A DNA stretch of 64,000 bases from an uncultured Flaviramulus sp. (lineage in GTDB: Bacteria > Bacteroidota > Bacteroidia > Flavobacteriales > Flavobacteriaceae). Below, one piece after another: positions 1 to 64,000 of this stretch. Each line of letters starts with the position of its first letter. Position 1 is the first letter of the stretch. A model generated the notes under the pieces. The model was not told where the DNA came from. It worked only from the letters and a program-made list of their open reading frames with translations, and made no database searches. The stretch lies in contig CANKVS010000003.1 of NCBI GenBank assembly GCA_947487155.1, positions 1-64,000 of the forward strand, in the 5' to 3' direction. Made by a program: the position numbers and the translations under genes.

Positions 1-731
1 TAAGCTTTCTTAATATCAGGATATTGCTTAAAAAGTATTCTAGCTCTTATATATTGGTTTTGCGTCCAGTTATTAGGTGCCTTGTAGAGTAAGTATCTAC
101 TTCTAGCCAAGAGTTGTTTTCTAGTATCTCCATTTTCAAAGGTTTCCGGTTTATATTGTATTTGTTTAATCTGTTTATTTTCCTGATCTATAGCCTCCCA
201 CCGATGTTTTATTCGAATATCTTGCAAGGCTTCTAAAGCTAGTTTTTGGACATAAAAACGATCTGTAACCTGTATGGCTTTAGGAAAACATTTTTTAGCA
301 ATCATTTTCATGGAATTAGCCATGTCAAGAGTAATCTCTTTGACTTTATCTCTAAGGGATTTTGGTATTTTAAGTAACTGTTCTATAATAGGCTCTACCT
401 TGGTTCCTTCTAGTATAGCTACTATGGCACCTTTCTTTCCTTTAGCTTTTTTATTGGTGATTATGGTTCCTGTGTATTCAGTAAAACTTCGATGGCAAGA
501 CTTACATTTGTAGCGCTGTGAACCTTTATCAATACCAAATTTTACATACTTGGTATGACCGCAATGAGCACAACACCCCAATTTATTGTCTAATAAATGA
601 CGCCTTGATTCCTGGCTTTTGGGTATGTTTGTCGATTCATGAGCTAATTGCTCTAATTCCCTTTGTAATTCTACTATATCGGATTCCGAAAGTGAACCTA
701 AACTGTTTTTTATTTGTGATAAATTCATCAT
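1..731 (-). mobile_element. Partial, probably chimeric transposase (zinc ribbon + ISAon1/ISL3-type catalytic part)
   Basis: The frame is open on the minus strand from an ATG at 731 to the window edge. Its first ~85 residues carry a CxxC...CxxC zinc ribbon ending in FTEYTGT, the pattern of IS1595-type transposases. From about position 465 downward the protein continues as IITNKKAKGKKG and then LDMANSMKMIAKKCFPKA and VTDRFYVQKLALEALQDIR, the core of ISAon1/ISL3-type DDE transposases. The stretch normally holding the first catalytic aspartate (an SIDE-like motif just before the ITNK segment) is absent, so activity is unlikely. I read it as an in-frame fusion or internal deletion of two insertion sequences; the 3' part lies outside the window. 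The family assignment is from motif recognition. Confidence 0.75.
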
Positions 732-801
732 ATAAAAATACAAATAATAGCTGTTTTAAACTAGAGCCAAAAACAATAAAATAAAATAGACGTGGGGTAT
801 T

Positions 802-820
802 TAAAACGGCAAACGTTTTA
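802..820. repeat. Short inverted repeat upstream of the FecR gene
   Basis: TAAAACG and CGTTTTA form a 7-bp perfect stem around a 5-base loop, 22 bases before the FecR start and inside the 110-bp gap between the transposase remnant and the PUL. It could be an operator, an IS-end fragment or chance. Confidence 0.3.
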
Positions 821-841
821 TTGTAAGAAGCAGATACTAAA

Positions 842-1990
842 ATGAATGAAGAAATAAACAAAATAATTGTTAAATTCCTTACAAACGGGGCAAGTGAAAA
901 AGAATTAGAAGAGTTTGCTTGTTGGCTTAACAACAAGGAAAATGCTAATTATTTTGATTATTACATCAAAATTAATTACGCCTTAAATATAAATATGAAT
1001 GAATTTGACAGCAAAAGAGTTAAGGAAACCTTAATGAAGAAAATTCAGCACGATAAAAATTTATTTTATAAACTTAAAATTTATAACTTTATTAAATATG
1101 CTGCGGTAGCGATTGTATTTTTAGGAATGGGATATTTTTACCAACAATATTTTTTCACAAATGATAAAGAATTTACTGCTCCTACTGAAAATATTACAAT
1201 TCAATTAGAAAATGGAGATATAGAAATTGTTGACGAAGATGGGTTTAGTAAGATAATGGATGCTCAAGGAAATGTCTTAGGAACGCAAAGTGGAACTCAA
1301 TTAGTGTATAATAACGATAATAATTTAGATTCTTTAGTATATAACACATTAACTGTTCCTTATGGAAAACGCTCTAAGGTTTATTTATCCGATGGAACTG
1401 AGGTACATCTTAATGCAGGAACCTCTTTAAAATTTCCTGTTAAATTTATTGAAGGTAAAGCTCGTGAAGTGTTTCTTGACGGTGAAGCGTTCTTCGATGT
1501 TGCTAAAGATCCAAAAAATATGTTTGTCGTTAATACAGATAACTTAAAAACAACTGTTTATGGAACGTCTTTTAACCTAAACTCGTATAAAAATGATATG
1601 AACATAACAAATACTGTTGTTTTAGTTAGCGGTAGTTTGGGAGTTTCTAACATACAAAAAGATAATGGTTACGAAGTTTTATTAAAACCTAATGAAAAGG
1701 TTAGCTTAAATTCGAATAGGAATTTGGTGAAAACGGCAGTAAATGTAGAGGATTACATAGCTTGGATAGATGGCAAGTTGGTATTTAATAATAGAACAAT
1801 GCAAAGCATCTTAAAAATTCTAGAACGGCATTACAATGTTTCTATTCAAAATAATTATACAGCAATAAACAAAAGTAGATACACTGGTTCTTTTGAAAAA
1901 GAAACTATAGAAGATATTTTAAAAGCATTTAGTAAAAATACTTCTTTTACTTTTAGGAGAAGTAATAATCAAATAATTATTAACCCTTAA
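842..1990 (+). CDS. FecR-family anti-sigma factor / sigma regulator
   Basis: Inner-membrane regulator of 382 residues. An N-terminal cytoplasmic segment (about 1-80) should hold an ECF sigma factor; one membrane helix follows at about 83-102, then the periplasmic FecR domain (about 165-270, with YLSDGTEVHLNAGTSLKFP and GEAFFDV motifs) and a C-terminal DUF4974-like region. In this family the periplasmic part senses the STN domain of the cognate SusC receptor, encoded directly downstream at 2115. The expected ECF sigma gene is not directly upstream; that place is taken by a transposase remnant, so the partner is lost or lies outside the window. The start is the first ATG after a short gap. Family assignment is secure; the partner is inferred. 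Confidence 0.93.
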   Translation: MNEEINKIIVKFLTNGASEKELEEFACWLNNKENANYFDYYIKINYALNINMNEFDSKRVKETLMKKIQHDKNLFYKLKIYNFIKYAAVAIVFLGMGYFYQQYFFTNDKEFTAPTENITIQLENGDIEIVDEDGFSKIMDAQGNVLGTQSGTQLVYNNDNNLDSLVYNTLTVPYGKRSKVYLSDGTEVHLNAGTSLKFPVKFIEGKAREVFLDGEAFFDVAKDPKNMFVVNTDNLKTTVYGTSFNLNSYKNDMNITNTVVLVSGSLGVSNIQKDNGYEVLLKPNEKVSLNSNRNLVKTAVNVEDYIAWIDGKLVFNNRTMQSILKILERHYNVSIQNNYTAINKSRYTGSFEKETIEDILKAFSKNTSFTFRRSNNQIIINP

Positions 1991-2114
1991 AAACAAACTG
2001 CCTATGGTATTAAAAAAAACTTTTTAAAACAGGAGATGCTCTAACTAACACCTCCTGTTAGGTTGAAATTTAAACATTAAACTATATAACCAACATTTAA
2101 ATTCATTCAAAGCT

Positions 2115-5100
2115 ATGAATAATTTTTCATGCATTATTAAAAAACTTCTTTTATCTAAAGTAAAGTTAAAAATGAAACTCTCAATTCTTTTTCTTTTACT
2201 AGCTTTATTAAAGGTTAATGCTAATGTCTATTCGCAAGACACAAAAATTTCGATAGATATTAAAGATAAGACTATAGAAGAAGTTTTCAATCAAATTAAA
2301 AATCAATCAAAGTATAACATTTTATTTAAAAATTCTGAGATTGATTTAAATAGAAAAATAACAATAAAAGTTAAGAAAAAAACAATAGGAAAAATTTTAA
2401 ATATTGTTTTAAACAAAACAGATATAACATACGAAGTAATTGGGAAACAAATTGTTTTAAAACGCCAAAGAAGCTTAAAAAACCCAGCAGAAAGCTTTCA
2501 ACAAGCTTCTAAAATAATTACCGAAGTACAACAAATAATTAAGGGGTCTGTAGTAGATCAATTAGGTGTTCCTTTAGCAGGCGTTAATATTTTAGTTAAG
2601 GGAACAACAAGAGGTGCTCAAACTGATTTTGATGGTAATTACTCAATTAATGCGTCAGCAGGTGAAGTATTGGTTTTCTCATTTGTAGGAATGAAAACTA
2701 TTGAAATAACAGTAGGAAACAACAGTACAGTAAATCTTAATATGGAAGAGGATTCTGCGGCTTTAGACGAAGTCGTTATAGTAGGTTTTGGTTCACAGAA
2801 GAAAGAGTCTGTAGTAGGAGCTATTTCTTCAGTTAAGCCCTCAGAATTAAAAATACCCTCAAGTAATTTAACTACTGCTTTAGCAGGACGTGTATCAGGA
2901 ATCGTATCTTATCAAACTAGTGGAGAGCCTGGTGCAGATAATGCTCAATTCTTTGTGAGGGGTGTTGCATCCTTTAATAACCAAAATGGTCCGTTAATTC
3001 TTATTGACGGGGTAGAGCTTTCTGTAGATGACCTTGCAAGACTACAACCTGATGATATTGCAGAATTTTCAGTACTTAAAGATCCTACCACAACTGCAAT
3101 ATATGGATCTCGAGGAGCTAATGGTATTATATTAGTTACTACAAAAACAGGTGTAAATGCTAAACCTGTGGTTAATCTTAGAATAGAAAATTCATATAGT
3201 GCTCCTGTATCATTAGTAAGATTGGCAGATCCTATTACCCATATGATATTGCAAAATGAAGCAGAAAGAACAAGAGGTAGATTTCCTACTTTTACAGAAG
3301 AAAAAATTGCAGGAACTATTAGAGGAGGCAACCCTAATATTTATCCAGCTGTTGATTGGTATGATGAACTGTTTAACGATTTCTCTATAACACAACGTGT
3401 TAATTTAAATGTTAGAGGAGGAGGGGAAAAAGTAAGGTATTATGTTGCTGGATCTTTTAGTAAAGACAATGGTCTTTTAAGAGTAGAAAAGACGAATAAC
3501 TTTACTAATAATATCGATTTAAAACGATATTTATTACGATCTAATGTTAATATGGATTTGCATGAGAATACAGAGTTAATCGTTAGATTACACACCACCG
3601 TTGATAACTACGTAGGTCCATTACAAGGAGGTAACGCTATCTATAATTCTGCAGTTAGAACAAGTCCAGTTAGATTCCCAGCTGTTTATGACCCCGATCC
3701 TTCCCTAGCCAATGTACCTCATGTTACGTTTGGAAATGATTTTGGACCAAGATTTGGCAATCAAGATGATGGAGCTGCATGGTTTAATCCCTATGCAGAA
3801 CTACAAAGAGGATATAGAGATTATAAGAGACAGTTGTCGTTAGTACAATTTGAATTAAAGCAAGATTTAGGTTCTATTCTTCCAGGTCTAACCGGGCGTT
3901 TTCTTGGAAACATTAATACAACCTCATTTTTTGAAAACAGGCGCGCTTATACCCCATTTTTCTATAGGCTGCAATCTAGTGATGCTATTACAGGAGAATA
4001 TTCTTTAGAAAGAACAGCAGAAGGAGATGAAGCATTACAATTTCAATCGGGTGAGGAAATCAATAATACAGTTTTTTATGTAGAAACTGCTTTAAATTAT
4101 GCTAAGACATTTGAAGAAAAGCATGATATTACAGGGCTCTTAGTATTTACAGCAAGAGAATTTACAGAATCTAATGCTGGAAGTTTACAATTATCACTTC
4201 CAAGTCGTAATATTACTTTGGCAGGAAGATATAATTATAGTTATGATAAACGTTACTTTGCAGAATTTAACTTTGGATATAATGGTTCCGAAAGGTTTGC
4301 GAAAAATAATCGTTTTGGTTTTTTCCCATCGTTCGGAGCAGGATGGTTAATTTCTAATGAATCATTTTTTAAGTCTTCAGTCATTAATCGTTTAAAACTA
4401 AGAGCTTCATTTGGCTGGGTAGGAAATGACAGAATTGGTAATACACGAGATGATCGTTTCTTCTATTTGTCTGAAGTAAATACAAGTGATCCAACAAGAG
4501 GAGCTAGTTTTGGCTCTAATTTTAATACTAATATACCAGGTGTAAGTATCAGTCGATATGAAAATACCAGAGTAACTTGGGAAACTTCGAGAAAAGTTAA
4601 CTTAGGTATAGACGTTAACTTGTTTGATAGTGCTATTCAATTTAGAGCAGATGTATTTGAAGACCTTCGTTCTAATATTTTACAAGTAAGAAGTGATATC
4701 CCATCCACTTTGGGATTACAAGCTATTCCACAAACCAATGTGGGTAAAGTTTTAGCTAGAGGTGTCGATGCATCAATAGACATCAATCATTCTTTTAGTA
4801 ATGATTTTTGGATAACAGGAAGAGCAACATTTGTTTATTCAGACAATGAGTTTAAAGAGTTTGAAGAGCCAAATTTTGCAGCTTTAAATTCTCCTTCAAG
4901 ATCTTTTATAGGAAAGAATGTTAATGTAAGCCATGGTTTAATTGCTGAACGTTTATTTGTTGATGATGCAGAAGCTTTAAATGCACCTCGGCAGTTTGGA
5001 ACTCCAGGGGTTGATTATGGAGGTGGAGACATTAAATATAAAGATATAAACGGAGATGGTACAATTACAGATTTAGATAGAGTTCCAATTGGAAAACCAA

Positions 5101-5639
5101 CAGTACCAAAAGTCACTTATGGTTTTGGTTTTTCTCTTGGATACAAAAAGTTTGATTTAAATATGTTTTTTCAAGGATTATCAGAAACATCTTTTTACAT
5201 TAACCCTGCCACAACGGGTCCTTTTGTTAATTCACTATCTGGAAATGGTTTTAATCCATCTGCTTTTGGAGAGAATGGAGCCCTTTCAGAGAATGGTTTG
5301 CTAAAGGCTTATGCTGATAGCCACTGGAGTGAAGACAATAAGGATGTCTTTGCGCTTTGGCCTAGACTTTCTACAACGATAATTGAAAACAATAATCAAA
5401 CAAGCACTTGGTGGTTAAGAGATGGTGCCTTTTTAAGGCTAAAACAAGTAGAATTAGGATTTACTCTTATCGATGGAAGCAATGATAATGGTTTAATTTC
5501 TAAACTGAGGTTTTATGCCACAGGAACAAACCTAGTAGAATGGAGTAAGTTTAAACTTTGGGATCCGGAGTTAGCAGGAAACGGTTTAAATTACCCATTA
5601 CAACGAGTAATTAATTTTGGTGTGCATATTGCATTTTAA
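2115..5639 (+). CDS. SusC/RagA-family TonB-dependent outer-membrane receptor with STN domain
   Basis: Outer-membrane transporter of 1174 residues importing glycan oligomers with TonB energy. Order: pre-signal extension 1-19, signal peptide about 20-41 (ending NVYSQ), STN signalling domain about 43-118, carboxypeptidase-D-like domain about 142-212 (KGSVVDQLGVPLAGVNI), SusC signature DEVVIVGFGSQKK at about 219-231, plug, and a 22-strand-type barrel ending in a hydrophobic residue (HIAF). The STN domain marks it as the signal-transducing class that works with FecR, whose gene precedes it by 124 bases. Met20 (position 2172) is an alternative start, but a short basic extension is common in this family. 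SusD follows after 11 bases. Confidence 0.96.
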   Translation: MNNFSCIIKKLLLSKVKLKMKLSILFLLLALLKVNANVYSQDTKISIDIKDKTIEEVFNQIKNQSKYNILFKNSEIDLNRKITIKVKKKTIGKILNIVLNKTDITYEVIGKQIVLKRQRSLKNPAESFQQASKIITEVQQIIKGSVVDQLGVPLAGVNILVKGTTRGAQTDFDGNYSINASAGEVLVFSFVGMKTIEITVGNNSTVNLNMEEDSAALDEVVIVGFGSQKKESVVGAISSVKPSELKIPSSNLTTALAGRVSGIVSYQTSGEPGADNAQFFVRGVASFNNQNGPLILIDGVELSVDDLARLQPDDIAEFSVLKDPTTTAIYGSRGANGIILVTTKTGVNAKPVVNLRIENSYSAPVSLVRLADPITHMILQNEAERTRGRFPTFTEEKIAGTIRGGNPNIYPAVDWYDELFNDFSITQRVNLNVRGGGEKVRYYVAGSFSKDNGLLRVEKTNNFTNNIDLKRYLLRSNVNMDLHENTELIVRLHTTVDNYVGPLQGGNAIYNSAVRTSPVRFPAVYDPDPSLANVPHVTFGNDFGPRFGNQDDGAAWFNPYAELQRGYRDYKRQLSLVQFELKQDLGSILPGLTGRFLGNINTTSFFENRRAYTPFFYRLQSSDAITGEYSLERTAEGDEALQFQSGEEINNTVFYVETALNYAKTFEEKHDITGLLVFTAREFTESNAGSLQLSLPSRNITLAGRYNYSYDKRYFAEFNFGYNGSERFAKNNRFGFFPSFGAGWLISNESFFKSSVINRLKLRASFGWVGNDRIGNTRDDRFFYLSEVNTSDPTRGASFGSNFNTNIPGVSISRYENTRVTWETSRKVNLGIDVNLFDSAIQFRADVFEDLRSNILQVRSDIPSTLGLQAIPQTNVGKVLARGVDASIDINHSFSNDFWITGRATFVYSDNEFKEFEEPNFAALNSPSRSFIGKNVNVSHGLIAERLFVDDAEALNAPRQFGTPGVDYGGGDIKYKDINGDGTITDLDRVPIGKPTVPKVTYGFGFSLGYKKFDLNMFFQGLSETSFYINPATTGPFVNSLSGNGFNPSAFGENGALSENGLLKAYADSHWSEDNKDVFALWPRLSTTIIENNNQTSTWWLRDGAFLRLKQVELGFTLIDGSNDNGLISKLRFYATGTNLVEWSKFKLWDPELAGNGLNYPLQRVINFGVHIAF

Positions 5640-5650
5640 TTTAAAGAACT

Positions 5651-7567
5651 ATGAAAAAATATTTAAATAAATTTATAGCAACGTTTACAATGCTTTTTAT
5701 CGGATTTGGATGTTCAGAGTATGTCGATGTAGTCCCCGATAATGTTGCAGTAATTGAAGACACCTTTGAAACAAGAGATGGTGCAGAACGTTTTTTAGCC
5801 ACTCTGTATGGATACTTACCTGGATTCTCAACTATAAACAATCCAGCACTTCTTGGAGGAGATGAAGTGTTAGTTCAAGCTAACAGAACAGAAGATTGGA
5901 TGGCCAGAAGAATGGCTTTAGGTGGTCAAAATGCAGGAGAACCACTTTTAAATTTTTGGTCTGGAGGAAACGGTGGTAGTAATCTTTTTATAGCTTTGAG
6001 AGATTGTAATATCTTTATAGATAATGTAGCACTTCCATTCGATATAACAACTGATGAAGTTAACATATGGACCAGTGAAGCCAAATTTCTTAAGGCGTTT
6101 TACCACTTTTATTTAATGCGTATGTACGGACCAATACCCATTATAAGAGAAAACATCTCTATTGAAGCAGATGTAAACGAAGTAAGAGTGTCTAGAGACC
6201 CAGTTGATGAAGTTGTTAACTATATAGTAGAACTTCTTGATGAAGCTGTTGTGAACCTTCCTAGTCAAATAGTCGATGTAGGACGTGATTTGGGCAGACC
6301 TACTAAAGAAGTGGCATTAGCGTTAAAAGCTCGTGTTTTAGTAACTGCTGCAAGCCCTTTATTTAATGGAAACACAGACTACTCTAATTTTATAGATAAA
6401 GAAGGTAATCACTTAATTAGCCAAGTTTATGATGAGAACAAGTGGATTCTTGCCACAGATGCATGCAGAGAAGCCGTAGAAGAAGCAGAAGCTAACGGGC
6501 ACAACTTGTTTCAGTTTGAACCAAGAGGATCAGAATCGTTCTCAGACGAAACGATTAGAAAATTAAGTATCCGTGGAGCGGTAACTTCTGAATGGTTGTT
6601 TAATGACGAATTAATTTGGGGAAGCTCGGATAGCCCAGTAACTACGCTTCAAAATTGGGCACAAGGTAGAGTTGCTAATAATATTCAAGTAGAAAATAGA
6701 CAAAGTGTACAAGGATGGTGGGCTCCAACTATGCGAGTTGCCGAGATGTTTTATTCAGAAAATGGAGTACCTTTAGAAGAAGATAACACATATGATTATG
6801 AAAACCGTTTTGAAGTAAGTACTGCAGGTCCAGAACACATCCATTATGTTGTTGATGGTTTTGAAACTGCTAATCTACATTTAAACAGAGAGCCTCGTTT
6901 TTATGCTTCCATAGGTTTTGATGGTGGTATCTGGGAAGGACATGGTGTTAATAACGATTCTGGAGGTAACGGTCTTTTTGTAAGAGCTAAATTTTTAGAA
7001 ACTGCAGGATTATTAGATGCAAATTCTTTTTCTTTAAGTGGTTTTTTTGCTAAAAAATTAGTGAATTATCGTAATGTACAAGCTACAAATGTAAATTCTT
7101 ATTCAAGAATTAATTATCCTTTTCCGTTGTTTAGATTGGCAGATTTGTACCTGTTGTATGCAGAGGCTTTAAACGAATCTCAGGGGCCAACAGCAGCCTA
7201 TCAATGGATTGATAAAGTTAGAGAACGAGCAGGTCTTGAAGGTGTTGTAGATGCCTGGTCTAACTATTCTAACAATCCAATAAAACCATCTACTAAAGAT
7301 GGTTTAAGAGACATTATTCATCAGGAACGCTTAATAGAATTAGTTTTTGAAGGACAAAGGTTTTGGGACTTAAGACGTTGGAAAAAAGCGTTAACAGAGG
7401 CTTCAGGACCTGCTCGAGGATGGAATATAGAAGGAGGAACAACTGAATCCTTTTATAATGTTATAGAAAATGGCAACTTTCCTTTTCAGTTAAAAAATTA
7501 CTTTTGGCCTATTGGAGAAAGTGATATTGTGAGAAACCCTAATTTAATACAAAACCCGTTTTGGTAA
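5651..7567 (+). CDS. SusD/RagB-family nutrient-binding outer-membrane lipoprotein
   Basis: Surface lipoprotein of 638 residues that caps the SusC channel and binds glycan. A signal peptide ends in a lipobox with Cys21 (FIGFGCSEY). The N-terminal SusD-like helical region contains EAKFLKAFYHFYLMRMYGPIPII, shown here in part as FLKAFYHFYLMRMYGPIPI, and the C-terminal RagB/SusD domain contains FRLADLYLLYAEALNE and ERLIELVFEGQRFWDLRRW. These are the usual TPR-like and C-terminal signatures. It begins 11 bases after susC, and the pair is the core of the polysaccharide utilisation locus. The substrate cannot be read from sequence; the neighbouring GH2 and Leloir genes suggest a galactose-containing polymer. 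Confidence 0.96.
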   Translation: MKKYLNKFIATFTMLFIGFGCSEYVDVVPDNVAVIEDTFETRDGAERFLATLYGYLPGFSTINNPALLGGDEVLVQANRTEDWMARRMALGGQNAGEPLLNFWSGGNGGSNLFIALRDCNIFIDNVALPFDITTDEVNIWTSEAKFLKAFYHFYLMRMYGPIPIIRENISIEADVNEVRVSRDPVDEVVNYIVELLDEAVVNLPSQIVDVGRDLGRPTKEVALALKARVLVTAASPLFNGNTDYSNFIDKEGNHLISQVYDENKWILATDACREAVEEAEANGHNLFQFEPRGSESFSDETIRKLSIRGAVTSEWLFNDELIWGSSDSPVTTLQNWAQGRVANNIQVENRQSVQGWWAPTMRVAEMFYSENGVPLEEDNTYDYENRFEVSTAGPEHIHYVVDGFETANLHLNREPRFYASIGFDGGIWEGHGVNNDSGGNGLFVRAKFLETAGLLDANSFSLSGFFAKKLVNYRNVQATNVNSYSRINYPFPLFRLADLYLLYAEALNESQGPTAAYQWIDKVRERAGLEGVVDAWSNYSNNPIKPSTKDGLRDIIHQERLIELVFEGQRFWDLRRWKKALTEASGPARGWNIEGGTTESFYNVIENGNFPFQLKNYFWPIGESDIVRNPNLIQNPFW

Positions 7568-7589
7568 AATTTAAAAAAAGCATTGTATT

Positions 7590-8813
7590 ATGAAAACATT
7601 AAAGAATTATGTTACGTATGTACTTCTTCTAGGATTGCTTCTAGTGGTGTCGTGTACAGAAGAAGAGAATGGCCCTTTAACAGTTGATAATGTAGCTCCT
7701 GGTGCTGTTATTAATGTACAGGTAGAAAATTTAGCAGGAGGAGCTAAGATAGAATTTGAACTTCCAGATGATAGAGATATATTATTATTGGAAGCTACAT
7801 TTAGAAGAGATGATGGTAGTGTAGTAACATCTAAAACTTCACCGTATAACAATTTTGTTTTACTTGAAGGTCTACGAGCACAATCTGCTCAAGATGTCGA
7901 ATTAGTTATTACAGATAAAAGTAATAATCGCTCAGAAGTAGTTAAAGTTTCAATAAACCCTTTAGAGGCCCCTATTGATCAACTTTTTAAAAGTATTGAT
8001 TTAGTTGCTGATTTTGGAGGTGTAAGAGCTAACTATCTTAATGAGTTTGATGCTAGAGCAGAAGTGTTATTATACACCAAAGATGGTGATCGTTGGGTTT
8101 ACAACCAGTCTGCCTTTATTATAGATGGACAGTTCGCATTTCATACTTATAGAACTTTTGAGCCAGTAGAAGCTGTTTTTGGTATTTCGGTTATTGATAG
8201 ATATAATAATATTACTGGAATTAAAGAATTTACATTAACCCCACTTTTTGAAGAAGAAATATCTAAATCAACCTGGTCTGATCCTGGTTTACTGGTTGGT
8301 GATGAGGGGCAGGCTTTTGGATGGGTCAAACCTAGACTTTGGGATGGTTTTGTAGGCGAAAGCAATGGACACTTAACAAGCAAAGCTGAAAGAGGATCTG
8401 TTATCCCTCCTTATACAGAAGAATTCCATATGTTTACTCTCGATTTGGGAGTTACAGCTAAACTTAGTCGCTTTAGGTTTTGGCAAAGACCACAGCAACG
8501 ATGGGTATGGGGTAATGGTAATACAAAGTTTTTTGATATGTGGGGAGCAGTTAGTATTCCCCCAGATAATGGAGCCTCGATGGAAGCAGGATGGTATAAG
8601 CTCTTTGAAGATGAGGAAGTTATAAAACCTTCTGGAGAGCCAGTTGGAACCAATACAGCAGATGATATTGCATCTGCTGCAGAAGGGCATGAGTTTACAT
8701 TTCCATTAGATGCACCTCCAGTAAGATATATTCGCTATGTCCAAAAACTAAACTGGTTGGGATCTAAATTTGTGCATATTTCAGAAATGAGTTTCTGGGG
8801 ACAAATACAGTAA
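7590..8813 (+). CDS. DUF4959/DUF5126/DUF5000-type PUL lipoprotein (probable surface glycan-binding protein)
   Basis: Lipoprotein of 407 residues with lipobox Cys22 (LVVSCTEE). It starts with a fibronectin-like DUF4959 region (about 30-125, VDNVAPGAVINVQ... through LVITDKSNNRSE), has a middle DUF5126-like part and ends in a DUF5000-type discoidin-like beta-sandwich (about 255-407; FRFWQRPQQRW, VRYIRYVQK, HISEMSFWG). Proteins of this build commonly sit after SusD in Bacteroidota PULs and are thought to bind glycan at the cell surface. It is 22 bases downstream of susD and surely co-transcribed. Domain names are from pattern memory; the ligand is unknown. Confidence 0.85.
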   Translation: MKTLKNYVTYVLLLGLLLVVSCTEEENGPLTVDNVAPGAVINVQVENLAGGAKIEFELPDDRDILLLEATFRRDDGSVVTSKTSPYNNFVLLEGLRAQSAQDVELVITDKSNNRSEVVKVSINPLEAPIDQLFKSIDLVADFGGVRANYLNEFDARAEVLLYTKDGDRWVYNQSAFIIDGQFAFHTYRTFEPVEAVFGISVIDRYNNITGIKEFTLTPLFEEEISKSTWSDPGLLVGDEGQAFGWVKPRLWDGFVGESNGHLTSKAERGSVIPPYTEEFHMFTLDLGVTAKLSRFRFWQRPQQRWVWGNGNTKFFDMWGAVSIPPDNGASMEAGWYKLFEDEEVIKPSGEPVGTNTADDIASAAEGHEFTFPLDAPPVRYIRYVQKLNWLGSKFVHISEMSFWGQIQ

Positions 8814-8836
8814 GATTTATAAATAAACAAATTAAA

Positions 8837-10093
8837 ATGAATAGAATTTTTAATAAAATTTTTAAAATAAAATGGTTAATCCTTATAGCTCTTATAGTTT
8901 TAGCTTGCGAAACCACACAAGATACCTATAAGGATTTTATTTCAGAAGAGATTATTTATATTGGTAATCCTGATGATGTAATTATTGGACACGGAGATGA
9001 AAAACTTCGTTTTTGGGTAGCAATAAACGCTGATCCAAATATTAATACTGGATCTATAGTTTCTAAAAATGGAGATTTTACAAGTGAGTTTGATGTGGTA
9101 AGAAACAAAGCTGGTAATGATACTATTGTCGTTGATGTTAATATTCCTGAAGGCGAATACACCTTTGATATTTCTCTTTTTGATAATAGCGGTAATGCCT
9201 CTATAGGTTTTGAGGTAGGATCAGTTGTATATGGCTCAAAATATAAATCAAGTTTATTAAACAGGTTTGTTACCATAGAAGCTATGAATCAAGAAGCTGT
9301 GTTTAAGTGGGATTCTCCTATTGAAGGGAGTATAGGAACTATTTTAAGGTACGAAGATTCTTTAGGTACTATTCAGGAAGTTAGTGTAGATAACGATGAT
9401 ACTGAAACTGTTGTCCCTAATTATAAATTAGGAGGAAGTGTAGTAATAACTTCTACCTACAGACCTTCTGAAGCATCTTTTGAAGATTTTGAAGCAGTTC
9501 CATTTGAGACATCATTTCCTGAAGAATTTGAACTGGATAAAAGCCTTATTGTTCCAGTACCTTTAGCTTTTGATGCAGATGATGGTAATACATCTGCAGG
9601 TAGAGGTATTGCTATATTGTTTGATGGTGCAGCGGCTGGTTTTCCTAATCAATATAATGCCACAGGAGCAGGTGTTCCAAGTGCCTATCCGTTTGTAATG
9701 ACTTTTGATCTTGGTTTTGATTCTAATCCCAGTGCAATTAGAGTAGATCCTAGGTTAGATTGTTGCGGAGATAGAGTCCCTTCTACTTTCCAAATTTGGG
9801 GCTATAATGGTCCAGATATAAGTACTGCAGAAACAATGAATATTAAAAATATTGTTGATGAGGAAGAAGGGATTATATACCTTGCTGATTGGGAGGCAGA
9901 TGCTGTTGCAAAAGGATGGACAAAATTATTAGATTACACAACAGCAGATCCTGTTCCGCAAACTGCTATTGACGATGCTGGAACAGGTACATTTAGGTAT
10001 ATACGTTTTGTAGCCTTAGCTTCACGTATTCCTTATAAAGAATCGAATTGGTTTAGACCTAATTTTACTGAGCTAACATTTTGGTCTAGGTAA
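8837..10093 (+). CDS. DUF4998-type PUL lipoprotein
   Basis: Lipoprotein of 418 residues, signal peptide with Cys24 (VLACETTQ). The N-terminal ~200 residues resemble the DUF4998 family (short FN3-like modules, IYIGNPDDVIIGHGDEKLRF), and the C-terminal half looks like a second discoidin-like sandwich (FRYIRFVAL, FTELTFWS), similar in outline to the end of the preceding protein. It begins 23 bases after that gene and is followed by a strong terminator, so it closes the SusCD operon. Probably a second surface glycan-binding protein; no catalytic motif is visible. Confidence 0.8.
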   Translation: MNRIFNKIFKIKWLILIALIVLACETTQDTYKDFISEEIIYIGNPDDVIIGHGDEKLRFWVAINADPNINTGSIVSKNGDFTSEFDVVRNKAGNDTIVVDVNIPEGEYTFDISLFDNSGNASIGFEVGSVVYGSKYKSSLLNRFVTIEAMNQEAVFKWDSPIEGSIGTILRYEDSLGTIQEVSVDNDDTETVVPNYKLGGSVVITSTYRPSEASFEDFEAVPFETSFPEEFELDKSLIVPVPLAFDADDGNTSAGRGIAILFDGAAAGFPNQYNATGAGVPSAYPFVMTFDLGFDSNPSAIRVDPRLDCCGDRVPSTFQIWGYNGPDISTAETMNIKNIVDEEEGIIYLADWEADAVAKGWTKLLDYTTADPVPQTAIDDAGTGTFRYIRFVALASRIPYKESNWFRPNFTELTFWSR

Positions 10094-10123
10094 AAAATCT
10101 TATTTAAAACAAATAAAGGTTAA

Positions 10124-10162
10124 AAAAAGCTAGCGTCTGATATAATATGATGCTAGCTTTTT
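10124..10162 (+). terminator. Rho-independent terminator of the SusCD operon
   Basis: AAAAAGCTAGC (10124-10134) pairs perfectly with GCTAGCTTTTT (10152-10162), an 11-bp stem with a 17-base loop and a T run, 30 bases after the DUF4998 gene. Confidence 0.9.
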
Positions 10163-10230
10163 AATAGTTCTAATGTCTAAGCATTGCATGATATAATAAT
10201 GTATTTTTCTTTGATAAAAGTAAAAAAAGT

Positions 10231-10249
10231 TAACTGTGTAATTCAGTTA
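10231..10249. promoter_or_regulatory. Inverted repeat in the leader of the VCBS gene
   Basis: TAACTG and CAGTTA form a 6-bp perfect inverted repeat with a 7-base spacer, 30 bases before the VCBS start. It may be an operator; no consensus promoter could be assigned next to it. Confidence 0.3.
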
Positions 10250-10278
10250 TAGAAACGCTAAATATAAATTACAAAGCT

Positions 10279-13200
10279 ATGGTTAAGTCTAAAATAATAT
10301 CCATTATTTGTCTAATTTTTTTTAGCGCATGTAGTAATAAGCCTTCAAATAATATTTTAAAGGACAAGGAGGTATTATTTCATTTAATTCCTGCCGAAGA
10401 AAGTGGCTTAACTATTAAAAATGAAATTATAGAAACCGCATCCAAAAATGGTCTTAACTATGAGTATTTTTATAATGGAGGTGGGGTTGCTATTGGAGAT
10501 ATAAATGGTGATGGTCTTGATGATATTGCTATTACAGCCAATCAATTAGATAATAAACTTTATCTTAATAAAGGTAATTTAAAGTTTCAAGATATTACTA
10601 AAGCTTCAAACTTTACAGATTACGGTGAATGGACTACAGGAATTACAATGGCAGATATAAATGCAGATGGATTATTAGATATTTATGTAAGTCGTTCAGG
10701 GAAATTATCTGAAGACAAAAGAAGGAATAAACTTTTTATTAATCAGGGGAATAATAAAGATAATATCCCTGTTTTTAAGGAAATGTCTAAAGTATATGGT
10801 CTTGATGATATTGGAGGCACAACACAAGCACTTTTTTTTGATTTTGATTTGGATAACGATCTAGATTTATTCCTTATTAACCATAATTTTGCTAGAATTC
10901 CTTTTTATACGCAGAGTGTACGTACTCAAAGAGATGCTTTTGCAGGAGATAAACTATATGAAAACACAAAAAATGGTTTTGTAGATATTTCTGTGAAAGC
11001 AAATATTCATGGGAACGTTTTAGGGTTTGGTCTTGGTTTGGCCGCTGGAGATATAAACAATGATAGCTGGCCCGATATTTATGTTGCAAACGATTACTCA
11101 GAACATGATTATTTATATATAAACAATAAAGATGGTACATTCTCTGAAGTAAGTAAGTCTAAACTAAGTCAAGTCCCCTTTTTTTCTATGGGATGCGATA
11201 TTGCTGATTTTAATAACGATGGTTATGAAGATATTTTCAGCTTAGATATGGCTGGAGACAATAATTATAATTCAAAGGCGAGTATGTCTGGGATGAATAC
11301 AAACGCCTTTTGGCAGGCTGTAAGCCAGGGGTATCATTACCAATACATGTATAATGCAGTTCAGATGAATAATGGCGGAGGAAAATTAAGTGAAGTTGCC
11401 CAATTGGCGGGACTTTCAAATACCGATTGGAGTTGGGGTATTTTACTGGAAGATTTGGATAATGATGGTTTAAAAGATGCTTATATTTCAAATGGTATAA
11501 GAAAAGATTTTAGAAATAATGATTTTCAAGTGTATCGTGATAAAATTATTAAATCAGGAGTAGAAAGGTCAGATTCAATTGTAATGGATGTACTTCGTAA
11601 AATTCCTCAAAGACCAGGAATAGATCATGTTTATCGAAATAACGGTGATTTAACCTTTAAAAAAATAAATGAAGAATGGGGAATCTTAGAAAAAACTTTT
11701 TCTAACGGGTTTTCTATGAGTGATTTAGATAACGACGGTGATTTGGATATTGTTGTAAGTATTTTAAACGGCACTCCTCTTCTCTATAAAAATATGGCAT
11801 CTCAGACGAACAATAATAATTCTTTAGAGATTCAATTTGAAGGACCAAAAGGGAATCCCTTTGGTATTGGAGCAAGTGTAACCTTAGAGAATGAAGACAT
11901 AATACAATTTAAGCATTTATATTTAACAAGGGGGTTTCAGTCAAGTGTAAGCCCTAAGATGCATTATGGGTTAGGAAAAGATTCTATAATAAATAAACTT
12001 ACAGTTAAATGGCCAGATGGAAAAAATGAAATATTAACAAATGTTAAATCTGGCACATTACTTCTCTCATACAAGAATGCAAAAAAAATAATTAAAACAG
12101 CTCAGAAGAAAACTAATTTGATTAGTAATATAACGAAGCAGATCCACCTTAATTTTAGACATAAAGAGAATACTTTTAACGATTTTACAAGAGAGAGCCT
12201 TTTACCACATAAAATGTCCCAGTTTGGACCTGCTATAGCTATTGCAGATGTAAATAACGATAATTTGGAAGATGTATTTATTGGTGGAGCTATTGGGCAA
12301 AAAGGAAAATTGTTTTTGCAAAATCAAGACGGAACTTTAAGTGTAACTTTACAAGAAGATATTAGTAGTGATAATAGGTTTGAAGATGTTGATGCACATT
12401 TTTTTGATTGTGATAACGATAACGATTTAGATTTATATGTTGTTAGTGGAGGTAATGAAAGTTTTCAAAATTCTTTATTTTATGAAGATAGGTTGTATAT
12501 AAATGAAGGATTAGGAAACTTTACAAAAAGTACAACAGCTTTACCAAAACTTTTTATAAGTGGAGCCTGTGTGAAATCTGAAGATTTTGATAAAGATGGT
12601 GACTTAGACTTGTTTGTAGCTGGAAGGCAAGTGCCTGGAAATTACCCGCTTCCTACTGATAGTTATATATTAAGAAATGATACTCATGAGGATGATATTA
12701 AATTCACCAATGTAACCAACCAATTATTACCTACTTTAAATGGATTAGGCATGGTTACAGATGCACTTTGGACAGATCTTAATGAAGATGGATTTAAAGA
12801 TTTAGTAATATGCGGCGAATGGATGTCTTTACGCGTTTTTATTAACAACGAAGGAAAAAGTTTTTCTGATAGAACTGAAGCATGGGGGCTTGGGGGTGAT
12901 AAAGGTTGGTGGTTTAGCTTAGCAAAAGGCGATTTTGATAAAGATGGCGATATAGATATAATTGCAGGTAATCTTGGAGAAAATTATAAATACCAAGCTT
13001 CTAAAGAAGCACCATTCGAGATTTATGCATCAGATTTTGATACATCAGGCGATCTGGATATTGTACTTGCTTTTCATGAAGATAATAAAATATTTCCTCT
13101 AAGAGGTAGAGAATGTAGCTCAAATGAAATGCCATTTATAAAAAAGAAATTTCCAACATATAAAGATTTTGCTAATGCTGATTTGGAAAAAGTATACTCT

Positions 13201-13614
13201 AAAGAAAAATTGCAAGCTTCCACAATGTATAAAGCAACAACTTTTCAGTCTGTATATTATGAAAACAAAAATGGAAAATTAATTGCCCATGCATTACCTA
13301 AATTAGCTCAAATTGCACCTGTAAATGCTATCACAGTAGATGATTTTAATAAAGATAATAACCTAGATGTATTGCTTGCTGGTAATATGCACAATTCAGA
13401 AGTAGAAACCCCTAGAAATGATGCAAGCAATGGACTTTTATTGCTAGGCAATGGCATGGGAGAGTTTGAGGTATTGGATTCTCATAAAACTGGTACAATT
13501 GTTACTGGTGAAGTTAGAAAAATTAAACCACTAACTTTAGCGGATGGAACAAAATCTTTAATTTTTGGTAGAAACAATGATAGTATTAAGGTTGTAAAAA
13601 TACATTCAAAGTAG
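10279..13614 (+). CDS. FG-GAP/VCBS-repeat lipoprotein with ASPIC/UnbV domain
   Basis: Large surface lipoprotein of 1111 residues, lipobox Cys18 (FFSACSNK). Many DxNxDGxxD-type calcium-binding FG-GAP/VCBS repeats occur, for example DINGDGLDDIAI, DLDNDGDLDIVVS, DFDKDGDLDLFVA and DFDKDGDIDIIAG, forming two propeller-like halves. Between them lies an ASPIC/UnbV-like module at about residues 520-600 (FGIGASVTLEN, HYGLGKDS, KWPDGK). Such proteins are frequent companions of SusCD loci and are proposed to bind or organise glycans at the surface, though their role is not settled. It has its own transcription unit, separated from the SusCD operon by a terminator. Confidence 0.9.
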   Translation: MVKSKIISIICLIFFSACSNKPSNNILKDKEVLFHLIPAEESGLTIKNEIIETASKNGLNYEYFYNGGGVAIGDINGDGLDDIAITANQLDNKLYLNKGNLKFQDITKASNFTDYGEWTTGITMADINADGLLDIYVSRSGKLSEDKRRNKLFINQGNNKDNIPVFKEMSKVYGLDDIGGTTQALFFDFDLDNDLDLFLINHNFARIPFYTQSVRTQRDAFAGDKLYENTKNGFVDISVKANIHGNVLGFGLGLAAGDINNDSWPDIYVANDYSEHDYLYINNKDGTFSEVSKSKLSQVPFFSMGCDIADFNNDGYEDIFSLDMAGDNNYNSKASMSGMNTNAFWQAVSQGYHYQYMYNAVQMNNGGGKLSEVAQLAGLSNTDWSWGILLEDLDNDGLKDAYISNGIRKDFRNNDFQVYRDKIIKSGVERSDSIVMDVLRKIPQRPGIDHVYRNNGDLTFKKINEEWGILEKTFSNGFSMSDLDNDGDLDIVVSILNGTPLLYKNMASQTNNNNSLEIQFEGPKGNPFGIGASVTLENEDIIQFKHLYLTRGFQSSVSPKMHYGLGKDSIINKLTVKWPDGKNEILTNVKSGTLLLSYKNAKKIIKTAQKKTNLISNITKQIHLNFRHKENTFNDFTRESLLPHKMSQFGPAIAIADVNNDNLEDVFIGGAIGQKGKLFLQNQDGTLSVTLQEDISSDNRFEDVDAHFFDCDNDNDLDLYVVSGGNESFQNSLFYEDRLYINEGLGNFTKSTTALPKLFISGACVKSEDFDKDGDLDLFVAGRQVPGNYPLPTDSYILRNDTHEDDIKFTNVTNQLLPTLNGLGMVTDALWTDLNEDGFKDLVICGEWMSLRVFINNEGKSFSDRTEAWGLGGDKGWWFSLAKGDFDKDGDIDIIAGNLGENYKYQASKEAPFEIYASDFDTSGDLDIVLAFHEDNKIFPLRGRECSSNEMPFIKKKFPTYKDFANADLEKVYSKEKLQASTMYKATTFQSVYYENKNGKLIAHALPKLAQIAPVNAITVDDFNKDNNLDVLLAGNMHNSEVETPRNDASNGLLLLGNGMGEFEVLDSHKTGTIVTGEVRKIKPLTLADGTKSLIFGRNNDSIKVVKIHSK

Positions 13615-13660
13615 ATGGAAAACTTCCTTTTCTATACAGAAAGTTAGGATGTTTTTTGTT

Positions 13661-13957
13661 TTATGGATGCTTTTTTAGAATAAAGACATTCTGACTTTTA
13701 TAATTTTCTTTTCTTAATTTTTTTATAGCTATAACTAAGAAAGCGAGATAGTTAAATCCTTTCCAACTTTCTATTGTTGTATCGAATCGGTTGAGCACCG
13801 ACCGAAAGCTATCCATCCAGGCATTAGTGGGCTCTACCGTATACCGCTCATTATATAAATCTTGGCCAAAATAGTCCTCTCTATCTACTGTGTTTCCATT
13901 AAGCTTATTGAAACAGCAAACAACCCTAAATATGCTGCTGTTAAATGGCGTTTTCAA
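13661..13957 (-). pseudogene. C-terminal remnant of an IS4/IS5-type DDE transposase
   Basis: Residues about 18-84 of this minus-strand frame (13906-13706) match the tail of IS4/IS5-type transposases: NTVDREDYFGQ, then RYTVEPTNAWMDSFRSVLNRFD and WKGFNYLAFLVI. The usual E-R-T/N-A-W motif with the third catalytic acid reads EPTNAW, so the acid is kept but the arginine is replaced. The catalytic DxD region and the N-terminus are missing, and the first ~17 residues look unrelated. The 452-base gap 13615-14066 contains only this scrap and, on the plus strand at about 13892-14014, a short basic reading-frame tail (ending KAVRKNDLNKK) that may be another gene fragment. Confidence 0.75.
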
Positions 13958-14066
13958 AAAAGGCTTAAGAAAAAATTAAAAGCGGTTAGAAAGAATGATT
14001 TGAATAAAAAATAACTAATTTTCGCTATAATTCAAAAAGTCTAAACGACTTCAATATCAATTCAAA

Positions 14067-17000
14067 ATGAAAACATACTATTCCGTACTCATCTTTTTTT
14101 TAGTTGCAATAAATATAGGGTTTAGTCAAGTTAAAGACCCCATTAACAATTATAAAAATTATATTGAAAATGAACAAATCATTAGTGAAAACAAACTAGA
14201 TGCTCACGCCTCTTTTATCTCTTTCACATCAGAAAAAGCAGCATTATCTTTCGATTTAAAGCAGGCTGAATTTCTACAATCATTAGATGGTCTTTGGAAG
14301 TTTAATTGGACTCGTTCACCAAAAGATAGACCAACAACATTTATGAATCCATCAGAAAGTGTTGCATCTTGGAATAATATTAAAGTCCCAGCCAACTGGG
14401 AAGTTGAAGGTTTTGGAATTCCCATTTATGTAAATCACCAATACGAGTTCGCCGATTTTAAAGCACCTATAGCAGAGGACATCGAATTTATTGATAATAT
14501 ATACCCAAAAGATCCAGGAAATGTCCCTGATAATTATAACCCTGTAGGATCTTATCGTCGTGATTTTAATATTGAAAACTCTTGGAATGGAAAAGAACTA
14601 TTTTTGCATATTGGTGCGATGAAATCTGGTGGGTTTGTTTGGTTAAATGGCAAGTATGTTGGGTATTCTCAGGGCAGTAAACTCCCATCAGAATTTAACA
14701 TTACTAAATATGCAAAACCAGGAACCAACACCATTGCTCTTCAAATTTTTAGATGGACTGATGGCTCTTATTTAGAATGTCAGGACTTTTGGAGAGTTAG
14801 TGGTATAGAGCGCAGTGTTTATATCTATGCGCAGCCTAAAATTAGAATTGAAGATTTCGAAATCGTTTCAAATTTAGATGCAGCCTATAGCACGGGGCTT
14901 TTAGAAGCTTCTATTAATATAGAAAATCATCAGTCAAAAGACGAAAAAATTCAGGTTACATACAAACTATACAATCAAAACAATACTGTTATTGCAACAG
15001 AATTGTCTGCTATAACTGCGTCAAAAAATAATTATAGTACTGTAGTTTTTAAAGCTAAAATTCCAAAAGTAAAACCATGGAGTGCAGAGCATCCAAACCT
15101 GTACACAATCACCTTTGAAATAAAAAATAAAAAAGGAGTCGTTCTAGAAGTTATTTCTAGAAAAATAGGATTTAGATCTGTTGAGATTAAAGGCGGTCTT
15201 TTATTAATTAACGGACAAGTAATTACATTAAAAGGTGTAAATGCCCAAGAAACAGATCCTGAAACAGGACATATAATGTCTGAAGAGATAATTATGAAAG
15301 ACATAACACTCTGGAAACAAAACAATATTAATGCCGTAAGATTAAGCCACTATCCTAGAGGAAGGCGTTTTTACGAACTTTGCGATATACATGGTATTTA
15401 TGTTGTTGATGAGGCTAATATAGAATCTCACGGAATGTATTATGGCAAATATTCATTAGCAAAAAAAACAAATTGGGAAAAGGCTCATGTAGATAGAATG
15501 ACGAGAATGGTAGAACGAGATAAAAATCATCCATCTGTAATTATTTGGTCTATGGGTAACGAAGGTGGCAATGGCGTTAACTTTTTTACTGGCTACCATG
15601 CTATTAAAGCCTTAGACAAAATTAAACGCCCAGTGCAATACGAACGCACTTACAAGGATTATGACATGAATTTATTTGACATGGATTCTAACACCGATAT
15701 TATTGTACCGCAATACCCATCGCCGGCACGATTTAAACAAATTGGTGTTACAAAAACAGACCGCCCGTTTATACCAAGCGAATATGCGCATGCTATGGGT
15801 AATAGCACAGGTAATTTTCAAGATTACTGGGATATAATTGAGCAATACGATAATTTACAAGGTGGATTTATTTGGGATTGGGTCGATCAATCCATTTGGA
15901 AAACCAACGACAAAGGCGAACGTTACTATGCCTACGGTGGAGATTATGGCGAAAATATGCCTACAGACAATACTTTTTTAAATAATGGTATTGTTTTCCC
16001 TGACCGTACGCCACACCCAGGATTATACGAAGTTAAAAAAGCGCATGAGTTTATTAATTTTAAACCTCAAGGTTATAATAGACATCAAGAACTTAGGGTT
16101 TTAGTTGAAAACCTATACGATTTTACAAACCTAAATCAATTTAACTTTGTTGCAGAAATTAAAGCCGATGGTAATGTGGTAAAGAGTATAAATTTTAACA
16201 CTCTTGAAGTTGAACCTCATGTTGGTAAACTAATACGCGTAAATTTAAAGGATATTACCGTTGAAAAAAACACAGAATATTTTTTACATATTTCAGCAAA
16301 AACTAAAAATACTTGGGGCATTTTACCTAAAGGATTTGAAGTTGCTAAAGAACAAATTTTGCTAAACTTAAAATCTGAAAAATCAGATGTTGTAGATTCT
16401 AAAAAAGAACTGTTATCGTATAATGATAACGAAACTTCTATAACCGTTAGTAACTCTAATTTAAACTTAGTTTTTAATAAAAAGAAAGGGCAAATTATTT
16501 CATATAAATTTAAAGGAAACGAACTTTTAAACAATAAAAAAGGCCCTCGCCCTAATTTTTGGAGAGCCGTAACTGACAATGATTTTGGTAACCAAATGCA
16601 AGCTAAAAATATTGAATGGAAAAAAGCGTCTCTGTTTATGAAGGTATCAAAATTAACCTCAAATTTAAATACAGATGGTAGTGTAACTATTAATGTTACT
16701 TATAGCTTACCTGGTGTAAAAACAACCTTTAAATCTAATTATCTAATCACTGGTGATGGTGTTGTTAAAATACATAACGTTTTAAACAAATCAGCTTACA
16801 AAGGCGATATTCCGCGTGTTGGTATGCGTATGCAAATACAAAAACAATACGATAATATGACCTATTTTGGTAGAGGCCCTTGGGAGAATTATCAAGATAG
16901 AAAAGCCTCTGCATTTGTTGATTTATACGAATCTAAAGTTAAAGATCAATACGTACCCTATATTCGTCCTCAAGAAAATGGATATAAAACTGATGTGCGT

Positions 17001-17414
17001 TGGGCAGCATTTTCAAACGCTAACAATAATGGGCTATTAGTAGTAGCTGGCAACATGCCAAAAGGCTTAGGCATAAGTGCGCTACATATGCCAAATGAAG
17101 ATTTTGATACAACCGCAGGTATTGCCTATAATAAAAATGAAAAATTAGATGATGATTATAAAATTGACGGGATTCCTAAAATAAATGCTTCAAAACACAC
17201 CATAGATATTAAGGAACAGAATTTAATTCAGTTAAATATAGATATAGAACAGCGTGGTGTTGGCGGAGACGATAGCTGGTATGCAAGACCTCAAGAAAAA
17301 TATCAACTAAAAGGCACAAACAAACATACGTATAGCTTTTATTTAATTCCGTTTGAAAACAACAACAAAGAAAACTTTATAAAAACCAGCAAAATATATT
17401 TGAATAGAAAATAA
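14067..17414 (+). CDS. Glycoside hydrolase family 2 beta-galactosidase-like enzyme
   Basis: LacZ-type GH2 enzyme of 1115 residues with a signal peptide (about 1-20, ending GFSQV), so probably periplasmic or secreted. Order: sugar-binding domain, immunoglobulin-like domain, TIM barrel (about 370-660), second Ig-like domain and C-terminal small-chain domain (about 820-1100). Catalytic residues are visible: acid/base Glu499 in WSMGNEGG and nucleophile Glu572 in PSEYAHAMGNS; RLSHYP and DEANIESHGM are kept. The usual GVNRHEHHP motif, containing the transition-state His357 of E. coli LacZ, reads GVNAQETDP with Gln394 in its place, so substrate preference may differ from lactose-type galactosides. 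It lies downstream of the SusCD locus but is separated by an IS scar. Confidence 0.92.
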   Translation: MKTYYSVLIFFLVAINIGFSQVKDPINNYKNYIENEQIISENKLDAHASFISFTSEKAALSFDLKQAEFLQSLDGLWKFNWTRSPKDRPTTFMNPSESVASWNNIKVPANWEVEGFGIPIYVNHQYEFADFKAPIAEDIEFIDNIYPKDPGNVPDNYNPVGSYRRDFNIENSWNGKELFLHIGAMKSGGFVWLNGKYVGYSQGSKLPSEFNITKYAKPGTNTIALQIFRWTDGSYLECQDFWRVSGIERSVYIYAQPKIRIEDFEIVSNLDAAYSTGLLEASINIENHQSKDEKIQVTYKLYNQNNTVIATELSAITASKNNYSTVVFKAKIPKVKPWSAEHPNLYTITFEIKNKKGVVLEVISRKIGFRSVEIKGGLLLINGQVITLKGVNAQETDPETGHIMSEEIIMKDITLWKQNNINAVRLSHYPRGRRFYELCDIHGIYVVDEANIESHGMYYGKYSLAKKTNWEKAHVDRMTRMVERDKNHPSVIIWSMGNEGGNGVNFFTGYHAIKALDKIKRPVQYERTYKDYDMNLFDMDSNTDIIVPQYPSPARFKQIGVTKTDRPFIPSEYAHAMGNSTGNFQDYWDIIEQYDNLQGGFIWDWVDQSIWKTNDKGERYYAYGGDYGENMPTDNTFLNNGIVFPDRTPHPGLYEVKKAHEFINFKPQGYNRHQELRVLVENLYDFTNLNQFNFVAEIKADGNVVKSINFNTLEVEPHVGKLIRVNLKDITVEKNTEYFLHISAKTKNTWGILPKGFEVAKEQILLNLKSEKSDVVDSKKELLSYNDNETSITVSNSNLNLVFNKKKGQIISYKFKGNELLNNKKGPRPNFWRAVTDNDFGNQMQAKNIEWKKASLFMKVSKLTSNLNTDGSVTINVTYSLPGVKTTFKSNYLITGDGVVKIHNVLNKSAYKGDIPRVGMRMQIQKQYDNMTYFGRGPWENYQDRKASAFVDLYESKVKDQYVPYIRPQENGYKTDVRWAAFSNANNNGLLVVAGNMPKGLGISALHMPNEDFDTTAGIAYNKNEKLDDDYKIDGIPKINASKHTIDIKEQNLIQLNIDIEQRGVGGDDSWYARPQEKYQLKGTNKHTYSFYLIPFENNNKENFIKTSKIYLNRK

Positions 17415-17442
17415 AAGCAAACCCATTGCTGAATTTGCTTTT
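17413..17442. terminator. Bidirectional terminator between GH2 and superoxide dismutase genes
   Basis: AAAAGCAAA (17413-17421) and TTTGCTTTT (17434-17442) form a 9-bp perfect stem between convergent genes, with T runs in both directions. It starts at the GH2 stop codon. Confidence 0.8.
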
Positions 17443-17463
17443 ATATTTAGAATACTAAATACT

Positions 17464-18072
17464 TTATTTAGCCTCAGCGTAACGTCTTTCGGCTTCGTTC
17501 CAGTTAATAACATTAAAAAATGCATTAATATAATCTGGACGACGGTTTTGGTAGTTTAAGTAATAAGCATGTTCCCAAACATCTAAACCTAAAATTGGTG
17601 TACCTCCACAACTTACTCCTGGCATTAATGGATTGTCTTGGTTTGGAGTAGAACAAATTTCTACTTTACCACCTTTATGTACACAAAGCCATGCCCAACC
17701 AGAGCCAAAACGCGTAGCTGCAGCTTTACTAAACGCAGCAATAAACTCATCTTTAGATCCATAAGCTGCTTCTATAGCATCTTTTAATTCGCCAGATAAA
17801 TAACCTCTATCTTCAGGATTCATAACCGTCCAAAATAGCGAATGATTGTAAAAGCCACCTCCATTATTTCTAACAGCGCCGTTATTCATATCTAAATTAG
17901 CAAGAATATCTTCAATAGATTTTCCTTCTAAATCTGTTCCTGCAATTGCATTATTTAAATTATTAGTATATCCTTGGTGATGCTTAGAATGGTGTATTTC
18001 CATTGTACGTGCATCTATATGAGGTTCTAAAGCATCATAAGCATAACCTAATTTTGGTAATTCGAAAGCCAT
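17464..18072 (-). CDS. sodA: Superoxide dismutase, Fe/Mn family (Mn-type signature)
   Basis: Cytoplasmic antioxidant enzyme of 202 residues converting superoxide to H2O2 and O2. Metal ligands are His27 (MEIHHSKHH), His77 (FYNHSLFW), Asp164 and His168 ([11 protein letters not shown]). The second-sphere glutamine is Gln145 in [10 protein letters not shown], the position used by Mn enzymes, while the Fe-type glutamine near residue 70 is absent ([11 protein letters not shown]). That favours Mn, but Bacteroidota enzymes can be cambialistic. Full length for the family. It is transcribed alone, convergent with the GH2 gene, from a promoter with a TAAATTTG -7 box. Confidence 0.95.
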
Positions 18073-18108
18073 AATTTATTGTTTTAATTAATAGTGTTTA
18101 ACTTTTTT

Positions 18109-18116
18109 CAAATTTA
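18109..18116 (-). promoter_or_regulatory. -7 promoter element of the superoxide dismutase gene
   Basis: On the minus strand TAAATTTG fits the Bacteroidota -7 consensus TAnnTTTG, 37 bases before the sod ATG. No clear TTG at -33 was seen, only a T-rich tract. Confidence 0.5.
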
Positions 18117-18196
18117 CATATAAAACAGGGTAATTAAAAATAATAAATAGTTATCAACTCATTGATAGTTTTTATCTTGTATGCAAATTTTTGTTT

Positions 18197-21100
18197 ATGC
18201 AACAAACATCTTCTTTTACAATATACAATGCATCTGCTGGCAGCGGAAAAACATACACCCTTGTAAAAGAGTATTTAAAAATTTTATTTCAATCTAATTC
18301 TTCAGAAAAATTTAAACACATTCTTGCCATAACTTTTACTAATAAAGCTGTGGCTGAAATGAAAAATCGCATTATTGAAAGCCTTAAGCAGTTTTCTTCA
18401 GAAGAGCATCTCGAAAAACCTATCGACATGTTTAACGACATTTGTGAAGAGCTTGAAATAACGCCTAAACAACTACAAGGGAAATCTAAAAAAACACTAA
18501 ACGCCATTATACATAATTATGCAGCTTTTGATATTTCGACCATTGACGGTTTTACACATAAATTAATACGAACTTTTGCATACGATTTAAAATTGCCCTT
18601 AAATTTTGAAGTTGAATTAGACCAAGATGCCTTGTTAAATGAAGCTGTTGATAGCCTTATTGCAAAAGCAGGAACCGATAAAGCACTAACAAAAGTTTTA
18701 ATAGATTTTGCCATTGAAAAAGCTGATGACGATAAAAGTTGGGATGTTGCTTTTGATTTTAATAAGATTGCGAAACTTTTAGTAAATGAAAACGACATTC
18801 CGTTTATTGAAACACTAAAAGACAAAACCTTAGATGACTTTAAAACACTTAAAACACACTTAAAAAAAGAAGCGACAACATTAGAAACAAGTATTGTTAA
18901 AAAAGCACAAAATGTACTCACTTTAATTGAGGAATCTGGATTAGAATTTGGTGATTTTTCCAGCAGCTATTTACCAAAACATTTTAAAAACCTAACCAAC
19001 AAAAAATTTGCTGTTAATTTTGAAGCTGGTTGGCAACAAGACCTAGAAAACAAAACTTTATACCCTAAACGCGTTACTAACGATGTCGCTTCTATAATAG
19101 AACAAATCCAGCCACAATTAGCTACCGCTTTTCATGAAACCAAACAAGCCGTTTTTCATTTTAAATTTTTAAAAGCATTTTATAAAAACGTAACACCTTT
19201 ATCGGTTTTAAATGCTATTAATACTGAATTAAACCATCTTAAAATCGATCAGAATAAAATGTTGATTTCAGAATTTAATTCTATAATAAGCAAAGAAATT
19301 AAAAACCAGCCTACACCTTTTATTTATGAGCGCATTGGCGAAAAATTTAGTCATTATTTTATTGATGAATTTCAAGACACTTCAAAAATGCAATGGCACA
19401 ATTTAATACCCTTGATAGATAATGCTCTTTCAACCGAAAAAGGAAGCACAATGCTTGTTGGCGATGCAAAACAAGCTATTTATAGATGGCGCGGTGGGCA
19501 GGCAGAACAATTTATTAATTTGTTTAATACAAAAGAACATCCGTTTCAAATTGAACAAAATGTTAAAGATTTAAAATCGAATTACAGAAGTTTTAAAGAG
19601 GTCGTAAATTTTAATAACAGCTTCTTTAAGTTTTTATCAACCAAAGTATTTAGTAAAAAAGATTATGAAACTCTTTATGAAAACTCTAATCAAAATGGAT
19701 TTTTAGAAGAAAGTGGTTATGTGGATTTTACGTTTTTAGAAATTGAAAAAGAAGACCATAGAGACGACTTGTTTTCTGAACGTGTTTTAAAAACGATTGA
19801 ACACTGCTTAAAAAACAATTTTAGATTAGAAGACATTTGCATTCTTGTTCGCAAGAAAAAAGAAGGTGTTGCAGTAGCTAATTATTTAAGTCAAAATAAC
19901 ATTCCTATTATTTCTTCGGAAACCTTATTAATAAGCAATTCGCCCAAAGTTGTTTTTATTAATAATTTGTTAGCCCTTTTAATTCAGCCAAAAAACAACG
20001 AAATAAAAATTGCTATTTTAAATTATTTGAGCACACTATTTTATATTGAAAAGAAACATGATTTTTTTACTAAGCATATAAATTTATCTCTTTTTGATTT
20101 ATTTAAAAGTTTTGAAAAATTTAATATCTATATAAATAGTGATGATGTATTACAGCTTCCACTTTACGATTTGGTTGAAACTATTATACGCCGTTTCAAT
20201 TTGGTTAAAACGTCTAATGCTTATATTCAGTTTTACTTAGATATTGTTTTAGATTTTTCACAAAAAAAAGGATCAGATATTTCGGGGTTTTTACAACATT
20301 TCGACAAGAAAAAAGACAGTTTAAGTATTATATCGCCTAAAGGGCAAAACGCAGTGCAAATTATGACCATTCATAAATCTAAAGGTTTAGAATTTCCTGT
20401 GGTTATTTTTCCTTTTGCAGATTTAGATATTTATGCCGAACGCGAACCAAAAGAGTGGTTTCCTTTAGACAAAGAAAAGTATAATGGTTTTACACACACC
20501 TTATTAAATTACAATACAGATTTTGAGCATTATGGCGAAGACGGAAATCGTATTTATATTAACCATAAATCTGAGCAAGAATTAGACAATATTAACTTGC
20601 TTTATGTAACCTTAACGCGTGCTATTGACCATTTGTATATAATTTCTAAAAAAGACATCTCTTCAAAAGGGGTAGTAAATACCAAAAAGTATTCTGGTTT
20701 ATTTATTGAATATTTAATGCAAATTGGCGTTTGGAATGACACACAATTAAACTACAATTTTGGAACTCAAAAAAGAATCATTAAAAATGGTGAAGAAAAA
20801 AAAGAAATAATTTTTCAGCAAGAGTTTATTTCAACAGATAAAAAAACGCATAACATAAAAGTAGTAACCAAATCTGGCTTACTTTGGGACACAACGCAGC
20901 AAGAAGCTATTGAAAAAGGAAATCTTGTTCATAATATTATGTCTCAAATAAAAACGCAAGAGGATGTAAATTTTGTAATAACCGATTTTATAAATACAGC
21001 TTCCATTACCACTACACAATCTGTAGCTCTAAAACATGTGGTAGTAAACATAGTTACACACCCTGAGCTAGAAAATTATTACAAGTCTAATTTAACCATA

Positions 21101-21331
21101 TATAATGAACAAGATATCATAACCAAAGATGGTATAATTTTAAGACCAGACAGAGTTGTTGTAAATTCTAATAATGAGGTTATAATTATTGATTACAAAA
21201 CGGGTATTGAAGATAAAAAACATCAGCAACAACTTTTATCTTATCAAGATGTATTAGAAGACATGGGATTAAAAGTTAAAAAGAAAATTCTTGTATATAT
21301 AAATGGTGATGTTCAAGTAAAAGTTCTATGA
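18197..21331 (+). CDS. AddA-like UvrD/Rep-family helicase-nuclease subunit
   Basis: Superfamily 1 helicase with C-terminal RecB-type nuclease, 1044 residues from the ATG at 18197 (an upstream in-frame TTG at 18191 is less likely). Helicase motifs: Walker A NASAGSGKTYTL near the N-terminus, Walker B FIDEFQDTSKMQW, motif III LVGDAKQAIYRWRGGQ, motif V MTIHKSKGLEFPVVI, motif VI LLYVTLTRAIDHL. The nuclease motif LRPDRVVVNSNNEVIIIDYKTG occurs near the C-terminus (RPDRV and IIIDYKTG). With the PD-(D/E)XK protein at 23094 it should form an AddAB/RecBCD-like complex for double-strand break repair. Unusually, an OmpA gene with its own promoter lies between the two subunits. Confidence 0.93.
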   Translation: MQQTSSFTIYNASAGSGKTYTLVKEYLKILFQSNSSEKFKHILAITFTNKAVAEMKNRIIESLKQFSSEEHLEKPIDMFNDICEELEITPKQLQGKSKKTLNAIIHNYAAFDISTIDGFTHKLIRTFAYDLKLPLNFEVELDQDALLNEAVDSLIAKAGTDKALTKVLIDFAIEKADDDKSWDVAFDFNKIAKLLVNENDIPFIETLKDKTLDDFKTLKTHLKKEATTLETSIVKKAQNVLTLIEESGLEFGDFSSSYLPKHFKNLTNKKFAVNFEAGWQQDLENKTLYPKRVTNDVASIIEQIQPQLATAFHETKQAVFHFKFLKAFYKNVTPLSVLNAINTELNHLKIDQNKMLISEFNSIISKEIKNQPTPFIYERIGEKFSHYFIDEFQDTSKMQWHNLIPLIDNALSTEKGSTMLVGDAKQAIYRWRGGQAEQFINLFNTKEHPFQIEQNVKDLKSNYRSFKEVVNFNNSFFKFLSTKVFSKKDYETLYENSNQNGFLEESGYVDFTFLEIEKEDHRDDLFSERVLKTIEHCLKNNFRLEDICILVRKKKEGVAVANYLSQNNIPIISSETLLISNSPKVVFINNLLALLIQPKNNEIKIAILNYLSTLFYIEKKHDFFTKHINLSLFDLFKSFEKFNIYINSDDVLQLPLYDLVETIIRRFNLVKTSNAYIQFYLDIVLDFSQKKGSDISGFLQHFDKKKDSLSIISPKGQNAVQIMTIHKSKGLEFPVVIFPFADLDIYAEREPKEWFPLDKEKYNGFTHTLLNYNTDFEHYGEDGNRIYINHKSEQELDNINLLYVTLTRAIDHLYIISKKDISSKGVVNTKKYSGLFIEYLMQIGVWNDTQLNYNFGTQKRIIKNGEEKKEIIFQQEFISTDKKTHNIKVVTKSGLLWDTTQQEAIEKGNLVHNIMSQIKTQEDVNFVITDFINTASITTTQSVALKHVVVNIVTHPELENYYKSNLTIYNEQDIITKDGIILRPDRVVVNSNNEVIIIDYKTGIEDKKHQQQLLSYQDVLEDMGLKVKKKILVYINGDVQVKVL

Positions 21332-21398
21332 AATGAGTGAGTTTTTATTAATTTAAAGCTTATAAAAACCTTAAAAACTTCACAAAAAAGAAGAATTT

Positions 21399-21422
21399 AA
21401 CGATATTAGGTCGTTTTTTTTG
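21399..21422 (+). terminator. Weak terminator after the AddA-like gene
   Basis: AACGA (21399-21403) pairs with TCGTT (21411-21415), followed by a T run. The stem is only 5 bp. The rest of the 335-base gap 21332-21666 holds the ompA promoter and no recognisable gene. Confidence 0.45.
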
Positions 21423-21601
21423 GTTGTAATGCAAGTTTAGGCAAGAATCTGCGTACAACACTAAGTAAATAGCTAAGAAAAGCACTAAAACAAGGCTATA
21501 GCTACATTTTATATAAACTCTTAAAGCACTGAAAACTATCTATAATCATTCTGAAATACCTATAAACAATAAGGAATCATCAATATTTTTATATATTTAT
21601 C

Positions 21602-21632
21602 TTTGTTAATAAAATTTAACAACTTACTTTTG
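21602..21632 (+). promoter_or_regulatory. Promoter of the OmpA-family gene
   Basis: TTTG at 21602-21605 and TACTTTTG at 21625-21632 match the Bacteroidota -33 TTTG and -7 TAnnTTTG boxes with a 19-base spacer. Transcription would begin near 21638, leaving a leader of about 29 bases. A second TAnnTTTG-like box (TATCTTTG, 21598-21605) overlaps the -33 element. Confidence 0.75.
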
Positions 21633-21666
21633 TGTCAATTAACACTTAAAAATTAAATTTTTGAAT

Positions 21667-23016
21667 ATGAAAAATCTTAGCAGATTATTGTTCGCTATGT
21701 TGCTTGTACTTGGTTATAGCAATGCTAATGCGCAAGACGAAAACAACCCATGGCAAATTACTATTGGGACAAACGCAGTAGACTTCTTTCCAACTGGAGA
21801 AGATGCTCCTTTAGGAGGTACTTTTGAAGACTTCTTTAATGTAGGAGACCACTGGAATATTTTACCTTCCTTATCTACTATCTCTGTATCTAAATATTTA
21901 GGTGATGGCTTTTCTTTTGGTATTGCTGGATCTTTAAATAAAATTGATAAGTGGGGAGACGCTTCTGTAGATGATTTATCTTACTACGGTTTAGACGGAA
22001 CAGTTAAATATAACCTTTCAAAAGGTAAAACTATCGATCCTTTCTTAGGCGTAGGTGGTGGTTACACTTGGATTGACGAAGTTGGTGCTGGTACTTTAAA
22101 TGGTACTATAGGTGCAAACATATGGTTTAACGATAATATAGGTTTAACATTACAGACATCTTACAAACATGCTTTTGAAGATTATTTACAAACGCATTTC
22201 CAACACACAGCTGGAATCTCTATTAAATTTGGAGGAACAGATACTGATGGTGACGGTATATACGACAAAGATGATGCTTGTCCAGATGTTGCTGGTTTAG
22301 AAGCATTCAACGGATGTCCTGATACTGATGGTGATGGTATTGAAGATGGAAAAGATTCTTGTCCTAACGAAGCTGGATTAGCTGAGTTTAACGGATGTCC
22401 TGATGGTGATGGTGACGGTGTTGCTGATAAAGATGATAACTGTCCTACAGTTGCAGGTTTAAAAGCTTTAGCTGGTTGTCCTGATGCTGACGGTGATGGT
22501 GTAACTGATGGTGATGACAAGTGTGTTAACACTGCTGGTCCTGCTGCTAACAAAGGTTGTCCTTGGCCAGATACTGACGGTGATGGTGTTTTAGATAAAG
22601 ACGATAACTGTCCAGATGTTAAAGGTACTGTTGCAAATAATGGATGTCCAGAGGTAACTAAAGAAATTCAAGATACGCTTAATGAGTATGCTAAAACTAT
22701 CTTATTTGATACTGGAAGATCTACTATTAAAACACAATCTGAAGCTGTATTAAAAGATATTACTGGTATATTGAAAAAGTATAGCACTGCAACATTTACT
22801 GTTGAAGGGCATACAGATAGTACTGGTAGTAAAACTGGTAACCAAAAATTATCTGAGTCTAGAGCAAATGCTGTAAAAGACTTTTTAGTTGCTAACGGTA
22901 TATCGTCGTCTAGGTTATCGGCTGTTGGTCATGGTGAAGCTAAACCAATCGATTCTAACAAAACTAGAAAAGGTAGAGCTAACAACAGACGTGTTGAAAT
23001 CAACTTAATAAAATAA
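21667..23016 (+). CDS. OmpA-family outer-membrane protein with thrombospondin type 3 repeats
   Basis: Envelope-anchoring porin-like protein of 449 residues from the ATG at 21667 (an in-frame TTG precedes it at 21661). Signal peptide ends at about residue 22 (SNANAQDEN), an N-terminal eight-strand beta-barrel runs to about 190, five calcium-binding thrombospondin-3 repeats follow ([16 protein letters not shown] and variants, about 193-335), and a C-terminal OmpA peptidoglycan-binding domain contains [11 protein letters not shown] and NRRVEI. It links outer membrane to peptidoglycan and is probably abundant, in keeping with its near-consensus promoter and strong terminator. Confidence 0.95.
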
Positions 23017-23051
23017 GAAACTAGTTTATAGTTTTTAAAAAAAAGTTTTAT

Positions 23052-23082
23052 AAAAACGCTTCGGATATCCGAAGCGTTTTTT
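23052..23082 (+). terminator. Strong palindromic terminator after the OmpA gene
   Basis: AAAAACGCTTCGGAT and ATCCGAAGCGTTTTT form a perfect 15-bp palindromic stem followed by more T residues. It ends 11 bases before the AddB-like ORF, so that gene must use read-through or a promoter within this region. Confidence 0.9.
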
Positions 23083-23093
23083 ATTTTTATACA

Positions 23094-25853
23094 ATGACCA
23101 CATTTATTTTTGATGTTTTAAAGGATTTACAACATAGTAATACAAACTTTTCTAAACTAACATTTGTACTACCTAGTAAAAGAGCAGGATTGTTTTTAAA
23201 ACATCAACTCCCAAAAGTTATTCAGCAAACTATTTTTTCACCTACTATAATTAGTATTGAAACCTTTGTAGAAGACATATCGCAACTTAAAACCATAACA
23301 AATACCGAACTTCTTTTTGAGTTTTACAGCACATATTTAAAATTAACACCTAAAGAAAATCAAGATACATTCGAATCGTTTTTAAAATGGGCACAAATAC
23401 TACTTCAAGATTTTAACGAAATTGACCGTTACCTTATTCCTCAAAAAAATATTTTTAATTATTTAAGTGCTATTCAGGATTTAAAACATTGGTCTTTAGA
23501 AAAAGAAAAAACAGATTTCGTGAAAAACTATTTGTTTTTTTGGAACAAACTGTATCAATACTACACTGTTTTTACCGAGCAACTTTTAAATAAAAAAACA
23601 GGCTATCAAGGTTTAATATACAGAGAAGCTATTGAGAATTTAGAGTCTTATATTCAACATAATTCTGAAAAACAACATATCTTTTTAGGGTTTAATGCGC
23701 TAAATTCTTCCGAAGAAACCATTATACAAGAATTGCTTCAAAATGGTTTAGCAAAAATATATTGGGATATTGACTCTGTATTTATAAATAACAACATACA
23801 CGACGCTGCATTGTTTACCAAACAGCATAAAACCCATTGGGTTTACTTTAAAACCAACCCTTTTAATTGGATTACTAATAATTATTCAAAACAAAAAAAT
23901 ATTTCAGTTTATGGTATTCCTAAAAACATAGGACAAGCCAAATATATAGGTACGCTTTTAAACAATTTGAAAAAAGAAAACCCGTCTTTAGAAAATACAG
24001 CAGTTGTTTTAGGTGACGAAAATTTATTGATTCCTGTATTAAATTCGATACCACAAAACATTGAAGCCCTAAACATTACAATGGGGTTTCCGTTAAAGTC
24101 TATTCCGCTTGCCTCTCTTTTCGAAGCTTTATTTCAACTACATAAAACATCATCACAGACTTTTTATCATAAAGATGTTATTAATATTCTATCACACCAG
24201 TTTATTAGACCACTTTTACATTTTGAAGGAATGAATTATGCTTCAAAAATAATTGAAACTATAGATAAAAATAATCTTATTTACCTATCTGCAGAGCGAT
24301 TAAAAGAAATAGCTAATAAATCTGAAGGTATTATAAATATTCTATTTTCAAATTGGGATAAATCTATAGATCAAGTTTTAGAACATTGTAAGCAATTAAT
24401 AATAGTAATAAAAAATTATTTAACCCAAGACAAAACATCAAATTTACTTTCATTAGAATACCTGTATCGATTTAATGAATTGTTTAATGAACTTACACGA
24501 TTAAATTCAACCTACCGCCACATAAAGGATATAACAACTTTATTTGGCGTATATAAAGAGCTGTTAAGCTCAGAAACTTTAGATTTTCAAGGTGAACCTT
24601 TACAAGGCTTACAAATTATGGGAATGTTAGAATCGCGTGTTTTAAATTTTGAAACCGTTATTATTTCATCTGTAAACGAAGGGATTCTTCCTTCAGGAAA
24701 AAGCAATAATTCATTCATCCCTTTTGATGTTAAATTAGAAAATAAATTACCTACTTATAAGGAAAAAGACGCTGTGTACACCTATCATTTTTACAGGCTT
24801 TTACAACGCGCAAAAAACATTTATATTCTATATAACACAGAAGCCGATGTTTTAACTGGAGGTGAAAAAAGTAGATTTATTACACAACTAGAGTTAGAAG
24901 GTATTCACAATATTAATCATACTATAATAGCACCTCAAGTGCCAATAATTGAACCTAAATTAAACGTTATTCAGAAAAATAATGATGTTATAAACAGATT
25001 AACTGAAATTTCAAAAAAAGGATTTTCGCCATCATCTCTAACAAGTTATATAAGAAATCCTATTGATTTTTATTATCAGAAAATATTGAAAATAAAAGAA
25101 GTCGATGATGTTGAAGAAACTGTAGCTGCCAATACTTTGGGAACTGTAGTACATAATACTCTTGAAGATTTTTATAAGCCATTAAAAGGCACTTTATTAT
25201 CTGTTGAAATTATAGAAAACCTTAAAGAAAATATTACAAAAACAGTTGAATACCATTTTAAAGATGTGTATAAAGAGGGTGATATTACTAAAGGTAAAAA
25301 CCTAATTATTTTTGAAATAGCAAAACGTTATGTATCAAACTTTTTAGATTTAGAAATTAAGACTTTAAAGGCTGGAAATACAATTAAAATAATTGAAATA
25401 GAAGCCAGTAATACTATTTTAATTGATATTCCTGAAATCCACTTTCCAATTAATTTAACAGGAAAAGTAGATCGGGTTGATGAGTACAATGGAGTTACCA
25501 GAATTATAGATTACAAAACAGGTCGTGTTGAACAAAGTAGTGTTGAAGTTGTTAATTGGGAAGATATTACAACAGACTATAATAAGTATAGCAAAAGTTT
25601 TCAAGTACTCACCTATGTCTTAATGATGTATAATTCTAAAAAAATAAAAAAACCTATAGAAGCTGGAATTATATCTCTTAAAAATTTGAATCAAGGATTT
25701 TTAAAATTTTCTAAAAAAGATAAGCATGGGGCTTACGCAAAAAAGGACACCTTAATTACAGAAGAAACGCTTAAACATTTTAGTACAGAATTAAAACAAC
25801 TCATTATAGAAATTTGCAATCAAAACATTCCATTTACTGAAAAAGACATATAA
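23094..25853 (+). CDS. AddB-like PD-(D/E)XK nuclease subunit
   Basis: Predicted helicase-like and nuclease subunit of an AddAB-type recombination complex, 919 residues. An inactive helicase-like N-terminus (LTFVLPSKRAGLFLK, no Walker A) is followed by the family motif GMLESRVLNFETVIISSVNEG, shown in part as ESRVLNFETVIISSVNEG, and a C-terminal RecB-type nuclease with SPSSLTSYIRNPIDFYY, LTGKVDRVDEY and RIIDYKTGRVEQ. Only two cysteines are present in the whole protein, so the 4Fe-4S cluster that locks the nuclease domain in Bacillus AddB cannot form. The stop codon is directly followed by the hydrolase ATG, suggesting co-transcription. Confidence 0.9.
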   Translation: MTTFIFDVLKDLQHSNTNFSKLTFVLPSKRAGLFLKHQLPKVIQQTIFSPTIISIETFVEDISQLKTITNTELLFEFYSTYLKLTPKENQDTFESFLKWAQILLQDFNEIDRYLIPQKNIFNYLSAIQDLKHWSLEKEKTDFVKNYLFFWNKLYQYYTVFTEQLLNKKTGYQGLIYREAIENLESYIQHNSEKQHIFLGFNALNSSEETIIQELLQNGLAKIYWDIDSVFINNNIHDAALFTKQHKTHWVYFKTNPFNWITNNYSKQKNISVYGIPKNIGQAKYIGTLLNNLKKENPSLENTAVVLGDENLLIPVLNSIPQNIEALNITMGFPLKSIPLASLFEALFQLHKTSSQTFYHKDVINILSHQFIRPLLHFEGMNYASKIIETIDKNNLIYLSAERLKEIANKSEGIINILFSNWDKSIDQVLEHCKQLIIVIKNYLTQDKTSNLLSLEYLYRFNELFNELTRLNSTYRHIKDITTLFGVYKELLSSETLDFQGEPLQGLQIMGMLESRVLNFETVIISSVNEGILPSGKSNNSFIPFDVKLENKLPTYKEKDAVYTYHFYRLLQRAKNIYILYNTEADVLTGGEKSRFITQLELEGIHNINHTIIAPQVPIIEPKLNVIQKNNDVINRLTEISKKGFSPSSLTSYIRNPIDFYYQKILKIKEVDDVEETVAANTLGTVVHNTLEDFYKPLKGTLLSVEIIENLKENITKTVEYHFKDVYKEGDITKGKNLIIFEIAKRYVSNFLDLEIKTLKAGNTIKIIEIEASNTILIDIPEIHFPINLTGKVDRVDEYNGVTRIIDYKTGRVEQSSVEVVNWEDITTDYNKYSKSFQVLTYVLMMYNSKKIKKPIEAGIISLKNLNQGFLKFSKKDKHGAYAKKDTLITEETLKHFSTELKQLIIEICNQNIPFTEKDI

Positions 25854-26693
25854 ATGATAGTAGAAAAAAACATAGTTATAAACGGTAAACACGAAAAACC
25901 AATTTTAATTGATTTGTTTTTAAAAGAAAGTAATACCCCAAAACCAATTATAATATTCTGCCATGGCTACAAAGGGTTTAAAGATTGGGGCGCATGGAAT
26001 TTAATTGCAAAAACATTTGTAAACGCTGGGTTTTGCTTTATAAAATTTAATTTCTCTCACAACGGAGGTACAATAGAACAACCTATAGATTTTTCAGACC
26101 TTGAAGCTTTTGGAAATAATAATTACACTAAAGAATTAGATGATTTACAATCTGTTATCAATTGGGTTTTCACGAAACCCAGCATAGGAAATTTAAATAC
26201 TATGTCTTTAATCGGCCATAGCAGAGGCGGCGGTATTGTTTCAATAAAAGCCGAGGAAGATCCTAGAATTAATACGGTTATAAACCTAGCAAGTGTTTGT
26301 GATTTTGGAAAAAGAACGTCTACAATTGGAGATTTAGAAACATGGAAAAAAAATGGTGTTAAGTATGTTTTAAACGGTCGTACAAAACAAAAAATGCCTC
26401 ATTATTATCAATTCTATACTAATTTTATTGAAAATGAAAATCGTTTAACAATTAAAAGAGCTGTTTCAAATTTAAAAATTCCACAACTAATCATTCATGG
26501 TAATGCCGACACAAGTGTATCTGTTGAAGAAGCAAAAAATTTACACGCATGGAATCCCAATAGTCAAATAGAAATTATTGAAGGTGCTAATCATGTTTTT
26601 GGAGCACACCATCCTTGGGAAACTACTAACCTACCCAAACATTTAGAAACCGTAATAAATAAAACCATTCTGTTTCTAAATAAATCATACTAA
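25854..26693 (+). CDS. Alpha/beta hydrolase
   Basis: Cytoplasmic serine hydrolase of 279 residues with the alpha/beta fold. The oxyanion-strand motif FCHGYKGFKDWGAW is near the N-terminus; nucleophile Ser is in GHSRGGG; the acid is likely the Asp in HGNADTSV and the His in GANHVFGAHHPW. Substrate unknown: the family includes esterases, acyl-peptide hydrolases and dienelactone hydrolases. The ATG directly follows the AddB-like stop codon. Its 3' end overlaps the convergent Lrp gene by four bases. Confidence 0.85.
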   Translation: MIVEKNIVINGKHEKPILIDLFLKESNTPKPIIIFCHGYKGFKDWGAWNLIAKTFVNAGFCFIKFNFSHNGGTIEQPIDFSDLEAFGNNNYTKELDDLQSVINWVFTKPSIGNLNTMSLIGHSRGGGIVSIKAEEDPRINTVINLASVCDFGKRTSTIGDLETWKKNGVKYVLNGRTKQKMPHYYQFYTNFIENENRLTIKRAVSNLKIPQLIIHGNADTSVSVEEAKNLHAWNPNSQIEIIEGANHVFGAHHPWETTNLPKHLETVINKTILFLNKSY

Positions 26694-27151
26694 ATATAAA
26701 ACTCTGTAGTATGAAAAACTTCTTTTAATACAAAATAGCTCTCCAAAACTCCAATGTTTTCAATTTTAGATAATTTTAACCGTACAAACTCATGATAAGC
26801 GTCAAGACTTTGAAGATTTATTTTTAAAAAAAAGTCTACTTTCCCTGCCATATGAAAACATTCTTGAACCTCGCTTATGGCTCTAATTTGTTGTTCAAAC
26901 TTTTCAATAAAACCTTCGTTATGGTAACGCAAAGAAACCATGCAAATAGCCGTAACAGGTCTGTTTATAGTTTTTTTATCTAAAAGAGCAACATACTTTT
27001 TTATATAACCCTTCTTTTCTAAACGCTTAATACGCTCGTAAACTGGAGATGCTGTTAAATTGAGCATTTCAGCAACGTCTTTAGTGGTTTTTTTTGAATC
27101 GTTCTGAAGGATTCTTAAAATTTTTAAATCAATAGCATCCAATTTTTCCAT
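26690..27151 (-). CDS. Lrp/AsnC-family transcriptional regulator
   Basis: DNA-binding regulator of 153 residues. N-terminal winged helix (LDAIDLKILRILQNDS, TTKDVAEMLNLTASPVYERIKRLEKKG) and a C-terminal RAM/ligand domain (EVQECFHMAGKVDFFLKI), full length for the family. It is divergent from the threonine-degradation genes at 27321 and 28287, so it is likely to control them in response to an amino acid, as Lrp-type proteins often do. The 169-base divergent region carries direct repeats and an AT palindrome that fit an Lrp-type operator. The target is inferred from position. Confidence 0.93.
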   Translation of the reverse strand: MEKLDAIDLKILRILQNDSKKTTKDVAEMLNLTASPVYERIKRLEKKGYIKKYVALLDKKTINRPVTAICMVSLRYHNEGFIEKFEQQIRAISEVQECFHMAGKVDFFLKINLQSLDAYHEFVRLKLSKIENIGVLESYFVLKEVFHTTEFYI

Positions 27152-27155
27152 AAGG

Positions 27156-27241
27156 AGATAAAATTACTTTTTTTAATATATTATTTTAAAATAAAAAGAC
27201 AATAATAGTATTAAATTTTATAAAAAAAGATAAAATTACTT
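27156..27241. promoter_or_regulatory. Direct repeats and palindrome between lrp and the threonine genes
   Basis: AGATAAAATTACTT occurs twice exactly (27156-27169 and 27228-27241), 72 bases apart centre to centre. Between them lies the palindrome TTATTTTAAAATAA (27181-27194). Phased repeats of this kind fit an oligomeric Lrp-type binding region, though the whole segment is very AT-rich. Confidence 0.5.
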
Positions 27242-27290
27242 ATTTTTAAACAATTTACAGTTGTTTTAATCACACAATTAATCTATTTAA

Positions 27291-27298
27291 TAATTTTG
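27291..27298 (+). promoter_or_regulatory. -7 promoter element of the threonine dehydrogenase gene
   Basis: TAATTTTG fits TAnnTTTG, 22 bases before the ATG at 27321. No TTG at the right -33 distance; an activator may be needed. Confidence 0.45.
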
Positions 27299-27320
27299 TT
27301 CTACTTTATTTTTTTAATAA

Positions 27321-28283
27321 ATGGAACAGGAAAAAATACTAATTACGGGTGCTGGTGGGCAATTAGGCAGCGTATTAACTGAGAAACTTCAGAAGAAATA
27401 TGGTGTAAGCCATATTATTGCTTCAGATTTAAAACCCAATATGTATTTTAATGGATGTTTCGAAATTATAGATGCAACAAATTTTGATGCATTACAAACA
27501 GTAGTACTTAAATATAATATTACTCAAGTTTATCATTTAGCAGCCATTCTTTCCGCTAATGGTGAAAAAGCACCTTTAAATACTTGGAATGTAAACATGA
27601 AAGCCCTTTTTAATGTATTGGAAGTCTCCAGATTACACAACGTGAAAAAAGTGTTTTTCCCTAGTTCTATTGCAGTGTTTGGAGACAATATTGAACGAAC
27701 AAATACGCCGCAATCGCCTAATTTAACACCATCAACAGTGTACGGAATAAGCAAAGTTGCAGGAGAAAATTGGGCAAATTATTATTTTGAAAAATATGGG
27801 TTGGATGTTCGTTCCATAAGATACCCTGGCGTTATTGGCTACCAATCTTTACCAGGAGGAGGCACAACAGATTATGCCGTCGATATGTATCATAAAGCCG
27901 TTAAAAATGAAAAATTTGAATGCTTTTTAAGCGCTTCAACAACCCTACCCATGATTTATATGGATGATGCTATAAGAGCAACTATTGAAGTTATGGAAGC
28001 CCCTATAGAAAGCATTACTATTAGAACATCTTATAATATTGCTGGAGCAAGTTTTAATCCAGAACAAATGGTAGCATCAATTCAAAAAACATATCCTGAA
28101 TTTCAAGTCACTTACAAACCAGATTTTAGGCAAAATATTGCAGCAACATGGCCAATGAGTATAAATGGCTCTAAAGCAAAAAACGATTGGAACTGGAAAC
28201 CAAAATACAATTTGGAAGATATTACTAAGGATATGATTAAAAATTTAAAACTAAAATATTCAGTTGAAAATATAGATTTATAA
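27321..28283 (+). CDS. SDR-type L-threonine 3-dehydrogenase (NAD-dependent epimerase/dehydratase fold)
   Basis: Oxidises L-threonine to 2-amino-3-ketobutyrate with NAD. Extended short-chain dehydrogenase of 320 residues: Rossmann motif TGAGGQLG at the N-terminus, FPSSIAVFG with the active-site serine region, and catalytic YGISKVAGE (YxxxK). It lacks the zinc motifs of medium-chain E. coli Tdh. The specific call rests on the gene directly downstream, Kbl, three bases after its stop codon, and on known SDR-type threonine dehydrogenases in Flavobacterium. Without that context it would be an unspecified NAD-dependent epimerase. Both are divergent from an Lrp-type regulator. Confidence 0.85.
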   Translation: MEQEKILITGAGGQLGSVLTEKLQKKYGVSHIIASDLKPNMYFNGCFEIIDATNFDALQTVVLKYNITQVYHLAAILSANGEKAPLNTWNVNMKALFNVLEVSRLHNVKKVFFPSSIAVFGDNIERTNTPQSPNLTPSTVYGISKVAGENWANYYFEKYGLDVRSIRYPGVIGYQSLPGGGTTDYAVDMYHKAVKNEKFECFLSASTTLPMIYMDDAIRATIEVMEAPIESITIRTSYNIAGASFNPEQMVASIQKTYPEFQVTYKPDFRQNIAATWPMSINGSKAKNDWNWKPKYNLEDITKDMIKNLKLKYSVENIDL

Positions 28284-28286
28284 ATT

Positions 28287-29477
28287 ATGTACGGAACAAT
28301 TAAAGACGATTTATTAAACGATATTGAACATATAAAATCCAGTGGACTTTATAAAAATGAACGCGTAATTACTTCTAAACAAGGCGCAGAAATAAGTACG
28401 ACAACTAAAAACGACGTGCTAAATTTTTGTGCAAACAACTATTTAGGTCTTGCAGCTAGTCCAGAGGTTATACATGCAGGAATAGACGCTATAAAAACTC
28501 ATGGTTTCGGACTTTCGTCTGTACGATTTATTTGCGGAACTCAAGACATTCATAAAGAATTAGAAAAAAAGACCGCCGATTTTTTAGGAATGGAAGACTG
28601 TATTTTATATGCTGCGGCATTTGATGCTAATGGCGGACTTTTCGAACCGCTTTTATCTGCCGAAGATGCTATAATTTCAGATGAACTCAACCATGCTTCC
28701 ATTATCGACGGCATACGCCTTTGTAAAGCCAAAAGGTATAGATATAAGCATAATAACATGACAGATTTAGAAGAACAACTTAAACAAGCAAGTTCTTCTA
28801 GGCGTAAACTAATTGTTACTGATGGTTCATTTTCAATGGATGGAACAATAGCTCAATTAGACAAAATATGTGATTTGGCAGATACTTATAATGCACTTGT
28901 TATGATTGATGAATGCCATTCAACTGGCTTTATAGGCAAAACAGGAAAAGGCACACACGAGTATCATAATGTTATAGATCGTGTCGATATTATTACAGGG
29001 ACTTACGGAAAAGCTTTAGGCGGGGCATCAGGAGGTTTTACAGCAGCTAGAAAAGAAATTGTTGATATTTTAAGACAACACTCAAGACCCTATTTATTTT
29101 CTAACACTTTAGCTCCAGCCATTGTTGGTGCATCCATTAAGGTGTTAGATATTATTTCTAAATCAACAGCCTTAAGAGATAAATTAGAAAGTAATACCAA
29201 ATATTTCCGATCTGAAATGACTGCTGCTGGTTTTAATATTATTGAAGGCACTCATCCCATTGTTCCAATCATGTTAGGTGATGCTATAGTAGCTCAAGAA
29301 TTTGCTAAACGGCTATTAGAAGAAGGTATTTATGTTATTGGGTTTTTCTTTCCTGTGGTTCCAAAAGGAAAAGCTAGAATTAGAGTTCAACTTTCCGCAG
29401 CACATAAAAAACAACATATTCAAAGCGCTATAAAAGCGTTTGTTAAAGTTGGAAAAACATTAAAAGTAATCGACTAA
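28287..29477 (+). CDS. kbl: Glycine C-acetyltransferase (2-amino-3-ketobutyrate CoA ligase)
   Basis: PLP enzyme of the alpha-oxoamine synthase family, 396 residues, splitting 2-amino-3-ketobutyrate with CoA into glycine and acetyl-CoA. Visible motifs are NFCANNYLGLA, GLSSVRFICGTQDIH, IDECHSTGFIGKTGKG (PLP-ring aspartate-like region) and the PLP lysine in GTYGKALGGASGG. The length matches E. coli Kbl (398). Directly downstream of the SDR-type dehydrogenase, it completes threonine catabolism. Other members of the family (BioF, HemA-type) are less likely because of the strong Kbl features and the gene pair. Confidence 0.94.
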   Translation: MYGTIKDDLLNDIEHIKSSGLYKNERVITSKQGAEISTTTKNDVLNFCANNYLGLAASPEVIHAGIDAIKTHGFGLSSVRFICGTQDIHKELEKKTADFLGMEDCILYAAAFDANGGLFEPLLSAEDAIISDELNHASIIDGIRLCKAKRYRYKHNNMTDLEEQLKQASSSRRKLIVTDGSFSMDGTIAQLDKICDLADTYNALVMIDECHSTGFIGKTGKGTHEYHNVIDRVDIITGTYGKALGGASGGFTAARKEIVDILRQHSRPYLFSNTLAPAIVGASIKVLDIISKSTALRDKLESNTKYFRSEMTAAGFNIIEGTHPIVPIMLGDAIVAQEFAKRLLEEGIYVIGFFFPVVPKGKARIRVQLSAAHKKQHIQSAIKAFVKVGKTLKVID

Positions 29478-29639
29478 TTGTCACACATAAAAATACGTTT
29501 ATAATGGTGTATTCAAATTATTAAATAATTCTATTTTGTATGAATTTGTTTATTAAATTTACAATAATAAAAATAATGTTTAACTTTAAATATTATTTAC
29601 AGTACCCCAATAAACACATATTCATTAATATAATTAGTT

Positions 29640-30230
29640 ATGAAAAGATTTATACTGCTTACTATTCTTTTAATTTCTGCGGTTTCATATTCTCAAAAAG
29701 AAGGTGAATCGCATGCTAAAAAAACAAAATTTAGTTACACTAATAATGGTTTAGAACCTGGTATTTTATCGGTTTCCGTAAATGGCATGAAAAAGGATGC
29801 TATGTTTAATAAAGCTAAGGAATGGATAAAAGAAAAATACGGAGACTCAAAAGATAAAATTGAAGAAACAAATGATGGTGATGCAGAAAAAGGAAAGAAA
29901 ATCAAAAAAATTAATTTAAAAGGGTTTACAGAAAGTGCTATATGTTTTAATAAAGAAGCTAACTATTTCTGCAGAAAAGCAAACTATACCATTGAATTAC
30001 AGTTTAAAGATGGGGAATATAAGTTTAAACCCAAAAGGCTGTCTTATAAACCAGAACCAAATAAAAAGAAGAAAAATATACGGTTTGACAGAAGCGATTT
30101 TCATTCTTCCGAAGGAAAAATAAATACTGGTTTTGCAAAAGTACCAGCTCAAATAGAAACACTTTTTAACAACTTAAACAAAAGTCTTTTAAATTATTTA
30201 ACCAATAAACCTCAGGAAGACGAGTGGTAA
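29640..30230 (+). CDS. Exported protein of unknown function (possibly DUF4468-like)
   Basis: 196 residues with a signal peptide (about 1-18, SAVSYSQKE). The body is lysine-rich and has the pattern of DUF4468-type proteins: a helix (FNKAKEWIKEKYG), then strands ending in YTIELQFKDGEYKFKPKRL, then a C-terminal helix (QIETLFNNLNKSLLNYL). No catalytic motif. It stands alone after a 162-base gap and is convergent with the winged-helix regulator gene. The family assignment is weak. Confidence 0.7.
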   Translation: MKRFILLTILLISAVSYSQKEGESHAKKTKFSYTNNGLEPGILSVSVNGMKKDAMFNKAKEWIKEKYGDSKDKIEETNDGDAEKGKKIKKINLKGFTESAICFNKEANYFCRKANYTIELQFKDGEYKFKPKRLSYKPEPNKKKKNIRFDRSDFHSSEGKINTGFAKVPAQIETLFNNLNKSLLNYLTNKPQEDEW

Positions 30231-30323
30231 AATAAAAAAAGGGAAAGCATTATATCCTAATTTAATAGGACGCCACTACCTTAAAATGCAGTATAGGTCT
30301 TAGACAAACTTGCTAACCTTTTG

Positions 30324-31184
30324 CTACAAGTCCACCTCTAATTTATAACCCACACCATGAACATTAACAATGTTTATGGATGGGTCGTCTTTAAACTTTT
30401 TTCTAAGTTTAGAAATAAACGTATCTAAGCTTCTATCGACATAAACACCATGATCTTCCCAAATTTTCTTTACAAGAATTTCACGTTTTACAACCTGATT
30501 CTGGTTGGCACTAAGCATTGTTATAAGTTCACATTCTTTAACCGATAGCTTTATTTCAATACGTTCTTTAATAAGTTTATTTTGATCTTTATAAAATTTA
30601 TAATGTCCAATTTTTGAGTAAGGTAAAGCCTCCTTTTCAGAACTTGTTTTATCATGAAATTTTATTTTATATAAAAACCCAAAAGTAGCTAAAGCAATAA
30701 AAATTATTAGAAATAAAAAATAAGGATTCTTAAAAAATAAGGGTGATTTATTTTCAAGAAAAAGAACCTTAATAGTGTAACAGTCTGTTGGTAGCTTTCT
30801 CTCTAAACACGGAATAATATCATTCTCGGTTAAGCCTGTAATTTGATAACTATACGACACCTCTTCATTTTCGCAATTAATAACTTCAACAATATAACGT
30901 TTAGGTAATTTGGCCATATTTAAACTTCGCTTAGTAAAAGCCACTAAACTATCTGGAGCAATAGATAAGGTATTTTGAAAAGAAATTTCGTAATGGTTAT
31001 CGGCAGTTTTAATAATGGGGAGTATCAAAGATGTAGAATCGTTACTCGCTAACATTAATTTATTACCAACATCTCTTAAAGCGACTTTAACCGTTTCAGA
31101 AAAATGAGTTTGAGGCTCATCATTTGTACAATCAACCAGCATAAAAAATAATATGGTTAATAAAAGAAAAATGTGTTTTTTCAT
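30324..31184 (-). CDS. Membrane-anchored winged-helix transcriptional regulator
   Basis: 286 residues. A signal-peptide or anchor segment occupies about 1-18; it contains a Cys19 that could be a lipobox, which would conflict with a cytoplasmic C-terminus only if there were no second membrane segment. A periplasmic domain (about 20-150) is followed by a membrane helix at about 153-172 (YFLFLIIFIALATFGFLY) and a cytoplasmic OmpR/PhoB-type winged helix at about 195-284 (LSVKECELITMLSANQNQVV, DRSLDTFISKLRKKFKDDP, VHGVGYKLEV). There is no receiver domain. The order is the reverse of ToxR, where the DNA-binding part is N-terminal. It is divergent from the yceI/WD40 pair at 31412, its likely target. 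Confidence 0.8.
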   Translation of the reverse strand: MKKHIFLLLTILFFMLVDCTNDEPQTHFSETVKVALRDVGNKLMLASNDSTSLILPIIKTADNHYEISFQNTLSIAPDSLVAFTKRSLNMAKLPKRYIVEVINCENEEVSYSYQITGLTENDIIPCLERKLPTDCYTIKVLFLENKSPLFFKNPYFLFLIIFIALATFGFLYKIKFHDKTSSEKEALPYSKIGHYKFYKDQNKLIKERIEIKLSVKECELITMLSANQNQVVKREILVKKIWEDHGVYVDRSLDTFISKLRKKFKDDPSINIVNVHGVGYKLEVDL

Positions 31185-31304
31185 GATAATATTTGAAACA
31201 GTTAAATAGATGAAACCAACATAATTAAAAGAATTATTAAACTCACAAATAAATGATTGCTTTAATTATTTGGTTACACCTCACAATTTAAAAACAATAA
31301 AAAG

Positions 31305-31394
31305 AAACAGATGAAAATTTTCAACTTTTTGCACCTGTTTCACACTTCTTTTACATTTTTTTCACAAAAGAAGAACAGGATGCATCTAGTTTTA
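31305..31394 (+). promoter_or_regulatory. Promoter/operator region of the YceI gene
   Basis: Two inverted repeats lie here: AAACAG/CTGTTT (31305-31310, 31335-31340) and the perfect CTTCTTTT/AAAAGAAG (31345-31352, 31366-31373). A near-consensus -7 box TAGTTTTA is at 31387-31394, so the second repeat covers the -33 zone. Likely binding site of the divergent winged-helix regulator. Confidence 0.45.
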
Positions 31395-31411
31395 CAGGAA
31401 AATATAAACAG

Positions 31412-31987
31412 ATGAAAAAAGCAACAATTTTATTATGTCTTCTTTGTTCAATAATTAGTTTTAGCCAACAAGAAGTATTAATTAACACCAAAGCAAGTAT
31501 TGTAAATTGGAAAGGATCAATGCTTTTTAGTTTTGGCGGACATCATGGTACAGTTAATTTTAAAGACGGTAAAATTATTAAAACAAATAATAAAATTACT
31601 GGCGGAACTTTTACGGTAGATATGACCTCACTAATCAATACAGATGGCGGTTATAGTGAAGATTTGGTAAAACATTTAAAAGACGAAGATTTTTTTAATG
31701 TAAAAGAATACCCAATAGCAAAACTGATATTAACCAAAGTAGAATACAATGATAATGGTTTATTAAAAATGCATGCCAACCTTAGTATAAAAGGTATTAC
31801 AAAACCAGTTTTATTTGAAGCCAAATTAAATTCAGATAATACGAAATTAACAACAAAATTTAAGATAGATAGAACAGATTGGAATATTATTTATGGAGCT
31901 AAAGGCGTTGTTAAAATAAAAGATTATGCAATTTCTGACGCTATAGAATTTGATGTTATTGTAATTTTTGGTGAAGATAAATGTTAA
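31412..31987 (+). CDS. YceI-family periplasmic lipid-binding-like protein
   Basis: 191 residues: signal peptide (about 1-19, ISFSQQEV) and a YceI lipocalin-like barrel with the signatures VNWKGSMLFSFGGHHGTVNF, shown in part as VNWKGSMLFSFGGHHG, then KIITGG-like segment, FFNVKEYPIAKLILTKV and LSIKGITKPVLFEAKL. YceI proteins bind isoprenoids or amphiphiles and are often stress-induced; the ligand here is unknown. Its stop overlaps the WD40 gene start by seven bases, so the two are translationally coupled. The upstream divergent regulator probably controls it. Confidence 0.92.
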   Translation: MKKATILLCLLCSIISFSQQEVLINTKASIVNWKGSMLFSFGGHHGTVNFKDGKIIKTNNKITGGTFTVDMTSLINTDGGYSEDLVKHLKDEDFFNVKEYPIAKLILTKVEYNDNGLLKMHANLSIKGITKPVLFEAKLNSDNTKLTTKFKIDRTDWNIIYGAKGVVKIKDYAISDAIEFDVIVIFGEDKC

Positions 31988-32940
31988 TAATAACACGCAT
32001 CTTTCTTTTCATATTATTTTTAGTATCTAATACATTTTGTCAACAAAATAGCTATAAAAAAACGTTGTGGACTGTAGCATGGAGTCCTAACGGAAAATAT
32101 ATTGTTGCTGGAGGTAATCAAGATGAATTAAAACTATTTGATGGAAATACTTTAAAGCTAATTAAAACGTATCCTATTAAAGAAGTACAACTAAGTAGAT
32201 TAAAGTGGCATCCTACTAAAAATAGACTTGCAGTTATAACGCAAAGTAAAACATTTAAGGCAAAAATCCTTAATCTAGATAATGATACTTGGACTGATTT
32301 AAAAGGATTAAAAAACAGCTTTAGAGCGTTAGGGTGGAATTATACAGGTGAACTTTTAGCTATTTCAGAGCTTGAGAGTTTTGTTTCAATTTTTAATATT
32401 AATGGCACTCGTATAAGTAGGTTTAGAGCAGATGAAAAGGGAGTTGCAGGATTAGATTGGCACCCTAAGAACAATATATTAGTTACTGTTGGTTCTAAAG
32501 TTGGGATTTTTAATCATTTAGGAGACACTCTAAAAATATTTAAAACAAGAAAAAAAGAACCTTTTTTACTTTGTGTAGAGTGGCATAAATCTGGTAAGTT
32601 TTTTGCTGTTGGGGATTATGGTGATTTGGAAAAAGCAGAAGATAAATTAGTGCAATTTTGGGATGTTGAAGGAGTTAAAATCAATGAAATAAAAGGTAGT
32701 ATTGGTGAATACAGAAACCTTAGATGGAATCCTAGAGGAACAAAATTAGCCACAGCAAGTGATGCTTTAAGAATTTGGTCTAAAAAAGGGGAATTGTTAT
32801 CCAAATCAAAATCTACAAACGATTATTTATGGGGAATAGATTGGAGTCCTAACGGAAAATATATTGTTACATCAAGTGCAAAAGGACATATTGCTATTTG
32901 GGATAATAAAGCTAATAAGATTAAGGAGTTAGAATACTAA
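31981..32940 (+). CDS. Exported WD40-repeat beta-propeller protein
   Basis: 319 residues with a signal peptide (about 1-20, SNTFCQQNS) and about seven WD40-like blades: WSPNGKYIVAGG, WHPTKNRLAVI, WNYTGELLAIS, WHPKNNILVTVG, WHKSGKFFAVGDYG, WNPRGTKLATASD and WSPNGKYIVTSS. One propeller with no catalytic extension, probably a binding scaffold in the periplasm. The first and last blades share WSPNGKYIV, encoded by an identical 27-base DNA stretch (32080-32106 and 32842-32868). The gene overlaps yceI by seven bases. Partner unknown. Confidence 0.87.
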   Translation: MLIITRIFLFILFLVSNTFCQQNSYKKTLWTVAWSPNGKYIVAGGNQDELKLFDGNTLKLIKTYPIKEVQLSRLKWHPTKNRLAVITQSKTFKAKILNLDNDTWTDLKGLKNSFRALGWNYTGELLAISELESFVSIFNINGTRISRFRADEKGVAGLDWHPKNNILVTVGSKVGIFNHLGDTLKIFKTRKKEPFLLCVEWHKSGKFFAVGDYGDLEKAEDKLVQFWDVEGVKINEIKGSIGEYRNLRWNPRGTKLATASDALRIWSKKGELLSKSKSTNDYLWGIDWSPNGKYIVTSSAKGHIAIWDNKANKIKELEY

Positions 32941-32942
32941 TC

Positions 32943-33269
32943 TTGTTTTTTGTAATTAAAGAAATTCTAAAAACTTATTACTATATAGATGGGAAGAACA
33001 ATAATGTGACATTTTCATATCCACATTCCTTTACTTACACTCCCGAATCTTTTTTAACACAAACTATAGAAGAACGTTTTGTTAGTTTAATGAAAAACAG
33101 CTCTCAATTAATAAATTCAATTTCTCAAAAAGAAATTACCAATTACTTGAAAATTGACCCTACCAAGCTTTCTAAACTGATAGGTGTTGAACATTTCATA
33201 ACCTTCCGAAAAATTGAAAAGTCTAAAAGAAAACCCTTCAACAATGAAGTTAGGATTAGCAGAGGTTAG
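32943..33269 (+). pseudogene. Crp/Fnr-family regulator remnant
   Basis: The frame (108 codons, no good start codon) resembles a flavobacterial Crp/Fnr regulator with pieces missing. KEILKTYYYIDGKNNNVTFSY, seen in part as ILKTYYYIDGKNNNVTFSY, fits the end of the cyclic-nucleotide-binding barrel. It joins directly to EERFVSLMKNSSQLINSI and EITNYLKIDPTKLSKL, which fit the helix before and within the C-terminal DNA-binding domain. The N-terminal barrel and about 30-40 residues in the middle are absent. It follows the WD40 stop codon by two bases. I read it as a decayed gene with internal deletion; the match is from pattern recognition. Confidence 0.6.
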
Positions 33270-33360
33270 AGATGAACGAACTAGAAAGGTGTTTTAGTTA
33301 TTGAAAAGTCCATTCATCAAAATAAAAAAACTTTAATACCTTTAAAAGCTAATAAAACTT

Positions 33361-34041
33361 ATGAATAGAATTGACCGACTCATTGCTGTTTTAACCACTT
33401 TACAATCGAAGCAAAATGTAACGGTTCAATTCATTGCTGATAAATATAACATTAGTGAAAGAACAGTATATAGAGACTTAAAAGCACTTGGTCAAATTGG
33501 AGTTCCTATTAGTTTTGATAATTATAAAGGATACTCCATTCTTCAAGGTTTCTTCCTTCCTCCTATTTCTTTAACAAGCGAAGAAGTCAGCTCGTTAATT
33601 TTAGTGTCTAAGTTATCTGAAAAATTTACAGATAAAACTGTTAAAAAACATATTGAAAATGCTATTATTAAAATAAAAGCAGTATTAAAGAGTAGAGAAC
33701 AAGATAAAATCAACTTTTTACAATCTCAAATTAAAATACACATTCCTCCAAATGAAATAGATTCTTCTAACTATTTAACTGAAATACAACACTCTATAAC
33801 CAACAAACAGCGTTTAGAAATAATTTACACCAATAATAAAAAAGAAAAAAGTAATAGAGAGATAGAACCTATTGGTTTAACGTTTTATTCTAATCAGTGG
33901 CATTTAATCGCTTGGTGCTGGAAACGAGAAATGTATAGAGATTTTAAAGTCAAAAAAATAAATACTTTGAAAAATCTTAATACTTCCTTCAAAAAAATGA
34001 ATCATTTAAGCATTAATGACTATATAAAATCTTTGGAATAA
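33361..34041 (+). CDS. YafY-type WYL-domain transcriptional regulator
   Basis: 226 residues: N-terminal HTH_11 (MNRIDRLIAVLTTLQSKQ, VQFIADKYNISERTVYRDLKAL) and C-terminal WYL domain (about 140-210), where the namesake triad reads WHL (SNQWHLIAWCWKREMYRDF). WYL domains sense ligands, often nucleic-acid-related or stress signals. A perfect 20-bp palindrome lies 11 bases after the stop, at the promoter of the next gene, and is the obvious operator candidate. The regulator therefore probably controls the zinc-ribbon and HEAT genes downstream. Confidence 0.92.
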   Translation: MNRIDRLIAVLTTLQSKQNVTVQFIADKYNISERTVYRDLKALGQIGVPISFDNYKGYSILQGFFLPPISLTSEEVSSLILVSKLSEKFTDKTVKKHIENAIIKIKAVLKSREQDKINFLQSQIKIHIPPNEIDSSNYLTEIQHSITNKQRLEIIYTNNKKEKSNREIEPIGLTFYSNQWHLIAWCWKREMYRDFKVKKINTLKNLNTSFKKMNHLSINDYIKSLE

Positions 34042-34052
34042 TTTTTTAAATT

Positions 34053-34072
34053 ACTGACATAGGGCTGTCAGT
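34053..34072. promoter_or_regulatory. Palindromic operator, probable WYL-regulator site
   Basis: ACTGACA - TAGGGC - TGTCAGT: a perfect 7-bp inverted repeat with a 6-base centre. It overlaps the position expected for the -33 box of the promoter at 34082. Confidence 0.7.
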
Positions 34073-34081
34073 GAGTCCTCT

Positions 34082-34089
34082 TAGTTTTG
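34082..34089 (+). promoter_or_regulatory. -7 element of the zinc-ribbon/HEAT operon
   Basis: TAGTTTTG fits TAnnTTTG, 16 bases before the ATG at 34106 and 9 bases after the palindrome. No TTG at -33, consistent with control through the palindrome. Confidence 0.55.
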
Positions 34090-34105
34090 AAAAAATTAAA
34101 TAATT

Positions 34106-34369
34106 ATGGAAAAATATAAAAACTGTCAAAGTTGCGGAATGCCCTTAAAAAAATCTCCTAATGGAGGGGGCACAAATGCAAATGGTAGCATTAGTAAGGT
34201 TTATTGTTTTTATTGTTTTGAGGATGGGAAATTTAAAAATCCTGACTGGACTGTCAATCAAATGCAGAACTTTGTAAAAGAAAAAATGAAAGGCATGGGG
34301 TTCTTTATGGCTCTATTTGCTAATTCATTTGCAAAAAAAATACCTAACCTTAAAAGATGGAAAAAGTAA
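34106..34369 (+). CDS. Small zinc-ribbon protein (PF12674-like)
   Basis: 87 residues with a CQSCGMPL...YCFYCFEDG zinc-ribbon (Cys8, Cys11 and a CxxC pair near residue 32-35), then a basic C-terminus rich in Phe and Lys. This matches the 'putative zinc ribbon' family, whose function is not known. The stop codon overlaps the next start (TAATG), so it is coupled to the HEAT gene. It is probably under the WYL regulator. Confidence 0.8.
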   Translation: MEKYKNCQSCGMPLKKSPNGGGTNANGSISKVYCFYCFEDGKFKNPDWTVNQMQNFVKEKMKGMGFFMALFANSFAKKIPNLKRWKK

Positions 34370-34992
34370 TGAGTATTATTCAAAAATTAGCCTCATCACA
34401 AAACCGAAGAGATGAAGCACTTAACCAGGAATTAGCGAAAGAAATTATTTTAGAACAAAACAAAAAAGCAATTAGAGAATTAGTTGAAAACTTATCTAAT
34501 AAAAAAGCAATTCAAAATGACTGCATTAAAGTACTTTATGAAATTGGAGAACATGCTCCTAATTTAATAGCACCTCATTTAAACACGTTTATTAGTTGTT
34601 TAGACAGTAAGAATAACAGATTGCAATGGGGAGCGATGACTGCAATTTTCACACTTACAAAAGTTTGTTCAAAAGAAGTATTTACAAAACTTCCAGTTAT
34701 TCTAACTTCGGCAGATAAAGGCTCAGTAATTACTAAAGACAATGCCATAAATATTTTAATCGAGTTATGTTCTATTGAGTCTTACTCTAAAGATGCGTTT
34801 ACATTACTAACAGAACAATTATTAAAGAGCCCAACGAATCAGTTACCCATGTATGCTGAAAGATGCATTCCAATAATAAACAACAACAATAAAGAATCTT
34901 TTATTAAAACACTTACATTAAGACTCAATGATATTGAAAAAGAAACGAAGAGGAAGCGTGTAGAAAAAGTGATAAAGAAATTTAATAAATGA
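34369..34992 (+). CDS. HEAT-repeat-like helical protein
   Basis: 207 residues from the ATG at 34369, which overlaps the previous stop in a TAATG arrangement; an in-frame ATG at 34357 would add four residues. Entirely helical, with HEAT-like pairs such as NDCIKVLYEIGEHAPNLIAPHL and RLQWGAMTAIFTLTKVC. No membrane segment or catalytic motif. Likely a protein-binding scaffold; partner unknown, perhaps the zinc-ribbon protein encoded with it. Confidence 0.75.
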   Translation: MSIIQKLASSQNRRDEALNQELAKEIILEQNKKAIRELVENLSNKKAIQNDCIKVLYEIGEHAPNLIAPHLNTFISCLDSKNNRLQWGAMTAIFTLTKVCSKEVFTKLPVILTSADKGSVITKDNAINILIELCSIESYSKDAFTLLTEQLLKSPTNQLPMYAERCIPIINNNNKESFIKTLTLRLNDIEKETKRKRVEKVIKKFNK

Positions 34993-35042
34993 AGAAAAGG
35001 CAGAAATCAATTTTCATTTTGAAAATTTCTGAAATAAAAACT

Positions 35043-35076
35043 AAAACCAACCAGACAATTAGGAATGATTGGTTTT
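35043..35076. terminator. Terminator-like hairpin after the HEAT gene
   Basis: AAAACCAA (35043-35050) pairs with TTGGTTTT (35069-35076) around an 18-base loop, between two convergent genes. It can serve both directions. Confidence 0.6.
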
Positions 35077-35111
35077 AATAATATATTTAGGTTACACTAG
35101 CTAATTATAAT

Positions 35112-35351
35112 TTACTTGCTAATATATACTCTATCGTTATTATTTTTTGAAAACACATATACCAATTTATCATCAGAATTCATGTAAATTGATTCTACTT
35201 CCCATCCTTCAGCTTGCGAAGCTTCAATTAAACACTTACGTACATCTGGGTTTTTTAAATTTAATTCTGAGTTAACGATGGTATCTGCTTTAACATTAAA
35301 AGATATTAAAAGTGCAAATGCAGCTACTAATAATTGTAATTTTTTATTCAT
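35112..35351 (-). CDS. Small exported protein of unknown function
   Basis: 79 residues: signal peptide (about 1-22, ISFNVKADT) and a mature part of about 57 residues (NPDVRKCLIEASQAEGWEVES, in part RKCLIEASQAEGWEVES, then DDKLVYVFSKNNNDRVYI). A helix followed by strands is likely. It sits 54 bases downstream of the LD-carboxypeptidase gene on the same strand and may be read from it. No family recognised. Confidence 0.6.
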   Translation of the reverse strand: MNKKLQLLVAAFALLISFNVKADTIVNSELNLKNPDVRKCLIEASQAEGWEVESIYMNSDDKLVYVFSKNNNDRVYISK

Positions 35352-35405
35352 CTAAAATCTATTTTAAGGGTTATTAAAAATCAAGCCGCAAGAATATTGC
35401 ATATT

Positions 35406-36425
35406 TTAATAATCCTTAAAAATAATAGCTGAGTGTTCATTATTAACGGTTAACGTTACTGTTCTCCCTAAAATCATAGCGCGATTATCTTTTTCATGAC
35501 CAGCAGGCATGTCAAATGCTATAGGAAAGTCGTAATTAGAAAGCGCATCTAAAATAAGTTGCTCTATAGATGTTCCCCAAAGGGTTGTATTTTTTCGCAT
35601 TTTACTCATATCTCCAACAATAACACCTTTGCAATTTTCAAAATACCCAGCACGTTTTAAACTTTGTAACATACGGTCTATATGGTATTTGTATTCACCA
35701 ATTTCTTCAATAAATATTATTTTTCCAGACGTATCAATGCTTGTTTCAGAACCCAACATAGTATGCAACATGGTTAAATTACCACCAACAAGTTGTCCAG
35801 AACTTGTTCCCAATTTATTGTATTTAGATCCCGTTAAAGTATACTTTAAAGGCTTCCCAAAAATCGCATCTTTAAAGGTTGAAATGGTTTCTTTAATAGT
35901 ACTTAAATCGTCTTGCAAACTGGTACACATTAAAGCATGAATAGATTGAAATCCTCTGTTATGAATTTGATTATGTAATGCTGTAATATCAGAATAACCA
36001 ATAATCCATTTAGGGTTCTTTTTAAATTTTGTGTAATTTAATTTATCTAAAACTCGCACCGTTCCGTAGCCACCACGCGCGCACCAAATAGCACTAATTG
36101 TAGGGTTATCTAATGCGCTTTGAAAATCTTCACAACGCTCCTCGTCAGTTCCTGCAAAATGGTTAGCTTGATTAAATACATGCTTTCCAACAACAACGTG
36201 TAACCCCCAACTTTTAAGAAGTGCTTTAGCTTGTTCAACTTCTTTAGTTCTATTTTTTAAAACGCCTGAAGGTGCAACAATAGCAACAGTATCACCTGCT
36301 TTTAAATACGGTGGTTGTATCAATGTGTTGGTTTTATTAGATGATAATTCTTGCGCAGAAACAGGTTCTTTTCCAAAGAAAAAAACAGCACAACACAAGA
36401 TAGTAATTAATAAGATTTTAGACAT
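35406..36425 (-). CDS. Exported LD-carboxypeptidase (peptidase family S66)
   Basis: Cleaves the L,D-peptide bond of murein tetrapeptides, or related substrates as in MccF. 339 residues from the ATG at 36425 (MSKILLI, then a signal peptide ending at about residue 24, SAQEL); an upstream in-frame ATG at 36440 would add five residues. Catalytic triad regions are visible: nucleophile Ser in IGYSDITALH, Glu in IFIEEIGEYKYHIDRML, and His in DMPAGHEKDN. The N-terminal signature GDTVAIVAPSG is present. The signal peptide suggests periplasmic murein recycling or remodelling. Confidence 0.92.
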   Translation of the reverse strand: MSKILLITILCCAVFFFGKEPVSAQELSSNKTNTLIQPPYLKAGDTVAIVAPSGVLKNRTKEVEQAKALLKSWGLHVVVGKHVFNQANHFAGTDEERCEDFQSALDNPTISAIWCARGGYGTVRVLDKLNYTKFKKNPKWIIGYSDITALHNQIHNRGFQSIHALMCTSLQDDLSTIKETISTFKDAIFGKPLKYTLTGSKYNKLGTSSGQLVGGNLTMLHTMLGSETSIDTSGKIIFIEEIGEYKYHIDRMLQSLKRAGYFENCKGVIVGDMSKMRKNTTLWGTSIEQLILDALSNYDFPIAFDMPAGHEKDNRAMILGRTVTLTVNNEHSAIIFKDY

Positions 36426-36468
36426 AATGTAAAAGTACATTTTTTTTCTAAATCGCTTTGTAATTGTG

Positions 36469-36476
36469 TACTTTTG
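36469..36476 (+). promoter_or_regulatory. Candidate -7 element upstream of metG
   Basis: TACTTTTG fits TAnnTTTG, about 125 bases before the metG ATG. If used, the mRNA leader would contain the inverted-repeat element at 36496-36580. No good -33 box was found. Confidence 0.4.
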
Positions 36477-36495
36477 TGACTTGTTAAAATCTTAA

Positions 36496-36580
36496 CGTCA
36501 TTACGAGGAGAGAGCGACGTGGTAATCTTTTCAAAATTTAGCAGATTGCCGCAATTTTTTATCAAAAATCTCGCAATGAC
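36496..36580. repeat. Dispersed hairpin (REP-like) repeat, copy 1
   Basis: Begins CGTCATTACGAG and ends CTCGCAATGAC, its imperfect inverse complement, with a second inner pair (GTGGTAATCT against AGATTGCCGC). A related element occurs at 43664-43755. This type is common between genes in flavobacterial genomes. Confidence 0.75.
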
Positions 36581-36600
36581 AGTTTAATTTGAATTTCATA

Positions 36601-38661
36601 ATGAACAAACCAAAAAGATATACCATAACCACGGCGTTACCATACACTAACGGACCAATTCATATAGGACACTTGGCAGGAGTTTATGTGCCAGCAGATA
36701 TTTATGCGCGTTACTTACGTTTAACTGGAAATGATGTGGCATTTATTGGAGGTAGTGACGAACATGGTGTGCCAATTACCATAAAAGCAAAAAACGAAGG
36801 TGTATCTCCTCAAGATATTGTAGACAAATATCATGCTATAATTAAGCAGTCGTTTGAAGATTTTGGCATTACTTACGATAATTATTCAAGAACATCGGCA
36901 CCAGTTCATCATAAAACAGCCTCAGAGTTTTTTACAACGTTGAATGATAAAGGCGCGTTTATTGAAGAAACCACAGCGCAATTATTTGATACCGAAGCAA
37001 ATCAGTTTTTAGCAGATCGTTTTGTTATAGGCACTTGCCCAAAATGTGGCAATGAAGAAAGTTATGGCGACCAATGTGAAAATTGCGGAACAAGTCATAA
37101 TGCTACCGATTTAATAAACCCGAAGTCCACAATTACAGGTAATGTGCCAACGTTAAAACAAACAAAACACTGGTTTTTACCTTTAGACAAGCATGAAGAT
37201 TTTTTAAAAGAATGGATTTTAAAAGGTCATAAAAAAGATTGGAAACCTAATGTGTACGGGCAAGTAAAATCTTGGATTGATGACGGTTTACGTCCGCGTG
37301 CTGTAACTCGCGATTTAGATTGGGGTATTCCTGTGCCTGCAGAAGGTGGCGAAGGTAAAGTGTTATATGTTTGGTTTGATGCACCTATTGGCTACATCTC
37401 CTCAACTATAGAATGGGCAGAACGCAAAGGGGTAGATTGGGAGCCGTATTGGAAAAGTGAAGACACCAAACTGGTACACTTTATAGGGAAGGATAATATT
37501 GTATTTCACTGCATTATTTTCCCAGCCATGTTAAAAGCAGAAGGCAGTTATATACTACCAGAGAATGTGCCTGCCAATGAGTTTTTAAATTTAGAAGGCA
37601 ATAAATTATCAACCTCTAAAAATTGGGCAGTTTGGTTGCATGAATATTTAGAAGAATTTCCAGGACAACAAGATGTGTTACGCTATGCCTTAACAGCTAC
37701 TGCACCAGAAACAAAGGATAATGACTTTACATGGAAAGATTTTCAGGCCAGAAATAATAATGAGTTAGTGGCTATTTTTGGTAATTTCATCAATCGTGTG
37801 ACGGTTTTAACTAACAAATATTACGACGGTGTAGTTCCTCCTAAAATTGAACCTACTGATTACGATTACGATGTTATAAAGAAGCTTAACGCATATCCAT
37901 CTGTGATTTCAAGCTCTATTGAACGTTACCGCTTTAGAGAGGCGCAACAAGAACTTATGAATTTAGCGCGATTAGGTAATAAATATCTAGCCGATGAAGA
38001 ACCTTGGAAAAAAATAAAAGAAAACCCAGAGCGTGTACAAACCATCATGAATATTGCTCTCCAAATAGCAGGAGGTTTAGCTATTCTTTCAGAACCCTTT
38101 TTGCCATTTACATCTAAAAAACTAAAAATAATTTTAGGGTTAAATGAAAAACTAAGTTGGAGTAATGTAGCTATAAGTGATGATTTACTCCCTTTTGGTC
38201 ATAAAATAAATAAATCAGCATTACTATTCTCTAAAATTGAAGATGCTACAATACAAGCACAATTAGATAAACTAGAAACCAGTAAAAAAGCCAACGAAAT
38301 AGCAAATGCGACTGTAGAACCTCAAAAAGAGACGATTACTTTTGAAGATTTCACCAAATTAGACATTCGTGTTGGTACTATTTTGGAAGCTGAAAAAATG
38401 CCAAAAACCAAAAAGCTTTTAAAGCTAAAAGTGGATACTGGTATTGATGTTAGAACCATTGTGTCTGGTATTGCCGAAAGTTTCACTGCTGAAGAAGTCA
38501 TAGGCAAAAAAGTTACTGTTTTAGTTAATTTGGCACCAAGAGCACTTCGGGGTGTTGAAAGTCAAGGGATGATTTTAATGACTGAAACTCCCGATGGGAA
38601 GTTGGTATTTGTTAATCCAGATAATCATAAATCTGTATCGAATGGGTTGCAGATAAGTTAA
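36601..38661 (+). CDS. metG: Methionyl-tRNA synthetase
   Basis: Class I aminoacyl-tRNA synthetase charging tRNA-Met, 686 residues from the ATG at 36601 (an in-frame TTG lies 12 bases upstream). HIGH motif in [10 protein letters not shown] near the N-terminus, zinc knuckle [18 protein letters not shown] at about 141-158, KMSKS-like loop in NKLSTSKNW (about 333-341), anticodon-binding helical domain, and a C-terminal tRNA-binding OB-fold (about 580-686; [19 protein letters not shown]) that dimerises. Length is as in other bacteria with the C-terminal extension. A REP-like repeat lies in the leader. Confidence 0.98.
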
Positions 38662-38741
38662 AAATAAGCATCAGCAGAGTTTATGCTCAAAAATTATTTT
38701 ATAGATTAGAGAATTCCTTAACTTTACATAAAAACAAAACT

Positions 38742-39260
38742 ATGTTATCAAAAATTATAGAAGACGCATTAAATAATCAAATTAAAATTGAGGCAGAATC
38801 GTCTCAAATATATTTAGCAATGGCATGTTGGGCCGAGGTAAAAGGGCTTGAAGGCGTTGCAGGTTTTATGTACGATCAATCTCAAGAAGAACGCGACCAC
38901 ATGTTAAAACTAGTAAAGTTTGTGAACGAACGTGGAGGTCATGCACAAATATCGCAATTAAGCGCACCCAATATAACTTTCGATTCTTTTAAAGAAATGT
39001 TTGAAGAATTATTTAACCATGAAGTTTTTGTATCAAAAAGCATTAACGAACTTGTTCATATAAGTTTAGAAGAAAAAGATTATGCTACACACAACTTTTT
39101 ACAATGGTATGTTTCTGAACAGATAGAAGAAGAAGCTATGGCTCGTACCATTCTTGACAAAATAAATTTAATTGGAGACGATAAAGGAGGGCTGTATTTA
39201 TTCGATAGAGATATTCAGCAAATTACTATAAGTACAGCATCAACAGAAGGCTTACAATAA
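38742..39260 (+). CDS. ftnA: Ferritin
   Basis: Iron-storage ferritin subunit of 172 residues forming a 24-mer cage. Ferroxidase ligands are visible: Glu17 in IKIEAESSQIYL, the EERDHMLKLV helix, and the HEVFVSKS and LQWYVSEQIEEE segments. No haem-binding methionine of the bacterioferritin type. Full length. Transcribed alone from a probable promoter with a near-consensus box TAACTTTA about 20 bases before the ATG. Confidence 0.96.
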   Translation: MLSKIIEDALNNQIKIEAESSQIYLAMACWAEVKGLEGVAGFMYDQSQEERDHMLKLVKFVNERGGHAQISQLSAPNITFDSFKEMFEELFNHEVFVSKSINELVHISLEEKDYATHNFLQWYVSEQIEEEAMARTILDKINLIGDDKGGLYLFDRDIQQITISTASTEGLQ

Positions 39261-39299
39261 TTTTAACATTCAAGCTTATTTAGATTAAATAAAAATAGT

Positions 39300-39307
39300 T
39301 ATTTTTG
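39300..39307 (+). promoter_or_regulatory. -7 promoter element of the small Cys/Lys-rich gene
   Basis: TATTTTTG fits TAnnTTTG. It overlaps an in-frame TTG at 39305, so that codon cannot be the start and TTG 39335 is preferred. Confidence 0.5.
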
Positions 39308-39334
39308 CCCAATATTTTTATAGTAGAATTTGTT

Positions 39335-39496
39335 TTGGGCAAAAAGAAGAAGAAAAAAGCAGTAAAAAAGTTAAAAGACTTAGGCATTATTACTAGTAGT
39401 AATGTAAAGAGTAGCTGTTGTAAAAAGTTTAAAAAAGGAGAAAATAAGCGTTGCAAAAAATGTCCTTGTTTTGACTTGCTTAAAAAAGTAGCTTAA
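39335..39496 (+). CDS. Small Cys/Lys-rich protein (TTG start)
   Basis: About 53 residues if it starts at TTG 39335 (MGKKKKKKAVKKL...). No ATG is in frame. It is very basic and contains a CC...C..CPC pattern (SSCCKKFKKGENKRCKKCPC), which could bind zinc or iron. Similar short proteins occur in other flavobacteria as far as I recall, but with no function assigned. It lies just after ferritin and converges with the histidine kinase gene, whose stop is four bases away. A small metal-binding or nucleic-acid-binding protein is possible. Confidence 0.6.
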   Translation: MGKKKKKKAVKKLKDLGIITSSNVKSSCCKKFKKGENKRCKKCPCFDLLKKVA

Positions 39497-39499
39497 GTT

Positions 39500-40867
39500 T
39501 TAAAACACCAAACTAACCACTGTCCCCTTATTTTCGACACTTCGTATTTGAATTTTCCCTTTATGAAGAAGCATAATTTGTTTACACAAACTCAAACCAA
39601 TGCCACTACCTGATTTTTTTGTACTGAAAAACGGAATAAAAACATCATCAATAATTTCGTTTAGAATCCCTTTCCCATTATCCTTTACTCTTATAATGGG
39701 TTCTCCATTAATGCTTTTATGAGCAGATAAAGTAACTTTAGCTTGCTCAACACCTTTACAAGCTTCAACAGCGTTAAGCATTAAATTAATTAGCACTTGC
39801 TCAATTAAATAGGTGTCCATTTCTATTTTAAGATTAAGATTCTCAATTTCAAAATGTAATTCAATAGCTTTATTTTCTAGCGAAGGAAGCATTAAGGTTT
39901 TTATATTTTCGAATAAATCAATCACCAATATGTTGCTTAAATTAAGTTTGGTGATTTTGTTTAAACTTCTATACGTTTTAGCAAATTTTAATAAACCCTC
40001 ACTTCGTTTTTTTATGCTTTCTATTCCAGCATCTAAGTCACTCATATCTATTTGTTGATTAACAGGATCATCTATAGATTGCTGAACTTTAGTTTGTAAT
40101 GTTTCGGCTAATGATGAAATTGGAGCAATAGAATTCATGATTTCATGTGTCATAACACTTAGAAGTTTTTTCCATGCCTCTGTTTCATTTTGGGTTAATG
40201 TGCTTTCTATATTTTGCAAAACAAGAAGTTTATATGAAACCTCATTTATTTGAAAAATAGAACTAGCTATTAACAGTTTTGTTTTTTCGTTTTCAATAGT
40301 TATCGTAATACTGTCTGCTATTGCATGTTTTTTTATAAAAACGGTATCAAAAAGATTTGGGTTTCTTTTTTTTATAAACTGAATATTTTTAAGCGAAGGA
40401 ATACCCAAGGTTTTTTTAAAAGCTTCATTTATCCATAAAACGGCACCAGATTCTATATTATACGCTATAATTCCGGTATTAACCAATTCCAGTATTTTTT
40501 TAAGGTATAGGTGTTGTGCTTCTTTTTCTTTATTTATTTCGTGTATGGTTTTGTTAACTTCATTAAAGCCTTTATGTAATTCTCTAATATCTTCTGTTCC
40601 AGATTTTTCGTTAAACCAGCGTGAAAAATCGCGATATTTTACCGATTCGAAAAAATCGTCCATTTCGTAAAATCGTCTAAAAATAAACTTGTACAGCCCT
40701 TTTAAAGAATAATACAATAGGATTAAAATAGGAACGAGTATAGCAACGCTAAGTTGTAAGTTAGTTTGAAAATTTAAATAAGAAGCTGCAAACGCTAAAA
40801 CGGTGAGCGCAAAAAATAAAACAATAACTCTTAAGGTAAGAGCCAATTTGTATTTTCTATAAGCCAT
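39500..40867 (-). CDS. Sensor histidine kinase (NtrB/AtoS-like)
   Basis: 455 residues. Two membrane helices near the N-terminus (about 8-28 and 36-56) with a very short loop between, a PAS-like domain (about 110-215; GIIAYNIESGAVLWINEAF), DHp helix with His241 in MTHEIMNSIAP, and a C-terminal HATPase (LINLMLNAVEAC, DNGKGI, GSGIGLSLCKQIM). It phosphorylates the sigma-54 response regulator encoded upstream, with which it overlaps by 11 bases. With almost no periplasmic part it probably senses the membrane or an intracellular signal. The pair is divergent from the efflux operon it most likely controls. Confidence 0.95.
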   Translation of the reverse strand: MAYRKYKLALTLRVIVLFFALTVLAFAASYLNFQTNLQLSVAILVPILILLYYSLKGLYKFIFRRFYEMDDFFESVKYRDFSRWFNEKSGTEDIRELHKGFNEVNKTIHEINKEKEAQHLYLKKILELVNTGIIAYNIESGAVLWINEAFKKTLGIPSLKNIQFIKKRNPNLFDTVFIKKHAIADSITITIENEKTKLLIASSIFQINEVSYKLLVLQNIESTLTQNETEAWKKLLSVMTHEIMNSIAPISSLAETLQTKVQQSIDDPVNQQIDMSDLDAGIESIKKRSEGLLKFAKTYRSLNKITKLNLSNILVIDLFENIKTLMLPSLENKAIELHFEIENLNLKIEMDTYLIEQVLINLMLNAVEACKGVEQAKVTLSAHKSINGEPIIRVKDNGKGILNEIIDDVFIPFFSTKKSGSGIGLSLCKQIMLLHKGKIQIRSVENKGTVVSLVF

Positions 40868-42206
40868 ACTTATTTAATCTCCTGTATAGTGCTGTTCGTG
40901 TAATACCCAATTCTTTTGCAGATTTAGAAATGTTGCCATTATTTTTTTCAATAACTTTTAAGATGGCATTCTTCTCTATGGTTTCTAGTTTTAAATCGGA
41001 ATTACCAATAATAGTATTACTCCGTTTTTCTATTGGAGAAAATACTAAATCTTCTTTGTATAAATTGTCGCTATCTGCCATAATTACTGCTCTTTCTAAA
41101 GCGTATTGTAATTCGCGAACATTCCCAGGGAAATAATAGTTTTTTAACTTTTCAATAAAGCCATCATCTAATTTAAAGCTAGATTTTAAATATTTTTCAG
41201 CATAAACATTAATAAAATGCTTAGCTAGTAAAATAACATCTTTATCGCGATCTCTAAGTGGTGGTACAATAATTTCAACCGTATTAATTCTGTAAATAAG
41301 ATCTTTTCTAAAATTGGTTTCATCGGCAAGAAACTCAATGTTTGAATTAGTTGCACAGATAAGTCGAATATTAATAGCTATATCTTTATTGGAGCCTAGC
41401 GGAGTAACTTTTCTGTTTTGCAAAACGGTTAAGAGTTTTGCTTGTTGTTGCAAACTTATATTTCCGATTTCGTCTAAAAACAAGGTGCCACCGTCGGCAG
41501 ATTCAAATCGTCCAGGTCTATCATGTTTTGCATCTGTAAAAGCGCCTTTTTTGTATCCAAACAATTCACTTTCAAATAATGTTGATGTTAACGACCCCAC
41601 ATCTACTTTAATAAAAGGTTTATCTTTCCGTAAGGAATTATCATGTATCGCTTTAGCAATTAAGTCTTTACCTGTACCATTTTCACCAAGTATTAGAATA
41701 TTAGCATCGGTAGGAGCAATTTTTTTAATTTTCAAAAATACGTCATTCATAATATGACTTTCTCCCAAAATTTCATGTCTTGTAATTGAGGCAGTTACTT
41801 TTTTTAATGTGTTTGATTTTTTCTTATTTATAATATCCGTAATCGACTCAATAAGCTTACTGTTTTCCCAAGGTTTTACCAAAAAATCTGAAGCGCCTTC
41901 TTTTAGAGATCGGATGGCTAAATCTAAATCGCCATAGGCAGTTATTAGAATAACAGAAACATCTTTATTAATTTCTTTAATTTTATTAAGCCAATAAATA
42001 CCTTCGTTACCCGTATTTATAAGCCCATTAAAATTCATATCTAGAATAATAATATCGAACTTAGTATTTCTAATTAAAGAAACAATGTTGCCGGGGTTTT
42101 TCTCAACAACAACATCATTAACCTTCGATTTTAACAATAACCTCATCGCTGTGAGCACATCGGTATCATCATCTACAACTAATATGTTTGCGTTTTTTAA
42201 CAACAT
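40857..42206 (-). CDS. Sigma-54-dependent response regulator (NtrC/AtoC family)
   Basis: 449 residues: receiver domain with phospho-acceptor Asp56 (DIIILDMNFNG), AAA+ domain with Walker A GENGTGKD, the sigma-54-contact loop in KGAFTDAKHDRPGRF (GAFTDA instead of GAFTGA, a variant I know from other Bacteroidota) and LFLDEIGN, and a C-terminal Fis-type helix-turn-helix (NISKSAKELGITRTALYRRL). First gene of the minus-strand pair with the kinase. A sigma-54-like promoter sits in the 204-base divergent gap before the HlyD gene, pointing to direct activation of the efflux operon. Confidence 0.96.
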   Translation of the reverse strand: MLLKNANILVVDDDTDVLTAMRLLLKSKVNDVVVEKNPGNIVSLIRNTKFDIIILDMNFNGLINTGNEGIYWLNKIKEINKDVSVILITAYGDLDLAIRSLKEGASDFLVKPWENSKLIESITDIINKKKSNTLKKVTASITRHEILGESHIMNDVFLKIKKIAPTDANILILGENGTGKDLIAKAIHDNSLRKDKPFIKVDVGSLTSTLFESELFGYKKGAFTDAKHDRPGRFESADGGTLFLDEIGNISLQQQAKLLTVLQNRKVTPLGSNKDIAINIRLICATNSNIEFLADETNFRKDLIYRINTVEIIVPPLRDRDKDVILLAKHFINVYAEKYLKSSFKLDDGFIEKLKNYYFPGNVRELQYALERAVIMADSDNLYKEDLVFSPIEKRSNTIIGNSDLKLETIEKNAILKVIEKNNGNISKSAKELGITRTALYRRLNKYGL

Positions 42207-42365
42207 TATTACAATATTACAATAATAATGAGGGCATTAAAAATTATTAAACTACAATTATTTCAGCATTAAAAAGTGTTTTAAAAGCGAACACAGTTGC
42301 ATCATTTCCGTACACCTTTGTTTTAAAATTATTTTTAATACACTGATTTAAAGCTATTTACATAG

Positions 42366-42382
42366 TTGGCATAGTATTGACT
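42366..42382 (+). promoter_or_regulatory. Candidate sigma-54 promoter of the efflux operon
   Basis: TTGGCATAGTATTGACT has the -24 block TTGGCA intact; against YTGGCACGRNNNTTGCW it matches 10 of 14 fixed positions, with the -12 GC degraded to AC. It lies 28 bases before the HlyD ATG and next to a sigma-54 regulator gene. Confidence 0.45.
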
Positions 42383-42410
42383 ATATAATGACTATAAATA
42401 TTGTTATTGT

Positions 42411-43658
42411 ATGGACATCCCTTTAGAAAAGAAACGATTTAATAAGAAAACCATTAGCATTATTGTTGGAATAATTCTTCTAATTGCATTAATCACTTTT
42501 GTGGTTATTTCAACTGGAGGAAACTCTAAGTTAAATGTAGATAGAGAACGAATTTCTATTAATGAGATTAAAGAAGGGGTGTTTCAGGAAAATATTCCTG
42601 TTACAGGTAATGTATTACCAATTACTACAATTTATTTAGATGCTCTTGAAGGCGGACGAGTAGATGAACTTTTTGTTGAAGATGGTGCTATTATGAAACA
42701 AGGCGACCCTATACTTCGCTTATCGAATACCGATTTAGAATTGAGTTTAGTAAACCAAGAAACATCAGTATATAATTTATTAACACAAATGCAGATTTCT
42801 CAAAATGCAGCGCGTCAAAATACCATTAACAAGTTGACTAGAATGACCGATGTTGAGAATGCGCTTATTGAAGCCAGTAGAGTTTATCAACTTAATAAAA
42901 AACTATTTGATCAAAAGGCTATAGGCCGTCAAGAATTTCAAGAATCAGAAAATAATTATAACTACCAAAAGCAACAAATGGAACTTGCTCAAGAAATTTT
43001 AAAACAAGATTCAATATCTACTAAGCAGGAAACTAATCAAGCTCAAAATTCATTTTCTAGAACCCAAAGTGCTTTAAAATTAATGAGGAAGAAGGTTGGA
43101 GATTTAGTAGTAAAAGCTCCAGTTGATGGTCAGCTAACATCTTTAGACGCCGAAATTGGACAGTCTAAAAACAAAGGCGAGCGTTTAGGACAATTAGATG
43201 TGCTGAGTGGGTTTAAAGTACGCGCCGATATTGATGAACATTACATATCTAGAATTTATACAGGGCAACGTGGTATTTTCTTATTTAACAATAAAGAATA
43301 CAGCCTCGTTATTAAAAAAGTATTCACTCAAGTTACAGGAGGTCGTTTTCAAGTAGATATGCTTTTTGAAGAAAAAGTAGAAGGTGTTCGCCGTGGACAA
43401 TCATTACAAATCCGATTGGCTTTAAGCGAGGAAAAGCAAGCGATTTTTGTTCCAAAAGGAGGCTTTTTTCAACAAACAGGCGGTAATTGGATTTTTAAAT
43501 TGAATGAAGCTGGTACAATAGCTTACAAAGTAGATATCCGCCTCGGAACAAAAAACACAGAATATTACGAGGTGTTAGAAGGCTTAGAACCTGGTGATAA
43601 AGTAATAACATCTAGCTATGATAATTACGGAGACAAACAAGAATTGATATTAAAATAA
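42411..43658 (+). CDS. HlyD-family periplasmic adaptor of an ABC efflux system
   Basis: Membrane-fusion protein of 415 residues bridging an inner-membrane transporter and a TolC-like channel. One N-terminal membrane helix (about 15-32; TISIIVGIILLIALITFVVI), then split lipoyl/biotinyl half-motifs flanking a coiled-coil hairpin (about 115-225; NNYNYQKQQMELAQEIL), a VVKAPVDGQLTSLDAEIGQ return motif, and beta-barrel and membrane-proximal domains. First gene of the divergent operon; ATPase, permeases and TolC-like protein follow. By analogy it is the MacA counterpart. Confidence 0.93.
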   Translation: MDIPLEKKRFNKKTISIIVGIILLIALITFVVISTGGNSKLNVDRERISINEIKEGVFQENIPVTGNVLPITTIYLDALEGGRVDELFVEDGAIMKQGDPILRLSNTDLELSLVNQETSVYNLLTQMQISQNAARQNTINKLTRMTDVENALIEASRVYQLNKKLFDQKAIGRQEFQESENNYNYQKQQMELAQEILKQDSISTKQETNQAQNSFSRTQSALKLMRKKVGDLVVKAPVDGQLTSLDAEIGQSKNKGERLGQLDVLSGFKVRADIDEHYISRIYTGQRGIFLFNNKEYSLVIKKVFTQVTGGRFQVDMLFEEKVEGVRRGQSLQIRLALSEEKQAIFVPKGGFFQQTGGNWIFKLNEAGTIAYKVDIRLGTKNTEYYEVLEGLEPGDKVITSSYDNYGDKQELILK

Positions 43659-43663
43659 TATAA

Positions 43664-43755
43664 CATCATTACGAAGACGCGCTAGCTGAGCGTAGTCAAA
43701 GTAGAACGACTGAAGTAATCTGTGTAATAGGAATTGCTTCGTCCCTAGCAATGAC
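43664..43755. repeat. Dispersed hairpin (REP-like) repeat, copy 2
   Basis: CATCATTACGAAG near the start and CTAGCAATGAC at the end are imperfect inverse complements, with an inner pair GACTGAAGTAATC against GGAATTGCTTCGTC. Related to the element at 36496. It separates the adaptor and ATPase genes of the efflux operon. Confidence 0.75.
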
Positions 43756-43778
43756 ACTAAAACTTAAAACAACTAAAA

Positions 43779-44456
43779 ATGATTAAAATTAAAGATTTAG
43801 AAAAATATTACAAAACTGAAGAGCTACAAACCATAGCTTTAAATAAACTGTCTTTTGAAGTGAAACAAGGCGAGTTTATAGCAGTTATGGGGCCTTCTGG
43901 ATGCGGAAAATCTACGTTGCTTAATATACTAGGTATGTTAGACGATTCAGATGGCGGAAGTTTTATTTTTAATGGAGAAGAGGTTATTAATTACAACGAA
44001 CGTAAAAGGGCTAACATCCGTAAACATAATATTGGGTTTGTATTTCAAAGTTTTAATTTGATAGATCAACTTACAGTATTTGAAAATGTAGAGCTTCCAT
44101 TAATTTATACGGGTGTAAAAAAAGCAGAACGCAAAAAGAAAGTACATGAGGTTTTAGAAAAAATGCAAATTATGCACAGGCGCAAGCATTTTCCGCAACA
44201 ACTTTCTGGTGGTCAACAGCAGCGTGTTGCTGTAGCAAGAGCGGTAGTAAATGACCCTAAACTAATACTTGCCGATGAGCCAACAGGGAACTTAGACAGT
44301 AGTAATGGTAATGAGGTTATGGAATTATTAACCGAATTAAACAACCAAGGAGCAACTATAATAATGGTAACGCATAGTGAGCATGATGCTAAATACAGTC
44401 ATCGTATTATTCGCATGTTAGATGGACAGAAAGTAACTGAGAATAGTTTGATATAA
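43779..44456 (+). CDS. ABC transporter ATP-binding protein (LolD/MacB type)
   Basis: 225 residues. Walker A GPSGCGKST, Q-loop FVFQSFNLIDQ, signature LSGGQQQRVAVARA, Walker B LILADEPTGNLDS, H-loop VTHSEHDA. This is the MacB/LolD clade that powers FtsX-type mechanotransmission permeases rather than import. It stands 12 bases before the first of six permease genes, and a second, similar ATPase follows the array at 59232. Probably serves several of the permeases as a shared dimer. Confidence 0.96.
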   Translation: MIKIKDLEKYYKTEELQTIALNKLSFEVKQGEFIAVMGPSGCGKSTLLNILGMLDDSDGGSFIFNGEEVINYNERKRANIRKHNIGFVFQSFNLIDQLTVFENVELPLIYTGVKKAERKKKVHEVLEKMQIMHRRKHFPQQLSGGQQQRVAVARAVVNDPKLILADEPTGNLDSSNGNEVMELLTELNNQGATIIMVTHSEHDAKYSHRIIRMLDGQKVTENSLI

Positions 44457-44467
44457 ATACTTAAATA

Positions 44468-46903
44468 ATGATCAGAAACTATTTTAAAATCGCTTGGCGA
44501 AATTTATTAGAAAACAAACTTTTTTCAGCTATTAACATAATTAGTTTAGCAATTGGACTTTGTGCATCTTTTGTTATTGGTTTGATAGTTTATTATGATT
44601 TCACCTTTGATACTTTTCATTCTGGTGGTGATAGGATATATCGTATTACTAGCAATTTTAAAAGCCTAGAAAAAGATTTTTATAATTCTGGAGCACCTAT
44701 CCCATTGGGAACATCTTTAAAGAGTACAATTACTAATATTGATGTTACAAGTTCTTTTTTTACAATGTCTCCTGCTAGTATAAAAATTGTCAATACCAAT
44801 CAGAAATATGAATATTTAGAGAAGACAATTTATGCTGATGAAAACTATTTTGATTTATTTGAATACCAATGGCTAGCTGGTACACCAGAAAAAGCTTTGG
44901 CAGCCCCATATGAAGTGATTCTTACCAAGAATCGAGCTAAAAAATATTTTCCAACGCTCAATCCTGAACAAATAGTTGGTCAATCTTTGATTTATAACGA
45001 TACGATACCTGCAACAGTTATGGGTGTTGTGGCTAACTACGCTAAACGAAGTGATCTGATTTTTGAAGAATTTATTTCAGTAAAGACTTTTGAATCATCA
45101 GGTATGGCTAGTATAGGTTTAGATAATGGTTGGAATAATACCAATTCTGCTTCACAATTATTCGTTAAGTTACATGAAAATGCAAGTGTTACAGATACTC
45201 AGGAACAACTGGATAAATTAGCTAAAGAACATGAAGATAAGCGACTAGCAGAGTTTGGTATGAAGCGAAAATTTTATTTACAACCTTTGAATGATCTTCA
45301 TTTTAATTCAGACTATGGTATTTTTAATGATAGTATTAGTCCAGCAAGTAAACCTGTTCTCTTGAGCTTAGGCTGTGTTGCCTTATTTCTACTTCTTTTA
45401 GGTAGTATTAATTTTATAAACCTTAATACTGCTCAGGCAACCAAACGAGCTAAGGAGATTGGTATACGAAAAACGTTTGGTGTCTCAAAAAATCAGCTTG
45501 TTTTCCAATTTTTGATTGAGAGCTTACTATTGACAGTAGTTGCTGCTATACTTTCTCTTCTTTTTTCTAGCTGGCTATTTCATATATTTTCAGATATCAT
45601 TCCAAACGATGTTGGTTTTGAACTTTTTGCCAATCTAGAAATCCTTATTTATATTCTCCTTCTTATTTTAATAGTTGCATTTTTGAGTGGGTTTTACCCT
45701 GCGCTAGTACTTACAAGGTTTAGACCAGTATTGGTTTTGAAAAATCAGTTATTACCTAGTAATAATAAATCATCGTTTAGAAAATATCTAACAACTTTTC
45801 AATTTGTAATTGCACAAATTTTTGTCATCGCCACAATTCTTGTAAGTAAACAAGTCAATTTTTTAATAAACAAAGATATGGGTTTTAAAACGGAAGCTGT
45901 TGCATACGTGAGAACCTGGAGTAATACTTCTATAGATAAACGTTTACGGTTTATGAATGAAATAGAGGCGTTGCCTGAAATAAGAGATATAAGTCTTGGA
46001 GGAAACCCTCCAGCATCAAATAGTACTATCTCAGATGTAGTAACTTGTTTTAACGGTCAAAAAGAAATACACACCGAATTACAACTTCTCTATGGCGATC
46101 AAAATTATAGAGATGTATATGATATACAACTTTTGGCAGGTCGTGAGCGACTAAACGATAGCATCAAGGAATATATTATAAATGAAAGCTGTTCTAAAGT
46201 ATTGGGTTTTGAAAATCCTGAAGATGCTATTGGCCAAGTTTTGTTGTTAAATCAAGAGCAAGCCCCTATTGTAGGTGTGATGTCAGATTTTAACCAACGT
46301 TCTTTAAAATCAAAAATAGAACCGATGGCTCTAGTTGGTAGTTGGCACCGGCAAACTTTCCATACCATTCATTTCTCATTCCAAGATCAAAACATGAAGA
46401 GTTGGTCAGACGCCATATCCAAAGTAGAAAATATTTGGAAAGGCATTTATCCTAGTACAACTTTTAAGTTGAATTTTATGGATGATACTGTTCAACAATT
46501 TTATCAAGAGGAACGAAAAACATCTCTTTTACTGAATTGGGCAATGGGTCTCTCGGTTTTAATAAGTTGTTTAGGGTTATTGGGTTTGGTAATTCATACT
46601 ACAGAGAGACGTACAAAAGAAATTGGAATTAGAAAAGTTTTGGGAGCCTCTATAATGCGGTTAAATCTGTTGATCTGTACTGAATTTATATCATTACTGG
46701 GGATAGCCTTTGTGATTGCGGCACCAATAGCTTGGTTAGGTTTGAATAAATGGTTAGAAGATTTTTCGTATAGAACAGATTTAAGTTGGTGGGTTTTTAT
46801 GCTTAGTGGTATAGTTATGCTCATAATTGCTTTACTAATAATGAGTGTGCGAACATTTTCAATAGTTAATGCAAACCCAATAAACAGTTTAAAAACAGAG
46901 TAA
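44468..46903 (+). CDS. FtsX/MacB-type ABC permease, array member 1
   Basis: 811 residues, a fused tandem of two MacB-like units. N-terminal conserved MIRNYFKIAWRNLLENK and first membrane helix (about 20-42), periplasmic MacB_PCD domain, FtsX membrane block (about 295-430; NLNTAQATKRAKEIGIRKTFG), a second periplasmic domain, and a second FtsX block at the C-terminus (about 680-800; TTERRTKEIGIRKVLGAS). It ends with the tail NPINSLKTE. Eight membrane helices are expected. The fused form means one polypeptide with an ATPase dimer could make a full transporter. Only three bases separate it from member 2. Confidence 0.95.
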   Translation: MIRNYFKIAWRNLLENKLFSAINIISLAIGLCASFVIGLIVYYDFTFDTFHSGGDRIYRITSNFKSLEKDFYNSGAPIPLGTSLKSTITNIDVTSSFFTMSPASIKIVNTNQKYEYLEKTIYADENYFDLFEYQWLAGTPEKALAAPYEVILTKNRAKKYFPTLNPEQIVGQSLIYNDTIPATVMGVVANYAKRSDLIFEEFISVKTFESSGMASIGLDNGWNNTNSASQLFVKLHENASVTDTQEQLDKLAKEHEDKRLAEFGMKRKFYLQPLNDLHFNSDYGIFNDSISPASKPVLLSLGCVALFLLLLGSINFINLNTAQATKRAKEIGIRKTFGVSKNQLVFQFLIESLLLTVVAAILSLLFSSWLFHIFSDIIPNDVGFELFANLEILIYILLLILIVAFLSGFYPALVLTRFRPVLVLKNQLLPSNNKSSFRKYLTTFQFVIAQIFVIATILVSKQVNFLINKDMGFKTEAVAYVRTWSNTSIDKRLRFMNEIEALPEIRDISLGGNPPASNSTISDVVTCFNGQKEIHTELQLLYGDQNYRDVYDIQLLAGRERLNDSIKEYIINESCSKVLGFENPEDAIGQVLLLNQEQAPIVGVMSDFNQRSLKSKIEPMALVGSWHRQTFHTIHFSFQDQNMKSWSDAISKVENIWKGIYPSTTFKLNFMDDTVQQFYQEERKTSLLLNWAMGLSVLISCLGLLGLVIHTTERRTKEIGIRKVLGASIMRLNLLICTEFISLLGIAFVIAAPIAWLGLNKWLEDFSYRTDLSWWVFMLSGIVMLIIALLIMSVRTFSIVNANPINSLKTE

Positions 46904-46905
46904 CC

Positions 46906-49263
46906 ATGATTCAAAATTATCTAAAATTAGCCTGGCGGAATCTTATAAAAAATAAAGGATTTTCTGCATTGAATGTTATAGGGCTATCCATAGGCTTGGC
47001 AGTGGTCACTTTAATTTTTGTATGGATAAATTTTGAGCTTTCCTATAATCAATTTCATATTAACAAAGACCGAATCTACGAAGTAAACAATCAGTATAAT
47101 ATAAATGGGGAGATTAGTACCTGGAATTCCACCCCAAAAATTATGGGGCCAACCATAAAAAAGGATTACCCTGAGGTGGAGGCCGTATCAAGATATAGTT
47201 ACGAAGAGGATTTTCTTTTTTCGGTAGATGGTAAAAATTTAAAGGCCACGGGCAACATAGTTGATCAGGACTTTTTAAAAATGTTCAGCTTTCCGCTGTT
47301 GGAAGGCAAAAAAACCTCGGTTTTGAATGATGTCAATTCGATTATTATTACCAAAAGTCTTGCTAATAAGCTATTTGGAAAAGAATCTTGTATTGGGGAA
47401 ATGGTAAAAATCAACAATGCAGATAGCTTTTTAATCACTGGGATATTAAAGGACATTCCTAAAAATTCTGAATTCAATTTTGACTTTTTGGTTTCCTGGG
47501 CTTACCTCGATAAAATGGGATGGAATGAGAAGAATTGGAGTAACAACAATGTAATGACCTATGTAATGCTCAACCCTCAATCTGACTATAAAGCTTTCTC
47601 GGCCAAAATAAAAACGCTGCGAAAGAATTACGACAAGAAATTCCCCAATATGGTTACGTATTTACATCCTTTCAAGCGAACCTATCTCTATTCAAAATTT
47701 GAAAATGGTGTGGAAGTTGGTGGGAAGATTGATATCATTAGATTATTAGGTGCCATTGCTTCTATTATCTTGGTTATTGCCTGTATCAACTTTATGAATT
47801 TAAGTACCGCAAGGAGTGAAAAACGAGCCAAGGAAGTAGGTCTGCGGAAAGTGGTTGGAGCTAACAAAAGTACCTTGATAGGTCAGTTTATGGGAGAGTC
47901 CTTATTGATTTCGTTTATTTCCGCCTTAATCGCCTTTTTTCTTGTTTTGTTGGTATTGCCCATGTTTAGCACGCTTGTTGGAAAAGAGCTCAATTTAAAT
48001 CTAACAGACCCTTGGTTATGGGTTGCAGCCTTAACCATTATTACCTTTACAGGAATTTTGGCAGGTAGCTATCCAGCATTATACTTGTCTTCTTTCAAGC
48101 CCTCTGTTGTATTAAAGGGAACTTATAAAAAAATGAATACCTTGATTACTACAAGAAAACTGTTAGTGGTTGTACAATTTTCTGTGGCCATCATCCTAAT
48201 TACTGCAACCATTATTGTGAAACAGCAATTGAAAAAGGTTCAGGACAGACAATTAGGTTATGCAAAGAACAATCTGGTCTATTCTATAATGGAAGGCGAT
48301 ACAGAGAAAAACTATAACTTCATTAAAGAAGAGCTTTTGGCTTCCAGGACGGCCGTTTCAGTAACCAAGACAGGCTCACCAATTACAGAAAGTTGGAGTT
48401 CCGGGGTGATGGAATGGAAAGGGAAAAAGGAGGGGGACAAAACAATAATTTTGAGACTTCCTGCAAATGATGCCATTGTAAAAACCCTTGGATTGCAATT
48501 GGTGGCTGGACGTGATTTTGATCTGCGAAAATATTCTACAGATTCAACCGCCCTTATTCTTAATGAATCTGCAGTTAAGCATATGGGTTTTGAAGACCCA
48601 ATTGGACAAATTGTGAAAGACAATGGTATTGATTGGCATGTAGTGGGCGTCGTTAAGGATTTTGTGTTTAACTCGCCATTTCAAAAAATAGAACCCTTAA
48701 TGATTGAAGGAGCCAAAACTTGGTTCAATGTAATTCATATAAAGTTCAACAATAAGAACTCTACTTTGGAAAACTTGACTAACGCTGAAAAAATATTTAA
48801 AAAATATAATCCAGAATACCCTTTTAACTATGAATTTGTGGATCAACAATACGCTACAAAATTCAACACCCAACAACGAACTGAAAAATTAGCAAGCTTG
48901 TTTACATTGTTTACCATTTTTATTTCCTGTTTGGGGCTTTTTGGACTGGCCAGTTATACGGCAGAAAACCGCATAAAGGAAATTGGCATTAGAAAAGTGT
49001 TGGGGTCTACGGTTGGCAATATTACTGCGCTTTTGTCAATAGATTTTTTAAAGTTGGTTTTGGTTGCCTTTTGCATTGCAATACCTATATCGTGGTATAT
49101 AATGGAAAAATGGTTGCAAGATTTCGAGTATAGGGTAAATATCTCTTGGTCGGTCTTTGTGTTTTCAGGTCTTTTGGGACTATTTATAACCTTTATTACA
49201 GTAAGTTACCAAGCCATTAAAGCGGCTAATTCAAACCCAATTAAAAGTTTAAAAACAGAATAA
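46906..49263 (+). CDS. FtsX/MacB-type ABC permease, array member 2
   Basis: 785 residues with the same plan as its neighbours: MIQNYLKLAWRNLIKNKG at the start, MacB_PCD, FtsX block with NLSTARSEKRAKEVGLRKVVG, second MacB_PCD, C-terminal FtsX block (TAENRIKEIGIRKVLGST), tail NPIKSLKTE. Its DNA looks different from the other members: in two sampled 60-base lines (48301-48420) I count 52 of 120 G or C, against 17 of 60 and 18 of 60 in lines from members 3 and 6. It contains more GCC, GGC and CTG-type codons. This hints at separate origin or recent acquisition. Confidence 0.95.
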   Translation: MIQNYLKLAWRNLIKNKGFSALNVIGLSIGLAVVTLIFVWINFELSYNQFHINKDRIYEVNNQYNINGEISTWNSTPKIMGPTIKKDYPEVEAVSRYSYEEDFLFSVDGKNLKATGNIVDQDFLKMFSFPLLEGKKTSVLNDVNSIIITKSLANKLFGKESCIGEMVKINNADSFLITGILKDIPKNSEFNFDFLVSWAYLDKMGWNEKNWSNNNVMTYVMLNPQSDYKAFSAKIKTLRKNYDKKFPNMVTYLHPFKRTYLYSKFENGVEVGGKIDIIRLLGAIASIILVIACINFMNLSTARSEKRAKEVGLRKVVGANKSTLIGQFMGESLLISFISALIAFFLVLLVLPMFSTLVGKELNLNLTDPWLWVAALTIITFTGILAGSYPALYLSSFKPSVVLKGTYKKMNTLITTRKLLVVVQFSVAIILITATIIVKQQLKKVQDRQLGYAKNNLVYSIMEGDTEKNYNFIKEELLASRTAVSVTKTGSPITESWSSGVMEWKGKKEGDKTIILRLPANDAIVKTLGLQLVAGRDFDLRKYSTDSTALILNESAVKHMGFEDPIGQIVKDNGIDWHVVGVVKDFVFNSPFQKIEPLMIEGAKTWFNVIHIKFNNKNSTLENLTNAEKIFKKYNPEYPFNYEFVDQQYATKFNTQQRTEKLASLFTLFTIFISCLGLFGLASYTAENRIKEIGIRKVLGSTVGNITALLSIDFLKLVLVAFCIAIPISWYIMEKWLQDFEYRVNISWSVFVFSGLLGLFITFITVSYQAIKAANSNPIKSLKTE

Positions 49264-49301
49264 TCAGCATCAACCTTTTCAGTATCAAAAAACGAATAAT
49301 C

Positions 49302-51784
49302 ATGATCAGAAACTATTTCAAACTAGCGTGGAGAAACCTAATTAAAAACAAAGGGTACTCTCTAATTAACATAGGCGGTTTAGCAATTGGTATAACAGCA
49401 TATTTGCTCATTATTCAATATGTGAATTTTGAATCGAGTTATGATCAACATCAACCACATATAGATGATTTATATCGCGTTACGCTTTCTACCAATTTAG
49501 GAGCAAAAGGTTTTGTGGATGCTGCGGCAACGCATCCAGCAGTTGGGTCATCCATGAAGAGAGATTTTCCAGAGGTAGATAATTATGCAAGACTTGTAAA
49601 CAAGGAGATAATGATGGGCTCTTTTGTATTGTCTTATATTAATGAACAAGGTGATTTGGTGAAATCTAATGTAGGAAACGATTTGATTTACATTGCCGAT
49701 AGTACAGCATTAGATCTTTTTAAAATTAATCTTGTTAAAGGAAACCCTAAAACAGCTCTAAAAGAACAGCGGTCAATGATTTTATCAACTAAAGTGGCAG
49801 AACGCTTTTTTGGAGATCAAGATCCTATTAATAAAACCCTAATGGCGAATGGGAATATTCAAGTAAAGGTTACTGGTGTTTTTGATGAGCTTCCAGAAAA
49901 CACCCATTTAAAATTTGATATGCTGATTTCGTTTTCAACACTAGGAACATGGACAGAAACCACTTGGAATTGGCCAGAGTTTTATAATTACGTAAGGCTA
50001 AAACCAGGAACAGACCCGGCAATTGTTGAGGCTAAATTCCCTGCTTTTATAGATAAATACTTAAGCGAAAGTATGAAAGCCCATAGTTTTGAAGCAAAAA
50101 TGGGGTTACAGCCTGTTAAAGATATTCACTTAAAGTCCCACTTAGCTAATGAAATTTCAGTAAACAGTAATGAGAAAACATTAAACTTTCTGTGGCTTAT
50201 TGCGGTGTTTGTAATTTTAATTGCACTCATGAACTTTATTAATCTTTCAACCGCAAAATCTACAGAACGTGCTATGGAAGTAGGTTTAAAAAAAGTGGTT
50301 GGTATTAAACGAAGTGCTTTAATAGTGCAGTTTTTATTTGAGTCTGTAATTATTAATCTAATTGCTGCAATAATTGCAATAACAATAATAAGTTTACTAA
50401 TCAGTCCTTTTAACGAATTTGTAGGGCTTCATATTTTGTCTTTAGATATGTGGGGACAACTACCAATATGGTTGCACATAATTGGTCTTGTCTTTTTAGG
50501 CGGACTCTTAGCGGGTATATATCCAGCTTTTGTATTGTCTGGTTTTAAACCTATACAGGTATTAAAAGGTAAATTTCATCAATCTGAGAAAGGAACCTTT
50601 ATACGTAAGGCTTTAGTGGTTGCTCAATTTACTATATCCATAACATTAATTGCAGGTACTTTTATTATGTATAGCCAGTTTTCGTACATGCAAAATCAAG
50701 ATTTAGGGTTTGATTCTAAACACAATCTTATTTTAAATGCACCTATGGTTGTAGATTCTACAATTAATGATAAAATGGAAGTTTTTAAGGCTGAACTTTT
50801 AAGAAATCCAAATGTAAATGTTATTACAGCTACTGCAGATGTACCTGGTAAAAAAAATCCGTGGTATAATACAACTAGGCAAGTGCATGAAGAAAAAGAA
50901 GTTAGTGTTATTTGTAATCAATTTAATGTAGATCAAGACTTTATGGATACATATAAAATAAAGTTATTAGCTGGAAGAAACTTTAGATTAGAAGATCATT
51001 CATATTACGGTTTTAGAAATCCCAACCCCCCAAGCACAAATAAGCCATATAGAGTTATGCTTAATAGAGCAGCTGTGAAGTTGTTAGGGTTTTTATCTGT
51101 TGAAGATGCTGTAAATAAAAAAGTCATATTTCAGTTAGGACCTCAAGATAGAACTGCTGAAGTTATTGGGGTTATGGAAAATTACCATCAACAATCGCTT
51201 CAAAATAATTATGACCCTACATTGTTTTTATATCCAACGTACTATAATGCATCCTATTTAACGGTAAATATAAATACCTCAAATATTGAAAGTACAATTA
51301 AACATATTGGTGAGAAGTATGAGGCGTTTTTCCCAATGGATCCTTATGAATATTTCTTTTTAGATGAACATTTTAATCGTCAATATAAAGCAGACCGTAA
51401 GTTTGGTCAACTCTTTTTCTTATTTGCAGGATTAGCCATTTTTATTGCTGCTTTAGGCTTATTTGGCTTGGGCTCTTATATGGCTATGCGAAGAACTAAA
51501 GAGCTTTGTGTACGTAAAGTATTGGGCGCAAATGTTTTACATGTGTTGCTTTTAATCCCTAAAAGCTTAGTGGTTTTAGTATTTATTTCTGGAATAATAG
51601 CTGTTCCCATAACTTATTTATGGCTTCAGAATGGCTTTCTAATTATGCGTTTAGAGTTGATATAAACCCATGGATGTTTGTTATTCCTTTAATAGTTGTG
51701 GTTATAGTTGCTGCACTATCTGTGTTGCCAGAATCTATAAAAGTAGCCTTAGTAAAACCTGTTAATTATTTAAGGAATGAGTAG
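49302..51784 (+). pseudogene. FtsX/MacB-type ABC permease, array member 3, frameshifted near the 3' end
   Basis: The open frame ends at 51665 (787 residues, tail NGFLIMRLELI), but a missing base near 51632 explains it. Where relatives have a W-L-x-N-x-A-F-R motif, the sequence reads CAGAATGGCTTTC instead of an expected CAGAATTGGCTTTC. Reading on in the other frame gives WLSNYAFRVDINPWMFVIP and then VALVKPVNYLRNE with a stop at 51784, restoring the last membrane helix. All upstream domains are intact (MIRNYFKLAWRNLIKNKG; NLSTAKSTERAMEVGLKKVVG). It is either a true inactivating frameshift or a sequencing error. The last helix would be lost in the truncated product. Confidence 0.85.
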
Positions 51785-51810
51785 TTGAAAACTTATGTAA
51801 AAGGATAAGT

Positions 51811-51966
51811 ATGGAAACTAAAATTCTAAAATATATAAAAGGAAAAATGGATGTTTCCGAAAAAAGGAAAATGATAGAATGGATTACTAAAAATGAAGAC
51901 AACCATAAAAAGTTTAACATTTTAAAAGCTAAATATGTTGCCTCTAAATTAAAAGATTATGCTTAG
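51811..51966 (+). CDS. FecR N-terminal-like micro-ORF inside the permease array
   Basis: 51 residues, starting METKILKYIKGKMDVSEKRK and continuing with IEWITKNEDNHKKFNILKAKY. It resembles the cytoplasmic anti-sigma segment of FecR proteins (a helix, then an E-W/L-x(3)-N-x-E-N/D region), but has no membrane helix or periplasmic part. It begins 26 bases after the restored end of permease 3, and its stop overlaps the start of permease 4 by eight bases, so it should be translated with the array. It may be the stub of a lost FecR gene or a functional mini anti-sigma protein. Confidence 0.6.
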   Translation: METKILKYIKGKMDVSEKRKMIEWITKNEDNHKKFNILKAKYVASKLKDYA

Positions 51967-54388
51967 AAACTATTTCAAAATCGCGTGGCGAAATTTTAAA
52001 AAGGATAAAAGCTTTATGTTTATTAACCTATTGGGGTTAGCAACAGGATTTGCTATTACGTTGCTTATTATTCAATACGTAAGATTTGAGTTTAGCTACG
52101 AAAACACACATGAAAAAGCTGATAGAATAGTCCGTTTGACTATGGATTATATGGATGGTGACACCGTAACCGCTCAAGACTGTGAAACAAATCCGCCTAC
52201 GGGAGCAATGGCACTTGCGGAAATGCCAGAAGTTGAAAATTTTACTAGAGCCTACCCTATTGGAGAGCCTAATGTAAATATTGATGTTGGAAATGAACAT
52301 TTCATATTAGAAAAGGTGTTTGCTGTAGATAATGCATTTTTTGATATGTTCTTTTATCCATTACTATATGGAACAAAGAAAGATATTTTTAAACAACCCA
52401 ATCAAGCCGTTATAACAGAAACTACGGCGCTTAAGTATTTCAACAAAAAAAATGTTATAGGCGAAGTACTAGAAATGCCACTTTCTAAAGGTGTTGTATT
52501 GTTAAACATTGTTGGTGTTGTAGCCGATAGTCCACCCAATACACATTTAAAGTTTAATATGCTTTTCTCCTATCCAACCATGTTATCTGATAAAGCTATG
52601 TTAGGTGAATATGGAGAAACAGAAGATAATTGGAATGGAAACAACACCTTAACATATTTACTATTAACTCCAAACACTAATTATGAGCGTTTTACAACAT
52701 CGCTAATAGGGTTTAATGAACATTTAGAACGCTTAGAAATTAAAAAGAAGGAAAGACTCATTGGACAGAAAATTGCAGATATTCACTTATATTCAAACAA
52801 GCCTTTTGAAACTGAACCCAATGGAAAAGCTTCTTCAGTTTTCTTCTTATTAGGAGTAGCCTTTTTAGTTATTATTAGTGCTTTTGTAAATTATACTAAT
52901 CTAGCAACATCTAAAGCTTTAGATAGAGCTAAAGAAGTTGGAATTAGAAAAGTGGTCGGGTCAACCAAAAGCCAATTAAGAGTTCAGTTTTTAATAGAAT
53001 CTCTTCTTATTAATTTTTGCGCAGGAATCTGTGCTATAATATTAATTTTAATTTCAAAATCCAAGTTTATTGAGGTGTCTGGCTTACCATCAGATTTCAG
53101 CATTTTTGGTGATCTGTTCTTTTGGATTATACTTGGTGCTTTTATTTTATTAGGAGTGCTATTTTCTGGAGTTTATCCTGCATTAGTGCTATCTTCATTT
53201 AAGCCTTCTTCAGTATTAAAAGGAGCCTTTACACATTCAACACAGGGTGTGTTTCTTCGGAAATCTTTAGTGGTTTTTCAATTTGCAATTACCATTATTT
53301 TACTAATTCAAATTTTTACTATTAATAAGCAATTAGAGTATCTCCAAAATATAGATTTAGGCGTAAATACGGATAAGACTATAGTTGTAAGCTCGCCTAC
53401 ACAAAATACCGAACGTGAGAATTACAGCGTTTTTAAGCAAAAATTGTTGGCAAATGCTTCAATAAATTCAGTAGCACTTTCAGATTCTGTACCAGGGCAA
53501 ATGGTAAGTCAAATGAGCACAACTACAGGGATAAATCTTGTTGAGATTATTGAAGATCATAATTATAATTTCTATTTAACTTTAATAGATGCCGATTTTA
53601 TTCCACAAATGGATATGAAATTAGTTGCAGGTAACAATTTTGACGAGACAAGTCACCCTGAAAAAAATGAAGTGATTGTTAATCAAAAGGCTATTCGCTT
53701 ATGGGGAATTCCAGAAGCTGAAAACGCCATAGGTAAAAAATTAAAGTTTTGGGGAAATGAATGGACTATAAAAGGGGTTCTTAAAAATTATCATCAAGAA
53801 TCTGCAAAATCGCCTCACATTCCTGTTATTCATAGATATTATGATAAATTTCAAAGCTTTGCGAGTATTAAATTTCATAATGCAAATCCTAAAGAGCAAG
53901 TTTCATTAATAGAAGAAACCTATAAGTCTGTTTTTCCAAATGCTCCATTCTCTTACTTTTTTATGGATAGCGAATATGATAAACAGTTTAAAGCAGATAA
54001 ACAGTTTAAAGACGTATTTAGCGTACTCACAGGATTTGCCATTTTAATTGCTTGTTTAGGGCTATTTGGTTTAGCATCATTCACTGTTTTAAAACGTAAA
54101 AAAGAGATTGGTATTAGAAAAGTAATAGGAGCTAATGTACTAAATATCTTGGTGTTGCTCTCTAAAAACTTTATACAAACAGTTGTTATGGCCATGCTTA
54201 TAGGTGTCCCCATAACTTATTTGATAGCAACAAAATGGTTAGAAAATTTTGCCTTTCGAATAGAGCTTAACTGGTGGTTGTTTGTACTTCCTGTTGTTTT
54301 AATTATGGGATTGGTTATGTTTTCAATTAGCATTAAAACTATAAATGCAGCAATAATAAATCCAGTAAAATCATTAAAAGACGAATAA
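51959..54388 (+). CDS. FtsX/MacB-type ABC permease, array member 4
   Basis: 809 residues. Starts MLRNYFKIAWRNFKKDKS and overlaps the micro-ORF stop by eight bases. First membrane helix about 20-40, MacB_PCD, FtsX block with NLATSKALDRAKEVGIRKVVGST, second periplasmic domain, C-terminal FtsX block with TVLKRKKEIGIRKVIGAN, tail NPVKSLKDE. Closest in plan to member 3. Its first 40 bases are nearly identical to those of member 5. Confidence 0.95.
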   Translation: MLRNYFKIAWRNFKKDKSFMFINLLGLATGFAITLLIIQYVRFEFSYENTHEKADRIVRLTMDYMDGDTVTAQDCETNPPTGAMALAEMPEVENFTRAYPIGEPNVNIDVGNEHFILEKVFAVDNAFFDMFFYPLLYGTKKDIFKQPNQAVITETTALKYFNKKNVIGEVLEMPLSKGVVLLNIVGVVADSPPNTHLKFNMLFSYPTMLSDKAMLGEYGETEDNWNGNNTLTYLLLTPNTNYERFTTSLIGFNEHLERLEIKKKERLIGQKIADIHLYSNKPFETEPNGKASSVFFLLGVAFLVIISAFVNYTNLATSKALDRAKEVGIRKVVGSTKSQLRVQFLIESLLINFCAGICAIILILISKSKFIEVSGLPSDFSIFGDLFFWIILGAFILLGVLFSGVYPALVLSSFKPSSVLKGAFTHSTQGVFLRKSLVVFQFAITIILLIQIFTINKQLEYLQNIDLGVNTDKTIVVSSPTQNTERENYSVFKQKLLANASINSVALSDSVPGQMVSQMSTTTGINLVEIIEDHNYNFYLTLIDADFIPQMDMKLVAGNNFDETSHPEKNEVIVNQKAIRLWGIPEAENAIGKKLKFWGNEWTIKGVLKNYHQESAKSPHIPVIHRYYDKFQSFASIKFHNANPKEQVSLIEETYKSVFPNAPFSYFFMDSEYDKQFKADKQFKDVFSVLTGFAILIACLGLFGLASFTVLKRKKEIGIRKVIGANVLNILVLLSKNFIQTVVMAMLIGVPITYLIATKWLENFAFRIELNWWLFVLPVVLIMGLVMFSISIKTINAAIINPVKSLKDE

Positions 54389-54399
54389 AATAACAAGTT

Positions 54400-56808
54400 A
54401 TGCTTAGAAACTATTTCAAAATCGCATGGCGGAATCTTATTAAGAATAAGAGCTATACGCTTATAAATATTGGAGGATTAGCAGTTGGTATGGCTGTGGC
54501 AATTGTTATAGGTCTTTGGATTTATGGAGAGTTATCATACAATAAAAATCATGAAAATTACAATCGTATTGCTCAGGTTATGCAAAATCAAACGGTTAAT
54601 GGTATAACAGAAACATGGGATGCGCTACCTTTTATTATGTCAGAAGGGTTAAGAAACGAATATGGTAATGATTTTAAATATGCGGTACAAGGGACATGGG
54701 AATCTGAGTATACTTTAGGTTTTGGTAATAAGATGTTTATTAAAACAGGAAGTTACTTTGAACCTGAAATTACTGAAATACTTAGCCTTAATATGATTAA
54801 CGGTGTTAGAAATGGTTTAAAGGAAATGCATTCCATTTTATTATCGCAATCGTTGTCTGAGGTGCTTTTTGGAAAAATGGATCCTGTTGGGGAAATTTTA
54901 AAATTGGAAAATAAAGTGGATATTAAAGTGACGGGAGTTTATGAGGATTTTCCTGAGAATTCTTCATTTAAGAAACTTGATTTTATTTTACCATGGGATT
55001 TGTACGTGAGTCAAGACTGGTGGATTAAAGAAGTACTTGAGAGTGTAAATCCATGGGATGCTGGAGGTAGTACACGAACTTATGTCCAAATGGCTGAAAA
55101 CACTATTATTGAAGAAGTGTCTCTCAAAATAAGAGATATAATTACTGATAAGAAATCAGAATTAGATAAAACGTATGAACAAGAAGTATTCTTACACCGC
55201 ATGTCTAAATGGCATTTGTATGGCGAATTTAAAAATGGGACTAGCATAGGGGGGGGTATCGGTGATGTTTGGTTATTTGGTGTTATTGGACTTTTAGTAT
55301 TGCTTCTGGCTTGTATTAATTTCATGAACTTAAGTACAGCTCGATCTGAAAAAAGAGCCAAAGAAGTTGGTATACGGAAAGCTATTGGTTCTAATAGGCG
55401 ACAATTAATAAGTCAGTTTTTTATCGAGTCTATTTTAATATCTACGCTAGCATTTTTGTTTTCAATTTTCGTAGTAGCTTTTATTTTGCCCTTTTTTAAT
55501 CGAATTGCCGATTCTCATGTGGTTATATTGTGGGATAATCCTTTGTTTTGGATTTTAGGATTAGCATTTAGTATTCTCACAGGAATTACAGCAGGAATGT
55601 ATCCTGCATTATATCTGTCTTCTTTTAAGCCTGTGAAAGTATTAAAAGGCGTATTTAAAGCAGGGCAAAGTGCATCTACACCTAGACAAATATTGGTGGT
55701 TTCTCAGTTTACGATTTCAATAATGTTAATAATAGGAACTATTATTGTTTACCAACAAATTAACTATGCGCAAAATAGACCTTTAGGTTACGACAAGGAT
55801 GGGCTTATTGCAGTTTCAACAACAGAAGAAACACACAAAAACATAGATGCTATTAGATTGTCTTTAATTAATGAAGAATCCATCATAGAAATGTCTGAAT
55901 CTAATAACCTTATAACTGATGAATGGAATACGGCAGGTGGTTTTGAATGGGACGGAAAAGATTCTAAGTTGGTGGGTGAATTTCATATTGGTTCTGTTAA
56001 TTATGATTATGGAAAAACTATTGGGTGGAAAATAAAAGAGGGACGCGATTTTTCAAGAGAGTTTGGTACTGATTCAATACAACTTATTTTAAATGAATCT
56101 GCTGTTGCTTTTATGAATTTAAAAGATCCTGTTGGTAAAATTTTGCGAAACCCAGGTGAGGCATCATCAGTTATTACTATTGTAGGTGTTGTTGAAGATT
56201 TGTTGATAGCGTCTCCTTATGAACCAGTGAAACCATACATCTTTGCTAACGTAAAAGGAAGAGGTAAGCTAAGTGAGTTTCTCATAAAGTTAAACCCAGA
56301 AAAAAGTGTAAAGGAATCTTTAGGTAAAATAGAAGCTGTATTTAAAACCTATAACCCATCAAGACCTTTTGAAGCGAGTTTTGTTGATGAAGCCTATGCT
56401 AAAAAATTTGGTAATGAAAAACGCATAGGTCAGTTAGTTACTCTATTAGCAATTCTTGCCATTTTTATTTCTTGCTTAGGTTTGTTTGGATTAGCGTCTT
56501 ATATGGCAGAACAACGCATAAAAGAAATTGGTATACGTAAAGTACTAGGGGCTTCTGTTCTCAGATTATGGAACATGTTATCAAAAGATTTTTTAGGATT
56601 AGTAATTATTGCCTGTGCTATTGCAGTACCTGTGGCTTATTATGTAATGGATGGATGGCTTCAAAAATTTGAGTATCGCACTTCAATTTCATGGTGGGTA
56701 TCGGTATTAGCTTGTGGGGGTGCTGTAGTTGTTACGTTAATTACAGTAAGTTACCAAGGTGTTAAAGCAGCAAAAGCAAATCCAATTAAAAGTTTAAAAA
56801 CAGAATAA
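54400..56808 (+). CDS. FtsX/MacB-type ABC permease, array member 5
   Basis: 802 residues. MLRNYFKIAWRNLIKNKS start, MacB_PCD, FtsX block (NLSTARSEKRAKEVGIRKAIGSN), second MacB_PCD, terminal FtsX block (MAEQRIKEIGIRKVLGAS), tail NPIKSLKTE. Most similar in motifs to member 2 (same NLSTARSEKRAKEVG), but with the AT-rich composition of the rest. Spaced 11 bases from member 4 and two bases from member 6. Confidence 0.95.
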   Translation: MLRNYFKIAWRNLIKNKSYTLINIGGLAVGMAVAIVIGLWIYGELSYNKNHENYNRIAQVMQNQTVNGITETWDALPFIMSEGLRNEYGNDFKYAVQGTWESEYTLGFGNKMFIKTGSYFEPEITEILSLNMINGVRNGLKEMHSILLSQSLSEVLFGKMDPVGEILKLENKVDIKVTGVYEDFPENSSFKKLDFILPWDLYVSQDWWIKEVLESVNPWDAGGSTRTYVQMAENTIIEEVSLKIRDIITDKKSELDKTYEQEVFLHRMSKWHLYGEFKNGTSIGGGIGDVWLFGVIGLLVLLLACINFMNLSTARSEKRAKEVGIRKAIGSNRRQLISQFFIESILISTLAFLFSIFVVAFILPFFNRIADSHVVILWDNPLFWILGLAFSILTGITAGMYPALYLSSFKPVKVLKGVFKAGQSASTPRQILVVSQFTISIMLIIGTIIVYQQINYAQNRPLGYDKDGLIAVSTTEETHKNIDAIRLSLINEESIIEMSESNNLITDEWNTAGGFEWDGKDSKLVGEFHIGSVNYDYGKTIGWKIKEGRDFSREFGTDSIQLILNESAVAFMNLKDPVGKILRNPGEASSVITIVGVVEDLLIASPYEPVKPYIFANVKGRGKLSEFLIKLNPEKSVKESLGKIEAVFKTYNPSRPFEASFVDEAYAKKFGNEKRIGQLVTLLAILAIFISCLGLFGLASYMAEQRIKEIGIRKVLGASVLRLWNMLSKDFLGLVIIACAIAVPVAYYVMDGWLQKFEYRTSISWWVSVLACGGAVVVTLITVSYQGVKAAKANPIKSLKTE

Positions 56809-56810
56809 TC

Positions 56811-59216
56811 ATGGTTAAGAATTATTTTAAAATCGCATGGCGGAATCTTTTAAAAAATAAAGGATTATTCTCCATTAATATTTTTGGGCTTGCACTTGGT
56901 ATTGCTTCATGCTTAATCATAATATTATTTGTAACTGACGAAATGAGTTACGACAGGTATAATGAAAAAGCAGACCAAATCGTTAGAGTTGTTTTAAAAG
57001 GAAACTTTAATGGTGAAGTCGTTAATGAAGCTATAGTTATGACCCCAGTGGCAGAAACAATGATGGAAGAATTTCCAGAAGTTCAAAGTGCCACACGATT
57101 AAAAAAAATAAACAAGCCTAAGGTTACTTTCAATAATACAACCTATAGAAACGGGACTTTTGCTTACGTAGATCCAAATTTCTTTGAGGTTTTTACCTTG
57201 CCAATAATAAAAGGAAACAATACAACTCCTTTAAATGAGCCTAACACCATTGTTCTTATCCAAGAAGAAGCTACAAAATATTTTGGTGTTCAAGATCCTA
57301 TTGGAAAAGTTTTAGATATTGATGATTTACAATTTAAGGTAACAGCTATAATAGAAAAAATTCCAAATAACTCCCATTTTCATTTTGATATGTTGGCGTC
57401 TATGGTAGGTTATAAGGAAGCTAAAAAAACATCATGGACACATGGAGATTATCATACCTATCTAATACTAAAAGAAGGTTATAATTATAAAGATCTTGAA
57501 TCTAAATTACCTCCCTTTATTGAAAAATATATGGGTCCAGAAATGAAACAAGAAATAGGTATGTCTTTTAATGAGTTTACAAAGGACAATCAAATAGGGT
57601 TGTTTTTACAGCCGTTAACAGATATTCATTTAAAATCAGATTTTACTAGTGCAAGTACCTTAGAGCAAGGAGGTGATATTAAAGTTGTATATATTTTTAG
57701 TGCTATTGCCTTATTTATGCTAATAATTGCCTGTATTAATTTTATAAATCTAGCTACCGCATCTGCAACAAAAAGGGCAAAAGAAGTGGGTATTAGAAAA
57801 GTACTAGGTTCTAAAAGAAAGCAATTAATAAGTCAGTTTTTAACGGAATCATTTATGGCATCAATAATGGCTATGGTTTTGGCATTAATATTTGTTGCCA
57901 TTGTACTTCCTTTATTTAATAACTTGTCAGGAAAAGAGCTTGCAATAACGTATTTGTTTTCTCCAAAAATTTTATTGGTGCTCATATCTCTTTTGATTGG
58001 TATAAGCTTTTTGGCAGGGTTTTATCCAGCATTTTATATTGCTTCATTTAAACCAATTTTAGCCTTAAAAAGTAAGTTCTCTCGAAGTGGTAAAAGTGAA
58101 GATATTAGAAGTGGATTGGTGGTTTTTCAATTTGTTGTTTCTGTAGGACTTATACTTGCTGTTATTATAGTTGATCAACAAATGTCATTTATTAAAAATA
58201 AAGATATAGGGTATGACAAAGAGCAGCTTTTGGTATTAAGAGAATCTTATTTTTTAGGAAATAATAAAGCGGCTTTTAAAAATAAGATTTTAAAAGATCC
58301 TAGAGTAACACAGGTAACTACAGCGGCGTTTACTCCAGCAGGAACTTCAGATAAATACGTGTCAGGGATTTTTATCAACCAACAGTTTAATAGAAGGGTT
58401 AATGTGTATAATGTTGATGAGCAATATATTCCAACTATGGGTATGACATTGGTTAAGGGGCGTAATTTTTCTAAAGAGTTTGGCACGGACTCTTTAAACA
58501 TTATTATCAATGAAACCGCTGCAATGAAATTAGGTTTTGGAGATGTGCCTTTAGGAAAGACGCTAACTAGGGATACGAATAATGGAAAACAAAATCTAAG
58601 AGTAATAGGTGTAGTTAAAGATTTTCATTTCCAATCCCTACATAAAAAAATAGAGCCTTTAATCATGCTAAATAACCCTTATGGAGGTTTAATTGTAAAA
58701 GCTAAGATTAAAGATATGTCTGGTCTTATTGAAAGTATATCAACATTATGGAATAGTTTTGATATTGGTGAGCCTTTTAATTATTCCTTACTCGATGAGT
58801 CATACAATACCACTTATCTTAAAGAACAAAAATTAGGAACAATTCTGAGGTCATTTGCTTTACTCACCATTTTTGTAGCCTGCCTAGGATTATTTGGCTT
58901 AGTTACATTTACTACAGAACAACGTTTTAAAGAAATTGGAATTAGAAAAGTTTTAGGCTCATCGATATTGCAAATTGTTACACTGTTATCTAAAGATTTT
59001 ATAAAGTTAGTGCTTGTGTCATTTGTAATAGCTTTTCCTCTTGGGTATTATTTAATGAATAAATGGCTTGAAGACTTTGCATATCGAATAGAAATTCATT
59101 GGTCAACGTTTGTGATGTCAGGATTGATTACAATAATTATTGCATTCATCACAATAAGTTTTAGAAGTATAAACGCAGCAATTACAAACCCCATAAAAAG
59201 TTTAAAAACAGAATAA
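56811..59216 (+). CDS. FtsX/MacB-type ABC permease, array member 6
   Basis: 801 residues. MVKNYFKIAWRNLLKNKG start, MacB_PCD, FtsX block (NLATASATKRAKEVGIRKVLGSK), second MacB_PCD, terminal FtsX block (TTEQRFKEIGIRKVLGSS), tail NPIKSLKTE. Last of the array; the second ATPase follows 15 bases later, so this permease may pair with it. Confidence 0.95.
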   Translation: MVKNYFKIAWRNLLKNKGLFSINIFGLALGIASCLIIILFVTDEMSYDRYNEKADQIVRVVLKGNFNGEVVNEAIVMTPVAETMMEEFPEVQSATRLKKINKPKVTFNNTTYRNGTFAYVDPNFFEVFTLPIIKGNNTTPLNEPNTIVLIQEEATKYFGVQDPIGKVLDIDDLQFKVTAIIEKIPNNSHFHFDMLASMVGYKEAKKTSWTHGDYHTYLILKEGYNYKDLESKLPPFIEKYMGPEMKQEIGMSFNEFTKDNQIGLFLQPLTDIHLKSDFTSASTLEQGGDIKVVYIFSAIALFMLIIACINFINLATASATKRAKEVGIRKVLGSKRKQLISQFLTESFMASIMAMVLALIFVAIVLPLFNNLSGKELAITYLFSPKILLVLISLLIGISFLAGFYPAFYIASFKPILALKSKFSRSGKSEDIRSGLVVFQFVVSVGLILAVIIVDQQMSFIKNKDIGYDKEQLLVLRESYFLGNNKAAFKNKILKDPRVTQVTTAAFTPAGTSDKYVSGIFINQQFNRRVNVYNVDEQYIPTMGMTLVKGRNFSKEFGTDSLNIIINETAAMKLGFGDVPLGKTLTRDTNNGKQNLRVIGVVKDFHFQSLHKKIEPLIMLNNPYGGLIVKAKIKDMSGLIESISTLWNSFDIGEPFNYSLLDESYNTTYLKEQKLGTILRSFALLTIFVACLGLFGLVTFTTEQRFKEIGIRKVLGSSILQIVTLLSKDFIKLVLVSFVIAFPLGYYLMNKWLEDFAYRIEIHWSTFVMSGLITIIIAFITISFRSINAAITNPIKSLKTE

Positions 59217-59231
59217 AAAAATAAAGACAAT

Positions 59232-59903
59232 ATGTTACTAGAAATTAAAGACCTATTTAAATGGGTAAATTCAGGAGGAAATAGAATTTTCCTATTAAAT
59301 GATATTGAATTGACTATAAACGAAGGCGATTTTATCTCCATTATGGGGCCTTCTGGATCAGGGAAAACAACCTTACTAAATGTTATTGGAATGCTTGATG
59401 ATTTTAATGAAGGTGAGTATCATTTTCTCGATCAAGAAGTCCATACCTTAAAAGAAAAATACAGAGCAAAACTGTACAAAGACTATATAGGCTTTGTGTT
59501 TCAGTCTTACCATTTAATTGATGAGTTAACGGTTTATGAAAATATAGAAACACCATTGCTTTATAAAAACTATAAATCTGCAGAGCGCAAGTCTTTAGTG
59601 GCAGATATGTTAGATCGATTTAATATTGTTGGAAAAAAAGATTTATTTCCATCACAATTAAGCGGCGGACAACAGCAAATAGTCGGTATAGCAAGAGCAC
59701 TAATTTCTAGTCCTAAACTTATTCTTGCCGATGAACCAACGGGAAACCTGAATTCAAAACAAGGCGAAGAAATCATGAATTTGTTTAAGCAACTAAATGA
59801 TGAAGGTGTTACTATTATTCAAGTAACTCATTCTGAAAAAAATGCAACATACGGGTCACGAATAATCAACTTACTGGATGGACGAATTATTAACACCGTT
59901 TAG
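59232..59903 (+). CDS. Second ABC ATP-binding protein (LolD/MacB type)
   Basis: 223 residues. Walker A GPSGSGKTT, Q-loop FVFQSYHLIDE, signature LSGGQQQIVGIARA (Ile where the first ATPase has Arg), Walker B LILADEPTGNLNS, H-loop VTHSEKNA. All catalytic elements are present. It is clearly paralogous to the ATPase at 43779 but not a recent copy. It closes the array, suggesting that some permeases use this ATPase and others the first, or that the two make a heterodimer. Confidence 0.95.
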   Translation: MLLEIKDLFKWVNSGGNRIFLLNDIELTINEGDFISIMGPSGSGKTTLLNVIGMLDDFNEGEYHFLDQEVHTLKEKYRAKLYKDYIGFVFQSYHLIDELTVYENIETPLLYKNYKSAERKSLVADMLDRFNIVGKKDLFPSQLSGGQQQIVGIARALISSPKLILADEPTGNLNSKQGEEIMNLFKQLNDEGVTIIQVTHSEKNATYGSRIINLLDGRIINTV

Positions 59904-59911
59904 TTTCCATA

Positions 59912-60124
59912 ATGAAAGTGAAAAAACTCATTGAGACACTTAAAGATTTAGACGAAAACACAGATGTCTATATTCCAAGTAATACTCAAAAAAAGGAGTA
60001 TTACTTGGCGAATTCTGTTATAAAGAGTTCATTAAAAAACCATCTTGGTATCGAAGAAGATTTTATCATTATTGATGTCGAAGAATTTGGATTTACTAAC
60101 TTAAAAAATGACAAACTGGTATGA
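59912..60124 (+). CDS. Small protein with a phage-like KxLIExLKxLDxxT/xxV motif
   Basis: 70 residues. The start KVKKLIETLKDLDENTDVYIP resembles small proteins common in phage and mobile elements (in part KLIETLKDLDENTDVYIP), followed by strands ending in FIIIDVEEFGF. Its stop codon overlaps the TolC-like ATG (ATGA), and it begins eight bases after the second ATPase, so it belongs to the operon. No membrane segment. Function unknown; a regulator or assembly helper is conceivable. Confidence 0.7.
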   Translation: MKVKKLIETLKDLDENTDVYIPSNTQKKEYYLANSVIKSSLKNHLGIEEDFIIIDVEEFGFTNLKNDKLV

Positions 60125-61581
60125 TACGGAATGATTATAGAAACAATGCATTAGTGCAGGTGAAAAAACATGTAATATGGGTTTTTGTTTGGAATATATT
60201 TTTAAGCATTGGGTTTGCTCAAAATACTCAGCGACCTCAGTTTACTTTAGATGATTGTATTGAATTGGCTTTAGAAAATAACAACGATTTAAAAACCTCA
60301 AAACTTCAAACAAAGTCATCAATTATCAATTATAAACAATCTATAAACGAATTGCTGCCTAATCTTAATGCCAATTATAATATTGGAGTTAATGATGGCA
60401 GAAGTATAGATCCCTTTACGAATAGTTATAGCAATCAAGAACTTACGTTTTCAACCTTGGGTGTAAATCTAAACACAACCATTTTTAATGGGTTTAGGAT
60501 ATTAAATAGCATCAAACAGAATAAGTTTAATATGAAGGCTTCTGAAATGGAATTGGAAGAAGCTAAACAAAATTTAATGCTTCAAGTAACCATTGGATAT
60601 ATTCAAATATTAAATAGTAGAGACTTGTTAGATTTGTCAAAATCGAGATTAACAACAACTAAAGTTCAATTAAAAAGATTAAAAACGCATTATGAAGAGG
60701 GTGTTGGAAATCCAGTCGATTACACTGATATGCAAGGACAATACGCCATAGATAAGGTTAATAATGCTGAGGCGGAAAATAGTTTTAAATCGGCAATCTT
60801 AGATTTTATGACCTTGTTAAATTTAGATTCGGATTCTGAAAAGGATTTTGAAGATGTTTCAGGTTTAATAGAATCAGAAAAATATTCATTCACTGCCAAT
60901 GATGTTTACAATGATGCGTTACAGAACCTAGCAACATTTAAATCAAAACAGTTCCGAATTGATGCTGCCGATAGTGGGGTTAAAGTAGCACGGTCTAATT
61001 ATTACCCAGAAATATCTTTTTTCGGACAAATAAACACCAATTATTCAAGTGCTGCTGAGGTGTTTACCGAAACGGGAAGTAGCATTACAGAAACAGGAGA
61101 TTTTGTAACTATTGCTAACCAAAACTATCCCGTACTTCAAAATCAAAGACAATTTTCGAGAAGTAAAATTAGCTACGAAGATCAATTTGATAACAATCTT
61201 AACTCCGTTGTTGGAGTTTCGGTAAGAGTGCCTTTGTTTAATGGTTTTAGAGCTAAAAACGCAGTGCAGTTACAGAAAATTGAGTTGGAAGCCTCAGAGA
61301 TAGAACTAGAAAATACAAAGCGCCTTTTTAAACAATCTATAGAACAAGCTTATAACGATATGGAATTGGCATTTAGCAAATATCATATTTTATTAGATCA
61401 GGTTACAGCTTTTGAAGAATCGTATCGCATAAATGAAGTTAGATTTAATAACGGCGTATCTAACATTATTGAATACATCTCCAGTAAAAATAATATGGAT
61501 GCCGCTCAACTTAATTTAAATAAAGCCAAATACGAATACTTACTACGAGTAAAAATTTTAGATTACTATCGTGGAATTTAA
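60121..61581 (+). CDS. TolC-family outer-membrane efflux protein
   Basis: 486 residues with signal peptide (ending at about residue 34, SIGFAQNTQ) and two outer-membrane-factor repeats: LDDCIELALENNNDLKTSKL and the long alpha-helical pairs with YEEGVGNPVDYTDMQGQ and its partner RFNNGVSNIIEYISSKN in the second half. It forms the trimeric exit duct reached by the HlyD adaptor. Last gene of the operon. It converges almost directly with galT (nine-base gap). Confidence 0.94.
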   Translation: MIRNDYRNNALVQVKKHVIWVFVWNIFLSIGFAQNTQRPQFTLDDCIELALENNNDLKTSKLQTKSSIINYKQSINELLPNLNANYNIGVNDGRSIDPFTNSYSNQELTFSTLGVNLNTTIFNGFRILNSIKQNKFNMKASEMELEEAKQNLMLQVTIGYIQILNSRDLLDLSKSRLTTTKVQLKRLKTHYEEGVGNPVDYTDMQGQYAIDKVNNAEAENSFKSAILDFMTLLNLDSDSEKDFEDVSGLIESEKYSFTANDVYNDALQNLATFKSKQFRIDAADSGVKVARSNYYPEISFFGQINTNYSSAAEVFTETGSSITETGDFVTIANQNYPVLQNQRQFSRSKISYEDQFDNNLNSVVGVSVRVPLFNGFRAKNAVQLQKIELEASEIELENTKRLFKQSIEQAYNDMELAFSKYHILLDQVTAFEESYRINEVRFNNGVSNIIEYISSKNNMDAAQLNLNKAKYEYLLRVKILDYYRGI

Positions 61582-61590
61582 AAATTAGGT

Positions 61591-62613
61591 TTATATTAAA
61601 TCCCGTATCATTTTAGCAGCAATTTCTGCAGTAATATCACGTTGTGGCGAACCAAACATTTCGTAACCTACCATAAATTTCTTTACTGTTGCACTACGTA
61701 ATAAAGGCGGATAAAAACTCATATGCCAATGCCAGTGCGCATTGTCTTCACCATTGGTTGGTGCTTGATGAATACCACTCGAATAGGGAAACGAGGTGTT
61801 AAATAATTTATCGTAAGCTTTTGTAATTACCGAAATAGCTTCGGCATATAATAAGGCTTCAGCGTCATTTAATTCTAAAATATTAGATTGTTGCTTTTTG
61901 GGAGCAATCATCGCTTCAAAAGGCCAAATGGCCCAAAACGGAATAAGAACCACAAACGCATTGTTTTCAAATATAATTCGTTCTTGTTTTTGTAATTCTT
62001 GAGATAAATAATCTCCTAAAAGACTGCTATTTTTTTTATTGAAATAAGCTTGTTGCTGTTTGTCTTTTTTATCAACTTCATTTGGTAAGGTAGATTGACT
62101 CCAAATTTGCCCATGTGGGTGCGGGTTACTACACCCCATAACGGCACCTTTGTTTTCAAAAATTTGCACATAATTGATACTAGGGTTTTCCGAAAGAGTT
62201 TTGAATTCTTTTTGCCATGCAAAAACCACTTTTTGAATATCTGCAGCTTCCATATCTGCCAAACTTTTTGAATGATCTGGACTGAAACAGATAACTTTAC
62301 AAATACCCGTTTCACTTTGCGCTACCAAGAGACCGTCTTCAACAGAAAAAGAAGGAGAATCGTTTTGAAGTGCTGCAAAATCGTTTGTAAAAACAAAAAC
62401 GTCTTTATAATCAGGGTTTACTTCACCATTAATTCGGGTATTTCTTGCACATAAATAACAACTATCGTCATGAGATGGTCTTATGGCATTAGATACAGTT
62501 TCATTTTGTCCCTGCCATGGTCGTTTGGCACGATGGGGTGAGACCAAAACCCACTCCCCTGTTAATATATTAAAGCGTTTATGCGAATAGTCTTGTAAAT
62601 TTGTATTAGTCAT
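61591..62613 (-). CDS. galT: Galactose-1-phosphate uridylyltransferase
   Basis: Leloir-pathway enzyme of 340 residues exchanging UMP between UDP-glucose and galactose-1-phosphate. HIT-type active site NPHPHGQIW with the uridylylated His, RFNILTGEWVLVSPHRAKRP at the N-terminus (in part TGEWVLVSPHRAKRPW), zinc-site cysteines CYLCARN, and the C-terminal HWHWHMSFYPP motif. Full length. It follows galK on the minus strand with a 19-base gap; a galM-like gene precedes galK. Confidence 0.97.
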   Translation of the reverse strand: MTNTNLQDYSHKRFNILTGEWVLVSPHRAKRPWQGQNETVSNAIRPSHDDSCYLCARNTRINGEVNPDYKDVFVFTNDFAALQNDSPSFSVEDGLLVAQSETGICKVICFSPDHSKSLADMEAADIQKVVFAWQKEFKTLSENPSINYVQIFENKGAVMGCSNPHPHGQIWSQSTLPNEVDKKDKQQQAYFNKKNSSLLGDYLSQELQKQERIIFENNAFVVLIPFWAIWPFEAMIAPKKQQSNILELNDAEALLYAEAISVITKAYDKLFNTSFPYSSGIHQAPTNGEDNAHWHWHMSFYPPLLRSATVKKFMVGYEMFGSPQRDITAEIAAKMIRDLI

Positions 62614-62632
62614 TTTAATTAAATTACAATGG

Positions 62633-63781
62633 TTATTTTACGATGTGTGTCCCTTCAGAAAGTGCTATAAAATAGACCGAACACGTTTTATCAAATTCAT
62701 TTTTATAAGCTATAGAAGCAGCTTCGCCAAAAGCCTTTGCCTGATCTTTAGATACTAAATTAATAGTACAACCTCCAAAACCACCACCCATCATTCTAGC
62801 ACCTAAAACATGATGGTTTGTTTTTGCTTGGTCTACCAGAAAATCTAACTCGTCGCAACTTACTTTGTATTGATGCTGTAAACCATTATGCGATTGAAAA
62901 ATTAAAGCACCTAAAGTTTCAAGGTCGTTTTCTTCAATAGCTTTAGAAGCTTTTATAGCTCTATTATTTTCCTGAATAACGTAAAGTGCTTTTTGATAAT
63001 TTTCGGGTGTTACCTTTTCTTTTATAGCATCTAAATCACTTTCAGTAGCATCTCTTAATGCTTTTATATTGAGTAATTCGGCAATACTTTCGCAAGCAGA
63101 ACGCCTGTCGTTATAAGCACTATCAGATAAACTATGCTTTACATTTGTATTTATTAACATGAGCTGATGGTCTTTAAAGTCTATTTCGTAAGGCTTCGAT
63201 TCCACCGTTCTACAATCTAAAAGTAATGCGTTATTTTCTATACCAAACATGCTTGCATATTGATCCATAATACCACATTTTACACCAACATAATTATGTT
63301 CTGCTTTTTGAGAAATTAGTATCATTTCATGTTTAGTTAAGCCTAAATTAAACAATTCATTTAACCCAAAAACAACGCTATTCTCTAATGCTGCCGAAGA
63401 CGACATACCTGCACCTCCTGGAATATCGCCTTTAAAAACAATATTGAAGTTTCCTATTATCTTATTTCTATTTTGAATTTCGGCAATTACACCAAATACG
63501 TAATTCTCCCAACTACCTTCGGCTAAAGGTTTTAATTTATCTAATTCAAATTCTACCTTACTGTCCTTATCTAAAGCATAAGCTGTAGAAACATTGGAGT
63601 CACTTTTTTGAATAGCAGCAGCAATACCTTTATCTACGGCCGCAGGAAAAACAAAACCGTCATTATAATCGGTGTGCTCGCCAATAATATTGATTCGCCC
63701 TGGAGAAAAAACAAGAAGTGGTTCTAATTGGTGGGTATTGATGAAAGCTGTTTTTACATCATTAATAAGTGTTGCGCTCAT
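62633..63781 (-). CDS. galK: Galactokinase
   Basis: GHMP kinase of 382 residues phosphorylating alpha-D-galactose. Signature SPGRINIIGEHTDYNDGFVFP, seen in part as GRINIIGEHTDYNDGFV, the ATP loop GGAGMSSSAALENS and the C-terminal MGGGFGGCTINLV. Catalytic Asp is probably in CGIMDQYASMFG. Middle gene of a galM-galK-galT set on the minus strand. It channels galactose released by beta-galactosidases, such as the GH2 enzyme at 14067, into glycolysis. Confidence 0.98.
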   Translation of the reverse strand: MSATLINDVKTAFINTHQLEPLLVFSPGRINIIGEHTDYNDGFVFPAAVDKGIAAAIQKSDSNVSTAYALDKDSKVEFELDKLKPLAEGSWENYVFGVIAEIQNRNKIIGNFNIVFKGDIPGGAGMSSSAALENSVVFGLNELFNLGLTKHEMILISQKAEHNYVGVKCGIMDQYASMFGIENNALLLDCRTVESKPYEIDFKDHQLMLINTNVKHSLSDSAYNDRRSACESIAELLNIKALRDATESDLDAIKEKVTPENYQKALYVIQENNRAIKASKAIEENDLETLGALIFQSHNGLQHQYKVSCDELDFLVDQAKTNHHVLGARMMGGGFGGCTINLVSKDQAKAFGEAASIAYKNEFDKTCSVYFIALSEGTHIVK

Positions 63782-63835
63782 TTTACGTTTAGTTAATTTA
63801 TTATTTTATTCGATAATCGAGATTTAAATATCTGT

Positions 63836-64000
63836 TCAAGGCTCGTTTACTTTTAAGCTCCAGCAAATAGAATAAGTATCATTCGCCTTTAAAACGTTCA
63901 ATCCTATTTTATTATTAAAACTATCTGACACACCTGTTGTAGGCTCAATAGCTATGGTGTTTGCTTTTGGAGGTGTGTAAGCTTGTAAAAAATTATTTTC
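63836..64000 (-). CDS. Aldose 1-epimerase-like protein, 3' end only
   Basis: The last 54 codons (stop TGA at 63838-63836) read NNFLQAYTPPKANTIAIEP, then TTGVSDSFNNKIGLNVL and ANDTYSICWSLKVNEP. This matches the C-terminus of the GalM/aldose-epimerase family, where an AIEP-TGxxDSFNN motif is typical. The gene starts outside the window and precedes galK by 54 bases, so it completes the Leloir group by interconverting galactose anomers. Confidence 0.8.
   Translation of the reverse strand, partial: ENNFLQAYTPPKANTIAIEPTTGVSDSFNNKIGLNVLKANDTYSICWSLKVNEP

Follow-up and report, generated by a model that had tools for sequence, protein, structure and literature searches.

The window analysed here, a stretch of 64,000 nucleotides from an uncultured Flaviramulus sp., contains a micro-ORF of 51 codons (51811-51966, forward strand) that corresponds to the free-standing N-terminal, class-I-type anti-sigma domain of a FecR protein and lies within an operon for a MacB-like exporter. 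Comparison of three species indicates that it is a real, conserved, lineage-restricted small gene under purifying selection. The explanation that we consider probable is that it encodes a free FecR peptide able to bind region 4 of a sigma factor, captured in the exporter operon and co-expressed with it.

The micro-ORF in its operon

The micro-ORF runs from ATG to TAG with the translation METKILKYIKGKMDVSEKRKMIEWITKNEDNHKKFNILKAKYVASKLKDYA*. The gene behind it, permease 4 of the array (FtsX/MacB_PCD, 51959-54388, forward strand), begins before the micro-ORF ends, and the two share positions 51959-51966, exactly 8 bases; the coordinates thus confirm the initial annotation, which had described a 51-codon ORF inside a permease array with its stop overlapping the next start. 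Upstream lies permease 3 (MacB_PCD and FtsX, 49302-51784, forward strand), the constant neighbour of the micro-ORF, followed by a short spacer (51785-51810, forward strand). The spacer has A at positions -3, -6 and -12 relative to the micro-ORF ATG, and A at these positions upstream of start codons is favoured in F. johnsoniae (PMC6847099).

The exporter operon reads, in order and entirely on the forward strand, HlyD-family periplasmic adaptor (42411-43658), MacB-type ABC ATPase with the Walker A motif GPSGCGKST and an LSGGQQ signature (43779-44456), six FtsX/MacB-type permeases, a second MacB-type ABC ATPase (59232-59903) and a putative TolC-type outer-membrane efflux protein assigned from sequence (60121-61581). 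Permeases 1 and 2 (44468-49263) and 5 and 6 (54400-59216) are FtsX/MacB-like by sequence. Divergent from the operon is the gene for an NtrC-type sigma-54 response regulator (40857-42206, reverse strand), which likely controls it; both this gene and the HlyD gene are syntenic in all three species that carry the micro-ORF. The intergenic region between them (42207-42410) is strongly conserved in the three species and includes a GGCA...TGACTATATAATGA block. A pattern search for a sigma-54 promoter at the start of the exporter operon gave nothing above chance. The micro-ORF is flanked by FtsX permeases in each of the three species, with no adjoining ECF sigma or TonB-dependent receptor gene, and the earlier proposal of a free FecR-type domain encoded in a transporter operon is borne out by homology and by this synteny.

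Two further features of the operon deserve mention. Near the C-terminus of permease 3 (51620-51665), a run of T is one T shorter than that of the Flaviramulus ortholog, a single intact ORF of 827 aa; in the window the frame breaks near 51626, one ORF stopping at 51665 and the rest lying in another frame (51620-51784). Either a genuine mutation or an error in the assembly, a draft of 319 contigs, could account for this. An ORF of 70 aa (59912-60124) with no family match separates the second ATPase from the TolC-like gene; the small ORF near that site in the Flaviramulus operon is a different one, of 77 aa.

FecR homology and predicted fold

The match to the cytoplasmic anti-sigma segment of FecR proteins, noted at first from the sequence without database searches, was upheld. 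Against the N-terminal 50 residues of the nearest sigma-linked FecR proteins of full length, the micro-ORF shows 53-57% identity, and a search of relatives aligned it with the first 46-50 codons of FecR proteins of 326 aa at 59-61% identity (E-values of 4e-15 and 8e-14). The matched full-length fecR genes have an ECF sigma gene upstream and a TonB-receptor-like gene downstream. Conserved FecR residues Y8, G11, E17, W24, N31 and F35 are retained, together with the LKA-Y-A motif; an alignment of 31 sequences shows no variation at W24 and A40 and hardly any at K39, and the W that is conserved in Pseudomonadota FecR (Klebsiella, Rhizobium) lines up with W24. As far as the FecR alignment, approximate at such divergence, can place it, the micro-ORF corresponds to region 9-59 of E. 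coli FecR, which is needed for binding and switching on FecI (PMC9249621). The reading frame ends at residue 51 (65 in the congener described below) and a permease follows, the transmembrane helix and the FecR and FecR_C domains being absent. Judged by its sequence, the micro-ORF is clearly a FecR N-terminus, homologous to the cytoplasmic sigma-binding domain. The three micro-ORFs form one clade in the tree (support 96-100), beside one FecR subfamily, so that a single truncation event explains all of them.

No match to the micro-ORF came near the cut-off in Pfam, NCBIfam or PHROGs; T3SS_SCTL and Ets matches were weak, below cut-off and coincidental. Family libraries fail to see it because Pfam leaves the first 120 residues of Bacteroidota FecR unmodelled: on a full-length relative, FecR and FecR_C are found in the C-terminal two thirds, only from residue 121. 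As the domain is unmodelled in curated libraries, similar mini-genes may go unannotated. A profile search of the PDB sequences returned unrelated chains only, and a search of a plasmid collection gave no match.

The AlphaFold model of the product (mean pLDDT 92.5) has three helices (residues 2-9, 15-27 and 29-50) and no fourth. When it was compared with the PDB by Foldseek, the top three of four weak matches were the anti-sigma factors ChrR, ChrR and RsiW (TM 0.72-0.75, E-values 4.8-8); these E-values are non-significant, so the matches support the assignment but do not prove it, and the argument rests on all top three being anti-sigmas. Class-I anti-sigmas grip sigma-4 with helices 1-3 and use helix 4 to block sigma-2 (PMC7406223). 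The sigma-2-contacting helix is absent from the 51-aa form, and in the 65-aa form the C-terminal tail, considered as a candidate for it, is predicted to be disordered. A protein limited to helices 1-3 could keep hold of sigma-4 while lacking the second clamp.

Conservation, selection and alternative readings

Two other species carry the micro-ORF. The copy in an uncultured Flaviramulus (G264) is 92% identical, has 51 aa and the same 8-base overlap, and lies behind the same permease. That in a congener from the window's own genus (G001) is 65% identical and has 65 codons; it too lies behind the same permease, without overlap, and extends a few residues along the FecR pattern (KDLPDD vs KDVPNN). 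A scan of the contig collection matched only one locus, the Flaviramulus copy, which we counted once, as this locus and G264 are the same contig with an identical ORF. A search of 399 sampled genomes of the family at E <= 1e-4 gave no further free-standing copy; a short match in G034 (L011), with two internal stops and no permease nearby, is not an ortholog. In six other genera, nine homologs of permease 3 (52-55% identity) have the next permease directly behind them and no micro-ORF. Conservation beside FtsX permeases, which it had been suggested to check in relatives, holds in two species and fails in these six genera; with three carrier species against 399 genomes sampled it is narrow.

Permease 3, on the upstream side, is the gene that the micro-ORF accompanies. 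In G001 a different permease follows the micro-ORF, which lies at 541974, whereas the permease 4 ortholog, with 90% identity to the Flaviramulus copy, begins at 551895, some 10 kb further downstream; the 8-base coupling is therefore a derived junction. Likeliest is that a deletion in the lineage of the window and Flaviramulus brought the micro-ORF up against permease 4, cutting the reading frame back to 51 codons and giving rise to the overlap. Coupling to the next permease start, the feature stressed originally, accordingly applies to the window and Flaviramulus copies and not to G001, where the ORF goes with the upstream gene. The G001 array (contig C3, 536183-574245; L057-L059) has two ATPases with about 14 FtsX/MacB-type permeases in tandem between them, compared with 6 in the window, a case of rapid expansion and contraction.

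The frame is open and free of indels in all three species. The window and Flaviramulus copies differ by 13 base changes, distributed 0/4/9 over the codon positions, with 4 amino-acid changes; so few were obtained in a neutral simulation with P ~2e-4. A codon model of the three sequences gave an omega of ~0.05-0.1, an estimate from 51 codons with a wide error and with dS to G001 near saturation, and omega = 1 was worse by ~13 lnL units (2dlnL ~27). For the closest pair dN/dS is 0.07, within the range of flanking exporter and regulator genes of the same species pair (0.01-0.08). Against G001, LWL85 gave ratios of 0.56 and 0.84, higher than those by NG86, and preference was given to the likelihood fit; NG86 gave no dS for two permease 3 pairs, owing to saturation, and those ratios were not used. 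The spacer is changed at 8 of its 26 positions, the micro-ORF at 13 of 153 (Fisher P=0.004). The dN/dS check suggested at the outset thus gave, by likelihood, an omega far below neutral, with omega = 1 rejected. The initial annotation had named a lack of conservation at this position, or neutral rates, as what would speak against the ORF; the position is conserved and the rates are non-neutral, which favours a gene.

These data bear directly on the possibility, initially held equally likely, that the ORF is the stub of a lost gene, a fecR 5' end left by rearrangement and decaying without function. Tandem permease arrays do rearrange often (6 permeases here, ~14 in G001), the window's genome is without the cognate sigma, the upstream permease 3 of the same operon is frame-broken, and the 3' end of the micro-ORF was apparently trimmed at a rearrangement junction. 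Against this stand the intact frame in three species, an omega significantly below 1, an adjoining spacer that has diverged freely, unlike the micro-ORF, and the resolved changes on the branch to the window's genome, 1 amino-acid-changing and 4 silent, with no sign of relaxed constraint. Frame and amino acids kept by selection in three species point to a real small protein and not to a dead gene stub, which we regard as distinctly unlikely. The same constraint on amino acids, rather than merely on an open frame, tells against the ORF existing solely as a translational or leader element whose overlapping stop codon hands ribosomes on to the permease that follows. The overlap in the window and Flaviramulus copies would suit such an element, but G001 has no overlap and a different downstream permease, and the idea, now largely refuted, is most improbable.

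A selected gene might still act on something other than a sigma factor. The helical domain could have been co-opted as an accessory subunit that binds a permease or the ABC ATPase, for which there is a precedent in the STAS protein MlaB, a member of an anti-sigma-antagonist-type family that binds the ATPase MlaF (PMC7367683). The link to the exporter operon and permease 3 is constant in all three species, and constraint on the micro-ORF persists in the genome without the cognate sigma. However, the residues retained are those common to sigma-linked FecR proteins, and the nine permease 3 homologs in other genera do without the micro-ORF; we think this role unlikely. Given a somewhat better, though still small, chance is a special case of the preferred explanation, in which the peptide antagonizes the full-length membrane FecR by competing for its sigma, so that part of the sigma would no longer depend on the FecR signal. 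G264 and G001 each have a matching FecR and sigma in the same genome as the micro-ORF, but neither was found in the window's genome, where the antagonist role is thus impossible unless the assembly (99.97% complete) is incomplete.

Sigma partner, proposed mechanism and known systems

The cognate ECF sigma of the subfamily is 97% identical in Flaviramulus G264 and 76% in G001. The best match to it in the window's genome is 43%, a gene with its own FecR, and no FecR matching the micro-ORF subfamily was found there. Some of the sigma genes of this genome without an obvious FecR neighbour were checked and gave no clear partner: those at C47:30864 and on C46 are of other types, and of the ECF sigma gene on C10 (G000:C10:28800-30996, L111) only the final 112 codons are left, next to an IS21-like IstA/IstB pair. 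The product in the window's genome would therefore either serve another sigma or play another role, such as that of a transporter accessory. In G001 the cognate ECF sigma gene and its fecR lie about 9.7 kb apart (C6:37810-48059, L094); the insert begins at the 3' end of the sigma gene, and the part coding for the sigma C-terminus occurs a second time before fecR, a sequence arrangement that suggests an inserted element with a duplicated target.

Under the explanation that we favour, that of a captured sigma-4-binding peptide, a FecR N-terminus would have been split once from its transmembrane and periplasmic parts and then captured behind an FtsX-type permease in the MacB-like exporter operon. 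The 51-residue product would be cytoplasmic and would bind region 4 of an ECF sigma through helices 1-3. FecR-type fragments of ~50-90 residues are known to bind and regulate sigma factors unaided (PMC9249621, PMC13118517, PMC4256889): FecR(1-59) switches FecI on without a signal (PMC9249621), FpvR(1-89) alone inhibits FpvI/PvdS (PMC4256889), and the N-terminal domain of LIC12756 alone inhibits the LIC12757 sigma (PMC13118517). Having no membrane segment and no periplasmic sensor, the product should act like a FecR proteolysis fragment of ~50 residues, no signal being needed. Its dose would track transcription of the exporter operon, so induction of the exporter would alter ECF sigma activity. 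Such a link from efflux to sigma is plausible. More tentative, and somewhat short of an even chance in our estimation, is the specific proposal that a constitutively free FecR peptide couples exporter expression to a non-cognate ECF sigma as a signal-independent pro-sigma (or anti-sigma) factor. As to the effect on sigma, we lean slightly to activation or stabilization, with inhibition the next most likely outcome and the lack of any sigma partner the least; the lean to activation is due to the absence of helix 4 and to the analogous FecR(1-59), which activates FecI.

In Bacteroidota, many receptor-linked uptake loci are switched by FecR/ECF sigma pairs. The FecR-family regulators of this phylum (FecR/FecR_C, encoded next to an ECF sigma gene and a SusC-like receptor gene) resemble the micro-ORF over their first ~50 residues, most closely in the subfamily identified above, and have the conserved aromatic, KA and VAS positions in common with it. 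Unlike them, the micro-ORF has neither a transmembrane helix, nor a FecR/FecR_C domain, nor an adjoining sigma gene, and it lies in an exporter operon. The N-terminal pro-sigma fragments of FecR(1-59), FoxR and FiuR have the same size, represent the same part of the protein and act without a signal (PMC9249621); these are proteolysis products or laboratory truncations, whereas the micro-ORF, as read from sequence, is a natural stand-alone gene. FpvR(1-89) and the LIC12756 N-domain demonstrate that an isolated cytoplasmic FecR-like domain suffices to bind and inhibit sigma (PMC4256889, PMC13118517), although both constructs are laboratory-made and from other phyla, and FpvR(1-89) is longer than 51 residues. 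With ChrR and RsiW (ASDI), its top fold matches, the micro-ORF product shares a predicted three-helix bundle, but identity is 11-12% with no detectable sequence homology, and helix 4 is missing (PMC7406223).

In the literature that we found, FecR fragments are proteolysis products or laboratory truncations only; the micro-ORF would be a natural gene for such a fragment. A small anti-sigma protein is encoded together with an ABC transporter in sigY-yxlCDEFG of Bacillus subtilis, where the sigma gene is part of the same operon, unlike the exporter operon described here, which has none. The micro-ORF product is a ready minimal peptide for asking whether FecR fragments act as pro- or anti-sigma factors, and a selected gene for a sigma-binding fragment in an efflux operon would show a membrane-gated regulator turned into a free cytoplasmic one.
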